DNA of 38,176 nucleotides. Source: a virus. The stretch is taken from positions 1-38,176 of the IMG/VR virus record IMGVR_UViG_3300033158_000305; one strand, given 5' to 3'. The notes beneath the pieces were generated by a model. It saw only the letters and a program-made list of their open reading frames with translations. It was not told the DNA's origin and made no database searches. Positions 1 through 38,176 of the stretch are shown piece after piece. The first letter of the stretch is position 1, and each line of letters begins with the position of its first letter. The translations under genes and the position numbers were made by a program.

Positions 1-264
1 TTACGGGCAGTCCCGCGGGCTGATCTGCGGGATCGTCATGCGCAGCCCGGCGGCGTCGGCGAGGGCCTGCTCCAGCGTCCGGGTGACCCGCTCGTGCGCG
101 CACAGCGCCGCGTCGGCGCGCAAGTCGGCGGTCTCGTGGGCGTGCAGCCCGGATATCTGGTCGTGCAGGTCGTTCACCGCGTACAGCAGCGCGCCGAGCG
201 ACCCGCACATCACCAGGGCCAGTACCGCCGCCCAGATCAGCGTGCCCCGGGATACCCCGGTCAG
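1..264 (-). CDS. small membrane protein with N-terminal TM segment and helical tail
   Basis: No family recognised. The reading frame has one hydrophobic segment near its start (TLIWAAVLALVMCGSLGALL) followed by a charged, mostly helical tail with possible coiled-coil character (HDQISGLHAHETADLRADA). The start is uncertain. A CTG overlapping the TGA of the upstream gene (CTGA) keeps the whole membrane segment and fits the stop/start overlaps used throughout this operon. The first ordinary start, GTG at 213, would cut the segment to about 13 residues. N-in/C-out topology with an extracytoplasmic helix resembles inner-membrane spanins and accessory lysis proteins, and it follows a holin-like gene, but this is only position and shape. 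An endolysin may lie beyond the left edge. Confidence 0.55.
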   Translation of the reverse strand: MTGVSRGTLIWAAVLALVMCGSLGALLYAVNDLHDQISGLHAHETADLRADAALCAHERVTRTLEQALADAAGLRMTIPQISPRDCP

Positions 265-560
265 TGCAGCGCCGCGGACAGCGCGATCACCGCCGCCACC
301 GCCAGCGGCAGCGCCAGCCCGGTCAGGAACGCCAGGGTCAGGGTCCACTGCCGGTCCTTCCGCTTGGCTTCCGCCGCGCGGATCGCGGCGATGTCGCTCT
401 CCAGGTCGGTGACCCGCTCGTCCAGCCGCTGGTGCACCGCGGCGAAGTTCGACGCGCGCACGGCATCCTCGATGGCGCGTACCCGGTCGGCCAGCGCAGT
501 GTGCGCCTCGAACCACCGGCCGTAGCTGACCGGCTCCATATCGCCCCGCCCGTCCGCCAT
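261..560 (-). CDS. coiled-coil plus C-terminal TM protein, holin/XhlA-like
   Basis: A 99-residue protein with a soluble, heptad-rich N-terminal two thirds (ERVTDLESDIAAIRAAEAKR) and a single C-terminal hydrophobic segment (WTLTLAFLTGLALPLAVAAV) preceded by basic residues. This architecture matches XhlA-type haemolysin/holin-associated proteins encoded after phage tail genes. By family knowledge such proteins sit in the host membrane and help lysis. The start is the ATG at 560, preceded by a purine-rich GGGAGCGGGGG; an in-frame ATG 7 codons later is an alternative. Its stop overlaps the next reading frame. Function is inferred from shape and position only. Confidence 0.6.
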   Translation of the reverse strand: MADGRGDMEPVSYGRWFEAHTALADRVRAIEDAVRASNFAAVHQRLDERVTDLESDIAAIRAAEAKRKDRQWTLTLAFLTGLALPLAVAAVIALSAALH

Positions 561-581
561 CCCCCCGCTCCCGCCTTCTTG

Positions 582-755
582 CTAACCGGGTTCCTCGTGC
601 TCGGCGGCGTAGTGGGCCGCGTACCCGCCGGACAGCCAGCCCCCGGCGGCGTCCCGCTGCTCCGGGCACAGCTGCCCGCAGGCCGGGCAGACATGCCCGC
701 CGGCGTCCGGGTCGAGCATGGCCGCGGGCGGGATCCCCGGCGCCGGGACGGTCAT
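582..755 (-). CDS. 57-residue C2H2-like zinc-finger protein
   Basis: A tiny protein with CPAC at residues 23-26 and H48/H53 (AAHYAAEH), giving C-x2-C...H-x4-H spacing typical of a small structural zinc site. Its ATG overlaps the TGA of the upstream tail gene (ATGA), so it is probably translationally coupled. The N-terminal 20 residues are proline-rich. No family is recognised. Several other very small Cys/His proteins are coupled to structural genes in this window, so a role as an assembly or virion accessory is possible but unproven. Confidence 0.65.
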   Translation of the reverse strand: MTVPAPGIPPAAMLDPDAGGHVCPACGQLCPEQRDAAGGWLSGGYAAHYAAEHEEPG

Positions 756-1330
756 GACGAGTAGCCGTGGGCGCGCAGCTCGGACTGGATGTTCTGGATG
801 GCGTTCAGCGTCTGGTTGTAGGTCCCGGCGAACGCCGATACGTAGTTCCGGACGTCGATCAGGTCGGACCGGATGGCGTTGACGTTGTCGGCCAGCGCGT
901 TGACGTACCCCTGGCTGGCCGGGTTGACCGTGCAGTAGCCGGACACGGGCGCGCTGACGCCGGGAACCCCGCCGGCGTCGGCTCCGGTGCCCACCGAGGA
1001 CGCCGACGACTTGGACAGCCCGCCCAGGAACGAGTGGTTGGCGGGGATCGTGCTCAGCGCCGTGTTCGCCGTGGACTGCGCGCTGCTCGCCGTGGACTGC
1101 GCGGCCGCCGCGGAGTCGATGACCTGCCCGACCACCGGGACCAGCGCGTTGAGCCGCTTCTCGGTGGCCGCCGACTTGGCCGACGCGGCGGTGGCGTGCA
1201 GCCCGGTGACCGCGAACGCGGCCACCAGCACGGCGAACCCCCACGCCAGCGACAGCGCCCACGCGGCCAGCTCGGCCGCCAGTGCCGCCGCGGCCGTCCC
1301 GGCCCAGCGGGCCGCGTAACCGGTCATCAT
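752..1330 (-). CDS. minor tail/fibre-like protein with hydrophobic N-terminus
   Basis: A 192-residue protein. Residues about 5-45 are strongly hydrophobic (AAWALSLAWGFAVLVAAFAV), then an Ala/Ser-rich helical stretch (SAAAAQSTASSAQSTANTAL) that could form a coiled coil, then a polar C-terminal part (NALADNVNAIRSDLIDVRNY). It follows the hub-like gene by 6 nt, and its Shine-Dalgarno (GAGGAGG) overlaps that gene's stop codon, which supports the start and tight coupling. In siphophages this position usually carries minor tail or fibre-associated proteins; the membrane-type segment could instead suit a lysis-module protein. No domain is recognised. Confidence 0.6.
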   Translation of the reverse strand: MMTGYAARWAGTAAAALAAELAAWALSLAWGFAVLVAAFAVTGLHATAASAKSAATEKRLNALVPVVGQVIDSAAAAQSTASSAQSTANTALSTIPANHSFLGGLSKSSASSVGTGADAGGVPGVSAPVSGYCTVNPASQGYVNALADNVNAIRSDLIDVRNYVSAFAGTYNQTLNAIQNIQSELRAHGYSS

Positions 1331-1336
1331 GCCTCC

Positions 1337-3568
1337 TCACGTGGTCTGCTGCGCGGACGCCAGCGCGGACCAGTCTTGCGACATCGAATGATACGGGGTG
1401 ATCGTAGCGACTTGATGCTGGTCATCCCACTCATATGATCCGACGCAGAACTGTACTGGAGTTGCTGGAGTAACTTCTCCCCCAAATGCGTAATCGGTGA
1501 TGATGCACCGGATCACCGTGCCCGCCTGGTCGGTGCCCGGGTCGACCGGCTGCCCGCCCGTGGTCAGCAGCTGGCCGGGCGCGGCGGTGAACGGGCCCGC
1601 CCACGCGGCCGGCTGGTACTGGGACAGCAGGGCGTTCCCGGCGGCCTGCGCCGCCGCCGCGGTCATCGTGCCCGCATCCGACAGGTCCGCGTATGCCTCG
1701 GTGGCCTGGTGCGCGGTCACCGACGAGGAGGCGGTCACCGTGGTCACCGCGTACGTGGCGGAGGTGCCCGCGTCGGTGTTGTCGGCGGCGGACTGGTAGC
1801 GCAGCACCACCCGGTTGACCATCGCGCCGAGCGTGCGCGGCACCGGGGTGGTGACCAGCAGCAGCCGGTTCACGGCTGCCGGGATGGGCAGCAGGGACAG
1901 CACCGGCCCGGCCTGGGTGCCGGTGACGTACCAGGTGCCCGCGCCGCGGGAGCAGATCGCGTCCAGCACCTGCTTCACCGTCTGCGACCCGGAGTCGGGC
2001 GGCTGCCCCAGCCACAGCCAGGACGGCTGCCCCACCCCCGGGTTGACCCAGTTCAGCCCCCGGGCGATCGCCTGGTTGACCAGGTCGTCGGGCTGGCCGG
2101 ACGGCCAGGTGCCGGAGTAGATCGCGGTGAAGTCCTGCGCCCGCTGCGCCGATCCGGCGGCGGTTACCGTCCAGCCGCCCGGGCCGGGCTGCGGCTCGTC
2201 CAGCCGGCCGTCCCAGACGACGTGGCCGCCGCGGGTCACCCGGACCTGCCAGCCCGGGTTCAGCGCCTGGGACCGGAACGCGGCCGGGACCTGCAGGGTG
2301 CAGGTCATCTTGTCGCACCCGCCGGGCATGGTGAAGCTGTAGGTGAGGTCCCGGACGTGGCCGAGGGTGCCCAGGTAGGCCCACATGGTGCTGCCGGGCG
2401 GCGCGACGGCGACCTGCGACCCGCCGGGCAGCGGCACCGGCCGCCCGGCCCCGGCGGAGATCCCGGTGTAGGACGGGATGGCCGCGGTGACCGCGTTCCC
2501 GGTCCCGGACGCGGCGTCCGGGGTGGCGGTGAACCAGATCGGCGGAGATGCGCCCGGCACGTCCCCGGCCGCCCCGGCCGTGTCGGCCGCCCATGCGGAC
2601 GACATCTTCCAGCCCGCGTCCGCCGCGGACCCGGCCGCGTCGCCGCTGCCGGGCAGCACCGTCATCGGGTACGGCACCACCGGGGCATACCCGGCGCCCG
2701 AGCCGTCCGCGCTGCCCGGGATCACGACCGCCGCGGCCGGGGTGGACGGCACCGCGTCGTAGGCGTTTCCCGTGCCGTCGGCGGAGTCCGGGGCGGCGGC
2801 CGCGTTCTGCCCGGACGCGGTGCCCGGCCCGGCTGCGGTCCCGGTGCCGTCCGCGGAACCCGCCGACCAGGTCATCACCGGGATCCCGGCGCCGCCCGGG
2901 ACGTCCCCGGCGCCGTCCGCGCTGGCCGCCGGGAATGCCGCCGCGGGCAGCGGGGTGAGCCCGACCATCACGCCGGAGAAGTAGGCGGCGGTCCCGCAGC
3001 TGCCGGTCTTGGTGCCGGTCGCGCCGGTCCCCGGCGACTCGTTGCTGGCCACCGAGATGGTGGCCGAGCCGGACTGGGACCCGTTGGTAGCCTGCCCGGA
3101 GAACCCGGACGGCACGGTGATCGCCTGCCCGTTCCCCGTGAAACCGGTCGACTCGTCCGCGCAGAACCACAGCAGCCAGTCCCCGGCGCTGGACAGCGTG
3201 ATGCCGTTGATGGCCAGGCTGGTGGTCTGCCCGCCGTTGTTCGGGGTGGCCGGGGTGGCCGGGTCGAGCGACGTGGCGGCCCCGGAGATGGTGGCGATGA
3301 CCACCGTGGCGGAGAAGTTGTTGAACCCGGTGACGTTGAAAGACGAGCCCTCGGTGCCGTCGGCCAGCCGGTACAGCAGCCCGCCGAAGCTGCCGGAGTC
3401 CTTGACCATGCTGAACCCGGAGCAGGCCAGCGACGGGACGCCGCCGTAGGCGAACATCAGGATCCAGTCGCCCGCCGCCGTCCCGGCCTGCTTGGGCACC
3501 GACAGCGACGTGACGTGGGTGACCCCGGACGAGGTGATGGCCGGGGTCGCCCGCCAGGACAGCGCCAC
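1337..3568 (-). CDS. minor tail protein: adhesin-like N-domain, ADGAG repeats, hub-like C-domain
   Basis: A 743-residue protein with three parts. Residues 1-205 form a beta-rich domain (MALSWRATPAITSSGV...) resembling the 255-residue protein at 20395-21162. Residues about 210-375 hold roughly seven copies of a ~22-residue repeat of the type SADGTGNAYDAV, the same family as in the 855-residue protein at 17331-19898. The remaining C-terminal part (GCDKMTCTLQVPAAF, VVWDGRLDEPQPG) resembles gp37-like/late-control-D hub domains that close the tail tip. It lies directly after the distal-tail gene, the expected place for a hub or tail-associated protein. The start is GTG, close to the upstream stop. 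The last ~120 nt are much lower in G+C than the rest of the gene. Confidence 0.75.
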   Translation of the reverse strand: MALSWRATPAITSSGVTHVTSLSVPKQAGTAAGDWILMFAYGGVPSLACSGFSMVKDSGSFGGLLYRLADGTEGSSFNVTGFNNFSATVVIATISGAATSLDPATPATPNNGGQTTSLAINGITLSSAGDWLLWFCADESTGFTGNGQAITVPSGFSGQATNGSQSGSATISVASNESPGTGATGTKTGSCGTAAYFSGVMVGLTPLPAAAFPAASADGAGDVPGGAGIPVMTWSAGSADGTGTAAGPGTASGQNAAAAPDSADGTGNAYDAVPSTPAAAVVIPGSADGSGAGYAPVVPYPMTVLPGSGDAAGSAADAGWKMSSAWAADTAGAAGDVPGASPPIWFTATPDAASGTGNAVTAAIPSYTGISAGAGRPVPLPGGSQVAVAPPGSTMWAYLGTLGHVRDLTYSFTMPGGCDKMTCTLQVPAAFRSQALNPGWQVRVTRGGHVVWDGRLDEPQPGPGGWTVTAAGSAQRAQDFTAIYSGTWPSGQPDDLVNQAIARGLNWVNPGVGQPSWLWLGQPPDSGSQTVKQVLDAICSRGAGTWYVTGTQAGPVLSLLPIPAAVNRLLLVTTPVPRTLGAMVNRVVLRYQSAADNTDAGTSATYAVTTVTASSSVTAHQATEAYADLSDAGTMTAAAAQAAGNALLSQYQPAAWAGPFTAAPGQLLTTGGQPVDPGTDQAGTVIRCIITDYAFGGEVTPATPVQFCVGSYEWDDQHQVATITPYHSMSQDWSALASAQQTT
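2452..2926 (-). repeat. seven ~22-residue SADG(A/T)G-type coding repeats
   Basis: In the translated protein, units start with SADGAG, SADGTG, SADGTG, SADGSG, SGDAAG, TAGAAG and AASGTG and run about 22 residues (about 66 bp) each, often closing with P-G, P-D or A-G. They link the N-terminal beta domain to the hub-like C-domain. The same unit is amplified in the gene at 17331-19898. Confidence 0.8.
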
Positions 3569-3571
3569 GTC

Positions 3572-6500
3572 TCAGGCCGTCCGGTCGAAGTACCAGGCGG
3601 GGAAGTAACTGAGCGCGACGGACGGGGCGGCGGCGTCGGCGGAGTAGACGAACAGCAGGTTGTCGCCCTCGGCGGGCTCGACGTGCAGCGGCCCGCCGGA
3701 CAGCACCGCCGAGTCCAGCACCGAGATGGCCGAGGACCGGGACGCCTGCGACCCGGTGAGGTAGCCCAGGTCGGTGTCCGGGTTGGGGGCGTCCGCCCAG
3801 TAGGTGACATATCCGCCGGAGGACCGGTTGACGATCATGGTCTGCCCCATCGTGTCCAGGAACAGCGCGTCGTAGAACCGGTCGGAGGTGTTGCTGGACG
3901 TCACCGACACGGCGTAGTACCCGGCCGTGTTGTCCGGCGCGACCGCCCGGGTGGGCAGGGTCAGCACCCCGGCGGTGACCAGCCCGTTGGTGACCTGGAC
4001 CGGCGCGATGCTCACCGGCTGGGTGGATGCGGAGGTGGCCGGGCCGCCCGGGTACTCGTACTGCCACACGGTCACCGTGATGGTCCGCGGCGTGCTGCTG
4101 CCGGATCCGCCGGACCAGGACGCGGCGGTCAGCAGCACCGTGTACGTCCCGCCGAAGTCGGCGGCCACCCCGTTGACCGGCTGCGGCATGATGTACTGCG
4201 ACGCGCCGTTCGGCACGTCGGACCCGCCGCCCACCGAGACCAGCGGCTGGAACGTGCGCGGCGCCCCGAGCGGGGGCCGGTGCGCGATCAGCGAGGAGAA
4301 CGCCGCCGACGCGTACGGCGTGACGGTGATCTTCCCGGCGGCGCCGTTCCCGCCGGCCACGGCGGTGCCGCCGGAGTTGGCGCCGCCGCCCGCGCCGCCC
4401 GGCTGCGACCCGGCGGCCCCGGCCGACCCGGGGCTGGCGCCGCCGTTCCCGCCGGCCCCGCCGCCGGTCACCGCGGCCGCCCCGTTGTTGGTCGGCGCGC
4501 CGCCCGGGTAGGTCAGCCGGATCTTCCCGTCGCCGCCCTTGCCGGAGGTGACCGCGGCCCAGGTCCCGCCGCCGCCGCCGCCCGGCTGGGTGCCCGCCCC
4601 GCCGTTGCTGCCGGTCGCGCCGGACCCGGCGCCGCCCTTGCCGCCGTCGGTCGGGGCGGCGCCGCCGTCGCCGTACCCGTCGCCCGCGTTGCCCGCCGCG
4701 CCGGGCCCGGCCGAGGACCCGCCGCCGCCGGAGTACGGCATCGCCGACCCGCCGGCCCCGCCGTCGCGGTGCACGGTGGCCGCGCCGCCGCCGCCGGTGC
4801 CGCCCGCGCCGCCGCCGCCGGAGGAGCCGCGGGCCTGCCCGGCGCCGCCCGGGTGCGCGGTCACCGTGGCCCCGGCGTCGCCGGTGAACCAGGTGGTGGC
4901 CGCGCCCGGGTTGCCGTTCACGTTGTTCCCGGTGACCGCGGCGCCGCCAGCCCCGATCGAGTAGTTGTACACGTTCGCGGGGGTCACCGCCACGGTGGCC
5001 GAGCAGTACTCGCCGCCGCCGCCGCCCGCCCCGTTGGTGGACGACCCGCCGGCCGCGCCGGACCCGCCCGGGCCCCAGCATTCGACCAGCACCTGGGTGA
5101 CCCCGGCCGGGCAGGTCCAGGTCCCGGCCCCGGTGCTGGTCCGGGTGTCGGCCGCGGTCCCGGTCGGGGCCAGGCCCGGCGAGCCGGACCCGCCGGAGGA
5201 CGCGCCGCCGCCGCCCACCGACCCGGACGCGGTGCGCCCGGTGCCGCCCGGGTAGTGCACCGCGTTGCCCGACCCGTCGCCGGGCGCCCCGCCTGCGGTG
5301 GAGTTCTGCGCGGCGGCCTGGCCGCCGTTGGCGATGACGACCAGCGAGCTGGACGGGCCGGGCCCGAACACGGTGGACGGCCCGTCCGATCCCGGCGCGG
5401 CGGAGGCGGCCACGTTGTACGGGATCACGTCTCCTGGCGTGCACGGGAACACGTCCTCCCGGGCGTACTCCGCCCCGCCGCCGCCGCCGCCCACCCCGGC
5501 GGTGGTGCGGGTGGCGCCCGGGCCGCCGCCGCCGATGCACTCCACCTTCAGCCACGCGGTGTTGGCCGGGACGGTGTAGGTGCCCACCCCGGCCGTGGTC
5601 AGCGCCGACGGGGTGCCCGCCGACGGGCCCTGCTGGAACGTCATCGAGCACGCCGCCCGCGCGGTGCCCTGCACCCCGTGCAGCGTGTACACCGAGCCGC
5701 GGGTGACCGGCTGGGCCTGCACGCTCGGCGGGTAGGCGGTCAGCGCGTCGACGTACGCGGTCACCCAGGACAGCCGGTCCGGGCCGCGCCGGTTGGTGAT
5801 CGTGACCGAGTACGCGACCACCGAGGTGTAGTCGAACGCGGCCGAGCCCTGCGGGATGGGCAGGGTGACCCGGGAGAACGACGGGATGCCCCACGTCGGG
5901 GAGACCGGCAGCCGCAGCCCGGTCTTGGACATGGACAGCACCCGGGCCGAGGAGTCGGTCAGCGTGACGGTGACGGCCACCCCGTGGGTGTGCCCGTGGT
6001 ACTCCAGGCAGTGGTAGTACCGGGAGCCGAAGCCCAGGAACATCTGCAGGCTGGTCAGCCCGGTCAGGTTCTGCGTCACGCCGAGCCCGGCCGAGTAGGT
6101 GAACGCGGTGGACGCCCCGCCCGGGTCGCCGACCCGGGCGTCATCCGGGTCCCAGCACAGCGACCACGGGCCGATCACGCACCGGGACGACTGGTAGTGC
6201 CGGGTGCTGCTGACCGAGGAGAACGTGTCCAGCACCACCGGGGCCGGCGGCGGCGGGGGGCTGGCGGGCACCGGCGCGGCGAACGCTACCCGGGTCTGCA
6301 CGTCGGACCGGCCGTAGGGCAGCGCCGGGATGGTCAGGGTGACCGTCATGACGCCCAGCGGCTCGCGCAGCGGGCTGTACGCGGGTTTGGACGGCTGGGC
6401 GCGGAAGCAGTCGATGACCAGCGGCAGCCCGCCGTCCCGGGTCCAGGTCAGCGTCCACCGGTCCTGGTCGATGACCTGCTCGAGCACCTCCCGGGCCGCG

Positions 6501-6778
6501 GCCAGCAGCCGGGACCGGGCGGACGGCGTGCCGGACGGCGCCCGGATGATCACGTCCAGCGTGATGGTCCGGTTGGACGCCCGCCGCCCGAATGGCCGCT
6601 CCCCGTCCAGCAGCAGCGACGCGACGAAATCGGTGGTCGGCTGCGGCGCCCCCAGGTCCATCCCGGTGCCCGTCGCCAGCCGGAACACCGCCCCGGCGCA
6701 CTCCGGGATGGTGCTGGGCGACCCGTCCGGCCCGCCCAAAAGTTCAATGGTGTTGCCCAAAACCAAACTGTCCGCCAT
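3572..6778 (-). CDS. distal tail protein fused to two glycine-rich adhesin domains
   Basis: A 1068-residue protein encoded next after the tape measure apart from the inserted HNH gene. The N-terminal ~170 residues (SNRTITLDVIIRAPSG, REPLGVMTVTLTIPALPYG) look like a siphovirus Dit-type domain that would cap the tail tube. A beta domain follows. Then come two copies of a glycine-rich module, each opening with a similar strand pair (GTYTVPANTAWLKVECIGGG and TWTCPAGVTQVLVECWGPGG) and continuing into long Gly/Ala/Ser tracts, of the kind known from glycine-rich phage adhesins that fold as packed polyglycine helices. The C-terminal ~230 residues are a non-repetitive beta-rich domain. The start ATG at 6778 has only weak ribosome-binding sequence. 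Host-receptor binding at the tail tip is a reasonable inference. Confidence 0.8.
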   Translation of the reverse strand: MADSLVLGNTIELLGGPDGSPSTIPECAGAVFRLATGTGMDLGAPQPTTDFVASLLLDGERPFGRRASNRTITLDVIIRAPSGTPSARSRLLAAAREVLEQVIDQDRWTLTWTRDGGLPLVIDCFRAQPSKPAYSPLREPLGVMTVTLTIPALPYGRSDVQTRVAFAAPVPASPPPPPAPVVLDTFSSVSSTRHYQSSRCVIGPWSLCWDPDDARVGDPGGASTAFTYSAGLGVTQNLTGLTSLQMFLGFGSRYYHCLEYHGHTHGVAVTVTLTDSSARVLSMSKTGLRLPVSPTWGIPSFSRVTLPIPQGSAAFDYTSVVAYSVTITNRRGPDRLSWVTAYVDALTAYPPSVQAQPVTRGSVYTLHGVQGTARAACSMTFQQGPSAGTPSALTTAGVGTYTVPANTAWLKVECIGGGGPGATRTTAGVGGGGGGAEYAREDVFPCTPGDVIPYNVAASAAPGSDGPSTVFGPGPSSSLVVIANGGQAAAQNSTAGGAPGDGSGNAVHYPGGTGRTASGSVGGGGASSGGSGSPGLAPTGTAADTRTSTGAGTWTCPAGVTQVLVECWGPGGSGAAGGSSTNGAGGGGGEYCSATVAVTPANVYNYSIGAGGAAVTGNNVNGNPGAATTWFTGDAGATVTAHPGGAGQARGSSGGGGAGGTGGGGAATVHRDGGAGGSAMPYSGGGGSSAGPGAAGNAGDGYGDGGAAPTDGGKGGAGSGATGSNGGAGTQPGGGGGGTWAAVTSGKGGDGKIRLTYPGGAPTNNGAAAVTGGGAGGNGGASPGSAGAAGSQPGGAGGGANSGGTAVAGGNGAAGKITVTPYASAAFSSLIAHRPPLGAPRTFQPLVSVGGGSDVPNGASQYIMPQPVNGVAADFGGTYTVLLTAASWSGGSGSSTPRTITVTVWQYEYPGGPATSASTQPVSIAPVQVTNGLVTAGVLTLPTRAVAPDNTAGYYAVSVTSSNTSDRFYDALFLDTMGQTMIVNRSSGGYVTYWADAPNPDTDLGYLTGSQASRSSAISVLDSAVLSGGPLHVEPAEGDNLLFVYSADAAAPSVALSYFPAWYFDRTA

Positions 6779-6798
6779 AATCGCGATATCCTTTGAAT

Positions 6799-7512
6799 AT
6801 GGAGATATGGCGGCCGGTGACCGGCTACGAGGGGCTGTACGAAGTAAGCAATCTCGGCAGCGTGCGCAGCGCAGGGAAGCGGAAAGGCAGCCGGGGAGGG
6901 ATGCTCCGTCCCGGGCTTACGGGAGGAGCCAGCCCGCGGCTGTGCGTGGTCCTGTACAAGAACGGGGCGAGAAAGACCCGGCTGGTGCATCACCTGGTCC
7001 TGGAGGCGTTTGACAGGCTGCGGGAACCCGGCGAGGAGTCCCGGCACGGACCGGGAGGGCCGTTCGACAACCGCTGGCCCGAGAACCTTAAATGGGGCAC
7101 GCCCGCCGAGAACCAGGCCGACCGGGTGCGAGATGGCACGAGCAACCGGGGCGAACGCCAGTGGCAGGCCAAGCTGACCGCCGAGATCGTCACCGAATGC
7201 CGCCGCCGGTACGCGGCCGGGGAACGTCTCGGCCAGCTGGCTGCGGAGTTCGGCATAAACCCGGCATCGATGAGCCAGGTTGTCAGCGGTGCCACCTGGG
7301 CCTGGCTTCCCGGCGCGATTCCGGTCGATCCGAAGCGCCATGCCAGATGCGGAACTGCCCACCACGCGGCCAAGCTGACGCCTGACGTCATTGCCGAAGC
7401 GCGCGAACGGTGCGCGTCCGGAGAGAAGCAGCGCGATGTGGCGGCCAGTTACGGCGTCGTCCAGGCCACGCTGTGGAAGGCGCTGAACGGCCGGACATGG
7501 GCTCACTTACAG
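6799..7512 (+). CDS. NUMOD4-HNH homing-endonuclease-like gene, plus strand, no own stop
   Basis: Residues 4-24 (WRPVTGYEGLYEVSNLGSVR) are a clear NUMOD4 motif. An HNH-type region follows (LVHHLVLEAF, RHGPGGPFDNRWPENLKWGT). After it come two similar helix-turn-helix-like segments, each opening with KLT-x-(E/D)-(V/I) and ending in a G-x-TW motif, as in DNA-binding tails of free-standing phage homing nucleases. The last recognisable residues (GRTWAHLQ) fall at 7512, exactly where the tape measure gene ends on the other strand. No stop follows; the frame stays open, antisense to the tape measure, until 10215. The coordinates given cover only the recognisable protein. A TTG at 6793 is an alternative start. 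Likely a mobile insertion, possibly degraded at its 3' end. Confidence 0.7.
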
Positions 7513-10500
7513 CGCCCCCGCCGGGTAACGGGACCGGAACGCGGCGGCGGCGGCGGTGCCGTTGACCGCGGCGCCGACGTGCTGCCCGGTGCGCTGCGGC
7601 ACCGCGGCGGTCACGTCGGTAAGCCGCTCCAGCTGGCCGCGGATGGCGCGCAGCTCGGCGGCCAGCGTCCCTATAGCGTCCTCCGCGGACGGCGGGCTGA
7701 CCCGCTCCGGCTTCCCGGTGCCGTTGTACGCGGCGGACAATCCCGGCGGCAGCCAGCCGCCGGCGTCGTACCCGGCGACCCGGCCGGGGATGACCGTCTC
7801 TGGCCCGCGCTCGCCGAGCACGTACCGCTGGCCGGACCGCAGCCCGATGCCGGCGACCGTCTCGGAGATCACCCCGCCGGAGCCGTACCAGTTGTACTGC
7901 TGCTCGTGCGCCCATGCGTTCGCCGGGTCGCCGTACCGGGATGCGATGTAATTGAGCATCGCGGTGAGCTGGCCCTGCGCTGTGTTCGGGTTACCGCCCT
8001 GCCCGTAGTACCAGGACGGGCCGGTGATGCCCTGCGCCAGGCCGTACGCCCCGGACGACGGGTTGGTGGCGGTCATCGACCAGCCGGCCTCGCGCATCTC
8101 CAGCGCGTTGAACATCGGCCACTGGCTCCCCCAGCCGCGGGCGGCCAGCATCTGCATGGCCAGCTGCTGGATCGCCCCGGCGGGCGCGGTCTTGAGCCCG
8201 CCGGTCAGCGCGCCGCCCCAGACGGCGCTGGCAGCATTGCTGATCGACTTCCAGATCGAGGCGAGCGGCCCGGTCACGTCCTTGGCCAGCCCGACGAAGA
8301 ACCCCTTGACGTCGGCGGCGCCGTGCGCCAGGGATTTCAGGATGCCGTTCATGATGTGCATGCCCGCGTCGATCGCCCACTGCGGCGGGGACGCGATGCC
8401 CAGCGCCTTCAGGATCGCCGACGGCAGGCCCTTGAACCATCCGACCACGTCGTTCCAGACCGCCTTGACGCCGTTCAGCAGCCCGGTGACGATCGCCCTC
8501 CCGGAGTTGACCAGCAGCGACCCGACGTTGCCCAGGGCGCTGATGATCTGCCCGCCGACCGCGCGGAAGAACCCGGTGATAGCGGCCAGCGCGGTGGACA
8601 CCGCGTTCTTCATGGCGTCCAGCGCGGCCTGCAGCACGCCGCGGATGCCGTTCCACGCCGCCGACGCGGTCCCGGAGATCGCCGTCCATGCGGCGGACAT
8701 CAGTCCCTTGATCGTGTTCAGGGCGGCAGTGAAGATCCCGCTGATCGTGCCCCAGATCGCGGTGAAGAACCCGCGGATGCCGTTCCACACGGACTGGGTG
8801 ACGGCGCTGACCGCGTTCCACGCCGCGGTGATGACGGACTGGATCGCGGCCAGGGTGGTACCCAGGAACGCGCGGATCGCGTTCCACACCTGCTCGAGCA
8901 TGGTCCGCAGCGCGTTCCACGCGGCACTCCACCTGCCGGTGAGCAGGTTGATCGCCACGGTGAAGATCCCGACGATGACGTCCCATCCGACCTTCAGGAC
9001 CGCCTGGATCCCGGCCCAGATGACCTTGACCGTGTTGGAGATGACGTTCCATCCCAGGTCCCAGGCGGCGCGGATCACCCCGAACGCGGTGGTGAACACC
9101 GCCTGCACCGCAGCCCACCCGCCGCGGACCAGCGCGGAGATGACCCCCCACACGCCGGACACGACGGCGGACAGCGCCTGCCAGCCGCCGTCCCACAGGG
9201 CGCGGATCACGCCCCATGCGGTGGTGAACACGGCGGTGATGACGGCCCACCCGGTGCGGATCGCCGCGGTGATCACGCTCCAGACCGGGGTGAACACGGC
9301 GATCAGGCTGTTCCAGATACCGGACCAGATCGCCTTGACAGCCTCCCCGTTGGACGCCCACCAGGTGTCGAACGAGGACGTGACGAAGTTCCTGATCGCG
9401 TTGAACGCGCCGATGAACGGCGCCGCGATGCCGGAGGCGATCCCGGTCACGGACGACGCGACCTGGCTGAGCGCCCCGGTGACCGCCCCGGCAACGGGGG
9501 CGAGCGTCCTGGTGATCGCGGAGACAGCCGACCGGAACACGCCGGTGACCGTGTTCCACAGGCCGGTGAAGAACGACGCGACGGTGCCCCAGTTCTTCAC
9601 CAGCAGCGCCACCGCGCCGATCAGCGCGGTGATGGCGATGATGATCAGGCCGATCGGGTTGGCGTCCATGGCGATGTTGACCAGCCACCAGGCCGCGGCG
9701 GCGGCGGCCAGCGCCGGGACCAGCGGCGGGATCACCTTCATCAGCCAGGTCAGGCCGGACAGGATCGCGGTCAGCCCGGCCGCGAGCACGGTGACCAGCA
9801 CCGCGCCGAGCTTGGCGAACGCCTCCACCAGGACCGGCAGGAACGGGGCGAGCTGGCGGACCAGGGTGTTGATGAACGCGGCCAGGATGGGGACTATCGC
9901 CTCCAGCGCATTGGCGAAGACAGCGAACACGCCGCTGTTCTCCAGCACCTGGAACACCTGCCCGAGCGCCCCGGCCAGGACGGACAGGGACGGGGCGATG
10001 GCCCGGGCCAGCTGCGCGACGGCGCCGAACGCGGCCACCAGGTCGGCCATCACGGCCCGGGCGAACTCCGCGATGACCTTTCCGATGACCGTGAACACCG
10101 GCAGCAGGGCCTTGACGATCCCGGCGAGCTGGGTGAACACCGGGGCCAGCGTCTGCGCGAAGATCGCGGCGAGCTGCCCGACGACGGGGAACAGGGCGGC
10201 CATCACGTCACCTAGCGCCCGGAAGATGACGCTGCTGGCGGCCATCGCGGGGGCCATCGCGGACATCATCGCGCCAATCCCCCGGCCGAGGGTGGCGAGC
10301 ACGGAGGACAGCGCGGATATCGCCGGCCCGGCGGACTTCAGCAGCGCTATCAGCCCTGGCATGATGCCCTGGACGAGCCGCCCGAACCCGTCGAGCAGCG
10401 GGTTGATCAGCGGCGCGACCGCCCGGAACGCCGCGCCGAGGCTGGGCAGGATCATGTGGGCCAGGTCGTTCACCGAGTCGAGCAGCGGCCCGATCATGGT

Positions 10501-11298
10501 GGCCGCGCCGGCGAACGTGTCCCGGAGCGCGGGGGTGATGCCCTTGAGCATGCCCGGGATGTCCGCGAACGCGGCCCGCAGCGGGGCGAGCATGCCGCTG
10601 GCCGCGGTCTTCATGGTGTCCTGGAACGTCTTGGCGATGGCCTGCGCCTGGGCGTACAGCGGGCCCATCGCGTCCTTGGTGCCGATCAGCTGCTTAGCCC
10701 CGGCGGCGATCACGCTGACCCCGGCGCCGATCACGCCGACGCTGGCCGAGATCGCGGCCAGCGCCGGGACGGCGGCGAGCAGGCTGCCGACCCCCGCGGC
10801 GATGGACGCCTTCCCGGCGGACACGCCGAGGATGCCGGGACCCGCCCCGGCGGCGGTCCCGGCTGCCAGGGACTTCGCGGCGCCGGACGTGTCGATGCTG
10901 ACCTTAGGGCGCACGTCCTTGCGGCCGAGCGCGTCCAGCTGGGCGTCCAGCGCGAGGATCTGCGCCTCGGCCCGGGCGGCGCCCTCCAGCGTGATCTTCG
11001 GCGACGCGACCCGCTTGTCCAGGCTCATCAGCCGGACCTGGAAGCCGGCCACCTTCGCCAGCCCCGCCTTGTCGTTGACGTCCAGGCTGGCGCGCATCGT
11101 GGTGACGCGGGCGCCCATCGCGGACAGCCGGGCCTGCAGCGCGGCCCGGTCCCGGTCCAGCTGGACGGTGTCCAGGGTGACCTTCGCCTTGCCCTCGACG
11201 CCCTTGGTGGCGGCGGTGACCTTAGTTTGCGCGTCCTGCCGCAGCCCGGTGTCGTCGGCGCGCAGCTGGACGAACGCCCGCATCAGCGGATCGGCCAC
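7507..11298 (-). CDS. tail tape measure protein with lysozyme-like domain
   Basis: At 1263 residues it is the longest protein in the window and has the usual tape-measure make-up: helical, Ala-rich, hydrophobic stretches in the middle (VNIAMDANPIGLIIIAITAL) and a long run of tryptophan-spaced repeats (GWAVITAVFTTAWGVIRALW) at roughly 11-residue period. At about residues 1040-1135 there is a transglycosylase/lysozyme-like segment (NALEMREAGW, NPSSGAYGLAQ, ASRYGDPANAWAH) with a candidate catalytic Glu in MREAGW. Tape measures set tail length and pass into the cell during injection; this domain would open peptidoglycan locally. The start is GTG at 11298 behind GGAGAGG. It is separated from the tail chaperones by an inserted plus-strand lipoprotein gene. 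Confidence 0.92.
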   Translation of the reverse strand: MADPLMRAFVQLRADDTGLRQDAQTKVTAATKGVEGKAKVTLDTVQLDRDRAALQARLSAMGARVTTMRASLDVNDKAGLAKVAGFQVRLMSLDKRVASPKITLEGAARAEAQILALDAQLDALGRKDVRPKVSIDTSGAAKSLAAGTAAGAGPGILGVSAGKASIAAGVGSLLAAVPALAAISASVGVIGAGVSVIAAGAKQLIGTKDAMGPLYAQAQAIAKTFQDTMKTAASGMLAPLRAAFADIPGMLKGITPALRDTFAGAATMIGPLLDSVNDLAHMILPSLGAAFRAVAPLINPLLDGFGRLVQGIMPGLIALLKSAGPAISALSSVLATLGRGIGAMMSAMAPAMAASSVIFRALGDVMAALFPVVGQLAAIFAQTLAPVFTQLAGIVKALLPVFTVIGKVIAEFARAVMADLVAAFGAVAQLARAIAPSLSVLAGALGQVFQVLENSGVFAVFANALEAIVPILAAFINTLVRQLAPFLPVLVEAFAKLGAVLVTVLAAGLTAILSGLTWLMKVIPPLVPALAAAAAAWWLVNIAMDANPIGLIIIAITALIGAVALLVKNWGTVASFFTGLWNTVTGVFRSAVSAITRTLAPVAGAVTGALSQVASSVTGIASGIAAPFIGAFNAIRNFVTSSFDTWWASNGEAVKAIWSGIWNSLIAVFTPVWSVITAAIRTGWAVITAVFTTAWGVIRALWDGGWQALSAVVSGVWGVISALVRGGWAAVQAVFTTAFGVIRAAWDLGWNVISNTVKVIWAGIQAVLKVGWDVIVGIFTVAINLLTGRWSAAWNALRTMLEQVWNAIRAFLGTTLAAIQSVITAAWNAVSAVTQSVWNGIRGFFTAIWGTISGIFTAALNTIKGLMSAAWTAISGTASAAWNGIRGVLQAALDAMKNAVSTALAAITGFFRAVGGQIISALGNVGSLLVNSGRAIVTGLLNGVKAVWNDVVGWFKGLPSAILKALGIASPPQWAIDAGMHIMNGILKSLAHGAADVKGFFVGLAKDVTGPLASIWKSISNAASAVWGGALTGGLKTAPAGAIQQLAMQMLAARGWGSQWPMFNALEMREAGWSMTATNPSSGAYGLAQGITGPSWYYGQGGNPNTAQGQLTAMLNYIASRYGDPANAWAHEQQYNWYGSGGVISETVAGIGLRSGQRYVLGERGPETVIPGRVAGYDAGGWLPPGLSAAYNGTGKPERVSPPSAEDAIGTLAAELRAIRGQLERLTDVTAAVPQRTGQHVGAAVNGTAAAAAFRSRYPAGAL

Positions 11299-11397
11299 GG
11301 CTCACCGCCTCTCCAGGCTCAGGTCGGGACGTTCGGCCCTTGCGCGGGCGCGGGCGCGGGGATAGCACGGGAAGCAAGAATGAGGAGATGATCTGAG

Positions 11398-11871
11398 ATG
11401 ATGAGAATGAGAGCAGCCGCAGCCGTCCTGGCCGTGCTCGCGCTGGCCGGATGCGGGGGATCCGCCTCCGCAGCGCACGGCACCGCGCCCGCCGCGGCGC
11501 AGCAGGCTGACAGCCAGCCCGGGGGATTCCCGCCGGCCGCGGTGGCGAACCCGGTGCCCGTCCTCCGCATGACCGGCGTCCCGGTACCGGCCGGGGAAGT
11601 GAACGGCACGCCCGGGCTCGACGCTGACCGCGTGGCCAGCGCGTCGTTCCCCGGCCCGTTCGGCGAGACGGTATGGGTGTTCACCTACCCGTCGGCCGCT
11701 TACCGCGATTACCGGCTGGCGCGCCCGCTGACCCCGCCCGCCGATGGTGTGACGGCCATCCGGGGGCCGGGCGCGTCGGTCATCCTGGTGGACACGTCGG
11801 GCATGCCGGACGCGACCGGCCCGTCACCACAGCAGGTCGCTGCCCGGGTGCACGGCACGGTCGTCCGCTAG
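11398..11871 (+). CDS. predicted lipoprotein, plus strand, between tail chaperone and tape measure
   Basis: A 157-residue protein with a textbook lipoprotein signal: basic start (MMRMR), hydrophobic core and lipobox LAGC with the acceptor at Cys19, followed by a low-complexity Ala/Gln linker and a globular part (ETVWVFTYPSAAYRDYRLAR). No further domain is recognised. A GAGGAG lies 10 nt before the ATG. It runs against the operon and its TAG shares bases with the TAG of the convergent chaperone frame (CTAG at 11868-11871). That placement is typical of a cargo gene with its own promoter. Because phage surface lipoproteins such as the TP-J34 Ltp type block DNA injection through the tape measure, superinfection exclusion is a plausible but untested role. 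Confidence 0.8.
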   Translation: MMRMRAAAAVLAVLALAGCGGSASAAHGTAPAAAQQADSQPGGFPPAAVANPVPVLRMTGVPVPAGEVNGTPGLDADRVASASFPGPFGETVWVFTYPSAAYRDYRLARPLTPPADGVTAIRGPGASVILVDTSGMPDATGPSPQQVAARVHGTVVR

Positions 11872-12110
11872 CCGCCGAACATCTCGGCGGCCTGCGTCTC
11901 CCAGTCGGTGTCGTCCTCTGTGAGTTCGTCCAGGAACTCCTCGCGCTGCGCGGAGTCCATCCCGGACACGATGACGGCGAACGCCAGGTTGCACACCTGC
12001 CGGACGGTCAGCCCGTCAAGACCTCGCCCGGTACGGCGGAGGAGTTCCCCGTCGAGCTCGCCGTGATTGCGGGCCGCCCAGGAGAGGAGCCGGGCCGCCT
12101 GGCCGTAGGG
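11868..12110 (-). CDS. tail assembly chaperone, frameshift extension (T part)
   Basis: This frame lies -1 relative to the chaperone upstream and has no convincing start of its own. Its protein from about PYGQAARLLSWAARN onward (VRQVCNLAFAVIVSGMD, REEFLDELTEDD) looks like a real helical protein. Such a pair directly before the tape measure is the conserved G/GT arrangement of tailed phages, where a small fraction of ribosomes shift to make a fused chaperone that binds the tape measure. The coordinates begin at CCC (12110), where third-position G+C starts to favour this frame. If the shift happens at GGGGAAC (12044-12050), the extension is shorter. Confidence 0.7.
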   Translation of the reverse strand, partial: PYGQAARLLSWAARNHGELDGELLRRTGRGLDGLTVRQVCNLAFAVIVSGMDSAQREEFLDELTEDDTDWETQAAEMFGG

Positions 12111-12535
12111 CGGGCGGCGATGATCTCCACCGCGGCCTGCAGCGCCTCGACGATCTCCTCCAGCGGCGCCCGGGTCCGCCCGGCGTGCCGGAGGAACCGC
12201 TTGAAGTCGCCCGGGTCCCACGCGTCCGGGTCGAACCCGTCGCTGCCGGGCGGGGTGCCGGACGGCTGGGCCAGCAGCATCTCAAGTATTTGATACATGC
12301 CGTCCTCGGCGTCCGGGTCCCGGACGGACGGGTCCATCGCGCCCATATGGGTCATGATCATCATCGCCGCGCCGGGGATCTCGCCCGGCTCGAGCCGGAA
12401 CGTCTCGCCCTTCCAGGTGAACGAGTCGCCGGACTTGGCGCCGGACGACTTCGCCTGGGCGCGGCGGGCCGCCTTCTCCGCTGCGGCCGAGGCCGCGGCG
12501 CCGTTGGCCGGGCTCTTGCCCGTGACCCGGCTCAC
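12008..12535 (-). CDS. tail assembly chaperone, upstream frame (G part)
   Basis: A 175-residue protein in the position of the gpG-type chaperone: after the tail-tube and neck genes, before the tape measure. An Ala/Lys-rich N-terminus is followed by FTWKGETFRLEPGEIPGAAM and an acidic helical region (DAEDGMYQILEMLLAQ), as in actinophage tail chaperones. The start is a GTG overlapping the upstream TGA (GTGA). The last ~45 residues (RPTARRPGSSPGRP) look less protein-like than the -1 frame over the same bases, which suggests that frameshifting may occur early in the overlap. Confidence 0.8.
   Translation of the reverse strand: MSRVTGKSPANGAAASAAAEKAARRAQAKSSGAKSGDSFTWKGETFRLEPGEIPGAAMMIMTHMGAMDPSVRDPDAEDGMYQILEMLLAQPSGTPPGSDGFDPDAWDPGDFKRFLRHAGRTRAPLEEIVEALQAAVEIIAARPTARRPGSSPGRPAITASSTGNSSAVPGEVLTG
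12044..12050 (-). promoter_or_regulatory. candidate -1 slippery site GGGGAAC
   Basis: On the minus strand, the heptamer GGGGAAC is phased G|GGG|AAC in the upstream frame, so a glycyl-tRNA can slip back one base without mismatch and continue in the -1 frame as GAA-CTC. G-run slippery sites of this kind are typical for siphophage tail chaperones. A second possibility is C-CCT at about 12107-12111. Confidence 0.5.
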
Positions 12536-12840
12536 GCGCCCGCCACGGCGCGCACCGCGTCGGACAGCCACCGGTACGGGTGGTGCATCTGGCTGGCCGG
12601 GTGCTCCAGGAACGTGATCACGTAGCTGCCGCCGATGCGGCAGGACGGGCCCTGGCTGTCGGTTTCCACCACGTAGTGGATGCTATCGGCGGTGTGCCCG
12701 GTGATGCGGTGGTACCGGGCTTTCGCCCCGGCGGTGACCTCGCGGCCGAGCGCGGGCAGCAGGTCGCGCATCACCGGGCCTGCCGGGTCCCGGTACCAGT
12801 CCTGCCAGGCCCGCTCGTCCCACTCCGGCGCGCGGGCCAC
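12532..12840 (-). CDS. small neck/tail-assembly protein
   Basis: A 102-residue protein (WDERAWQDWYRDP, LGREVTAGAKARYHRITGHT, RIGGSYVITFLEHPASQMHH) with the pattern of short head-tail joining proteins of the HK97 gp10 class: an N-terminal helix, then a beta-rich half with a G-H-T turn and an aromatic, histidine-containing end. Its GTG start directly abuts the TAG of the tail-tube gene, with AAGGTGGG inside that gene's last codons as ribosome-binding site. Location after rather than before the tube gene is slightly unusual for the gp10 class, so the assignment is tentative. Confidence 0.65.
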   Translation of the reverse strand: MARAPEWDERAWQDWYRDPAGPVMRDLLPALGREVTAGAKARYHRITGHTADSIHYVVETDSQGPSCRIGGSYVITFLEHPASQMHHPYRWLSDAVRAVAGA

Positions 12841-13248
12841 CTAGCCCACCTTGACGATGTTCCCGGACGCCTTCCACGACGCCGAGATGGTGACCGCGCC
12901 GTCCACCTTCGCGTCGGCGGAGAAGTCGACGATGATGCTGCCGTAGAAGTACTGGGTCGTCTTGAGCGTCGACGGGTACAGGTACATCTTCCTGGCAACC
13001 CCGTCAACTGCTGCGGTGTAAGTCTGCACTGTGGCGTCATCATAGAACCCGGAGAAATCTCCCGACATGTCGGGCAGACCTGCGATGTAGGTCTTGTTCG
13101 TGTCCTGGAACGCCGTCACCTCGTCGGTGTCGGTGGCCATCTTGATCGACCAGCTGTTCAGGTACGCGACCGGCTCAGGCGTCCCGCCGCTGGCCAGGTT
13201 GACGTAAACCACACCATTTCGACCATGGATTCGGCTCGTCGGACTCAC
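12841..13248 (-). CDS. major tail (tube) protein
   Basis: A 135-residue, beta-rich protein (PVAYLNSWSIKMATDTDEVT, LPDMSGDFSGFYDDATVQTY, YFYGSIIVDFSADAKVDGAV, ISASWKASGNIVKVG). The strand pattern, the internal D-x-SGDFSG motif and the ending A-S-W-K-A-S-G resemble short siphophage tube proteins that form the hexameric tail tube. It lies between the tail completion/glycosyltransferase pair and the tail chaperones, which is the expected place. The start is GTG behind a weak GATGGG; the first ~60 nt are lower in G+C than the rest. Confidence 0.82.
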   Translation of the reverse strand: MSPTSRIHGRNGVVYVNLASGGTPEPVAYLNSWSIKMATDTDEVTAFQDTNKTYIAGLPDMSGDFSGFYDDATVQTYTAAVDGVARKMYLYPSTLKTTQYFYGSIIVDFSADAKVDGAVTISASWKASGNIVKVG

Positions 13249-13280
13249 CCCATCTGTGATTAGAACAACTAAGCGAATAC

Positions 13281-14321
13281 CTAGCTGTCGATCCCGAGCA
13301 GCCGCATGACCTGCGCTGCGTGATTCGTGAACGTGCGGTCGGCGGCTGCCGCGCGGGCCTTGGCCGCCAGCTCGCGGCGCAGGTCATCCTTCGGCAGGTA
13401 CCAGCGGAGCAGCTCGCCGGCCTCCTCCGCGGAACCGAACGACGGCAGCATGCCGAACACCGCGTCGCTCTCAGGACGCGGATCGCGCAGGAAAAACGCG
13501 CCGCACGCCGCCATCTCCACCTCGCGGGGGCCGATGCCGTGCCCCTCGATCAGGTCCTCGAAATTGGCCTCGCGGCGGTACAGGTTGATCCCGGCGCGCA
13601 TCGTCCGGTACATCTCGGCCACCTCGGCGTTTCCGGTGATCGCGCTGGCGCGCCCGTCCAGCAGATGCGCGTTCAGCGGCGAGCCCTCCGGCAGGCCCGT
13701 CCAGTTCCCGGCCAGCACCACATCCAGCCCGTCCAGCCCCATCTCCTCCAGGAACCTCACCCGGGAGGCGAACCCGGACCCGGCGAACGCCAGGTCATAG
13801 CGGAACGGCGTCCCGGGGCTGGCGGGGAAGTGCACCGATGGCCGGTAGCCGTGCGGGCAGTACACCGCCCGGCACACCTTCGCGAACTTCGGCACCGACA
13901 CCGGGTCGTTGACCAGGTGCAGGTCGGCGTACGGCGCGGTCATCAGCTGCCGGTCGTCCTCGTACGGCGACTCGGTGTGCAGGATCACCACCGTGGTGCC
14001 GTACGCCCTGCGGGCGTGCTCGAGCAGCTCGGCGTCCCAAAAGAACGCGCTGACCAGCAGCAGGATGTGCGGGCGGGCCTTCCACAGCGCCGCCGCCAGC
14101 CCGTTCAGCGCGAGCTCGATCACGTCGTCGTCGTCAGTGAATGCCTTGCGGTACTGGTCGTGCTCGCCGGGGATGTAGGCGCTGTCATAGAACACCAGCC
14201 GGTCGCCGGTGTTGTACTCGGTCACGTCCTGGCCGAGCCCGCGCAGCGCCTCGGCCCACCCCTCGTACACGTCCCCGACCGACGCCGACGGCCCGGGGTG
14301 GCAGATCAGCCAGCGGGTCAC
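13281..14321 (-). CDS. CgeB-like glycosyltransferase
   Basis: A 346-residue protein with the fold signature of GT-B glycosyltransferases of the CgeB/YkvP type: an N-terminal half with WLICHPGPSASVGDVYEGWA and LLLVSAFFWDAELLEHARRA, a middle VVILHTESPYEDDRQ segment, and a C-terminal donor-binding half with FAGSGFASRVRFLEEMGL, INLYRREANFEDLIEGHGIG and REVEMAACGAFFLRD. The GTG start overlaps the TGA of the tail completion gene. Its place directly upstream of the tail-tube gene suggests that its acceptor is a tail protein, in line with phage-encoded glycosylation of virions known in mycobacteriophages; the acceptor is inferred. Confidence 0.82.
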   Translation of the reverse strand: MTRWLICHPGPSASVGDVYEGWAEALRGLGQDVTEYNTGDRLVFYDSAYIPGEHDQYRKAFTDDDDVIELALNGLAAALWKARPHILLLVSAFFWDAELLEHARRAYGTTVVILHTESPYEDDRQLMTAPYADLHLVNDPVSVPKFAKVCRAVYCPHGYRPSVHFPASPGTPFRYDLAFAGSGFASRVRFLEEMGLDGLDVVLAGNWTGLPEGSPLNAHLLDGRASAITGNAEVAEMYRTMRAGINLYRREANFEDLIEGHGIGPREVEMAACGAFFLRDPRPESDAVFGMLPSFGSAEEAGELLRWYLPKDDLRRELAAKARAAAADRTFTNHAAQVMRLLGIDS

Positions 14322-14752
14322 AGCAGCGCGATCACTTCGATGGTGAAGTCGACCAGCGCCTGCACCCCGGTGGTCACCTTCTCCTGGGTCAGGTTCCCGG
14401 TGACCAGCGACGCGGTGGCGTCCAGCGCGTTGATGCCGTCGTCCACGGCCACCGCGTCGGCGATCGCCTCCGCCAGCTCGTACGCCCGGTCCCGTCTCGG
14501 CTTGAGGTCCGGGTCGCCGGAGTAGGAGATGGCCGCGCCGGGCACGTAGTACCGCTCGGTGATCCCGGTCAGCGTCTCGAACGTGTCGTCGCTGCGGGTG
14601 ACGGCCACCACGGGCCGGTTCCGGGACCAGCCGATCACGATCCGGTCGTCCTCCTCGTCGCCTACAGGCGGCCCGTCCCACACCTGCACCCCGGGCAGCG
14701 CCGTCTTCACGCAGGCCAGGATCGCGTCGATCGCGTCCGGGACGGTGCTCAC
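14318..14752 (-). CDS. tail completion/terminator-like protein
   Basis: A 144-residue protein opening with a helix (VPDAIDAILACVKTALPGVQ), then strands and a helix (RDRAYELAEAIADAVAVDDG) and a final beta hairpin (VQALVDFTIEVIALL). This is the layout of small tail-terminator or tail-completion proteins that cap the tube and join it to the connector. Position between the connector and the tail-tube gene supports this. The GTG start has no strong ribosome-binding site and lies 4 nt after the peroxidase stop, so coupling to the peroxidase gene is likely. Confidence 0.65.
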   Translation of the reverse strand: MSTVPDAIDAILACVKTALPGVQVWDGPPVGDEEDDRIVIGWSRNRPVVAVTRSDDTFETLTGITERYYVPGAAISYSGDPDLKPRRDRAYELAEAIADAVAVDDGINALDATASLVTGNLTQEKVTTGVQALVDFTIEVIALL

Positions 14753-14756
14753 GGCG

Positions 14757-16508
14757 TTACGTGGCGGGCTGTGACGGGCCCGGGACCGCGGGCTGCGGCC
14801 CCGCATTCTGCCCCAAAGCAGGCGCGGGGTTGCTGCCAGAGGGGACGACCCCGGCGAATTTCAGCAGGTCCGAGATGCGGAACTGGCCGGGCGCCGGGGC
14901 GACCGGCGGGGCCGGGGAGAACCCGCCGGCGAACACGCCATTGGCGTTGATCTTCATCAGCCGGAGCAGCACGTCGGCGACGATCCGGGCGCCGACCGGG
15001 CCGAGCGTGACCTGCTCGAAATCGGCGGCCGTGCCGGTGTTGTCGAAATTGTCGGTAGTCGGGGACCCGGCGTTGGCGGCGGCCGCCTCGTACAGCACGT
15101 ACAGGAACAGCGGGGTGCCGCCGGAGAACCCGGGGACCGAGGCGGGCACGATGGCGGCCGGGTCGATGGGGGCCAGCCCGTACGCGGCGGCGACGTCCTG
15201 CCCGGACGGGACCAGGTAGAAGTAGCCGCGCACGAAGTCGCGGTAGGCGATCGAGTTGGACCCGGACGGCTGGACCCCGGACGGGCCGCCGATCGGCATC
15301 CCGGCGCCGTTGCCGGCCAGCGGGACGCCGGGCGGCTGGCCGAACATGGACTGGCCGATGCAGTGCAGCCCGTCCGCGCCGCCGGGCTGCTTGAGCACCT
15401 GCAGCGACGCGCCGGGCACCGAGGCGTCGAACAGGTCCTCGGAGAAGTTCCGCCAGTCGATCTGGTGGTCCAGCGTCAGCGGGTACCCGCCGTGCAGGTC
15501 CCCGACCGGGGTCAGCGGCTGGCCTGTCCCGCCGGCCGGGCCGGTCGCCCCGCCCACCCCGGCGAACAGGGTGTTCCGGGCGTTCTTGTTGTTCGGGGAG
15601 ATCACCGGGTTCATCGAGTAGGCGTTCCTGATGATCGAGTGCCCGAACCGGTAGGCCGCGGTCGAGAACTCCACCGGCATGATCGGCTTGCGGACGTCCG
15701 CGCCGGGGTCGTACACCTTGCCCTTGCCGGCCAGCAGCTGGTCGATGACAGACTGGCCGCAGAACAGCGGCAGGAAGTCGTGCAGGATGGCCCACTGGTA
15801 GTACTTGACCACCGTGTTCATTGCCCGGGTGAAGTTCTTGATCCCGAGCGCGTCGACTACCGCGTTATGGAACAGCAGCATGGCCACGTGCAGCTGCGAC
15901 AGGATCTGGTTCTCGTCGTTGCGGGTCTCCACCAGGATCGCCGAGCCGTCCGCGCGGCGGGGCAGGTCGACCACGCCGTTGACGTTGCGGGGCACCAGGA
16001 AGTGCAGCCCGTCACTGCCGTAGAGCTGCGGCGAGACGCCCGGCCCGCCGCCGTATATCTGCGACAGGTTGAGCTTCTTGGACTCATAGTCGTAGACGAC
16101 GTTGCCGCCGGGGTCGAGCAGCGGGGACCGGGCGGTGTCCTTGGCGAAGGAGAAGAACGCGGACGGCTGGGGCTCCAGGTCCAGGGTGATGTCGTGGTCG
16201 ATGAACTGCCCGAAGTAGGTGTACAGGGCGCCGTGGGTGGTGTCGACGCCGCCGCCGGGCTCCAGCATGGCATCGGCCAGGGCGGCCAGGTCGGCCAGCG
16301 CCGTGGTGGTGTCCGGGTGAGGGGCGAACCCGGGCAGCTTGGGGAACATCCGGCCGAACATGGCGGCGGGCTGGCCGGGGGCGGGCGATGCGCCTACTGC
16401 GGCGGAGGCGGGGCCGGCCAGCGCCCGGCCCCCGCCCTTGAGCAGCACGACGGTCCCGGCCGCCCCCAGGCCGAGGCGCAGCAGGTTCCGGCGGGTCAGG
16501 TCTTCCAT
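14757..16508 (-). CDS. heme peroxidase of the animal-peroxidase superfamily with Tat signal
   Basis: A 583-residue protein. The N-terminus is a twin-arginine signal: T-R6-R7-NLLR followed by a hydrophobic stretch and an A-x-A-rich cleavage region around residues 29-37. The catalytic core keeps the superfamily residues: distal Gln101 and His105 in YFGQFIDHD, catalytic Arg196 in VETRNDEN, a conserved LFHNAVVD helix, and proximal heme His290 in AAYRFGHSIIRNAY. By family it would bind heme and use peroxide to oxidise substrates or halides, outside the cytoplasm. ATG start behind GAGGGACGG. It is inserted between a gp6-like connector gene and a tail completion gene with no composition change. It could be a cargo gene for the host surface or a virion-associated enzyme. 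Confidence 0.93.
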   Translation of the reverse strand: MEDLTRRNLLRLGLGAAGTVVLLKGGGRALAGPASAAVGASPAPGQPAAMFGRMFPKLPGFAPHPDTTTALADLAALADAMLEPGGGVDTTHGALYTYFGQFIDHDITLDLEPQPSAFFSFAKDTARSPLLDPGGNVVYDYESKKLNLSQIYGGGPGVSPQLYGSDGLHFLVPRNVNGVVDLPRRADGSAILVETRNDENQILSQLHVAMLLFHNAVVDALGIKNFTRAMNTVVKYYQWAILHDFLPLFCGQSVIDQLLAGKGKVYDPGADVRKPIMPVEFSTAAYRFGHSIIRNAYSMNPVISPNNKNARNTLFAGVGGATGPAGGTGQPLTPVGDLHGGYPLTLDHQIDWRNFSEDLFDASVPGASLQVLKQPGGADGLHCIGQSMFGQPPGVPLAGNGAGMPIGGPSGVQPSGSNSIAYRDFVRGYFYLVPSGQDVAAAYGLAPIDPAAIVPASVPGFSGGTPLFLYVLYEAAAANAGSPTTDNFDNTGTAADFEQVTLGPVGARIVADVLLRLMKINANGVFAGGFSPAPPVAPAPGQFRISDLLKFAGVVPSGSNPAPALGQNAGPQPAVPGPSQPAT

Positions 16509-16523
16509 GTTTCCGTCCCTCTC

Positions 16524-17324
16524 TCAGATCGACGGCACCGCGTCGTCGCTCAGCAGCTCGGTGACTCTTCGCGGCACCGAGAATGTCCAGCCGGTGGTGG
16601 AGGTGAATATCTCCTCCCCGGCCAGCGGCGGGGCCTGCTGCGCGCCGCGCTGGGTCTCCCACAGATGCCGCAGCAGTTCCTTGCAGGCGTGCAGGTGCCG
16701 CTCGGCGACCGCCAGCCGCCCGACCGTGTAGGCCACCGTCCACGGGCCGTACCAGAACGGCCACCACAGGTTCTGGTGCACGGTGCCGGAGTCGCCGTCC
16801 CACAGCAGCTGAGGTGCGGTCCAGGACGGGCCGCCGCTCCAGATCGAGGTGACCGACTCGACGGACAGCACCGGGAACTGCGACAGGGCCAGCACCCGGC
16901 CGCCCTCGTTCACCCGCTCGGTCACGCTGCGCCGCACGCACGGCCCGATCTTGGCCTCGACCACCTCGGTGGCGGCCTGCAGGAAGTTCCGCAGCTCGTC
17001 ATCATCGGCGGTGCTGGTGATGTTCAGGTGCGCCTTGGCCTCGGCCACCGACAGGATGGAGATGAAGTCCCGGACGCTGAAGTAGTCCACCGCCGCCGTG
17101 CCCGGCGTGCCGGTGACCCAGGCCACCTTGTGCAGCCCGGCCTGGGTGGTCACGTAGTCGGCGGTCAGCTTCCCGGTGACCACCGGCGGCAGCGTCACCG
17201 GCGGGCTGGCGGTGCTGCCGTCGGGCAGCGTGATCGTGACACTGGCCGACAGCGGGTCAGCCAGCGCCCCGGACGCGTCGTAGACGGACAGGGTGGCCCG
17301 GTAGGTGGTCCCGACATCGATCAC
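16524..17324 (-). CDS. gp6-like head-tail connector with N-terminal Ig-like domain
   Basis: A 266-residue protein. Residues 1-85 are an immunoglobulin-like beta domain (TTYRATLSVYDASGALADPL, TADYVTTQAGLHKVAWVTGT). Residues from about 88 match the gp6-like connector fold: SVAEAKAHLNITSTADDDEL, RNFLQAATEVVEAKIGPCV, then a C-terminal helical part (LHACKELLRHLWETQRG). Connectors of this class form a ring below the portal. The fused Ig-like domain is common in actinophage connectors and may sit on the outside. GTG start at 17324 just after the repeat-protein stop. In most siphophages this gene directly follows the major capsid gene; here it is 13 kb away. Confidence 0.8.
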   Translation of the reverse strand: MIDVGTTYRATLSVYDASGALADPLSASVTITLPDGSTASPPVTLPPVVTGKLTADYVTTQAGLHKVAWVTGTPGTAAVDYFSVRDFISILSVAEAKAHLNITSTADDDELRNFLQAATEVVEAKIGPCVRRSVTERVNEGGRVLALSQFPVLSVESVTSIWSGGPSWTAPQLLWDGDSGTVHQNLWWPFWYGPWTVAYTVGRLAVAERHLHACKELLRHLWETQRGAQQAPPLAGEEIFTSTTGWTFSVPRRVTELLSDDAVPSI

Positions 17325-17330
17325 GCCCGT

Positions 17331-19898
17331 TCACCCGCTCCCCGGTATCGCCGTGCCGATCAGCTCGCGGCCCGCCATGGCGTGCTCTGCGGCAGCCGCG
17401 CCGGGCGTGCTGCGCCCGAACACCACCTGCGGCGGGATGTAGGCGTCCAGCGCGGCGCCGTCGCCGCCCGCGCACCCGGCCGGGACCGTGATCCCGAACC
17501 CGGCGTCCTGCGCATCCCCGGTGCCGTCCGCGCTGTCCGGCAGCGTCAGCCGGGCATAGACGGGAGACGGCGGCCAGGCCGCTCCGATCCCCTGCGCCAC
17601 CCCGGCCTGCGCGGCGGCCGACCCGCCGGGCGGCGCATCCGCTGCAGACCCCGCCGCGTCGGCGGAGTCCGGCAGCACCCGGCCGCTGGCCGTCCAGGAG
17701 GGCGCGTACGCCTGCCCGGCGCCGTCGGCTTGCGCCGGGTAGGCCGGGCTGGCCGCCAGCCCGGTGGCGTCCGGGGCCTGCCCCGCGGCGGCAGCCGCAC
17801 CCGGCAGGGCGGTCCCGGACGCCGCCCAGGCGGCATCCAGGGCGGTCCCGGATGCCGCCGCCTCCGCGGCCGGAGCCGCACCCGGCGCGGAAGTGACCGG
17901 CGTCCCGCCCAGCGCGCCGCCCGCCGCGTCCGCGCTGGACGGAACAGCCAGGCTGGCCGCGGACGCGGTAGCGTCCGCCGCCTGCCCGGCGCCCGCCGCC
18001 TCCGCCGCGGTGACGGTCCCGGTGCCGGATGCCGCGGCGTCCGCCGCCGCCCCGGATGCGTCTGCCAGGAGCGGCTGCGCCCAGGTCTGCCCGGCGGTGA
18101 CCGGCAGGGCCGCATACGACAGCCCGGCCGCGTCCGCCGGGACGGGTGAAGACGCGGCCGAGGTCGTGACAACGGCGTCCTGGGCGGCCGCCGCGCCGTC
18201 GGCGGAACCCGGCGTGACGGCCGCCGTCCCGGCCCCGGACGCCTGCGCGTCCTGCGCCGCCCCGGCCCCGTCAGCCTGCGCGGGGCTGGCGGTGCCGGAC
18301 GCGGAGACCTGCGCGTCCTGCGCGGCGCCCGCGCCGTCGCCGGATCCGGCATTGACCGCGCCGCCCGCGGTGATCAGCGCGATGGCGTCGTACGCCAGCC
18401 CGGCAGCCGCCGGAGTATCCGGCAGTGCCGTGCCGGACGCGGTGACCACCGCGTCGTAGGCCAGCCCGGCCGCGTCGGCGGAGCCGGGCAGCGCGGTCCC
18501 GGACGCGGTGACCGTGCCCGCGTAAGCGAGCGCGGCCCCGTCGGCCTGAGCGGGCAGCGCGGCGCCGGGGGCGGTGACGCCGGCGTCCAGCCCGGACCCC
18601 GCACCCGCAGGCGTGTCCGGCAGCGCGGTCCCGCTCGCGCTGATGGCGCCCGCGTACGCCAGCCCCGCGGCGTCCGCGCTGCCCGCCGCCTGGGTGACCG
18701 GGCCGCCGCCGGTGACGGCCGCGGTAGCGTCGTAGGCCGCTCCGGCGCCATCGGCCTGCGCCGGGGTGACCGTGGTGACGTGCGCGGTGGTGACCGTCGC
18801 GTCGTACGCCGCGCCGGCCGCGTCGACCGGGGTGTCGGCGATCAGGTCGAGCGATACCTGCCAGCCCGCGCCGAACGGGACCTCTCCGGCCCCGTCGGCA
18901 CTGCCCGCGGTGACCGTGGTGAACGTCGCGGTGGTCGGGGAGGCCCCGTAAGCGGTTCCGGCCCCGTCGGCGGAGGCGGCGCTGTAGGTGCCCGGCGCCG
19001 GGGTGTAGTTGACGACCAGGGACACGCCGTCGACCGACTCGGTGGACCCGGAGGCGGCGTGGCCGTAGACCCGGACCCGCAGCGTGGCCAGCTGGGAATA
19101 GGTGACGCCGGTGAACGTGGCCGTGCTCACGTTGCCGGTGCTGGTCGATGGGGTGCCGGCCTGGGCGGTGCCGATCTGCGAGCTGGTGCCGTCCCACAGC
19201 TGGATGGTGCACGGGGCGGCGGTGGCCGTCGACGACTGGTACTCGGTGACCGCGACGGTGACCGAGTTGATCGTGTCGGACGGGCCGGGTCCCGAGATGG
19301 TGAACCCGTACGTTTCCAGGCCCGGCGAGTCTTCCCCGGTGTAGGCGGCCAGCGTCTCGGTGAACGTGACGTAGGCGTCCCCGGCGGCCGCCCCGGTGGG
19401 ACCGTCGTAGGAGTTGGTGACCGTGTACCCGGACGCGCGGGTGCCCTGGTTGTTGACGGTCAGGGTGACCTTGACCCGGTCCCCGGCGGCCAGGGTCGTG
19501 GATGCCGGGGTGATCGAGGACGTCTTGGCCGTGTCAGCGGTGGTGTACTCCGATGAGCTGGTCGGCACCGCGGTGTTGGGCACGATGGTGCCGAGCACGT
19601 TGCCCAGCCCGTCCGTGTGCTCGATGGTGATGCCGGCCTTGCAGTTGGCCGACGTGCTGGATTCCAGGCCGCGGATGTTCGGGGTGATCGTCCCGGAGAT
19701 GGTGACGCCCTGCAGCGTCGGGGTGAGCCAGGTCAGCGCGGTCCCGGCGGCGGTCTTGGTGACCTGGATCGGGGTGGTGCCGGTCGCCGTGTTGGTGACC
19801 GCGGTAGTGCTGGCCGCGCCCCGGCTGGTGCTCAGCGCCTTCTGCCCGGTGCCGCCCAGGTCCGAGGCCGCGTCCCGCAGGTAGAACGTGGTGGCCAT
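17331..19898 (-). CDS. 855-residue virion/surface protein with ~24 ADGAG-type repeats
   Basis: Residues 1-310 are a beta-rich, Thr/Ser-rich region (SDLGGTGQKALSTSRGAAST, CTIQLWDGTSSQIGTAQAG, TYSQLATLRVRVYGHAASGS) that resembles phage decoration or fibre beta-sandwich domains. The remaining ~540 residues are about 24 tandem units of ~22 residues with a consensus close to (S/Q)AD(G/A)AG-x-AYDA, a variable strand and T-x-LP(G/D/A). No family name is known to me for the repeat. The start is the ATG that overlaps the TAA of the upstream gene (TAATG). Probably an extended stalk or fibre. Because the same repeat links two domains of the hub-like tail protein at 1337-3568, the two may form parts of one structure. 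Confidence 0.75.
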   Translation of the reverse strand: MATTFYLRDAASDLGGTGQKALSTSRGAASTTAVTNTATGTTPIQVTKTAAGTALTWLTPTLQGVTISGTITPNIRGLESSTSANCKAGITIEHTDGLGNVLGTIVPNTAVPTSSSEYTTADTAKTSSITPASTTLAAGDRVKVTLTVNNQGTRASGYTVTNSYDGPTGAAAGDAYVTFTETLAAYTGEDSPGLETYGFTISGPGPSDTINSVTVAVTEYQSSTATAAPCTIQLWDGTSSQIGTAQAGTPSTSTGNVSTATFTGVTYSQLATLRVRVYGHAASGSTESVDGVSLVVNYTPAPGTYSAASADGAGTAYGASPTTATFTTVTAGSADGAGEVPFGAGWQVSLDLIADTPVDAAGAAYDATVTTAHVTTVTPAQADGAGAAYDATAAVTGGGPVTQAAGSADAAGLAYAGAISASGTALPDTPAGAGSGLDAGVTAPGAALPAQADGAALAYAGTVTASGTALPGSADAAGLAYDAVVTASGTALPDTPAAAGLAYDAIALITAGGAVNAGSGDGAGAAQDAQVSASGTASPAQADGAGAAQDAQASGAGTAAVTPGSADGAAAAQDAVVTTSAASSPVPADAAGLSYAALPVTAGQTWAQPLLADASGAAADAAASGTGTVTAAEAAGAGQAADATASAASLAVPSSADAAGGALGGTPVTSAPGAAPAAEAAASGTALDAAWAASGTALPGAAAAAGQAPDATGLAASPAYPAQADGAGQAYAPSWTASGRVLPDSADAAGSAADAPPGGSAAAQAGVAQGIGAAWPPSPVYARLTLPDSADGTGDAQDAGFGITVPAGCAGGDGAALDAYIPPQVVFGRSTPGAAAAEHAMAGRELIGTAIPGSG
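17400..18974 (-). repeat. tandem ~66-bp coding repeats, about 24 units
   Basis: The units encode blocks such as SADAAGLAYDAVVTASGTALPD and QADGAGAAQDAQVSASGTAS. Most are 22 residues, several 20-26. Adjacent units near 18400-18700 are the most alike, which suggests recent duplication there; units towards 17400 are more diverged. Confidence 0.85.
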
Positions 19899-20398
19899 TA
19901 CCGGGTCGCCGTCCAGCGGTGGTTGGTCACCCACGGCTCGTGCAGGCACGGCGCGTACCCGGCGGCGCGCAGCGCCGCGGCGACCGTCCCGTCACAGATC
20001 CAGTACGGTACCGGGCGCGCGGGCAGCGGCACGGCCTGCTGCAGCGCGGCGGTGAACCGGGCGCAGCCCAGCGACTCGCACAGCGCCCCGGCGGCGGCGG
20101 CTCGCGCGGCGTTCCCGGCCACGTCCGGCCGCGGGTTGCCCCAGGAGTGGGCCAGGTACGGGAACGTGCACCACGGCGACGGGCAGGCGGCCAGCTGGGA
20201 GACGGCACCGGGGTGGATCTCGATGTCGCCCTCGATGACGGCTAGGTCAGAGCGGCCGTCCCAGCGGGCGGTCAGCTCCCGCCAGTAGGCGAAGTTATCC
20301 CCGGCGGGCGCGGGCACGATCTCGGCGGCGGGCGGCCAGGACGCTTCGGCAGCCGGGAAGACAGCGGCCCGGAAGCATGCCGTCCGCAGGCCGGTCAC
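19898..20398 (-). CDS. small glycosyltransferase-like protein
   Basis: A 166-residue protein with DLAVIEGDIEIHPGAVSQLA, which has the hydrophobic-strand-then-acidic motif (E-G-D-I) of GT-A-type sugar transferases, followed by CTFPYLAHSWGNP and CESLGCARFTAALQQAVP. The size is small for a complete GT, and the N-terminus (TACFRAAVFPAAE) starts directly in a strand. The GTG start overlaps the upstream TGA, and its TAA overlaps the ATG of the repeat protein, so it is coupled on both sides. Its neighbours are virion or adhesin genes, consistent with glycosylating them. The assignment is weaker than for the other three transferases. Confidence 0.5.
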   Translation of the reverse strand: MTGLRTACFRAAVFPAAEASWPPAAEIVPAPAGDNFAYWRELTARWDGRSDLAVIEGDIEIHPGAVSQLAACPSPWCTFPYLAHSWGNPRPDVAGNAARAAAAGALCESLGCARFTAALQQAVPLPARPVPYWICDGTVAAALRAAGYAPCLHEPWVTNHRWTATR

Positions 20399-21162
20399 GG
20401 CGCGGTCCAGGTCGCGAACGACCCGTCGGCCGCGCCGGTGACGTTACCCGGGCTGGTCCAGGATCCCGAGCCGCCTGCCACGATGCCCTGAGATGCGGCC
20501 CAGGCCGGGCTGGTGTTCGTGCCGGACGGGGCCAGCTGGAACGCGACGGTGACCAGGGACCAGCCGCTGGTCTCGGCGCCGGTGAACCCGGACGTCTCGG
20601 CGCCGTTCGTGCTGTTCGCGTACTCGATCGACGCGTCGGAGTTGACGTGCTGGCTGTTCGCGTCCAGCGTCCAGGCGGCGCCCTGCTTGACGACGGTGAC
20701 GCCGCCGGAGTTGTCGCCGTAGCAGCAGACCAGGTACTCGTTCGCGGCGGTGCTGGAATAGGCGGGGCTGCCGGTGGTGGCGGTGGTGCCGGACAGCACC
20801 CCGGCCGTGCCGTCGGCCATCGCGGTGGTGTTCCCGGCCAGCAGCCCGGACACCTCCTGGATGACGATGGCCAGGTCGGTGGAGCCGCTGAACGTGGCGG
20901 TGATCGTGGGCTTGGTCCCGGCATCGCCGGCGGGGACGTCCAGGGCGTACAGCCACACCGACCCGGTCCCCGTCACTTTCGACCCGATCGCGGTCCAGTT
21001 GTTCAGCGCCGCGTCCCGGACGGTGCTCGGGAGGCCGCTGTAATTGCTGGATATGACGGCGATGATCTTGTTGCCGGCGGTGACGTTCGCGGTGGCGAAC
21101 GTGGCGGCCACGGACGTGCCGTACGCGTCGCCGCTGGCCGACTGGACGACGTTCCAGGCCAC
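20395..21162 (-). CDS. beta-sandwich virion/adhesin-like protein
   Basis: A 255-residue Ser/Thr/Gly-rich protein (MAWNVVQSASGDAYGTSVAA, NKIIAVISSNYSGLP, TDLAIVIQEVSGLLAGN, AANEYLVCCYGD, SGWSLVTVAFQLAPSGTN). Strand order and the motifs G-N-K-I-I-A-V and V-I-Q-E-V-S-G resemble the N-terminal domain of the tail protein at 1337-3568 and many phage surface beta-sandwich proteins. The C-terminus ends in a short Gly/Trp-rich tail (SWTSPGNVTGAADGSFATW). The GTG start has a very strong GGAGGTGA five bases upstream. No signal peptide. Probably a head or tail decoration or adhesin; no enzyme motif was seen. Confidence 0.65.
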   Translation of the reverse strand: MAWNVVQSASGDAYGTSVAATFATANVTAGNKIIAVISSNYSGLPSTVRDAALNNWTAIGSKVTGTGSVWLYALDVPAGDAGTKPTITATFSGSTDLAIVIQEVSGLLAGNTTAMADGTAGVLSGTTATTGSPAYSSTAANEYLVCCYGDNSGGVTVVKQGAAWTLDANSQHVNSDASIEYANSTNGAETSGFTGAETSGWSLVTVAFQLAPSGTNTSPAWAASQGIVAGGSGSWTSPGNVTGAADGSFATWTAP

Positions 21163-21180
21163 GGATCACCTCCGGCTCTG

Positions 21181-22587
21181 TCAGGGCGCCCGCAGCGCCA
21201 GCACCCAGTCCGGGTCCCCGTGGGCGTTGGAGGCCGGCTTGGACCCGTCGGCGGCGCCGGAGTTGTACGTGGTGCCGGGAGTGCCCGCGTACACCGTGCC
21301 GGTATCCGGGTCGATCCACTTCGCCAGGTAGCCCGCGGCCAGCTGGGACTCGTCGATCGTGATCGTGGCCGCGTGGGACAGGTAGATCAGGGCGAGGGAC
21401 TTGTCCGGGGCGCGGGACGCGGTGACGAACGTGTCCGTGGTCGCCTCGCCGTAGTGGGTGCCGGAGTCCGATGCCACCGGGGTCCCGCCGCCCGCCGTGA
21501 CCAGCGCGTTGCTCAGGTCGGGCTGCAGCTTGTGCCAGCCCGGCAGGGCCTCCACCGCGGCCCGGATGGCCCTGGCGGTGTGCGTGAAGAAGTACTCCCC
21601 GGTCAGCTCGGCGTACCCGGAGGAATCCCACGGGTAGATGCTCTCCGACGCTACGTTGACGCCCCGCCCGCCGGAGGACAGCACCCACCACACGTACTGC
21701 CGCATGGCCCGGTCATAGCTGCCGAAGTACGGCCCGGCGCCGCTCTTGTAGTAGTAGCCGTCCATCCAGATCGGCGGGACGGGGCTGGCCTCGCCGTAGG
21801 CGTACCGGATGCCGTAGTAGGTCTGGATGTAGATGTACAGCGCGTTGAACTGGGCGTTCGCGTTCCCCCAGGTCTCCACGGCGTTCCCGGACAGCAGGCT
21901 GTGCCGGGAGGTGGACTCCGAGGAGTTCTCGATGCTGACCGCGTGCGCGTCGCCGCCGCCGCGCAGCCCGGTCAGGATGGCGGACAGCAGGTCGTCGAAC
22001 GAGCTGCCGGTGCCGTAGTAGTCCCCGCCGAAGAACCACAGGATGTTCCGGGCGGCGGCGTACCGGGCGGCCAGCGCCGTGCCGAATGCCTGGCACTGGC
22101 CGGTGCTCAGCCCGGCCAGGCTGCTGGCCCCGGTGTTGGCGTCGCCGTAGGCCAGGTTCAGGATGGCGGTGATGCCGTTGCGGGCGCACGCGGCTACGAA
22201 GTAGTCCACCCGGGCCCAGAACGCGTTGTTCAGCCCGGTGGCCGGGTCGCCGCCGGAGACGAACGGCAGCACCCCGTCCCAGGTCCGCCCGCCGCCGTAA
22301 TCGGTGTAGTTGCCCGCGTCGGAGAACACGCACGACTCGATGCCGTTGAATCCCTGCGCGGCGTGCGCGTCGCAGCACCGGTCCAGGTCGTGCTGCCAGC
22401 CGCTGCCATCGTTCTGCCCGGCGTTGGGCAGCAGGTTCCAGATGGTGTTGCTCACCAGCAGCCGGGGCTGGCCGTACTGGTCGGAGGAGTACGCGGCCGC
22501 CCCGGTTCCCGAGATCCCGGCGATGACCGCCGGGCCCAGGTCGGTGACCGGCTGGAAGTGCGCGTACCCGTGCGTCAGGACCGGCAC
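21181..22587 (-). CDS. apiosidase-like glycoside hydrolase (DUF4038-type) with C-terminal beta domain
   Basis: A 468-residue protein resembling the DUF4038/apiosidase-like TIM-barrel group: RLLVSNTIWNLLPN near the start, AAQGFNGIESCVFSDAGNYT, RTWDGVLPFVSGG, NGITAILNLAYGD, ILWFFGGDYYGTG and IWMDGYYYKSG, with candidate acidic catalytic residues in these strand ends. The last ~90 residues (KSLALIYLSHAATITIDESQ, KWIDPDTGTVYAG) match the small beta domain that usually follows DUF4038. No signal peptide is present, so it is probably carried on the virion. It would cut a host surface glycan such as an arabinose- or apiose-type side chain; the substrate is not known. GTG start with GGGAGG upstream. 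Confidence 0.8.
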   Translation of the reverse strand: MPVLTHGYAHFQPVTDLGPAVIAGISGTGAAAYSSDQYGQPRLLVSNTIWNLLPNAGQNDGSGWQHDLDRCCDAHAAQGFNGIESCVFSDAGNYTDYGGGRTWDGVLPFVSGGDPATGLNNAFWARVDYFVAACARNGITAILNLAYGDANTGASSLAGLSTGQCQAFGTALAARYAAARNILWFFGGDYYGTGSSFDDLLSAILTGLRGGGDAHAVSIENSSESTSRHSLLSGNAVETWGNANAQFNALYIYIQTYYGIRYAYGEASPVPPIWMDGYYYKSGAGPYFGSYDRAMRQYVWWVLSSGGRGVNVASESIYPWDSSGYAELTGEYFFTHTARAIRAAVEALPGWHKLQPDLSNALVTAGGGTPVASDSGTHYGEATTDTFVTASRAPDKSLALIYLSHAATITIDESQLAAGYLAKWIDPDTGTVYAGTPGTTYNSGAADGSKPASNAHGDPDWVLALRAP

Positions 22588-22672
22588 GCCGCCTCCCAGT
22601 CACACGTCAGTCAGGGCCTTATCCAGGTAGTCCGCAGCCGCCCGCAGCCGGGCCGGGTCATGACCGAGCAGG

Positions 22673-23623
22673 TCAGGTTATGCGCCACACCCCGTTGGCA
22701 CTCCACTGGATCGTGTTCCCGGTGAAGTAACGGAAACCGGCGCGGCGCGCGTACCAGGTGCGGGCCGGGGTCTCGACGCACCACACGAGATCCGTGGTCT
22801 CCTCTGCGGCGGTGAAGTCGGCCACCTTACCGGTCCGGCTGCCCTCGCTGGCGAGCAGCTGGGCGTCCGGCGGCAGGGTGCTGGTGGTGTGCCAGCCGAT
22901 CGTGTCGCCGCCCTCGGCGGTGACTGCGGGCCAGCGGTGGTCCGGGGTCGTCACCGAGGAGTGGCCGTAACCTTCCATCCGGGTGACGCGGTACGGGCCG
23001 TTGGTGAAAACGTGGACGGCGCCGGCGGGCTGCCATTCCTCGGCGCCGGTTTCCGTGTCCAGGGTCAGGCAGTCATCGCCCGCGCGGACCTGGTCGTGGC
23101 GCAGCCAGCCGCGGCGGGTCAGGATCTCCGTCTCGGCGTCCGCGCAGAACGTTCCGTTCGTGACCGCCGCCCCGGTGCCGAAGTTGTTGAAGCAGACGCC
23201 CTGCTTGGCTACCGGGGACGAGATCGTGTCGTTGTAGACGAAGCAGCCATACGCGTTGGACAGCGTGCACGCGGTGCCGGAGGCGAGGTCGGCGGCGTCG
23301 AACATGGCGATGCCCGCGCCGCCGGTGGCGGCGGTGGTGTTCGCGGTGGCCAGCGCCAGCCCGGCCTGCGGCCACTGCACCGCCTGGTACACCTGCGGCG
23401 ACCCGGTGCCGCCGCCGGTCGCCGACCAGGACGACCCCGAGTAAGCGAACGCCGCCGCGGTGTCATCGCGGCTCGGGGTGATCGTGTTGTCGTACAACGC
23501 CACCCGGAACGTACTCGGGGTAGCGGTGGACTTCCACGCCCAGTTAGACCCAGTGTTCGTCAGCAGTCCGCTGAACATGTCCACCATCAACTGCCGTGAT
23601 AGCCCGCTTGCTGACCATGCCAT
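22673..23623 (-). CDS. virion structural protein interrupted by a mini-intein
   Basis: A 316-residue precursor. The exteins (residues 1-159 and 304-316) join to a 172-residue protein of a common actinophage virion family that starts MAWSASG and ends GTFTIQWSANGVWRIT, with an N-A-Y-G-C-F-V-Y-N-D strand. Residues 160-303 are an intein: block A begins CADAETEILTRRGW, block B contains TTPDHRWP, and the end is VWCVETPARTW...FRYFTGN followed by Thr304. The ATG at 23623 has AAAGGAAA upstream; earlier in-frame ATGs lack this. The intein must be removed for the conserved C-terminal strand to form. It may be a head decoration or tail component. Confidence 0.85.
   Translation of the reverse strand: MAWSASGLSRQLMVDMFSGLLTNTGSNWAWKSTATPSTFRVALYDNTITPSRDDTAAAFAYSGSSWSATGGGTGSPQVYQAVQWPQAGLALATANTTAATGGAGIAMFDAADLASGTACTLSNAYGCFVYNDTISSPVAKQGVCFNNFGTGAAVTNGTFCADAETEILTRRGWLRHDQVRAGDDCLTLDTETGAEEWQPAGAVHVFTNGPYRVTRMEGYGHSSVTTPDHRWPAVTAEGGDTIGWHTTSTLPPDAQLLASEGSRTGKVADFTAAEETTDLVWCVETPARTWYARRAGFRYFTGNTIQWSANGVWRIT
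22715..23146 (-). other. mini-intein (Hint domain), 144 residues, Cys/Asn with +1 Thr
   Basis: Cys160 (first residue) and Asn303 (last) with Thr304 as the +1 nucleophile. The block B His is present in TTPDH. The penultimate residue is Gly instead of the usual His, as in many bacterial phage inteins ending TGN. There is no homing-endonuclease domain between blocks B and F; only about 50 residues separate them. Base composition is like the host gene. Confidence 0.85.
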
Positions 23624-23654
23624 ATCTGTTTCCTTTACCCGTGAGTACAGAGCC

Positions 23655-23924
23655 TTATATAAAATCGGCTGCATAGACTTTGAGCGTTACACTGTCAGGC
23701 GAACTTACTGTGGTAACTGAGTAGATCGTCCCTATCTGGCAGAGGACATAATCTTTTCCAGCTTCCAGTTCATAACCATTACTGGATGACACATTTTCTC
23801 CGCCAATGTAGACACCAGAACTTTCAGTTCTCATCATTATCTGATTGGCATGTATAGCATCACCCACGATGGTCTGCCGTCCGCTATCAGCGTTAAAATT
23901 AATCCTGAAAGACACTGCCGCCAT
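23655..23924 (-). CDS. 89-residue A+T-rich protein, probable small virion protein
   Basis: Protein of unknown family (MAAVSFRINFNADSGRQTIV, GYELEAGKDYVLCQIGTIYS, DSVTLKVYAADFI). It looks like a compact all-beta protein. The region 23641-23930 is 45% G+C by direct count, against about 70% around it, and its codons use many A/T third positions, so it was probably acquired from a different background. ATG with GGAGTAGGG upstream. It sits between a conserved small protein and the intein-containing virion gene; a decoration or chaperone role is possible. Confidence 0.65.
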   Translation of the reverse strand: MAAVSFRINFNADSGRQTIVGDAIHANQIMMRTESSGVYIGGENVSSSNGYELEAGKDYVLCQIGTIYSVTTVSSPDSVTLKVYAADFI

Positions 23925-23929
23925 TAGCC

Positions 23930-24241
23930 CTACTCCATTCTCGCGGTGGCGCACGGCGCAAGTACCGCGCAGTCCTGTCCCTCGTCCCGGACGGTCACGA
24001 TCAGCGCCACCGGCCGGCCGGTCTCCGGCGCGTACTGAACGTCCTCGCGCCCGATGTAGTCCTCCCGCTCGACCGCCACCACCTTGCACGCGGTCCCGGC
24101 CGGGGTCATCGGCACCGACAGCCCGTACAGCCCGGCGCAGGCGTGGTACCGGACGTGCGGCCCGGCGATGCGCGTGACATCTTCCAGCGTGCAGTTCGGG
24201 CAGGCCCAGCGGTGCTCGGCCTCCAGCAGCACGGCGGTCAC
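23930..24241 (-). CDS. conserved actinophage-type small protein with CPNC motif
   Basis: A 103-residue protein with CPNC, a later H-A-C-A-G, and the run EREDYIGREDVQYAPETGRP, followed by VALIVTVRDEGQDCAVLAPC. It resembles small conserved proteins seen in actinobacterial phages, so far without known function. The Cys/His residues could form a zinc site. The start chosen is the GTG that overlaps the upstream TGA (GTGA); an ATG 15 codons earlier would extend it over the neighbour. Confidence 0.65.
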   Translation of the reverse strand: MTAVLLEAEHRWACPNCTLEDVTRIAGPHVRYHACAGLYGLSVPMTPAGTACKVVAVEREDYIGREDVQYAPETGRPVALIVTVRDEGQDCAVLAPCATARME

Positions 24242-24354
24242 CGCCGCCACCGCCACCAGCGGACCCGGTACCGGGTGCACCCGCACAGCCCGCAGTCGCT
24301 GCCAGCCCGGTGGTGCTCGTGCGACTCATGGGGGTGCCCGCATTCGCAGGTCAC
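24238..24354 (-). CDS. 38-residue Cys/His-rich peptide (zinc-ribbon-like)
   Basis: Very short but well formed: CECGHPHESHEHH and DCGLCGC give paired Cys knuckles joined by a His-rich loop, a pattern frequent in small actinobacterial and phage proteins. It is tied on both sides by GTGA overlaps, to the Pro-rich gene upstream and the CPNC gene downstream. The basic Trp/Arg tail (YRVRWWRWRR) could bind nucleic acid or membrane. Function unknown. Confidence 0.6.
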   Translation of the reverse strand: MTCECGHPHESHEHHRAGSDCGLCGCTRYRVRWWRWRR

Positions 24355-24677
24355 GGCCCGGCACCGCTCTTGCCCGCGGCCGGGTCCGGGTTCACCGTGG
24401 CGTGGCGGCGGCCCTTCGGCGGCGGGTCCGGCTCGGTCACCTCGGCGTGGTCCGGGCCGCTTTCCGCCGGCGGGTCCAGCGGCGGCGGTTCCGGCGGCTG
24501 GACGGCGGGTCCCGGGTCGGCGGGCTGCACGGGGTCGTCGTCCGTCTCGTCCAGCACGGTGCGGAAGTCCGGGCCCAGCTCGGCGTCCAGCGGCACGATC
24601 TCGCCGGGCTCGTGCAGCAGCTCGCCGTGCGGGCCGTACACCGGCGCGGTCAGCCTGCGGACTACCTTGCGCGTCAT
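24351..24677 (-). CDS. 108-residue Pro/Asp-rich protein with own start inside the aminotransferase frame
   Basis: It begins at an ATG preceded by AGGAG seven bases upstream and opens with TRKVVRRLTAPVYGPHGELL and HEPGEIVPLDAELG, followed by a disordered Pro/Glu/Asp-rich tail (PAVQPPEPPPLDPPAESG). It is in the same frame as the aminotransferase, with no stop between them. The ribosome-binding site argues for a separate protein, while the open frame would also allow a fusion. No family is recognised. Confidence 0.6.
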   Translation of the reverse strand: MTRKVVRRLTAPVYGPHGELLHEPGEIVPLDAELGPDFRTVLDETDDDPVQPADPGPAVQPPEPPPLDPPAESGPDHAEVTEPDPPPKGRRHATVNPDPAAGKSGAGP

Positions 24678-25865
24678 GAACGCTCCTATACTCAGCGACG
24701 GGTACCCGCCGGGTCCGGGATGCGGCCCGTAACTCCGTGCAAGCCCGGCAGCCAGCCACAAGGCCGCTAAGGAGGCTGGCCTGAAGCCTCTGACCGCCGC
24801 GATCACCCGGTCCTGCTGGGCCTCGGTCATGTCCGGGAACAGCGGCAGCGTGACCAGCTCCCGCCACGCTGCGTCGGTCACCGGCAGCGGCTGGCGCTCC
24901 CCGAACACCGGGTACCGGTTCAGCGGCTTGTAGTGCACCCCGGCGGAGATGCCCCGGGCGAGCAGGTGGCTGATCAGCGCGTCCCGCATCTCAGCAGGCA
25001 CCCGGATATAGAACAGGTGCCAAGCCGATCCTTCCCGCCAGCGCGGGGTGCGCAGCCAGACCCGGCCGGGCAGTTCGGCCATGTACCGCAGCACCAGCCC
25101 GCGGCGGGCCTTGTTCAGGTCCTCGATCCGCTCCAGCTGGGCCAGCCCGACCGCGGCGGCGATGTCGGTCATCTGGTACTTCCACCCGGCCCGCGGCACG
25201 TCGTAGTCCCAGTTGTAGCCCGCCCGCGATTCCCGCTCCCAGGTGCTGCGCTCGATGCCGCACCAGCGCAGTTTCCGCGCGGTTCCCGCGATATCCGCGT
25301 CATCGGTGGTGATCATGCCGCCGTCGCCGCAGGCCAGGTTCTTCACCGCCTGGAACGACCAGCAGGCGGCGGTGCCGTTCTGCCGTCCCGCCCTGGTGCT
25401 GCCAGCCGCGTGCGCGCAGTCCTCGATCACCGGGTCCAGCCACGGGAACGGCGGGCTGGTCACGGTCCCGCCGTAGTGCACCGGCACCACGGCCCGGGTC
25501 TGGTCCCCGGCCTTCGCCCGCACGTCATCCCAGTCCAGGCACAGCGTCTCGTCATCGACGTCGGCGAAGATCACCTGCGCGCCCGCGTGCAGCGCCGCCA
25601 GCCCGGTGGACACGAACGTCAGCGCGGGGCAGATCACCTGCCCGCCGCGCACGCCGAGCGCTTCCAGCGCCAGGTGCAGCGCTGCGGTGCACGACGACAC
25701 GGCCACCGCGTGCTTAGCGCCTGCGTACTCGGCGAACCGGCCCTCGAACTCCTCTGTCCGGGGGCCCTGCCCCCACCAGCCGGAATCCAGCGCCTCGCAG
25801 ACGTACCGCTTCTCCAGGTCGGACACCGAGGGGCGGAACAGCGGGATGACGTCCTGGCCGGTCAC
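24351..25865 (-). CDS. DegT/DnrJ/EryC1-type PLP sugar aminotransferase, read into the next gene
   Basis: Residues 1-360 are a complete sugar aminotransferase of the DegT family: substrate entry IPLFRPSVSDLEKRYVCEAL, PLP-binding VAVSSCTAALHLALEALG, Asp149 in VIEDCAHAAG, and PLP-lysine Lys175 in WSFQAVKNLACGDGGM, with a typical C-terminal lobe (GISAGVHYKPLNRYPVF). Such enzymes transaminate keto-deoxy nucleotide sugars. The normal family end is near residue 360, but the frame continues without a stop through a low-quality linker into the Pro-rich protein (total 504). A one-base change there would end the protein at TAG after about VRASGQPP. GTG start overlaps the methyltransferase TGA. No sugar dehydratase is present in the window, so the keto sugar must come from elsewhere. 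Confidence 0.88.
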   Translation of the reverse strand: MTGQDVIPLFRPSVSDLEKRYVCEALDSGWWGQGPRTEEFEGRFAEYAGAKHAVAVSSCTAALHLALEALGVRGGQVICPALTFVSTGLAALHAGAQVIFADVDDETLCLDWDDVRAKAGDQTRAVVPVHYGGTVTSPPFPWLDPVIEDCAHAAGSTRAGRQNGTAACWSFQAVKNLACGDGGMITTDDADIAGTARKLRWCGIERSTWERESRAGYNWDYDVPRAGWKYQMTDIAAAVGLAQLERIEDLNKARRGLVLRYMAELPGRVWLRTPRWREGSAWHLFYIRVPAEMRDALISHLLARGISAGVHYKPLNRYPVFGERQPLPVTDAAWRELVTLPLFPDMTEAQQDRVIAAVRGFRPASLAALWLAAGLARSYGPHPGPGGYPSLSIGAFMTRKVVRRLTAPVYGPHGELLHEPGEIVPLDAELGPDFRTVLDETDDDPVQPADPGPAVQPPEPPPLDPPAESGPDHAEVTEPDPPPKGRRHATVNPDPAAGKSGAGP

Positions 25866-26446
25866 GGCTGGCCCGCCTTGTGCAGCATCGCCTGGCCGTA
25901 CCGGTACCACAGCTCGGCGATGCCCGAGCCGGGGGATTCCGGGTAGTGGGCGCCGCCGTCGTACGCGCCGGGGGCGGGCTCGAGCAGCCGGACCCAGGAC
26001 TGGGCCAGGTCCAGCATCGAGGTGCCGCCGAACGTGCCGGAGGAGGCGAACGGCTCGGCGAACGCCACCGGCCAGTCCTCCAGCACGTACCAGCCGCCCG
26101 GCCGCACCTGCGGCCACAGCAGCGCGAACGTCCGCCCGGACAGCGCCCCGTGGTGGCTGGCGTCGTCGACGACCAGGTCCCAGCCGCCGGGGGAGGCCGC
26201 CCTGGCGGCCTCTGCCATCTCGCCCGAGTCCTGATCGGCCACGATCCGCACGGTGCCGTCCGGCCAGGTGCAGGACGCGTCGCAGTCGGCCCCGGCGACC
26301 ACGCCGTCCGGGAACAGCTGCTGCCACATCTTCAGGCTGTCGCCCTGGTAGACGCCGACCTCCAGCACGTGCCCGGCCGGGCCGATCTCCCGGGCCAGCC
26401 GCTCGTACGCCGGGTAGTAGCCGAGGGTGAACTTATCGGTCGTCAT
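25862..26446 (-). CDS. class I SAM methyltransferase, sugar O-methyltransferase-like
   Basis: A 194-residue protein with SAM motif I GHVLEVGVYQGDSLKMW (residues 25-41), an acidic strand VAGADCD, and WDLVVDDASHHGAL (residues 89-102). The D-D-A-S-H-H motif is typical of metal-dependent sugar O-methyltransferases such as the macrocin/mycinose type. It would methylate a hydroxyl of a sugar or of the virion glycan. ATGA overlap with the exonuclease gene upstream and a GTGA overlap with the aminotransferase gene downstream link it to the sugar cluster. Confidence 0.85.
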   Translation of the reverse strand: MTTDKFTLGYYPAYERLAREIGPAGHVLEVGVYQGDSLKMWQQLFPDGVVAGADCDASCTWPDGTVRIVADQDSGEMAEAARAASPGGWDLVVDDASHHGALSGRTFALLWPQVRPGGWYVLEDWPVAFAEPFASSGTFGGTSMLDLAQSWVRLLEPAPGAYDGGAHYPESPGSGIAELWYRYGQAMLHKAGQP

Positions 26447-26970
26447 CGGGCCAGCCCTGTCAGCCCGCGGAGACGGAACGCGACCTCGCGGGCATCACTC
26501 AGCGCGTTATGTTCCGTCACGCCGGGCATCGGCGGCAGTTCCGGACCGCCAGCCTTCTCAGCCGCCTGCCGCAGGTCGTGCGTCCACATCGGGATACCGG
26601 CCGGAAGCCTGATCATGGTGCCCCATAGCTGGCAGAGCACCACGTGGTCATAAGCGGCATAGTCGGCCCACAACTGCGGATCCGGCACGGCAAGTATGAA
26701 GTCCCGGACCTCATTTGCGATCACCTGATGCGGCTTGACTTCTGTCCTGGTGACGTCCACCCTGATCAGCTGCTCAGAATGAGCGTCTTTTACGGGCAGT
26801 GACGGCACAACGTTATCCATCAGCCACTTATGCGCGAAAATCCGCTTTACGGGCATCTCGGAATTGACCGCGTAATACTCGCGGCCCTCCCCGGCTACCA
26901 TGCCAATCGAGATCAGGTCAATGGTCCGGCCGTCCTCGATGAACTCGGTGTCATAGCAAATCTCAGTCAT
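26443..26970 (-). CDS. DEDDh 3'-exoribonuclease, RNase AS-like
   Basis: A 175-residue protein with ICYDTEFIEDGRTIDLISIG (Asp7/Glu9), PQLWADYAAYDHVVL (Asp103 or Asp108), and VTEHNALSDAREVAF (His154/Asp159). This residue set and the N-terminal wording match the actinobacterial RNase AS group (mycobacterial Rv2179c), which trims adenylate-rich RNA ends. It lies among sugar-modifying genes and overlaps the acetyltransferase gene by 8 nt. Its G+C is clearly lower than that of its neighbours, especially in 26700-26960, which suggests recent entry. It could act on host or phage mRNA in the cytoplasm. Confidence 0.85.
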   Translation of the reverse strand: MTEICYDTEFIEDGRTIDLISIGMVAGEGREYYAVNSEMPVKRIFAHKWLMDNVVPSLPVKDAHSEQLIRVDVTRTEVKPHQVIANEVRDFILAVPDPQLWADYAAYDHVVLCQLWGTMIRLPAGIPMWTHDLRQAAEKAGGPELPPMPGVTEHNALSDAREVAFRLRGLTGLAR

Positions 26971-27436
26971 CGGGCCAGCCCCGGCCGTGCTTCTCCATGA
27001 CCAGGTACTCGCCGTCCGGGGTGCGGCCGGTGATGGCGAACCCGTTCCGCTCGTGGAAGGAGATGGTGACGTGGTTCCACGGGTATATCCGCAGCCAGTA
27101 GCGCTCCAGCCCGTAGGCGTCCATCACCTGCCGGAACGCGGCGCGCATCACCCCGCCGCGGGAGATCGACTTGTCTCCCAGGATCATCCGCTCCAGCTCG
27201 CCCTTCCCGTCCCGGATGGTCATGGCCAGGCACCCGACGGGTTTCCCGTCCAGTTCGGCGATGAACATGGCCTGCGACGGGTCCCGCTCGTAGACGTCCC
27301 GGAACCAGCGGCCGTGCTCCAGCTCGGTCAGCGGCTCCCGGGCCGGGAAGTACTTCGCGTTCTCGTTCCGCCACCGCACCAGCAGCGGCGCGTCGCCACC
27401 GTGGATCTTCCGCACGCTCACCTGCCCGGCGCTCAC
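26963..27436 (-). CDS. GNAT N-acetyltransferase, sugar-amine type
   Basis: A 157-residue protein with GNAT features: VSVRKIHGGDAPLLVRWRNE, AMFIAELDGKPVGCLAMTIR, the acetyl-CoA-loop region LGDKSISRGGVMRAAFRQVM, and the closing IYPWNHVTISFHERNGFAIT. R-W-R-N-E-N-A-K and the N-H-V-T-I-S-F-H-E-R-N-G-F end resemble acetyltransferases of amino-deoxy sugars and RimJ-like enzymes. Paired with the DegT aminotransferase it would make an acetamido sugar. The start is the GTG overlapping the preceding TGA; an ATG 16 codons upstream would overlap the neighbour. Confidence 0.8.
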   Translation of the reverse strand: MSAGQVSVRKIHGGDAPLLVRWRNENAKYFPAREPLTELEHGRWFRDVYERDPSQAMFIAELDGKPVGCLAMTIRDGKGELERMILGDKSISRGGVMRAAFRQVMDAYGLERYWLRIYPWNHVTISFHERNGFAITGRTPDGEYLVMEKHGRGWPDD

Positions 27437-27618
27437 GACTGCCTGCCCGGGCAGCAGTGCCGCAGCCGCATCCGGTGACAGCACGGCTGGTACGGGTGGA
27501 ACACGGCTCGGCGGGACAGCCGTCCCCAGCCGATGACGATGATCCGGTGCGGCCAGTACGGGATGTTGACGTGCAGCGGGGAACGGCGCAGGCTAGCCGC
27601 CCAGTGCCAGCCGCTCAC
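27433..27618 (-). CDS. 61-residue Cys/His/Trp-rich small protein
   Basis: Short, basic and rich in His, Cys and Trp (VSGWHWAASLRRSP, RIIVIGWGRLSRRAVFH, YQPCCHRMRLRHCCPG). Two Cys-Cys pairs with flanking His could bind zinc. It is coupled on both sides by GTGA overlaps, to the GT2 gene and to the acetyltransferase gene. No family is recognised, and because it is short and overlaps other open frames it is less certain than its neighbours. Confidence 0.5.
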   Translation of the reverse strand: MSGWHWAASLRRSPLHVNIPYWPHRIIVIGWGRLSRRAVFHPYQPCCHRMRLRHCCPGRQS

Positions 27619-28343
27619 GACCGGTCCCCCAGGGTCCGCCGCCCGGCGGCGGGCTTGTCCCAGCTGGACAGCGGGGTGGCCCGGTGGGTCATCAGCCGGT
27701 CCGGGACGGGGTGCAACGGGTGGGCATCGGCGAGCTTCTGCAGGAACATGCCGTCGTTGTGGTGGGCGGTGGCCCGGTCCGGCGGGAACCACGGCTGCGG
27801 GATCTCGTCCAGGCACTCGCGGCGGTGCACCACCTGCCCGCCGTCCACCCGGCAGTCGGCTTTCTCCTGGCGGCAGCCCTTGCCGACCTCGCACACGGCG
27901 GGGATCGACCCGGCCGGCCGGAACCGGCCCTGCCGCTCGTCCCAGGAGACGCGCCACATGGTGAACCACACCGCGTGGTGCTCCGGGTGCGCGGCGAACT
28001 CGGCCAGCACCCGGGAGACCAGGTTCGGCTCCCACAGGTCGTCATCGGAGATGTAGGCGATGAGCTCCCCGGCCGCCTTGCCGTAGTACCGGTTCATCAG
28101 CACCGCCGGCGTCCACGCCCGCGGCATCCGCTCATCCTCGCCGAGGGTGATCTCCTCGTAGATGACCCGCGGGTCGGCGGTCAGCGGGGCCAGCGCGGCC
28201 CGGGTCGCCCCGCCGTCGTCAGAGTTCTCCAGGATCCACAGCTCCAGGTCGCCGCAGTCCTGGGCGAGCACCGAGGCGGCCGCCTCGGTCACGTAGCCCG
28301 GCTTGTTGTACGACGGCAGGAACACCGAGACGGCCGGGCTCAC
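27615..28343 (-). CDS. GT2-family glycosyltransferase
   Basis: A 242-residue GT-A enzyme: SVFLPSYNKPGYVTEAAASV (residues 6-25), LELWILENSDDGG, and the metal/nucleotide-binding D-D-D at residues 100-102 in AYISDDDLWEPN, followed by a Cys-containing middle (VCEVGKGCRQEKADC) and AHHNDGMFLQKLADAHPL with a typical acceptor-side aspartate. It would transfer a sugar from a nucleotide donor in the cytoplasm. The GTG start overlaps the TGA of the 86-residue gene. It belongs to the coupled sugar cluster. Confidence 0.85.
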   Translation of the reverse strand: MSPAVSVFLPSYNKPGYVTEAAASVLAQDCGDLELWILENSDDGGATRAALAPLTADPRVIYEEITLGEDERMPRAWTPAVLMNRYYGKAAGELIAYISDDDLWEPNLVSRVLAEFAAHPEHHAVWFTMWRVSWDERQGRFRPAGSIPAVCEVGKGCRQEKADCRVDGGQVVHRRECLDEIPQPWFPPDRATAHHNDGMFLQKLADAHPLHPVPDRLMTHRATPLSSWDKPAAGRRTLGDRS

Positions 28344-28600
28344 ATCCGGTCCCCTCCCGCGCCGGGCACGGTGGCCGCCGCTGCGAACGCCACCGGGTCC
28401 AGCACGTCCACGCCGCCCGTGCCGCGGACCACCCAGTCTCCCGGGCTGGCGGTCATCTTGCGGCCCAGGAACCATATCTCCAGCGGGGCGGCGGCGCCCA
28501 TGTGCTCGATCTGCGCGAACCCGGCCCCGGCCTGCATCAGCATGGCGTACACCGCGGCGCAGGAGTCCGGGTCGCCGGGGTCCCACCGGTACGCGGTCAC
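28340..28600 (-). CDS. 86-residue phage protein, relative of the gene upstream
   Basis: Shares the motif PGDWVVRG and its surroundings with the 91-residue protein directly upstream (LGDYVIRG), so the two appear to be diverged duplicates. It lacks the YPC motif of its partner. GTG start in a GTGA overlap. No known function. Confidence 0.65.
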   Translation of the reverse strand: MTAYRWDPGDPDSCAAVYAMLMQAGAGFAQIEHMGAAAPLEIWFLGRKMTASPGDWVVRGTGGVDVLDPVAFAAAATVPGAGGDRM

Positions 28601-28872
28601 CGGGTGATCTCCTGCTCGCCTGCGGGCTCGTAGGTGGCCTCGAAGATATCGGCGCGGCACGGGTAGAACTCGCCCTGCACGCCGCGGATCACGTAGTCGC
28701 CGAGCCTGGCCTTCATGACGCCCTCGAGCGTGTCGACGAGCAGCGCGGGGACGGGCGCGTCCAGGCCCCAGCACTCTTTCACGCCCGCCCAGGCGCCGAC
28801 GGCCTCGAAATTCTCCCGGGTCAGCAGCTCGGCGTCGACTTCCACTTCCACCGGCCGCTTGCGGTACCTCAC
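28597..28872 (-). CDS. 91-residue widespread phage protein (RKRPVEVE...YPC)
   Basis: Begins VRYRKRPVEVEVDAELL and contains MKARLGDYVIRGVQGEFYPC followed by RADIFEATYEP. This ending resembles a small protein family found in many unrelated phages, described only as hypothetical. GTG start in a GTGA overlap with the GT4 gene; the longer frame upstream is only the shadow of that gene. Confidence 0.75.
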   Translation of the reverse strand: MRYRKRPVEVEVDAELLTRENFEAVGAWAGVKECWGLDAPVPALLVDTLEGVMKARLGDYVIRGVQGEFYPCRADIFEATYEPAGEQEITR

Positions 28873-29924
28873 CGGCTGATCTCCTGCGGGGGCTGGCCGC
28901 GCCCGGCGGACGCGGCGGCGGCCTCGTAGGCGCTTTCCCACAGGGCCCACCGCTTCTGGATGGTCCACTCTGCCGCTAGGGCCTTGCCGTTGCGGCCCAT
29001 CTCCTCCCGCGCGTCCGGGTCGTTGACGAGCTCGCGGAGCCGGGCCGCCCACTGGTCCTCATTCCGGCACAGGTAGCCGTTCTTCCCGTCGATGACGAAC
29101 CCGCGGTACGGCTCCATGTCCTGGGCGATCACCGGCACCCCCCGGGCGAACGCGTCCAGCGCCTTGAGGTGAGACTTGCTGCGGTTGAACTTCACGTCGG
29201 CCAGCGGGGCCAGCGCGATGTCGAAATCGTAGTCGCGGTAGAAGTCCCAGACGTCCTCTTTCCAGATCGTCCGCCGGCACTGGCTGAGGACCCGCGGCGC
29301 GCGGACCCACAGGACCGGGGTGTAGTCGACGCCGATCGCGTGGAAGTCGGCCTGCGGGTTCGTCTCCAGGACGTGGATCAGCGCCTCCTGGATGCCGAGG
29401 ATGTCGATCAGGTGCGACGCGCCGCCCGCCCAGCCGATCGTCACCCGGTCCCGGCGGGTCCGCTCCAGCCGCAGCAGGTCCTCATGGATGCAGTTGGGCA
29501 GCACGATAACCGGCGCCTCGGTGACCTTGCCGAACTCCTCGGCCAGGTACTCCGTTGAGACGGTCACCGCGTCCGAGCGCCACAGCATGTACCGGATCGA
29601 CTCGCGGATCCGGTCATCGCACAGCGCCGCCAGCCCCGACGCCTCCGGGTGCAGGATGTCATCGTCGCACTCGTACACCCGGGCGCACGCGCCGTCCATG
29701 TCGTCCCAGATCTTGCGGCCCTGCGCGCCGACCGGCCGCTGCATGACCAGCACGTCGATGCCCAGGTCGGCGATGTCCTTGCGGGTGGGCGGCGGCGGGG
29801 TCTGGACCGGCGGGCCCTCGTAGAAGTGCTGGGACCGGTTGCGCAGCTCCTTGAACGGCTGGAACAGCCGGTGGTAGCCGGACCCGTCCGGCCCGGCGGA
29901 CACGCCGACGACATGCAGGACCAT
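28869..29924 (-). CDS. GT4-like glycosyltransferase
   Basis: A 351-residue GT-B enzyme: N-terminal half with GVSAGPDGSGYHRLFQPFKE and DVLVMQRPVGAQGRKIWDDM, then the donor-binding half with TIGWAGGASHLIDILGI (residues 162-178) and DFDIALAPLADVKFNRSKSH followed by LKALDAFARGVPVIAQDMEP. It would add a sugar in the cytoplasm. The start is ATG at 29924 with GAGGAG upstream; the frame continues upstream but without sensible protein. It is the first gene of the coupled sugar cluster and faces a divergent plus-strand gene across a 36-bp spacer holding phased repeats. Confidence 0.85.
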   Translation of the reverse strand: MVLHVVGVSAGPDGSGYHRLFQPFKELRNRSQHFYEGPPVQTPPPPTRKDIADLGIDVLVMQRPVGAQGRKIWDDMDGACARVYECDDDILHPEASGLAALCDDRIRESIRYMLWRSDAVTVSTEYLAEEFGKVTEAPVIVLPNCIHEDLLRLERTRRDRVTIGWAGGASHLIDILGIQEALIHVLETNPQADFHAIGVDYTPVLWVRAPRVLSQCRRTIWKEDVWDFYRDYDFDIALAPLADVKFNRSKSHLKALDAFARGVPVIAQDMEPYRGFVIDGKNGYLCRNEDQWAARLRELVNDPDAREEMGRNGKALAAEWTIQKRWALWESAYEAAAASAGRGQPPQEISR

Positions 29925-29934
29925 GTGACTCCTC

Positions 29935-29971
29935 GCGGTTAGCGCGGTTAGGGTGCGGTAATGAGCGGTTA
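29935..29971 (+). repeat. four phased GCGGT(T)A direct repeats
   Basis: GCGGTTAG at 29935 and 29944, GCGGTA at 29955, and GCGGTTA at 29965, that is at steps of 9, 11 and 10 bp, close to one DNA turn. They fill the 36-bp spacer between the divergent GT4 and 76-residue genes and run into the latter's first codons. Confidence 0.7.
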
Positions 29972-30191
29972 CGGACACTGGCTGGACCACAAGGGCGGCT
30001 TGCTCGGCCCCGGGCCGCTGGACGAGCCGACCGGCTGGGACCCGTACGCGCGGGTCACTCACCGGATCATGCGCCCTGGTCCCGGCCAGCTCGTACAGGC
30101 CGTCTCCTGGTGCGGACACCGGGTGCATGAGGTGCCCGGGCATGGCGCGGTTGACTGCCCGGAATGCCTGGAGGCGATCCGGGAGGGGTGA
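29961..30191 (+). CDS. 76-residue zinc-binding-type protein on the plus strand
   Basis: No plausible gene lies on the minus strand here. The plus frame has W-C-G-H (residues 50-53) and C-P-E-C (residues 67-70), a typical C-x-H...C-x2-C small zinc site, within an ordinary hydrophilic protein (TGWDPYARVTHRIMRPGPGQ). ATG with AGGGTG seven bases upstream. It is followed six bases later by a strong hairpin. It runs against the operon, so it has its own expression unit. Function unknown. Confidence 0.6.
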   Translation: MSGYGHWLDHKGGLLGPGPLDEPTGWDPYARVTHRIMRPGPGQLVQAVSWCGHRVHEVPGHGAVDCPECLEAIREG

Positions 30192-30196
30192 GAGGA

Positions 30197-30229
30197 CGGG
30201 ACGCGGCACCGCGCTACGGCCGCGTCCCG
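30197..30229. terminator. strong GC hairpin, likely bidirectional terminator
   Basis: CGGGACGCGGC (30197-30207) and GCCGCGTCCCG (30219-30229) form a perfect 11-bp stem with an 11-nt loop. It sits just after the stop of the plus-strand 76-residue gene and about 40 bases beyond the stop of the minus-strand capsid gene. No T-run follows, as is common in G+C-rich hosts. Confidence 0.65.
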
Positions 30230-30261
30230 CCCCCGTTCGTGGCAGAACCAGCTTGACTCGT

Positions 30262-30284
30262 AAAACGCCGTTACGAGGCGTTTT
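30262..30284 (-). terminator. hairpin spanning the capsid stop codon, AT ends
   Basis: AAAACGCC (30262-30269) and GGCGTTTT (30277-30284) form an 8-bp stem whose 7-nt loop holds the stop codon of the major capsid gene. On the minus strand the distal arm ends in TTTT. It could be an intrinsic terminator or an mRNA stabiliser for the capsid message. Confidence 0.5.
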
Positions 30285-31713
30285 GCAAGTACCTAAAAGC
30301 GCTGGCCGTCGCTACATCAGAACCAGTTCGCCAGAAGTAAAACCATCCGCTCTGACCAGTCGGGGCAATCGATCCCGTCGCCTGGACCATGGGCTCATAC
30401 AGCATGGAAGTGCCCACGCGGTCGCAGATGATGAAGTTGTCCCACGCGCCGTACACCATGACCGCCGAGCCGGTGCCGGTGGCCTTGGCGGTGGAGGACG
30501 TGATCGAGGTGGACTCGTAGATGGGCGTGCCCATCAGCTGCTCCGGGGTGCCGTCGCCCAGGTTGGCCCAGAAGGACGAGCCGCCGTAGACGTCCAGCGC
30601 GCGGGCCTTGTTGATGGTGGTGATGTTGGCCACCCAGGCGACGCTGTTGTCCAGCCGGAACCTTGCCGGGAGGGCGGCCTGCAGGTTGTACAGGTCGACC
30701 GCGCCGCCGGTGCCGTACAGCGCGCCGTTGGCGGTGCCGCCCGCGGCGGTGACCGCCTGCGCGGTGCCCAGCGCGGTCATGATGCCCTTGGGCGAGCCGC
30801 CGGAGTTGCCGGTGGCGGTCTGGGTGCCGATGGCGAACGCGGACTCCTCGAGCCGGTCCTTGGCGTCGGCCAGCAGCCGCGGCAGCTGGTCGGAGAAGTT
30901 CGTGTCCTGGTTCATCTCGAAGCTGCCGAACACCCAGGCCGCGCCCTTCTGCGGCCAGATCTGGATCTGCCCGACGGTGGGGGTCTGGTCGCCGGAAGCC
31001 GATCCCTCGGACAGCCACGCGGCGGTCACCCCGGCGGATGTGACGCCCTGCCAGGCGTTCGAGGTGGTCTGCACCACCCTTGCGATCCGCCGGAACGGGT
31101 TCGCGCTGCCGGAGTTGGTCAGTACGATCGTCGGGTCGAGAACGTACGGAAGCAAATAGCCCCCGTTCGCCAGGGTGAGCGAGAGAGCGGTCCGCTGCAG
31201 GCCCTCCCCGGTCGGGTCCTCCAGGTACTGGCGGAACGCGGAGACGTAATCGTCGGTGCCGGTGAGCAGGCAGTGCTTGGCCACGCCGGGCTGCTGCGCC
31301 TTGCGGGTCGCCTCCTCGCCCTCCTCCCGGCCGAGCAGCCCCTGCCTGGCGTGCGTCTCGATCGCGGTCATCGTCCGGGCCACCATGTCCCGCGGCGAGA
31401 CCAGGTTGTGCTTGACCCGGTCCAGGTCCTCGAACGGGTCCCGGCGCTGCAGGAACTCCGGGGTGCGGCGCGGGCCGCGATCCTCGCCGTCCTCGGTGTT
31501 CCCGTCCTGCCCGGCGGCCCGGGTGATGCCCTTGATCCGCTCCATCCGCATGATCAGCGGCTTGGTCGCGGTGTCCAGCTCCTCCCACCGGGCCACCAGG
31601 GTGTCCCGCAGGTCGCCGTCGCTCTCCTCGGTGATCGAGCCGTCGTCTTCCATCCGGCGCAGCTCGTTCTTGATCCTTGCCTGCTCATCGAGCATCTCGG
31701 CCAGTGTTGCCAT
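30271..31713 (-). CDS. major capsid protein, HK97 fold
   Basis: A 480-residue protein with an N-terminal coiled-coil delta domain (LAEMLDEQARIKNELRRMED, residues 1-65), a linker, and the HK97-fold shell domain: NPFRRIARVVQTTSNAWQGV, GQIQIWPQKGAAWVFGSFEM, LLADAKDRLEESAFAIG, MGTPIYESTSITSS, and the final YGAWDNFIICDRVGTSMLYE and TGSDVATASAFRYLQNAS strands. It directly follows the maturation protease: its ATG overlaps the protease TAA (TAATG). The delta domain is expected to be cut off by that protease after assembly. The last ~100 nt are clearly lower in G+C. Confidence 0.92.
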   Translation of the reverse strand: MATLAEMLDEQARIKNELRRMEDDGSITEESDGDLRDTLVARWEELDTATKPLIMRMERIKGITRAAGQDGNTEDGEDRGPRRTPEFLQRRDPFEDLDRVKHNLVSPRDMVARTMTAIETHARQGLLGREEGEEATRKAQQPGVAKHCLLTGTDDYVSAFRQYLEDPTGEGLQRTALSLTLANGGYLLPYVLDPTIVLTNSGSANPFRRIARVVQTTSNAWQGVTSAGVTAAWLSEGSASGDQTPTVGQIQIWPQKGAAWVFGSFEMNQDTNFSDQLPRLLADAKDRLEESAFAIGTQTATGNSGGSPKGIMTALGTAQAVTAAGGTANGALYGTGGAVDLYNLQAALPARFRLDNSVAWVANITTINKARALDVYGGSSFWANLGDGTPEQLMGTPIYESTSITSSTAKATGTGSAVMVYGAWDNFIICDRVGTSMLYEPMVQATGSIAPTGQSGWFYFWRTGSDVATASAFRYLQNAS

Positions 31714-33134
31714 TACTCGTCCCAGTCCAATCCGATCCGCTCGCGGATCTCCGCGCTCCTGATGCGGTACAGGGCGTGCTGGTGATACCGGGACGTGTCC
31801 TCCGCTGCGGGGGAGGCACCGGCGACCGCCAGCTCCAGGTCCGCGTCCTGTGCGTCCTGGAGCAGGCCGTACTCATCGTCTCCGGGGGAACCCGGCTCCG
31901 GGGCGTCCTCGCCGTACCGCTCGAGTCCGTCCCCGCCGGGAAGCTGCATGCGGACGCCGAGGATCTCGGCGCCTGAGTAGGCGGGCCACAGCACCGGCCC
32001 GTACTCACGCAGGCCCAGCTGCATCCGGCGGACCGTGACCAGCGCGCCGCCGCGGCGCCGGTACCGGTCGCCCGGCCCCATCAGCGCCGGGTCCGAGCGC
32101 ATGATCGCGCCGACGAAGCTCTGCGCGTTGATCGCGCCGGACCGGACCTTGGCCAGGATCCGCTCGGTGAACGGGTCGCCCGCGTCGTACCGGGTCCGGG
32201 TGAGCAGGCCGCGCCGCTCCGGGGTGATCTCCTCCGGCACGCCAAGCGGCACCTGGAACTCCGGCGCGTCGGCGCCGCTGGCCGTCTTGCCGTGGTTGTA
32301 CAGCACCTTGACGTGCGAGGCAAAGCCTCCTCTTGACCGGCGGATCCGGTCCAGCACCGCGTCGAACGCGTGCCGGTCGATCGTCTCGCGGTAGTGGCCC
32401 TGGTGGTCGTGGATTTCCGCGGGCTCGTCGAACACCGTCGCGTACGCCTCGACCAGCGTGCCGGTGCCGTCCCCGGCGGCCCGGGTGACGATCCGGCAGT
32501 CCTCCAGCGGGTACATCCGCAGGATCTCGCCGCGGCTGGCGCTCCCGCCGCTGTCCCCGCCGCCCACGTCGATGCCGAGGGCCTTGGCCTTCGCCCTCAC
32601 CTTCGGCAGGGCCTGCTGGCCGAACTCGGCGTCCTGCCCGATCCGGGCCAGCGCCGCCCGCACGTGCGCGGCGTCGGGGATGGGGAAGTGCCGCAGGCTA
32701 CGCGGCACGGTCCGGCCGGAGGAGTCCTTCTTGCCGCCCGGCTCGATGTAGGCAAAGTCAGAATCCGGCAGGTTGTTGACGTCCGCGGTGCTGATCGCGG
32801 CCCGGTCTGCTAGCTCGGTCATGCTCGCTCTTTTCGCTGTGCTGCCCTTTGCCTGCGCGCGGAGCCGCTCCCACTCGGCGACCGCCGCGGCCGCCTTGGC
32901 CTGCGTCTCGGCGGTGACCCCGCCGCCGCCCCTGGCCCACTTCTCGACGATCCCGACCGCCATGTGCACGGCCTCGGACTCCGGGTGGCCGGCCTGGATC
33001 AGGTCGTTGGCCACGTGCTGGTAGTAGGCATCTAAAGCAGGCAACTGCATGTTTTTGTGGTGCCAGAGGCCCTGAGCGGTATGGCCGACCTTCTCGTGCG
33101 CCAGGCCCGCCCTGAACAGCGAGTTGCTTGTCAT
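31713..33134 (-). CDS. prohead maturation protease with two N-terminal extra domains
   Basis: A 473-residue protein. Residues 25-100 form a helical domain (HVANDLIQAGHPESEAVHMA, GGGVTAETQAKAAAAVAEWE). Residues 108-188 match the DUF6582-like pattern (DSDFAYIEPGGKKDSSGRTV, LRHFPIPDAAHVRAALARIG, FGQQALPKVRAKAKALGI). From about 205 the prohead protease domain follows: EAYATVFDEPAEI, catalytic His281 in VLYNHG, and catalytic Ser339 in SGAINAQSFVGAI. The C-terminal acidic part (DAPEPGSPGDDEYGLLQDAQ) may serve as scaffold. ATG start with GGGGTGGGG upstream. It processes the portal-containing prohead. Confidence 0.85.
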   Translation of the reverse strand: MTSNSLFRAGLAHEKVGHTAQGLWHHKNMQLPALDAYYQHVANDLIQAGHPESEAVHMAVGIVEKWARGGGGVTAETQAKAAAAVAEWERLRAQAKGSTAKRASMTELADRAAISTADVNNLPDSDFAYIEPGGKKDSSGRTVPRSLRHFPIPDAAHVRAALARIGQDAEFGQQALPKVRAKAKALGIDVGGGDSGGSASRGEILRMYPLEDCRIVTRAAGDGTGTLVEAYATVFDEPAEIHDHQGHYRETIDRHAFDAVLDRIRRSRGGFASHVKVLYNHGKTASGADAPEFQVPLGVPEEITPERRGLLTRTRYDAGDPFTERILAKVRSGAINAQSFVGAIMRSDPALMGPGDRYRRRGGALVTVRRMQLGLREYGPVLWPAYSGAEILGVRMQLPGGDGLERYGEDAPEPGSPGDDEYGLLQDAQDADLELAVAGASPAAEDTSRYHQHALYRIRSAEIRERIGLDWDE

Positions 33135-33199
33135 TTTGTCCCCACCCCCTCACTGTTCGAGGTAGTCCGCGAGAACGCGGAGCAGAGCCGGCCGGGGTC

Positions 33200-33535
33200 C
33201 TATCCGTCCAGGTCCAGCCCGGCGTCCCGGGCGGCGGCCCGGGTGCGGGCCGCGAACGTCTGGTGCGGGGTCTGCCCCCAGGCCGGGCTGGAGTCCTCGG
33301 CCGCCGCGATGGCGCGGCGCAGCTCGTTGACCGCCAGCCGGATGTCCGGGTCCCGCTGGTACCGGGCCTTGCGCATCTCCCCGGTCAGCCGGGCGACCGC
33401 GCGGGACATGTGCGCCGGGTCCGGGTACTCCCGTCCCGCCTCGTCCCAGATGACCGCGGCCAGCCGCTGCGCCTCGGGCGTCGCGCCGGGCCAGGAGCCG
33501 ACCTGCCCGGCCAGGCGGCGGATCTCACTCACCAT
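33200..33535 (-). CDS. 111-residue helical protein between portal and protease
   Basis: An alpha-helical, charged protein (MSRAVARLTGEMRKARYQRD, IRLAVNELRRAIAAAEDSSP). Its ATG lies 11 nt inside the portal gene, so it is coupled to it. The position between portal and protease often carries a small minor-head or unknown protein in actinophages. No motif identifies its role. 65 bases without a gene separate it from the protease start. Confidence 0.7.
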   Translation of the reverse strand: MVSEIRRLAGQVGSWPGATPEAQRLAAVIWDEAGREYPDPAHMSRAVARLTGEMRKARYQRDPDIRLAVNELRRAIAAAEDSSPAWGQTPHQTFAARTRAAARDAGLDLDG

Positions 33536-35036
33536 CGTCCCCTTCCGACCGCCCGGCGGACGGGCCGCGCGCCCCGTTCGGCAGGGACGGCATCGTTCCG
33601 ACCCCGGCGGGCAGCGCGTTCGGCAGGTTCGGGTGGCCGACTCCCGAGAGCCGCTGCGGTACCCCGGCCTGCGGCGGGCGTCCGGCGATGACGCCGGGGC
33701 CGTGCTGCGGCGGCAGCTGGCTGTTCGGGCCGCCGGGCGCGTTCTCCCGCAGGGTGGACGTCTCCCGGCCGGTGACGCCGGGCGGCAGCGCGTTGGGGTC
33801 GGGCTGCAGCAGCGACAGGTCGCCGCTTTCCGCGGCCTGGATCGCGGACTCCCGGGTGAACCCGGCGTTGACGAACGCGGCCAGCGCCTGGGACCGGACC
33901 AGCGTGCTCTGCGCCCGGGCCAGCTCGCCTTCTCTCAAGGCCGCGATGCCGCCGACGTCGTACCACAGCCGCACCCCGTCCCGGTCCGCGGCGTGCGGGA
34001 CCAGCACCTCCAGGGCCGAGCACGCGGACCGCCAGGACGGCCGGGCCCACAGGTCCGCAAACCGGCGCATCGCGGTCTCGTACCCGGCGGACGCGGACGT
34101 GGTGCCGCCCGCGGTCAGCCCGCACACCTCGGCCGGGACGGCCCCGGCGGCCAGGATCCGCTCCACCCCGGCGCCCTGCACCGTGGTGAACTGCAGCTGC
34201 TCCAGCGACGACCCGGCCACCAGCAGGTCCGCGCCCTCGTCCAGGACCAGGGTCTTGCCCGCGTTGTCCGGCCCGCCGAACTTGGCCGCGATCCGGGTCC
34301 GCAGCTTCCGGATCGCGTCATCGGACAGCTTCTGGCTGTACTTCAGGATGACGCCGGGCATCGCGCCGTTGCTCACGTGCGCGATCTTGTACTCGGTCAG
34401 CCCGGAATCGCCGGTGATCTCCCGCAGCACCGGCGTGAGCCAGGACATGCCCCGCCACTGCGCCACCGGGTCCGGGTCCGGCGCCCAGTGCGCCACCTCG
34501 TCCGTGTCGTATATCTGCGGCTCCCGGTCGGAGTAGCCGAGCGGGCCCAGGTCCTCGGAGTACCCGGCCGGCCGCTTCCAGATCCGCCCCAGGTCGTCTT
34601 TGACCTCCTCGGAGATGATCGTCACCGTGTCCGGCCGCATCCGGACCAGCTCGCCGTCAGAGACCTTGCGGACGTAGGCGTTGCCCGCCATCCCCCGGTC
34701 CTGCTCCATCCGGGCCAGCAGGTCGCTGGAGGTCCCGTTCGGCCAGGGCACCTCGAGCAGCTTCAGGTCGGTGTTGCCGTACAGGCTGGAATCCGACCGG
34801 CGCTGGAACTTGAACTCGGCCTGGCTCAGCAGCGACATCCGGGTGAAGAACACCGCGAACACCGGGCCGCTCGACTGGTACACCTGCCGGGCCCGGGCGG
34901 CGAACCCGGCGGGCGGCGGCTCCTTGCCCCGGCCGCTGGGATCATCGGTGACGACCAGCGTGGCGCCGCTGAACATCGCCTCGTTGTACCCGTCGGTCCC
35001 GCCGTAGCGGCGCAGGAGCCGGTCGTATACGCGCAC
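33525..35036 (-). CDS. portal protein, HK97/phage_portal family
   Basis: A 503-residue protein with portal motifs: YQSSGPVFAVFFTRMSLLSQ, the LLARMEQDRGMAGNAYVRKV crown-to-wing region, EVAHWAPDPDPVAQWRGMSW, VLREITGDSGLTEYK, the Gly-rich LRTRIAAKFGGPDNAGKTLV, and VPAEVCGLTAGGTTSASAGY. The last ~80 residues are Pro/Gly-rich and probably disordered. It forms the dodecameric DNA channel of the head. GTG start with GGGAGGGG upstream. It follows the terminase gene group and precedes the protease, which is standard. Confidence 0.92.
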   Translation of the reverse strand: MRVYDRLLRRYGGTDGYNEAMFSGATLVVTDDPSGRGKEPPPAGFAARARQVYQSSGPVFAVFFTRMSLLSQAEFKFQRRSDSSLYGNTDLKLLEVPWPNGTSSDLLARMEQDRGMAGNAYVRKVSDGELVRMRPDTVTIISEEVKDDLGRIWKRPAGYSEDLGPLGYSDREPQIYDTDEVAHWAPDPDPVAQWRGMSWLTPVLREITGDSGLTEYKIAHVSNGAMPGVILKYSQKLSDDAIRKLRTRIAAKFGGPDNAGKTLVLDEGADLLVAGSSLEQLQFTTVQGAGVERILAAGAVPAEVCGLTAGGTTSASAGYETAMRRFADLWARPSWRSACSALEVLVPHAADRDGVRLWYDVGGIAALREGELARAQSTLVRSQALAAFVNAGFTRESAIQAAESGDLSLLQPDPNALPPGVTGRETSTLRENAPGGPNSQLPPQHGPGVIAGRPPQAGVPQRLSGVGHPNLPNALPAGVGTMPSLPNGARGPSAGRSEGDDGE

Positions 35037-35069
35037 GGCCCCTCCCGGCGTGTTCAGTTGTCAGTCAGG

Positions 35070-35276
35070 TCACTGCGCGCGGCGCTGGTAGTCCAGGATG
35101 GCGTCCAGGGTCTTCGCCCCGGGCGGCGGCGCCGGATCCGGCAGCGGGAAGCCGAGCACGGCGACCGCCGCGGACACGACGGCCAGCACGATGCCCGGGG
35201 CCAGCCACCATACCGCCAGCCAGCCCCCGGCCAGGGTCCCGGCCGCCCCGGCGATGACCGGTGCCCAGCGTCTCAT
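35070..35276 (-). CDS. 68-residue membrane protein
   Basis: One long or two short hydrophobic segments (VIAGAAGTLAGGWLAVWWLA and IVLAVVSAAVAVLGF), then a short Pro-rich polar tail ending in a helix (TLDAILDYQRRAQ). The ATG overlaps the TGA of the lipoprotein nuclease gene (ATGA), so they are probably expressed together. A membrane partner of the upstream lipoprotein is possible; no family is recognised. Confidence 0.7.
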   Translation of the reverse strand: MRRWAPVIAGAAGTLAGGWLAVWWLAPGIVLAVVSAAVAVLGFPLPDPAPPPGAKTLDAILDYQRRAQ

Positions 35277-35941
35277 GCCGCTCCCGTCACGTCCCTGGCG
35301 GGGACGCCAGCCACTGCCAGGGAGGTGATCCAGTTATCTGCTATTACCTGCCGGGCAGTGTCCAGGCGGCCCTGCCGCTCGGCCGCGCTGGTGCCCTGGC
35401 AAGTCCAGGTGCGAAGCGCCACCTCACTGCGGTCCTTGACGTTAGGGGCTATCGGCTTGCCCGGCGGCGGCGGCTGCGGCCACAGGTTAGCTGCGTCGTT
35501 CGCCCCGCCGAGCACCAGCGGGATGAGGTGGTCGAGCTCGGCGCGGGTGCCAGGAGCCAGCCCGTAGGCGGGCAGCGCCTGTTCGGCCTTGAACCGGCTG
35601 GTCTGATAGACCGGCGGCCGGTACGTGTCCGTGTCGTACGTGTAGTGCCCCCGGCTGTCCCTCGCGCACAGCACCCCGGCAGTAACCGCCGGATCGTACG
35701 CGCCCGGGGTGCAGGCCGGATCCGGGAGCTGCTCCGGCGTGGTGCCGCGAGCCACGCAGTGCTTCCCGGCCAGCGTGCCGGTGACCTTTCCCGGGTCGTG
35801 CACCTTCAGCGGAACCGGCGCGGACGCAGCCGGGGAGGCCAGGACCTCCGGCGGCGGCGAGACGGCGGGCGCGGAGCCCGCGCACCCGGCCAGGACAGCC
35901 AGCGCCGCGGCGGCCAGGTAACGCGCCGCCGTCGCAGTCAC
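35273..35941 (-). CDS. predicted lipoprotein HNH-type nuclease
   Basis: A 222-residue protein. The N-terminus has a hydrophobic stretch and lipobox LAGC with Cys20. A Pro/Ala-rich linker follows. The globular part (HCVARGTTPEQLPDPACTPG, GVLCARDSRGHYTYDTDTYR) ends in an HNH-like core ELDHLIPLVLGGANDAANLW (Asp137/His138, Asn148 or Asn152), a combination known in secreted bacterial HNH-like proteins. HNH genes near terminase often help packaging in the cytoplasm, but this one would be at the cell surface, where it could degrade incoming DNA. GTG start overlapping the TGA of the 50-residue gene. Confidence 0.8.
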   Translation of the reverse strand: MTATAARYLAAAALAVLAGCAGSAPAVSPPPEVLASPAASAPVPLKVHDPGKVTGTLAGKHCVARGTTPEQLPDPACTPGAYDPAVTAGVLCARDSRGHYTYDTDTYRPPVYQTSRFKAEQALPAYGLAPGTRAELDHLIPLVLGGANDAANLWPQPPPPGKPIAPNVKDRSEVALRTWTCQGTSAAERQGRLDTARQVIADNWITSLAVAGVPARDVTGAA

Positions 35942-36090
35942 GCCGCCGCTTCCTCCAGCTTCCGGGCGGGACGCACGTCGTCGTGCTCTACCGAGCAGCG
36001 GGCCAGTTCGTCCCAGGTCTCGTGGGGGCCGGGCTCGGTCAGCTCGCCGAACGCGTTCGGCCGGTCCAGGTTCCGCAGCGGCTCCACCAT
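35938..36090 (-). CDS. 50-residue acidic protein, SD within a hairpin
   Basis: Small and acidic (PLRNLDRPNAFGELTEPGPH, ETWDELARCSVEHDDV). ATG with GAGGAG seven bases upstream, which lies in the 3' arm of a perfect inverted repeat (36094-36135). Its stop overlaps the start of the lipoprotein nuclease gene, so control of this ORF may extend to the nuclease. No family is recognised. Confidence 0.65.
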   Translation of the reverse strand: MVEPLRNLDRPNAFGELTEPGPHETWDELARCSVEHDDVRPARKLEEAAA

Positions 36091-36093
36091 GAT

Positions 36094-36135
36094 CATCTCC
36101 TCAGCGCATGTCACGTGTCACCTTCTGAGGAGATG
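36094..36135 (-). promoter_or_regulatory. 11-bp inverted repeat sequestering a Shine-Dalgarno
   Basis: CATCTCCTCAG (36094-36104) and CTGAGGAGATG (36125-36135) pair perfectly around a 20-nt loop with CACGTG inside. On the minus-strand mRNA the first arm begins just after the stop of the 49-residue ORF and the second arm contains the GAGGAG of the next ORF. Confidence 0.65.
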
Positions 36136-36285
36136 CTAGCACTGCCGGGCGGTTCTGTCATCACATTGGCGAACGTCATGCCCCGCGATCACCAGCGGCC
36201 CGCCGCGGGGCTGGTGCTGGCAGTCGCACCAGGTGCCGCCGGGGCACAGCGGGTGCCCGGCCACGCGGCACTCGCCGCAGATCAC
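36136..36285 (-). CDS. 49-residue Cys-rich protein (zinc-binding-type)
   Basis: Starts with a GTG that overlaps the TGA of the 57-residue ORF. Contains C-x2-C, a later Cys and C-x-C within ICGECRVAGHPLC and GTWCDCQHQ, a pattern like a small zinc ribbon. The C-terminal part (GHDVRQCDDRTARQC) is less regular. Function unknown; one of several tiny Cys/His proteins in this operon. Confidence 0.6.
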   Translation of the reverse strand: MICGECRVAGHPLCPGGTWCDCQHQPRGGPLVIAGHDVRQCDDRTARQC

Positions 36286-36455
36286 CGGATGAGCACCCGG
36301 CCCTGCGCGGCCAGCGCGAGCAGCGCGGGCACCCAGTCCCGCGCGTCCGAGGTGCGGACCGCGATCAGCTCGCCGTGCTGCCCGACGCCGAACGTCACGC
36401 CGTCCCCGCCGTCCACCTCGCCGGTCACGGTCCCGCGGCCGAGCAGCGTCCGCAT
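36282..36455 (-). CDS. 57-residue protein of unknown function behind terminase
   Basis: A small, glycine-rich beta-type N-terminal half (LLGRGTVTGEVDGGDGVTFG) followed by a helix (RDWVPALLALAAQGRVLIR). Strong GAGGAGGA ribosome-binding site that overlaps the stop of the terminase gene, which supports the ATG and its reality. No family is recognised. Confidence 0.7.
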   Translation of the reverse strand: MRTLLGRGTVTGEVDGGDGVTFGVGQHGELIAVRTSDARDWVPALLALAAQGRVLIR

Positions 36456-36468
36456 CACCGGGTCCTCC

Positions 36469-37950
36469 TCAGATCAGCCAGGCGCCGGGGTCGCCGTGCC
36501 CCTCGGCCTTCAGCTTGCGCAGCCCCCAGGCCGCGTTGGTCACCGCCACCAGGGGGCTGATGTCGCCGCCGGACCTGCGCCTCCCCCACGCCTTGCCGCT
36601 GTCGCCGATGTCCCGGGTGACCGCGGCGGCGACCGCGTCGTCCAGGTCCTTCTGGCCGCGGTGCCGCAGCGCCCTGTCGTCCAGCACGTCCTCGGTGAAG
36701 TCCGCGTACGCCTCGGCGACGCCCGCGGTGCCGGGCTGCAGCACGGTGACCCCGGCCGCCTCCAGCGTCTTGATCACGGTGCCCTCGTGGCTCCTGCCGT
36801 CCACCACGACGGCCAGCGGGCGGTGCCGCTCCCACCGGTCCGCCAGCCAGGGCGCCGCCCACGCGGTGCCCGGCCGGCAGTCGGCCACCTCGACGTGCAG
36901 CAGCCCGTCGTCCCGCCAGCCCGCTACCGCGCAGGCGGCCCGGGACTGGTCGTGCGCGAACGCCGCGGACAGCACCAGCTCGCCGGGCCGCGGCTCGGAC
37001 TCCGGGTCAGCGAGGGCGCGCCAGGCATGCTCGCCGATCACCGCCCAGGTGTCCGGCACGTCCTTCGGCACCCACTGGTTCAGGTAGGCCCGGCGGAACT
37101 CGTTCAGCGTGCCCTGGTCCAGCGCCTTGACGTACTCGGCCCGGATCGCCTCCACGCTGATGGTGCGGCCCAGCGCGGGCATGCACGACCACCACACCGT
37201 CTCGTCGCCGGGATCCGCGTCCTTGTCCGCGGCCCACTCGAAATACGCCAGCCCGGACGTGCGTCCCTGCTCAGTGGCGCGGCGGCCCGCGGCCACTTTC
37301 GCCTCCAGGTACGGCGAGCCGCCCAGCCAGCCCGCGGTGGAGATCCACATCAGCAGCTTATTGGCGCGGGTGATCATGGCCGGGCCGAGGGCCTGCTCGA
37401 GCCGGAAGTCCTGGTGCGCGAACGCCTCGTCCAGGTACGCCTCGTCCAGGGTGGACCCGTGCCCGGCCTTCTCGGTGGCAGCCTCCAGGCCGAGCCGGGA
37501 CCCGTTGGCGAACCGGACGTGCTCGTTGCCGTTGGCCATCCGGGTCCAGAACCGGCCCCGCCACGCGGCGGCCGCCTCCAGGTCCGGGATGAAGTCCTCT
37601 TCGAGCTTCTCCCTGGCCTTGAGCCGGGTCTGCGCGGTGTATACCATCTTCTGCCTGGGCCCGTAGAACTGCCCGGCGGTGCCGCGGTGGCAGAACTTGG
37701 CCTCCACCAGCACGGACTTACCGGACTGGCGCGGTATCGTCACGCCGCCCTCGGAGTACGCCAGCCGCCCGGTCCGCGGGTCGATCTCGCCGAGCACGTC
37801 GGCGATCAGCTGCTGGTGCGGCATGAACGGCTTGCCGAGCTTCGCCGCGGCCCGGCCGATGCCGGGCCCGAGGGTCGCCCGGTCAGGGGTCCTCGGGGTC
37901 GCGTACCTCGGGGGGCACAGCGGCGGACAGCTCAGCGTCGAGCTCGTCAT
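36469..37950 (-). CDS. terL: terminase large subunit
   Basis: A 493-residue packaging motor. Walker A is RQSGKS at residues 74-79 (in VTIPRQSGKSVLVEAK), followed by a coupling region and Walker B in TLDEAYLDEAFAHQD (about residues 168-180). The nuclease half has acidic residues in LVLSAAFAHDQSRAACAVAG, LAVVVDGRSHEGTVIKTL and KDLDDAVAAAV. It pumps DNA into the prohead and cuts it. The start is uncertain: the ATG at 37950 overlaps the small-subunit gene by 68 nt and lacks a close ribosome-binding site, but no better ATG or GTG lies between it and the first conserved residues (LGKPFMPHQQLIADVL). Confidence 0.92.
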   Translation of the reverse strand: MTSSTLSCPPLCPPRYATPRTPDRATLGPGIGRAAAKLGKPFMPHQQLIADVLGEIDPRTGRLAYSEGGVTIPRQSGKSVLVEAKFCHRGTAGQFYGPRQKMVYTAQTRLKAREKLEEDFIPDLEAAAAWRGRFWTRMANGNEHVRFANGSRLGLEAATEKAGHGSTLDEAYLDEAFAHQDFRLEQALGPAMITRANKLLMWISTAGWLGGSPYLEAKVAAGRRATEQGRTSGLAYFEWAADKDADPGDETVWWSCMPALGRTISVEAIRAEYVKALDQGTLNEFRRAYLNQWVPKDVPDTWAVIGEHAWRALADPESEPRPGELVLSAAFAHDQSRAACAVAGWRDDGLLHVEVADCRPGTAWAAPWLADRWERHRPLAVVVDGRSHEGTVIKTLEAAGVTVLQPGTAGVAEAYADFTEDVLDDRALRHRGQKDLDDAVAAAVTRDIGDSGKAWGRRRSGGDISPLVAVTNAAWGLRKLKAEGHGDPGAWLI

Positions 37951-38176
37951 CGTCGTCAACAGCCAGCCTCGCAAGCTCGAGCAGGTTAGCGCGCAGCTCC
38001 CGGTTAACCGCGGCGGTGGCCAGCCCCGCTCCCGCATCCAGGTGCGCGGCCAGGTGCAGGCACATCGCCTCGATCGCGTCGCCCACGGGGTGCGCGGTGA
38101 CCAGCGCGCGGATGTCCCGCCGGGTGGCGGCCTCGACCGGGCCCGGCACCCGGCGCTGGTTACGCGGCGTAGTCAT
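37883..38176 (-). CDS. terminase small subunit (probable), at window edge
   Basis: A 97-residue helical, acidic-tailed protein: RRVPGPVEAATRRDIRALVT, HPVGDAIEAMCLHLAAHLDA, GLATAAVNRELRANLLELAR, then Asp/Glu-rich end. The phrase GPVE-x-AT-R-x-DI and the L-D-A-G-x-G-x-A-T-A-A-V-x-R-E-L helix resemble small terminase-type proteins of actinophages, which recognise the packaging site. The ATG is exactly at the window edge, so a start further upstream cannot be excluded. Its end overlaps the large-subunit gene. Confidence 0.7.
   Translation of the reverse strand: MTTPRNQRRVPGPVEAATRRDIRALVTAHPVGDAIEAMCLHLAAHLDAGAGLATAAVNRELRANLLELARLAVDDDDELDAELSAAVPPEVRDPEDP

Follow-up and report, generated by a model that had tools for sequence, protein, structure and literature searches.

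A predicted exported heme peroxidase carried among the head and tail genes of tailed phages

Described peroxidases and phage cargo genes

Heme peroxidases of the myeloperoxidase superfamily have so far been known as cellular, mostly extracellular enzymes with roles in defense and cross-linking. The published motif definition of this peroxidase-cyclooxygenase superfamily, which we used throughout, comprises GQxxDHD (with the distal His, an ester-forming first Asp and a calcium-binding second Asp), RxxE and a proximal His (PMC4420034). The partner of the proximal His is Asn across the superfamily, except in families 4 and 7; in DyPs and in the peroxidase-catalase superfamily, which is unrelated, Asp takes this role (PMC4420034). 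DdPoxA is a secreted peroxidase that oxidizes iodide and thiocyanate and restricts bacteria (PMC5787809). Among the predicted viral proteins of BFVD, only the heme peroxidase of Orpheovirus (A0A2I2L5A1) matched the fold studied here. Lom and Bor of lambda are morons of tailed phages, and Lom is an exported moron in the tail operon of lambdoid phages.

The gene analyzed here, P0001, lies in a window of 38,176 bases with 72% GC, the whole stretch of DNA examined, from IMG/VR virus record IMGVR_UViG_3300033158_000305. Its product resembles the short bacterial peroxicins of family 5 (PMC4420034) in the GQxxDHD and RxxE motifs, the proximal His and the single domain, and the nearest sampled cellular sequences are peroxidases of Thermoleophilia MAGs (L308 and L309). 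Unlike these peroxicins, the phage enzymes form a separate phage-borne clade, and those of the window subclade have a Tat signal and an Asp as the proximal partner. Membership in family 5 is suggested by length and bacterial relatives only. The fold and catalytic residues are like those of lactoperoxidase, myeloperoxidase (MPO) and DdPoxA, the last of which is also secreted, but the identity in structural alignments is 12-14%, and Asn200 replaces a Met of MPO. The Orpheovirus protein has the same fold but is 15% identical and belongs to a giant virus of eukaryotes with no link to phages. Like lambda Lom and Bor, the gene is an extra, often exported one set cleanly between structural genes; unlike them, it encodes a redox enzyme and has no detected promoter or terminator of its own, in a scan that is weak at 72% GC. 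Exported cargo genes within structural operons are a known kind of gene. No description of a phage or viral peroxidase was found in the open-access literature, which leaves out most subscription papers, and the enzyme class and the phage-only lineage appear to be new within the databases and open-access literature searched.

The peroxidase gene and its product

A preliminary description had reported an intact, twin-arginine-exported heme peroxidase of 583 residues between connector and tail completion genes. Its coordinates were exact, and the strand, which it left unstated, is minus. The features of the gene and its surroundings are as follows.

14757-16508, minus strand: heme peroxidase coding sequence P0001, 583 aa, ATG start, TAA stop (Pfam, AF2 model, Foldseek)
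16416-16508, minus strand: Tat-type signal peptide, residues 1-31, with TRRNLLR, a hydrophobic stretch and ALA/G cleavage (by inspection)
16191-16211, minus strand: distal motif GQFIDHD, residues 100-106 (Gln101, Asp104, His105, Asp106), invariant in 48 rows
15912-15923, minus strand: distal RxxE motif RNDE (Arg196, Glu199), invariant in 48 rows
15639-15641, minus strand: predicted proximal heme ligand His290, invariant in 48 rows, aligning to the proximal His region of MPO/LPO
15237-15239, minus strand: Asp424, where an Asn (Asn421 in MPO) usually hydrogen-bonds to the proximal His, alignment of 48 rows
16509-16523, minus strand: 15-nt intergenic stretch GAGAGGGACGGAAAC, purine-rich and SD-like, separating the stop codon of the upstream gene from the peroxidase ATG
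16524-17324, minus strand: upstream flank, head-tail adaptor (phrog_442 match, 3e-24)
14318-14752, minus strand: downstream flank, presumed tail terminator/completion gene (phrog_22863, unknown function, and placement)
13281-14321, minus strand: glycosyltransferase (PF13524, Pfam) adjoining the tail genes, context only
12841-13212, minus strand: major tail protein (phrog_1407), context only

The gaps around the peroxidase gene were 15 nt upstream and 4 nt downstream, and its GC content by codon position (0.68/0.49/0.96) was like that of neighboring genes, in agreement with the normal spacing and composition reported earlier. The reported flanks held in part: the upstream gene matched a head-tail adaptor, and the downstream gene matched only phrog_22863, the name "tail completion" coming from its place before the major tail protein. 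The order past the peroxidase was the phrog_22863 gene, the glycosyltransferase and the major tail protein. A promoter scan of positions 12800-18000, weak for 72% GC actinophage DNA, found no sigma70-like site. No terminator flanked the peroxidase gene, and the sole terminator-like site of the same region was inside the glycosyltransferase gene. Because of these two results, the peroxidase looks to be co-transcribed with the tail genes.

The protein matched the animal heme peroxidase family of Pfam (PF03098) at 43.9 bits, with a gathering score of 25, and all 22 members of the viral alignment matched it as well. The profile search that the preliminary description had proposed thus assigned the expected family; P0001 had no PHROG and no NCBIfam match. 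Conservation was examined in an alignment of 48 rows, 22 viral and 26 cellular. GQxxDHD was present with the distal Gln101 and His105 and, by motif, the ester-forming Asp104 and calcium-binding Asp106; RxxE provided the catalytic Arg196 and, by motif, the ester-forming Glu199; and His290 stood as the proximal His. In HMM alignments to lactoperoxidase, DdPoxA and MPO, Gln101, His105, Arg196 and His290, all at the positions first reported, fell on catalytic residues. An AF2 model made with the 48-row alignment had a mean pLDDT of 77 and a pTM of 0.84, superseding a model from 22 rows (pLDDT 67). The best solved structures found by Foldseek were the cyanobacterial peroxidase 8s6c, myeloperoxidase, DdPoxA and lactoperoxidase (E 4.5e-12 to 5e-11), with TM-scores of only about 0.5. 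The best 50 Foldseek matches all belonged to the superfamily, in keeping with its alpha-helical fold. These comparisons confirmed P0001 as a complete predicted enzyme of the peroxidase-cyclooxygenase superfamily with all catalytic residues, and heme binding and peroxidase activity are predicted for it and its relatives.

Two positions near the heme departed from MPO. The residue after Glu199 is Asn200, where MPO has the sulfonium Met243. Since this Met is replaced, a third heme link as in MPO would not be expected, and the enzyme is expected to be lactoperoxidase-like. The other is position 424, which was Asp in all five sequences of the window subclade (the window and its four nearest relatives) and Asn in the other 43 (17 viral and 26 cellular). 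We take Met243 and Asn421 to be the MPO positions that map to Asn200 and Asp424. The usual proximal His-Asn hydrogen bond is therefore not present in the window subclade, at a position where the superfamily already has exceptions. Asp424 may tune the heme, and the change from Asn to Asp would be a natural experiment on such tuning.

The N terminus of P0001 reads MEDLTRRNLLRLGLGAAGTVVLLKGGGRALA, followed by G after the cleavage point. By inspection, it has a twin-arginine n-region, a hydrophobic stretch and an AxA-type cleavage site, and the same form was seen across the Tat subclade, so the twin-arginine signal of the preliminary description stood. By eye, an export signal was found at the N terminus in 21 of the 22 clade members, Tat in one subclade and Sec in others. 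RR-type Tat signals were assigned to 14 members (the window, L002, L003, L005, L007, L008, L096-L101, L108 and L114) and Sec-type signals to 8 (L009, L011-L014, L106, L107 and L110), both by eye; L112 showed no clear signal peptide by eye as assembled. The Pfam TAT_signal profile matched only 1 of the 22. The occurrence of two export routes within one clade suggests that leaving the cell is itself a trait under selection in these peroxidases.

Relatives, genomic sites and mobility

IMG/VR searches returned 14 and then 38 loci, among which P0001 had 21 distinct relatives, 39-83% identical to it; with the window, they made 22 distinct sequences of one clade. Each of the 15 virus records checked had exactly one peroxidase copy. 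None of the 50,697 catalogued phage records of INPHARED matched P0001 or L106. More distant peroxidase relatives (L115-L119) were found on IMG/VR contigs at 26-30% identity; L115 and L116 lay outside the phage clade, and all five could come from host DNA or from other viruses.

The first tree had a branch with an SH-aLRT of 99 that placed all 22 viral sequences on one side. After enlarged cellular sampling, L308 and L309, which stand in cellular surroundings and are 39-40% identical to the viral member L013, joined the viral group via a long branch. The best tree found kept the 22 viral rows together, with a log-likelihood 0.83 above that of the free search and a p-AU of 0.53. A single origin of the viral sequences is compatible with these trees, which rest on limited cellular sampling; they do not contradict it and fall short of proving it. 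The simplest reading would be capture from an actinobacterial lineage.

In 84,980 genomes, 232 pattern-matching stretches reached at best 35% identity to P0001. Scans of partly overlapping sets of 396, 396, 299 and 299 genomes with a viral model gave a best cellular score of 377 bits and scores of 645-817 for viral members, a gap that is partly circular because the model was built from viral members, so that the trees are the fairer test. A recent host passenger was rejected, as no close cellular copy appeared in the genome scans. Pairwise dN/dS was 0.17-0.49 by the Nei-Gojobori method, which should overstate the ratio, as dS is understated at GC3 near 95%. These values, together with the lack of change in any catalytic residue, indicate that the gene is not decaying and is under purifying selection.

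As named by PHROG and Pfam matches of neighboring genes, the peroxidase was mostly within head/tail gene blocks, at differing places. It adjoined the head-tail adaptor in the window and Neck1 in L002 (by homology, likewise in L097 and L100). Its neighbors were the head protease and major head protein in L007 and L101, the portal and protease in L114, the capsid in L112, and the terminase and portal in L012. In L009 and L110, it was a few genes past the portal; in L106/L107, it was preceded by a peptidase gene (phrog_16701), within a cluster that is homologous to the one in L009; and in L005, L098, L099 and L108, it stood some 3 kb after a presumed capsid gene. No clear structural neighbors were found by PHROG or Pfam for L003, L011, L013, L014 and L096.

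The gene moved with precise ends. Between the window and L002, which are unrelated phages, DNA similarity was confined to the gene (83% over 1731 columns). Between the unrelated L098 and L100, 80% identity began 2 bases ahead of the start codon and ended 3 bases past the stop codon. Conversely, the pairs L007/L101, L005/L098 and L002/L100 had flanks 70-84% identical around peroxidases from two different Tat subgroups; with common flanks and different subgroups, the peroxidase genes would either replace one another or have been gained separately at a favored site.

Empty sites were also found. L288 has 16 bp where L100 has the peroxidase, with flanks 84-91% identical, and in L316 and L323, of the window's own family, the head-tail adaptor is followed by the presumed terminator gene without a peroxidase. 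Of the lineages with relatives of the L101 capsid, only two had the peroxidase; at this site, the others had small ORFs, a short gap, nucleases of the HNH or endonuclease VII type, or an exported protein (in L184). The preliminary description had proposed looking for the same gene at the same site in related phages; it is usually absent from close relatives and occupies several sites in the structural block. Since most close relatives lack the gene, it is dispensable. An extra gene among structural genes, with relatives that have a clean empty site, corresponds to a moron, and neither presence in most family members nor a fixed place, as for a virion structural protein, was observed. As read from the sequences, the peroxidase gene is a mobile cargo gene with an exported product rather than a structural gene, the result of mis-assembly or a passenger recently taken from a host. 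This agrees with the earlier proposal of an exported cargo within a head/tail operon and adds that it is part of a phage-only clade.

The exported protein at the site of the L101 peroxidase, L184:3732-5795, is a Sec-exported GH12-like protein with FN3 repeats; its GH12-like domain had a Pfam E of 2e-5, just below the cut-off, and an E of 1e-4 to PDB 6sdu. Nucleases of the HNH and endonuclease VII types lie before the capsid gene in L149 (3655-3888), L205 (1878-2264 and 3053-3667) and L187 (4759-5472). One route proposed for gene exchange among phages involves homing-type nucleases at the boundaries of exchange (PMC10448857). The nucleases before the capsid gene could possibly drive exchange at that site; that those at the L101-type site moved the peroxidase is a guess.

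Possible role of the exported enzyme

The closest matches of the window's portal and terminase, about 33-37% identical, were in phages of Mycobacterium, Gordonia and Arthrobacter, so the host is likely actinobacterial. We consider it probable that the peroxidase is a single-gene, moron-like cargo of tailed phages, read with the head/tail genes, and that the exported enzyme oxidizes small substrates outside the infected cell. The catalytic set, export signals, purifying selection, phage-only clade, gene-precise mobility, empty sites and preference for the structural block come from sequence; from there we infer heme binding and activity, late expression, the host and the benefit. The infected cell would make the peroxidase alongside the late proteins, and the enzyme would be loaded with heme and sent out by Tat, or by Sec in other members. 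Outside, it would use H2O2 to oxidize small substrates such as phenols, thiocyanate and iodide. As a result, peroxide would be removed, and the infected cell's surroundings or envelope, or the progeny it releases, would be chemically changed. As to the benefit, we would place removal of peroxide, or oxidation of material outside the cell, ahead of a changed envelope that blocks competing cells or phages.

Other readings were weighed against this one. The exported product could instead attack phenolic/humic or matrix polymers around the host, as exported carbohydrate-active cargo would. The GH12-like protein of L184 at the same genomic site points in this direction, but it is one example, and members of the superfamily are not established lignin-type enzymes; we regard this as rather unlikely. 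Ovoperoxidase cross-links the envelope of the fertilized egg, and an exported enzyme that alters or cross-links the host envelope could likewise aid a lysogen or exclude other phages. Such lysogenic conversion or superinfection barrier would fit the export signals in the clade, the exported morons of lambdoid tail operons (Lom) and the lipoprotein with a weak HNH-like motif that the window and L100 share as another exported cargo. However, only one of 16 records (that of L096) contained a tyrosine integrase and none a serine recombinase/resolvase, these records being fragments, and the gene sits tightly in the late operon, with gaps of 15 and 4 nt to its neighbors and no promoter-like site. 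We judge conversion or a barrier unlikely.

Packing of the enzyme in or on the particle, which the preliminary description had also raised, could explain the repeated placement among head/tail genes of diverse phages. The clade, however, has kept cleavable signals of two unrelated types, Tat and Sec, which disfavors packing in the cytoplasm, and unlike a structural protein, the gene varies in its site within the block and is absent from related phages. A virion-associated enzyme therefore seems very improbable to us. The preliminary description had further named a mis-joined contig as a possible flaw. Only one window-like contig has the gene at exactly this junction, as might be expected if a cellular gene had been mis-assembled onto a phage contig or were a decaying recent passenger. 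Mis-assembly was rejected by independent related contigs with filled, otherwise filled and empty sites, and purifying selection and the separate phage clade also argue against an artifact, which we find scarcely credible.

In a wider account, to which we give about even credence, an old phage-only lineage of exported myeloperoxidase-type enzymes would owe its retention to selection for oxidative chemistry outside infected cells, and the gene would have passed among phage families as a gene-precise module in the virion gene block; one subclade would have re-tuned its heme (proximal Asn to Asp), and a larger one would have moved from Sec to Tat. If true, phages would release oxidizing enzymes around the cells they infect, which would be a layer of phage ecology so far unstudied.

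Several other genes of the window were recorded. The lipoprotein-like exported protein with the weak HNH-type motif ELDHLIPLVLGGAN is encoded at window positions 35273-35941 (minus strand) and at L100:11942-12664; the two genes have 67% DNA identity in differing surroundings, and the protein is possibly a second mobile exported cargo. The proteins encoded at 17331-19898 and 22673-23587 had no Pfam match. The glycosyltransferase at 13281-14321 is GT-B-like, its arrangement before the major tail protein gene is kept in distant relatives (L316, L335, L337, L338 and L008), and it may glycosylate the tail tube. A sugar-gene cassette at 24351-30209 (minus strand), between the capsid and the head-tail adaptor, contains two glycosyltransferases, a GNAT, a methyltransferase and a DegT-type aminotransferase. 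A putative lipoprotein gene at 11398-11871 is on the plus strand, opposite to the peroxidase, and separates the tail-chaperone region from the tape measure gene.
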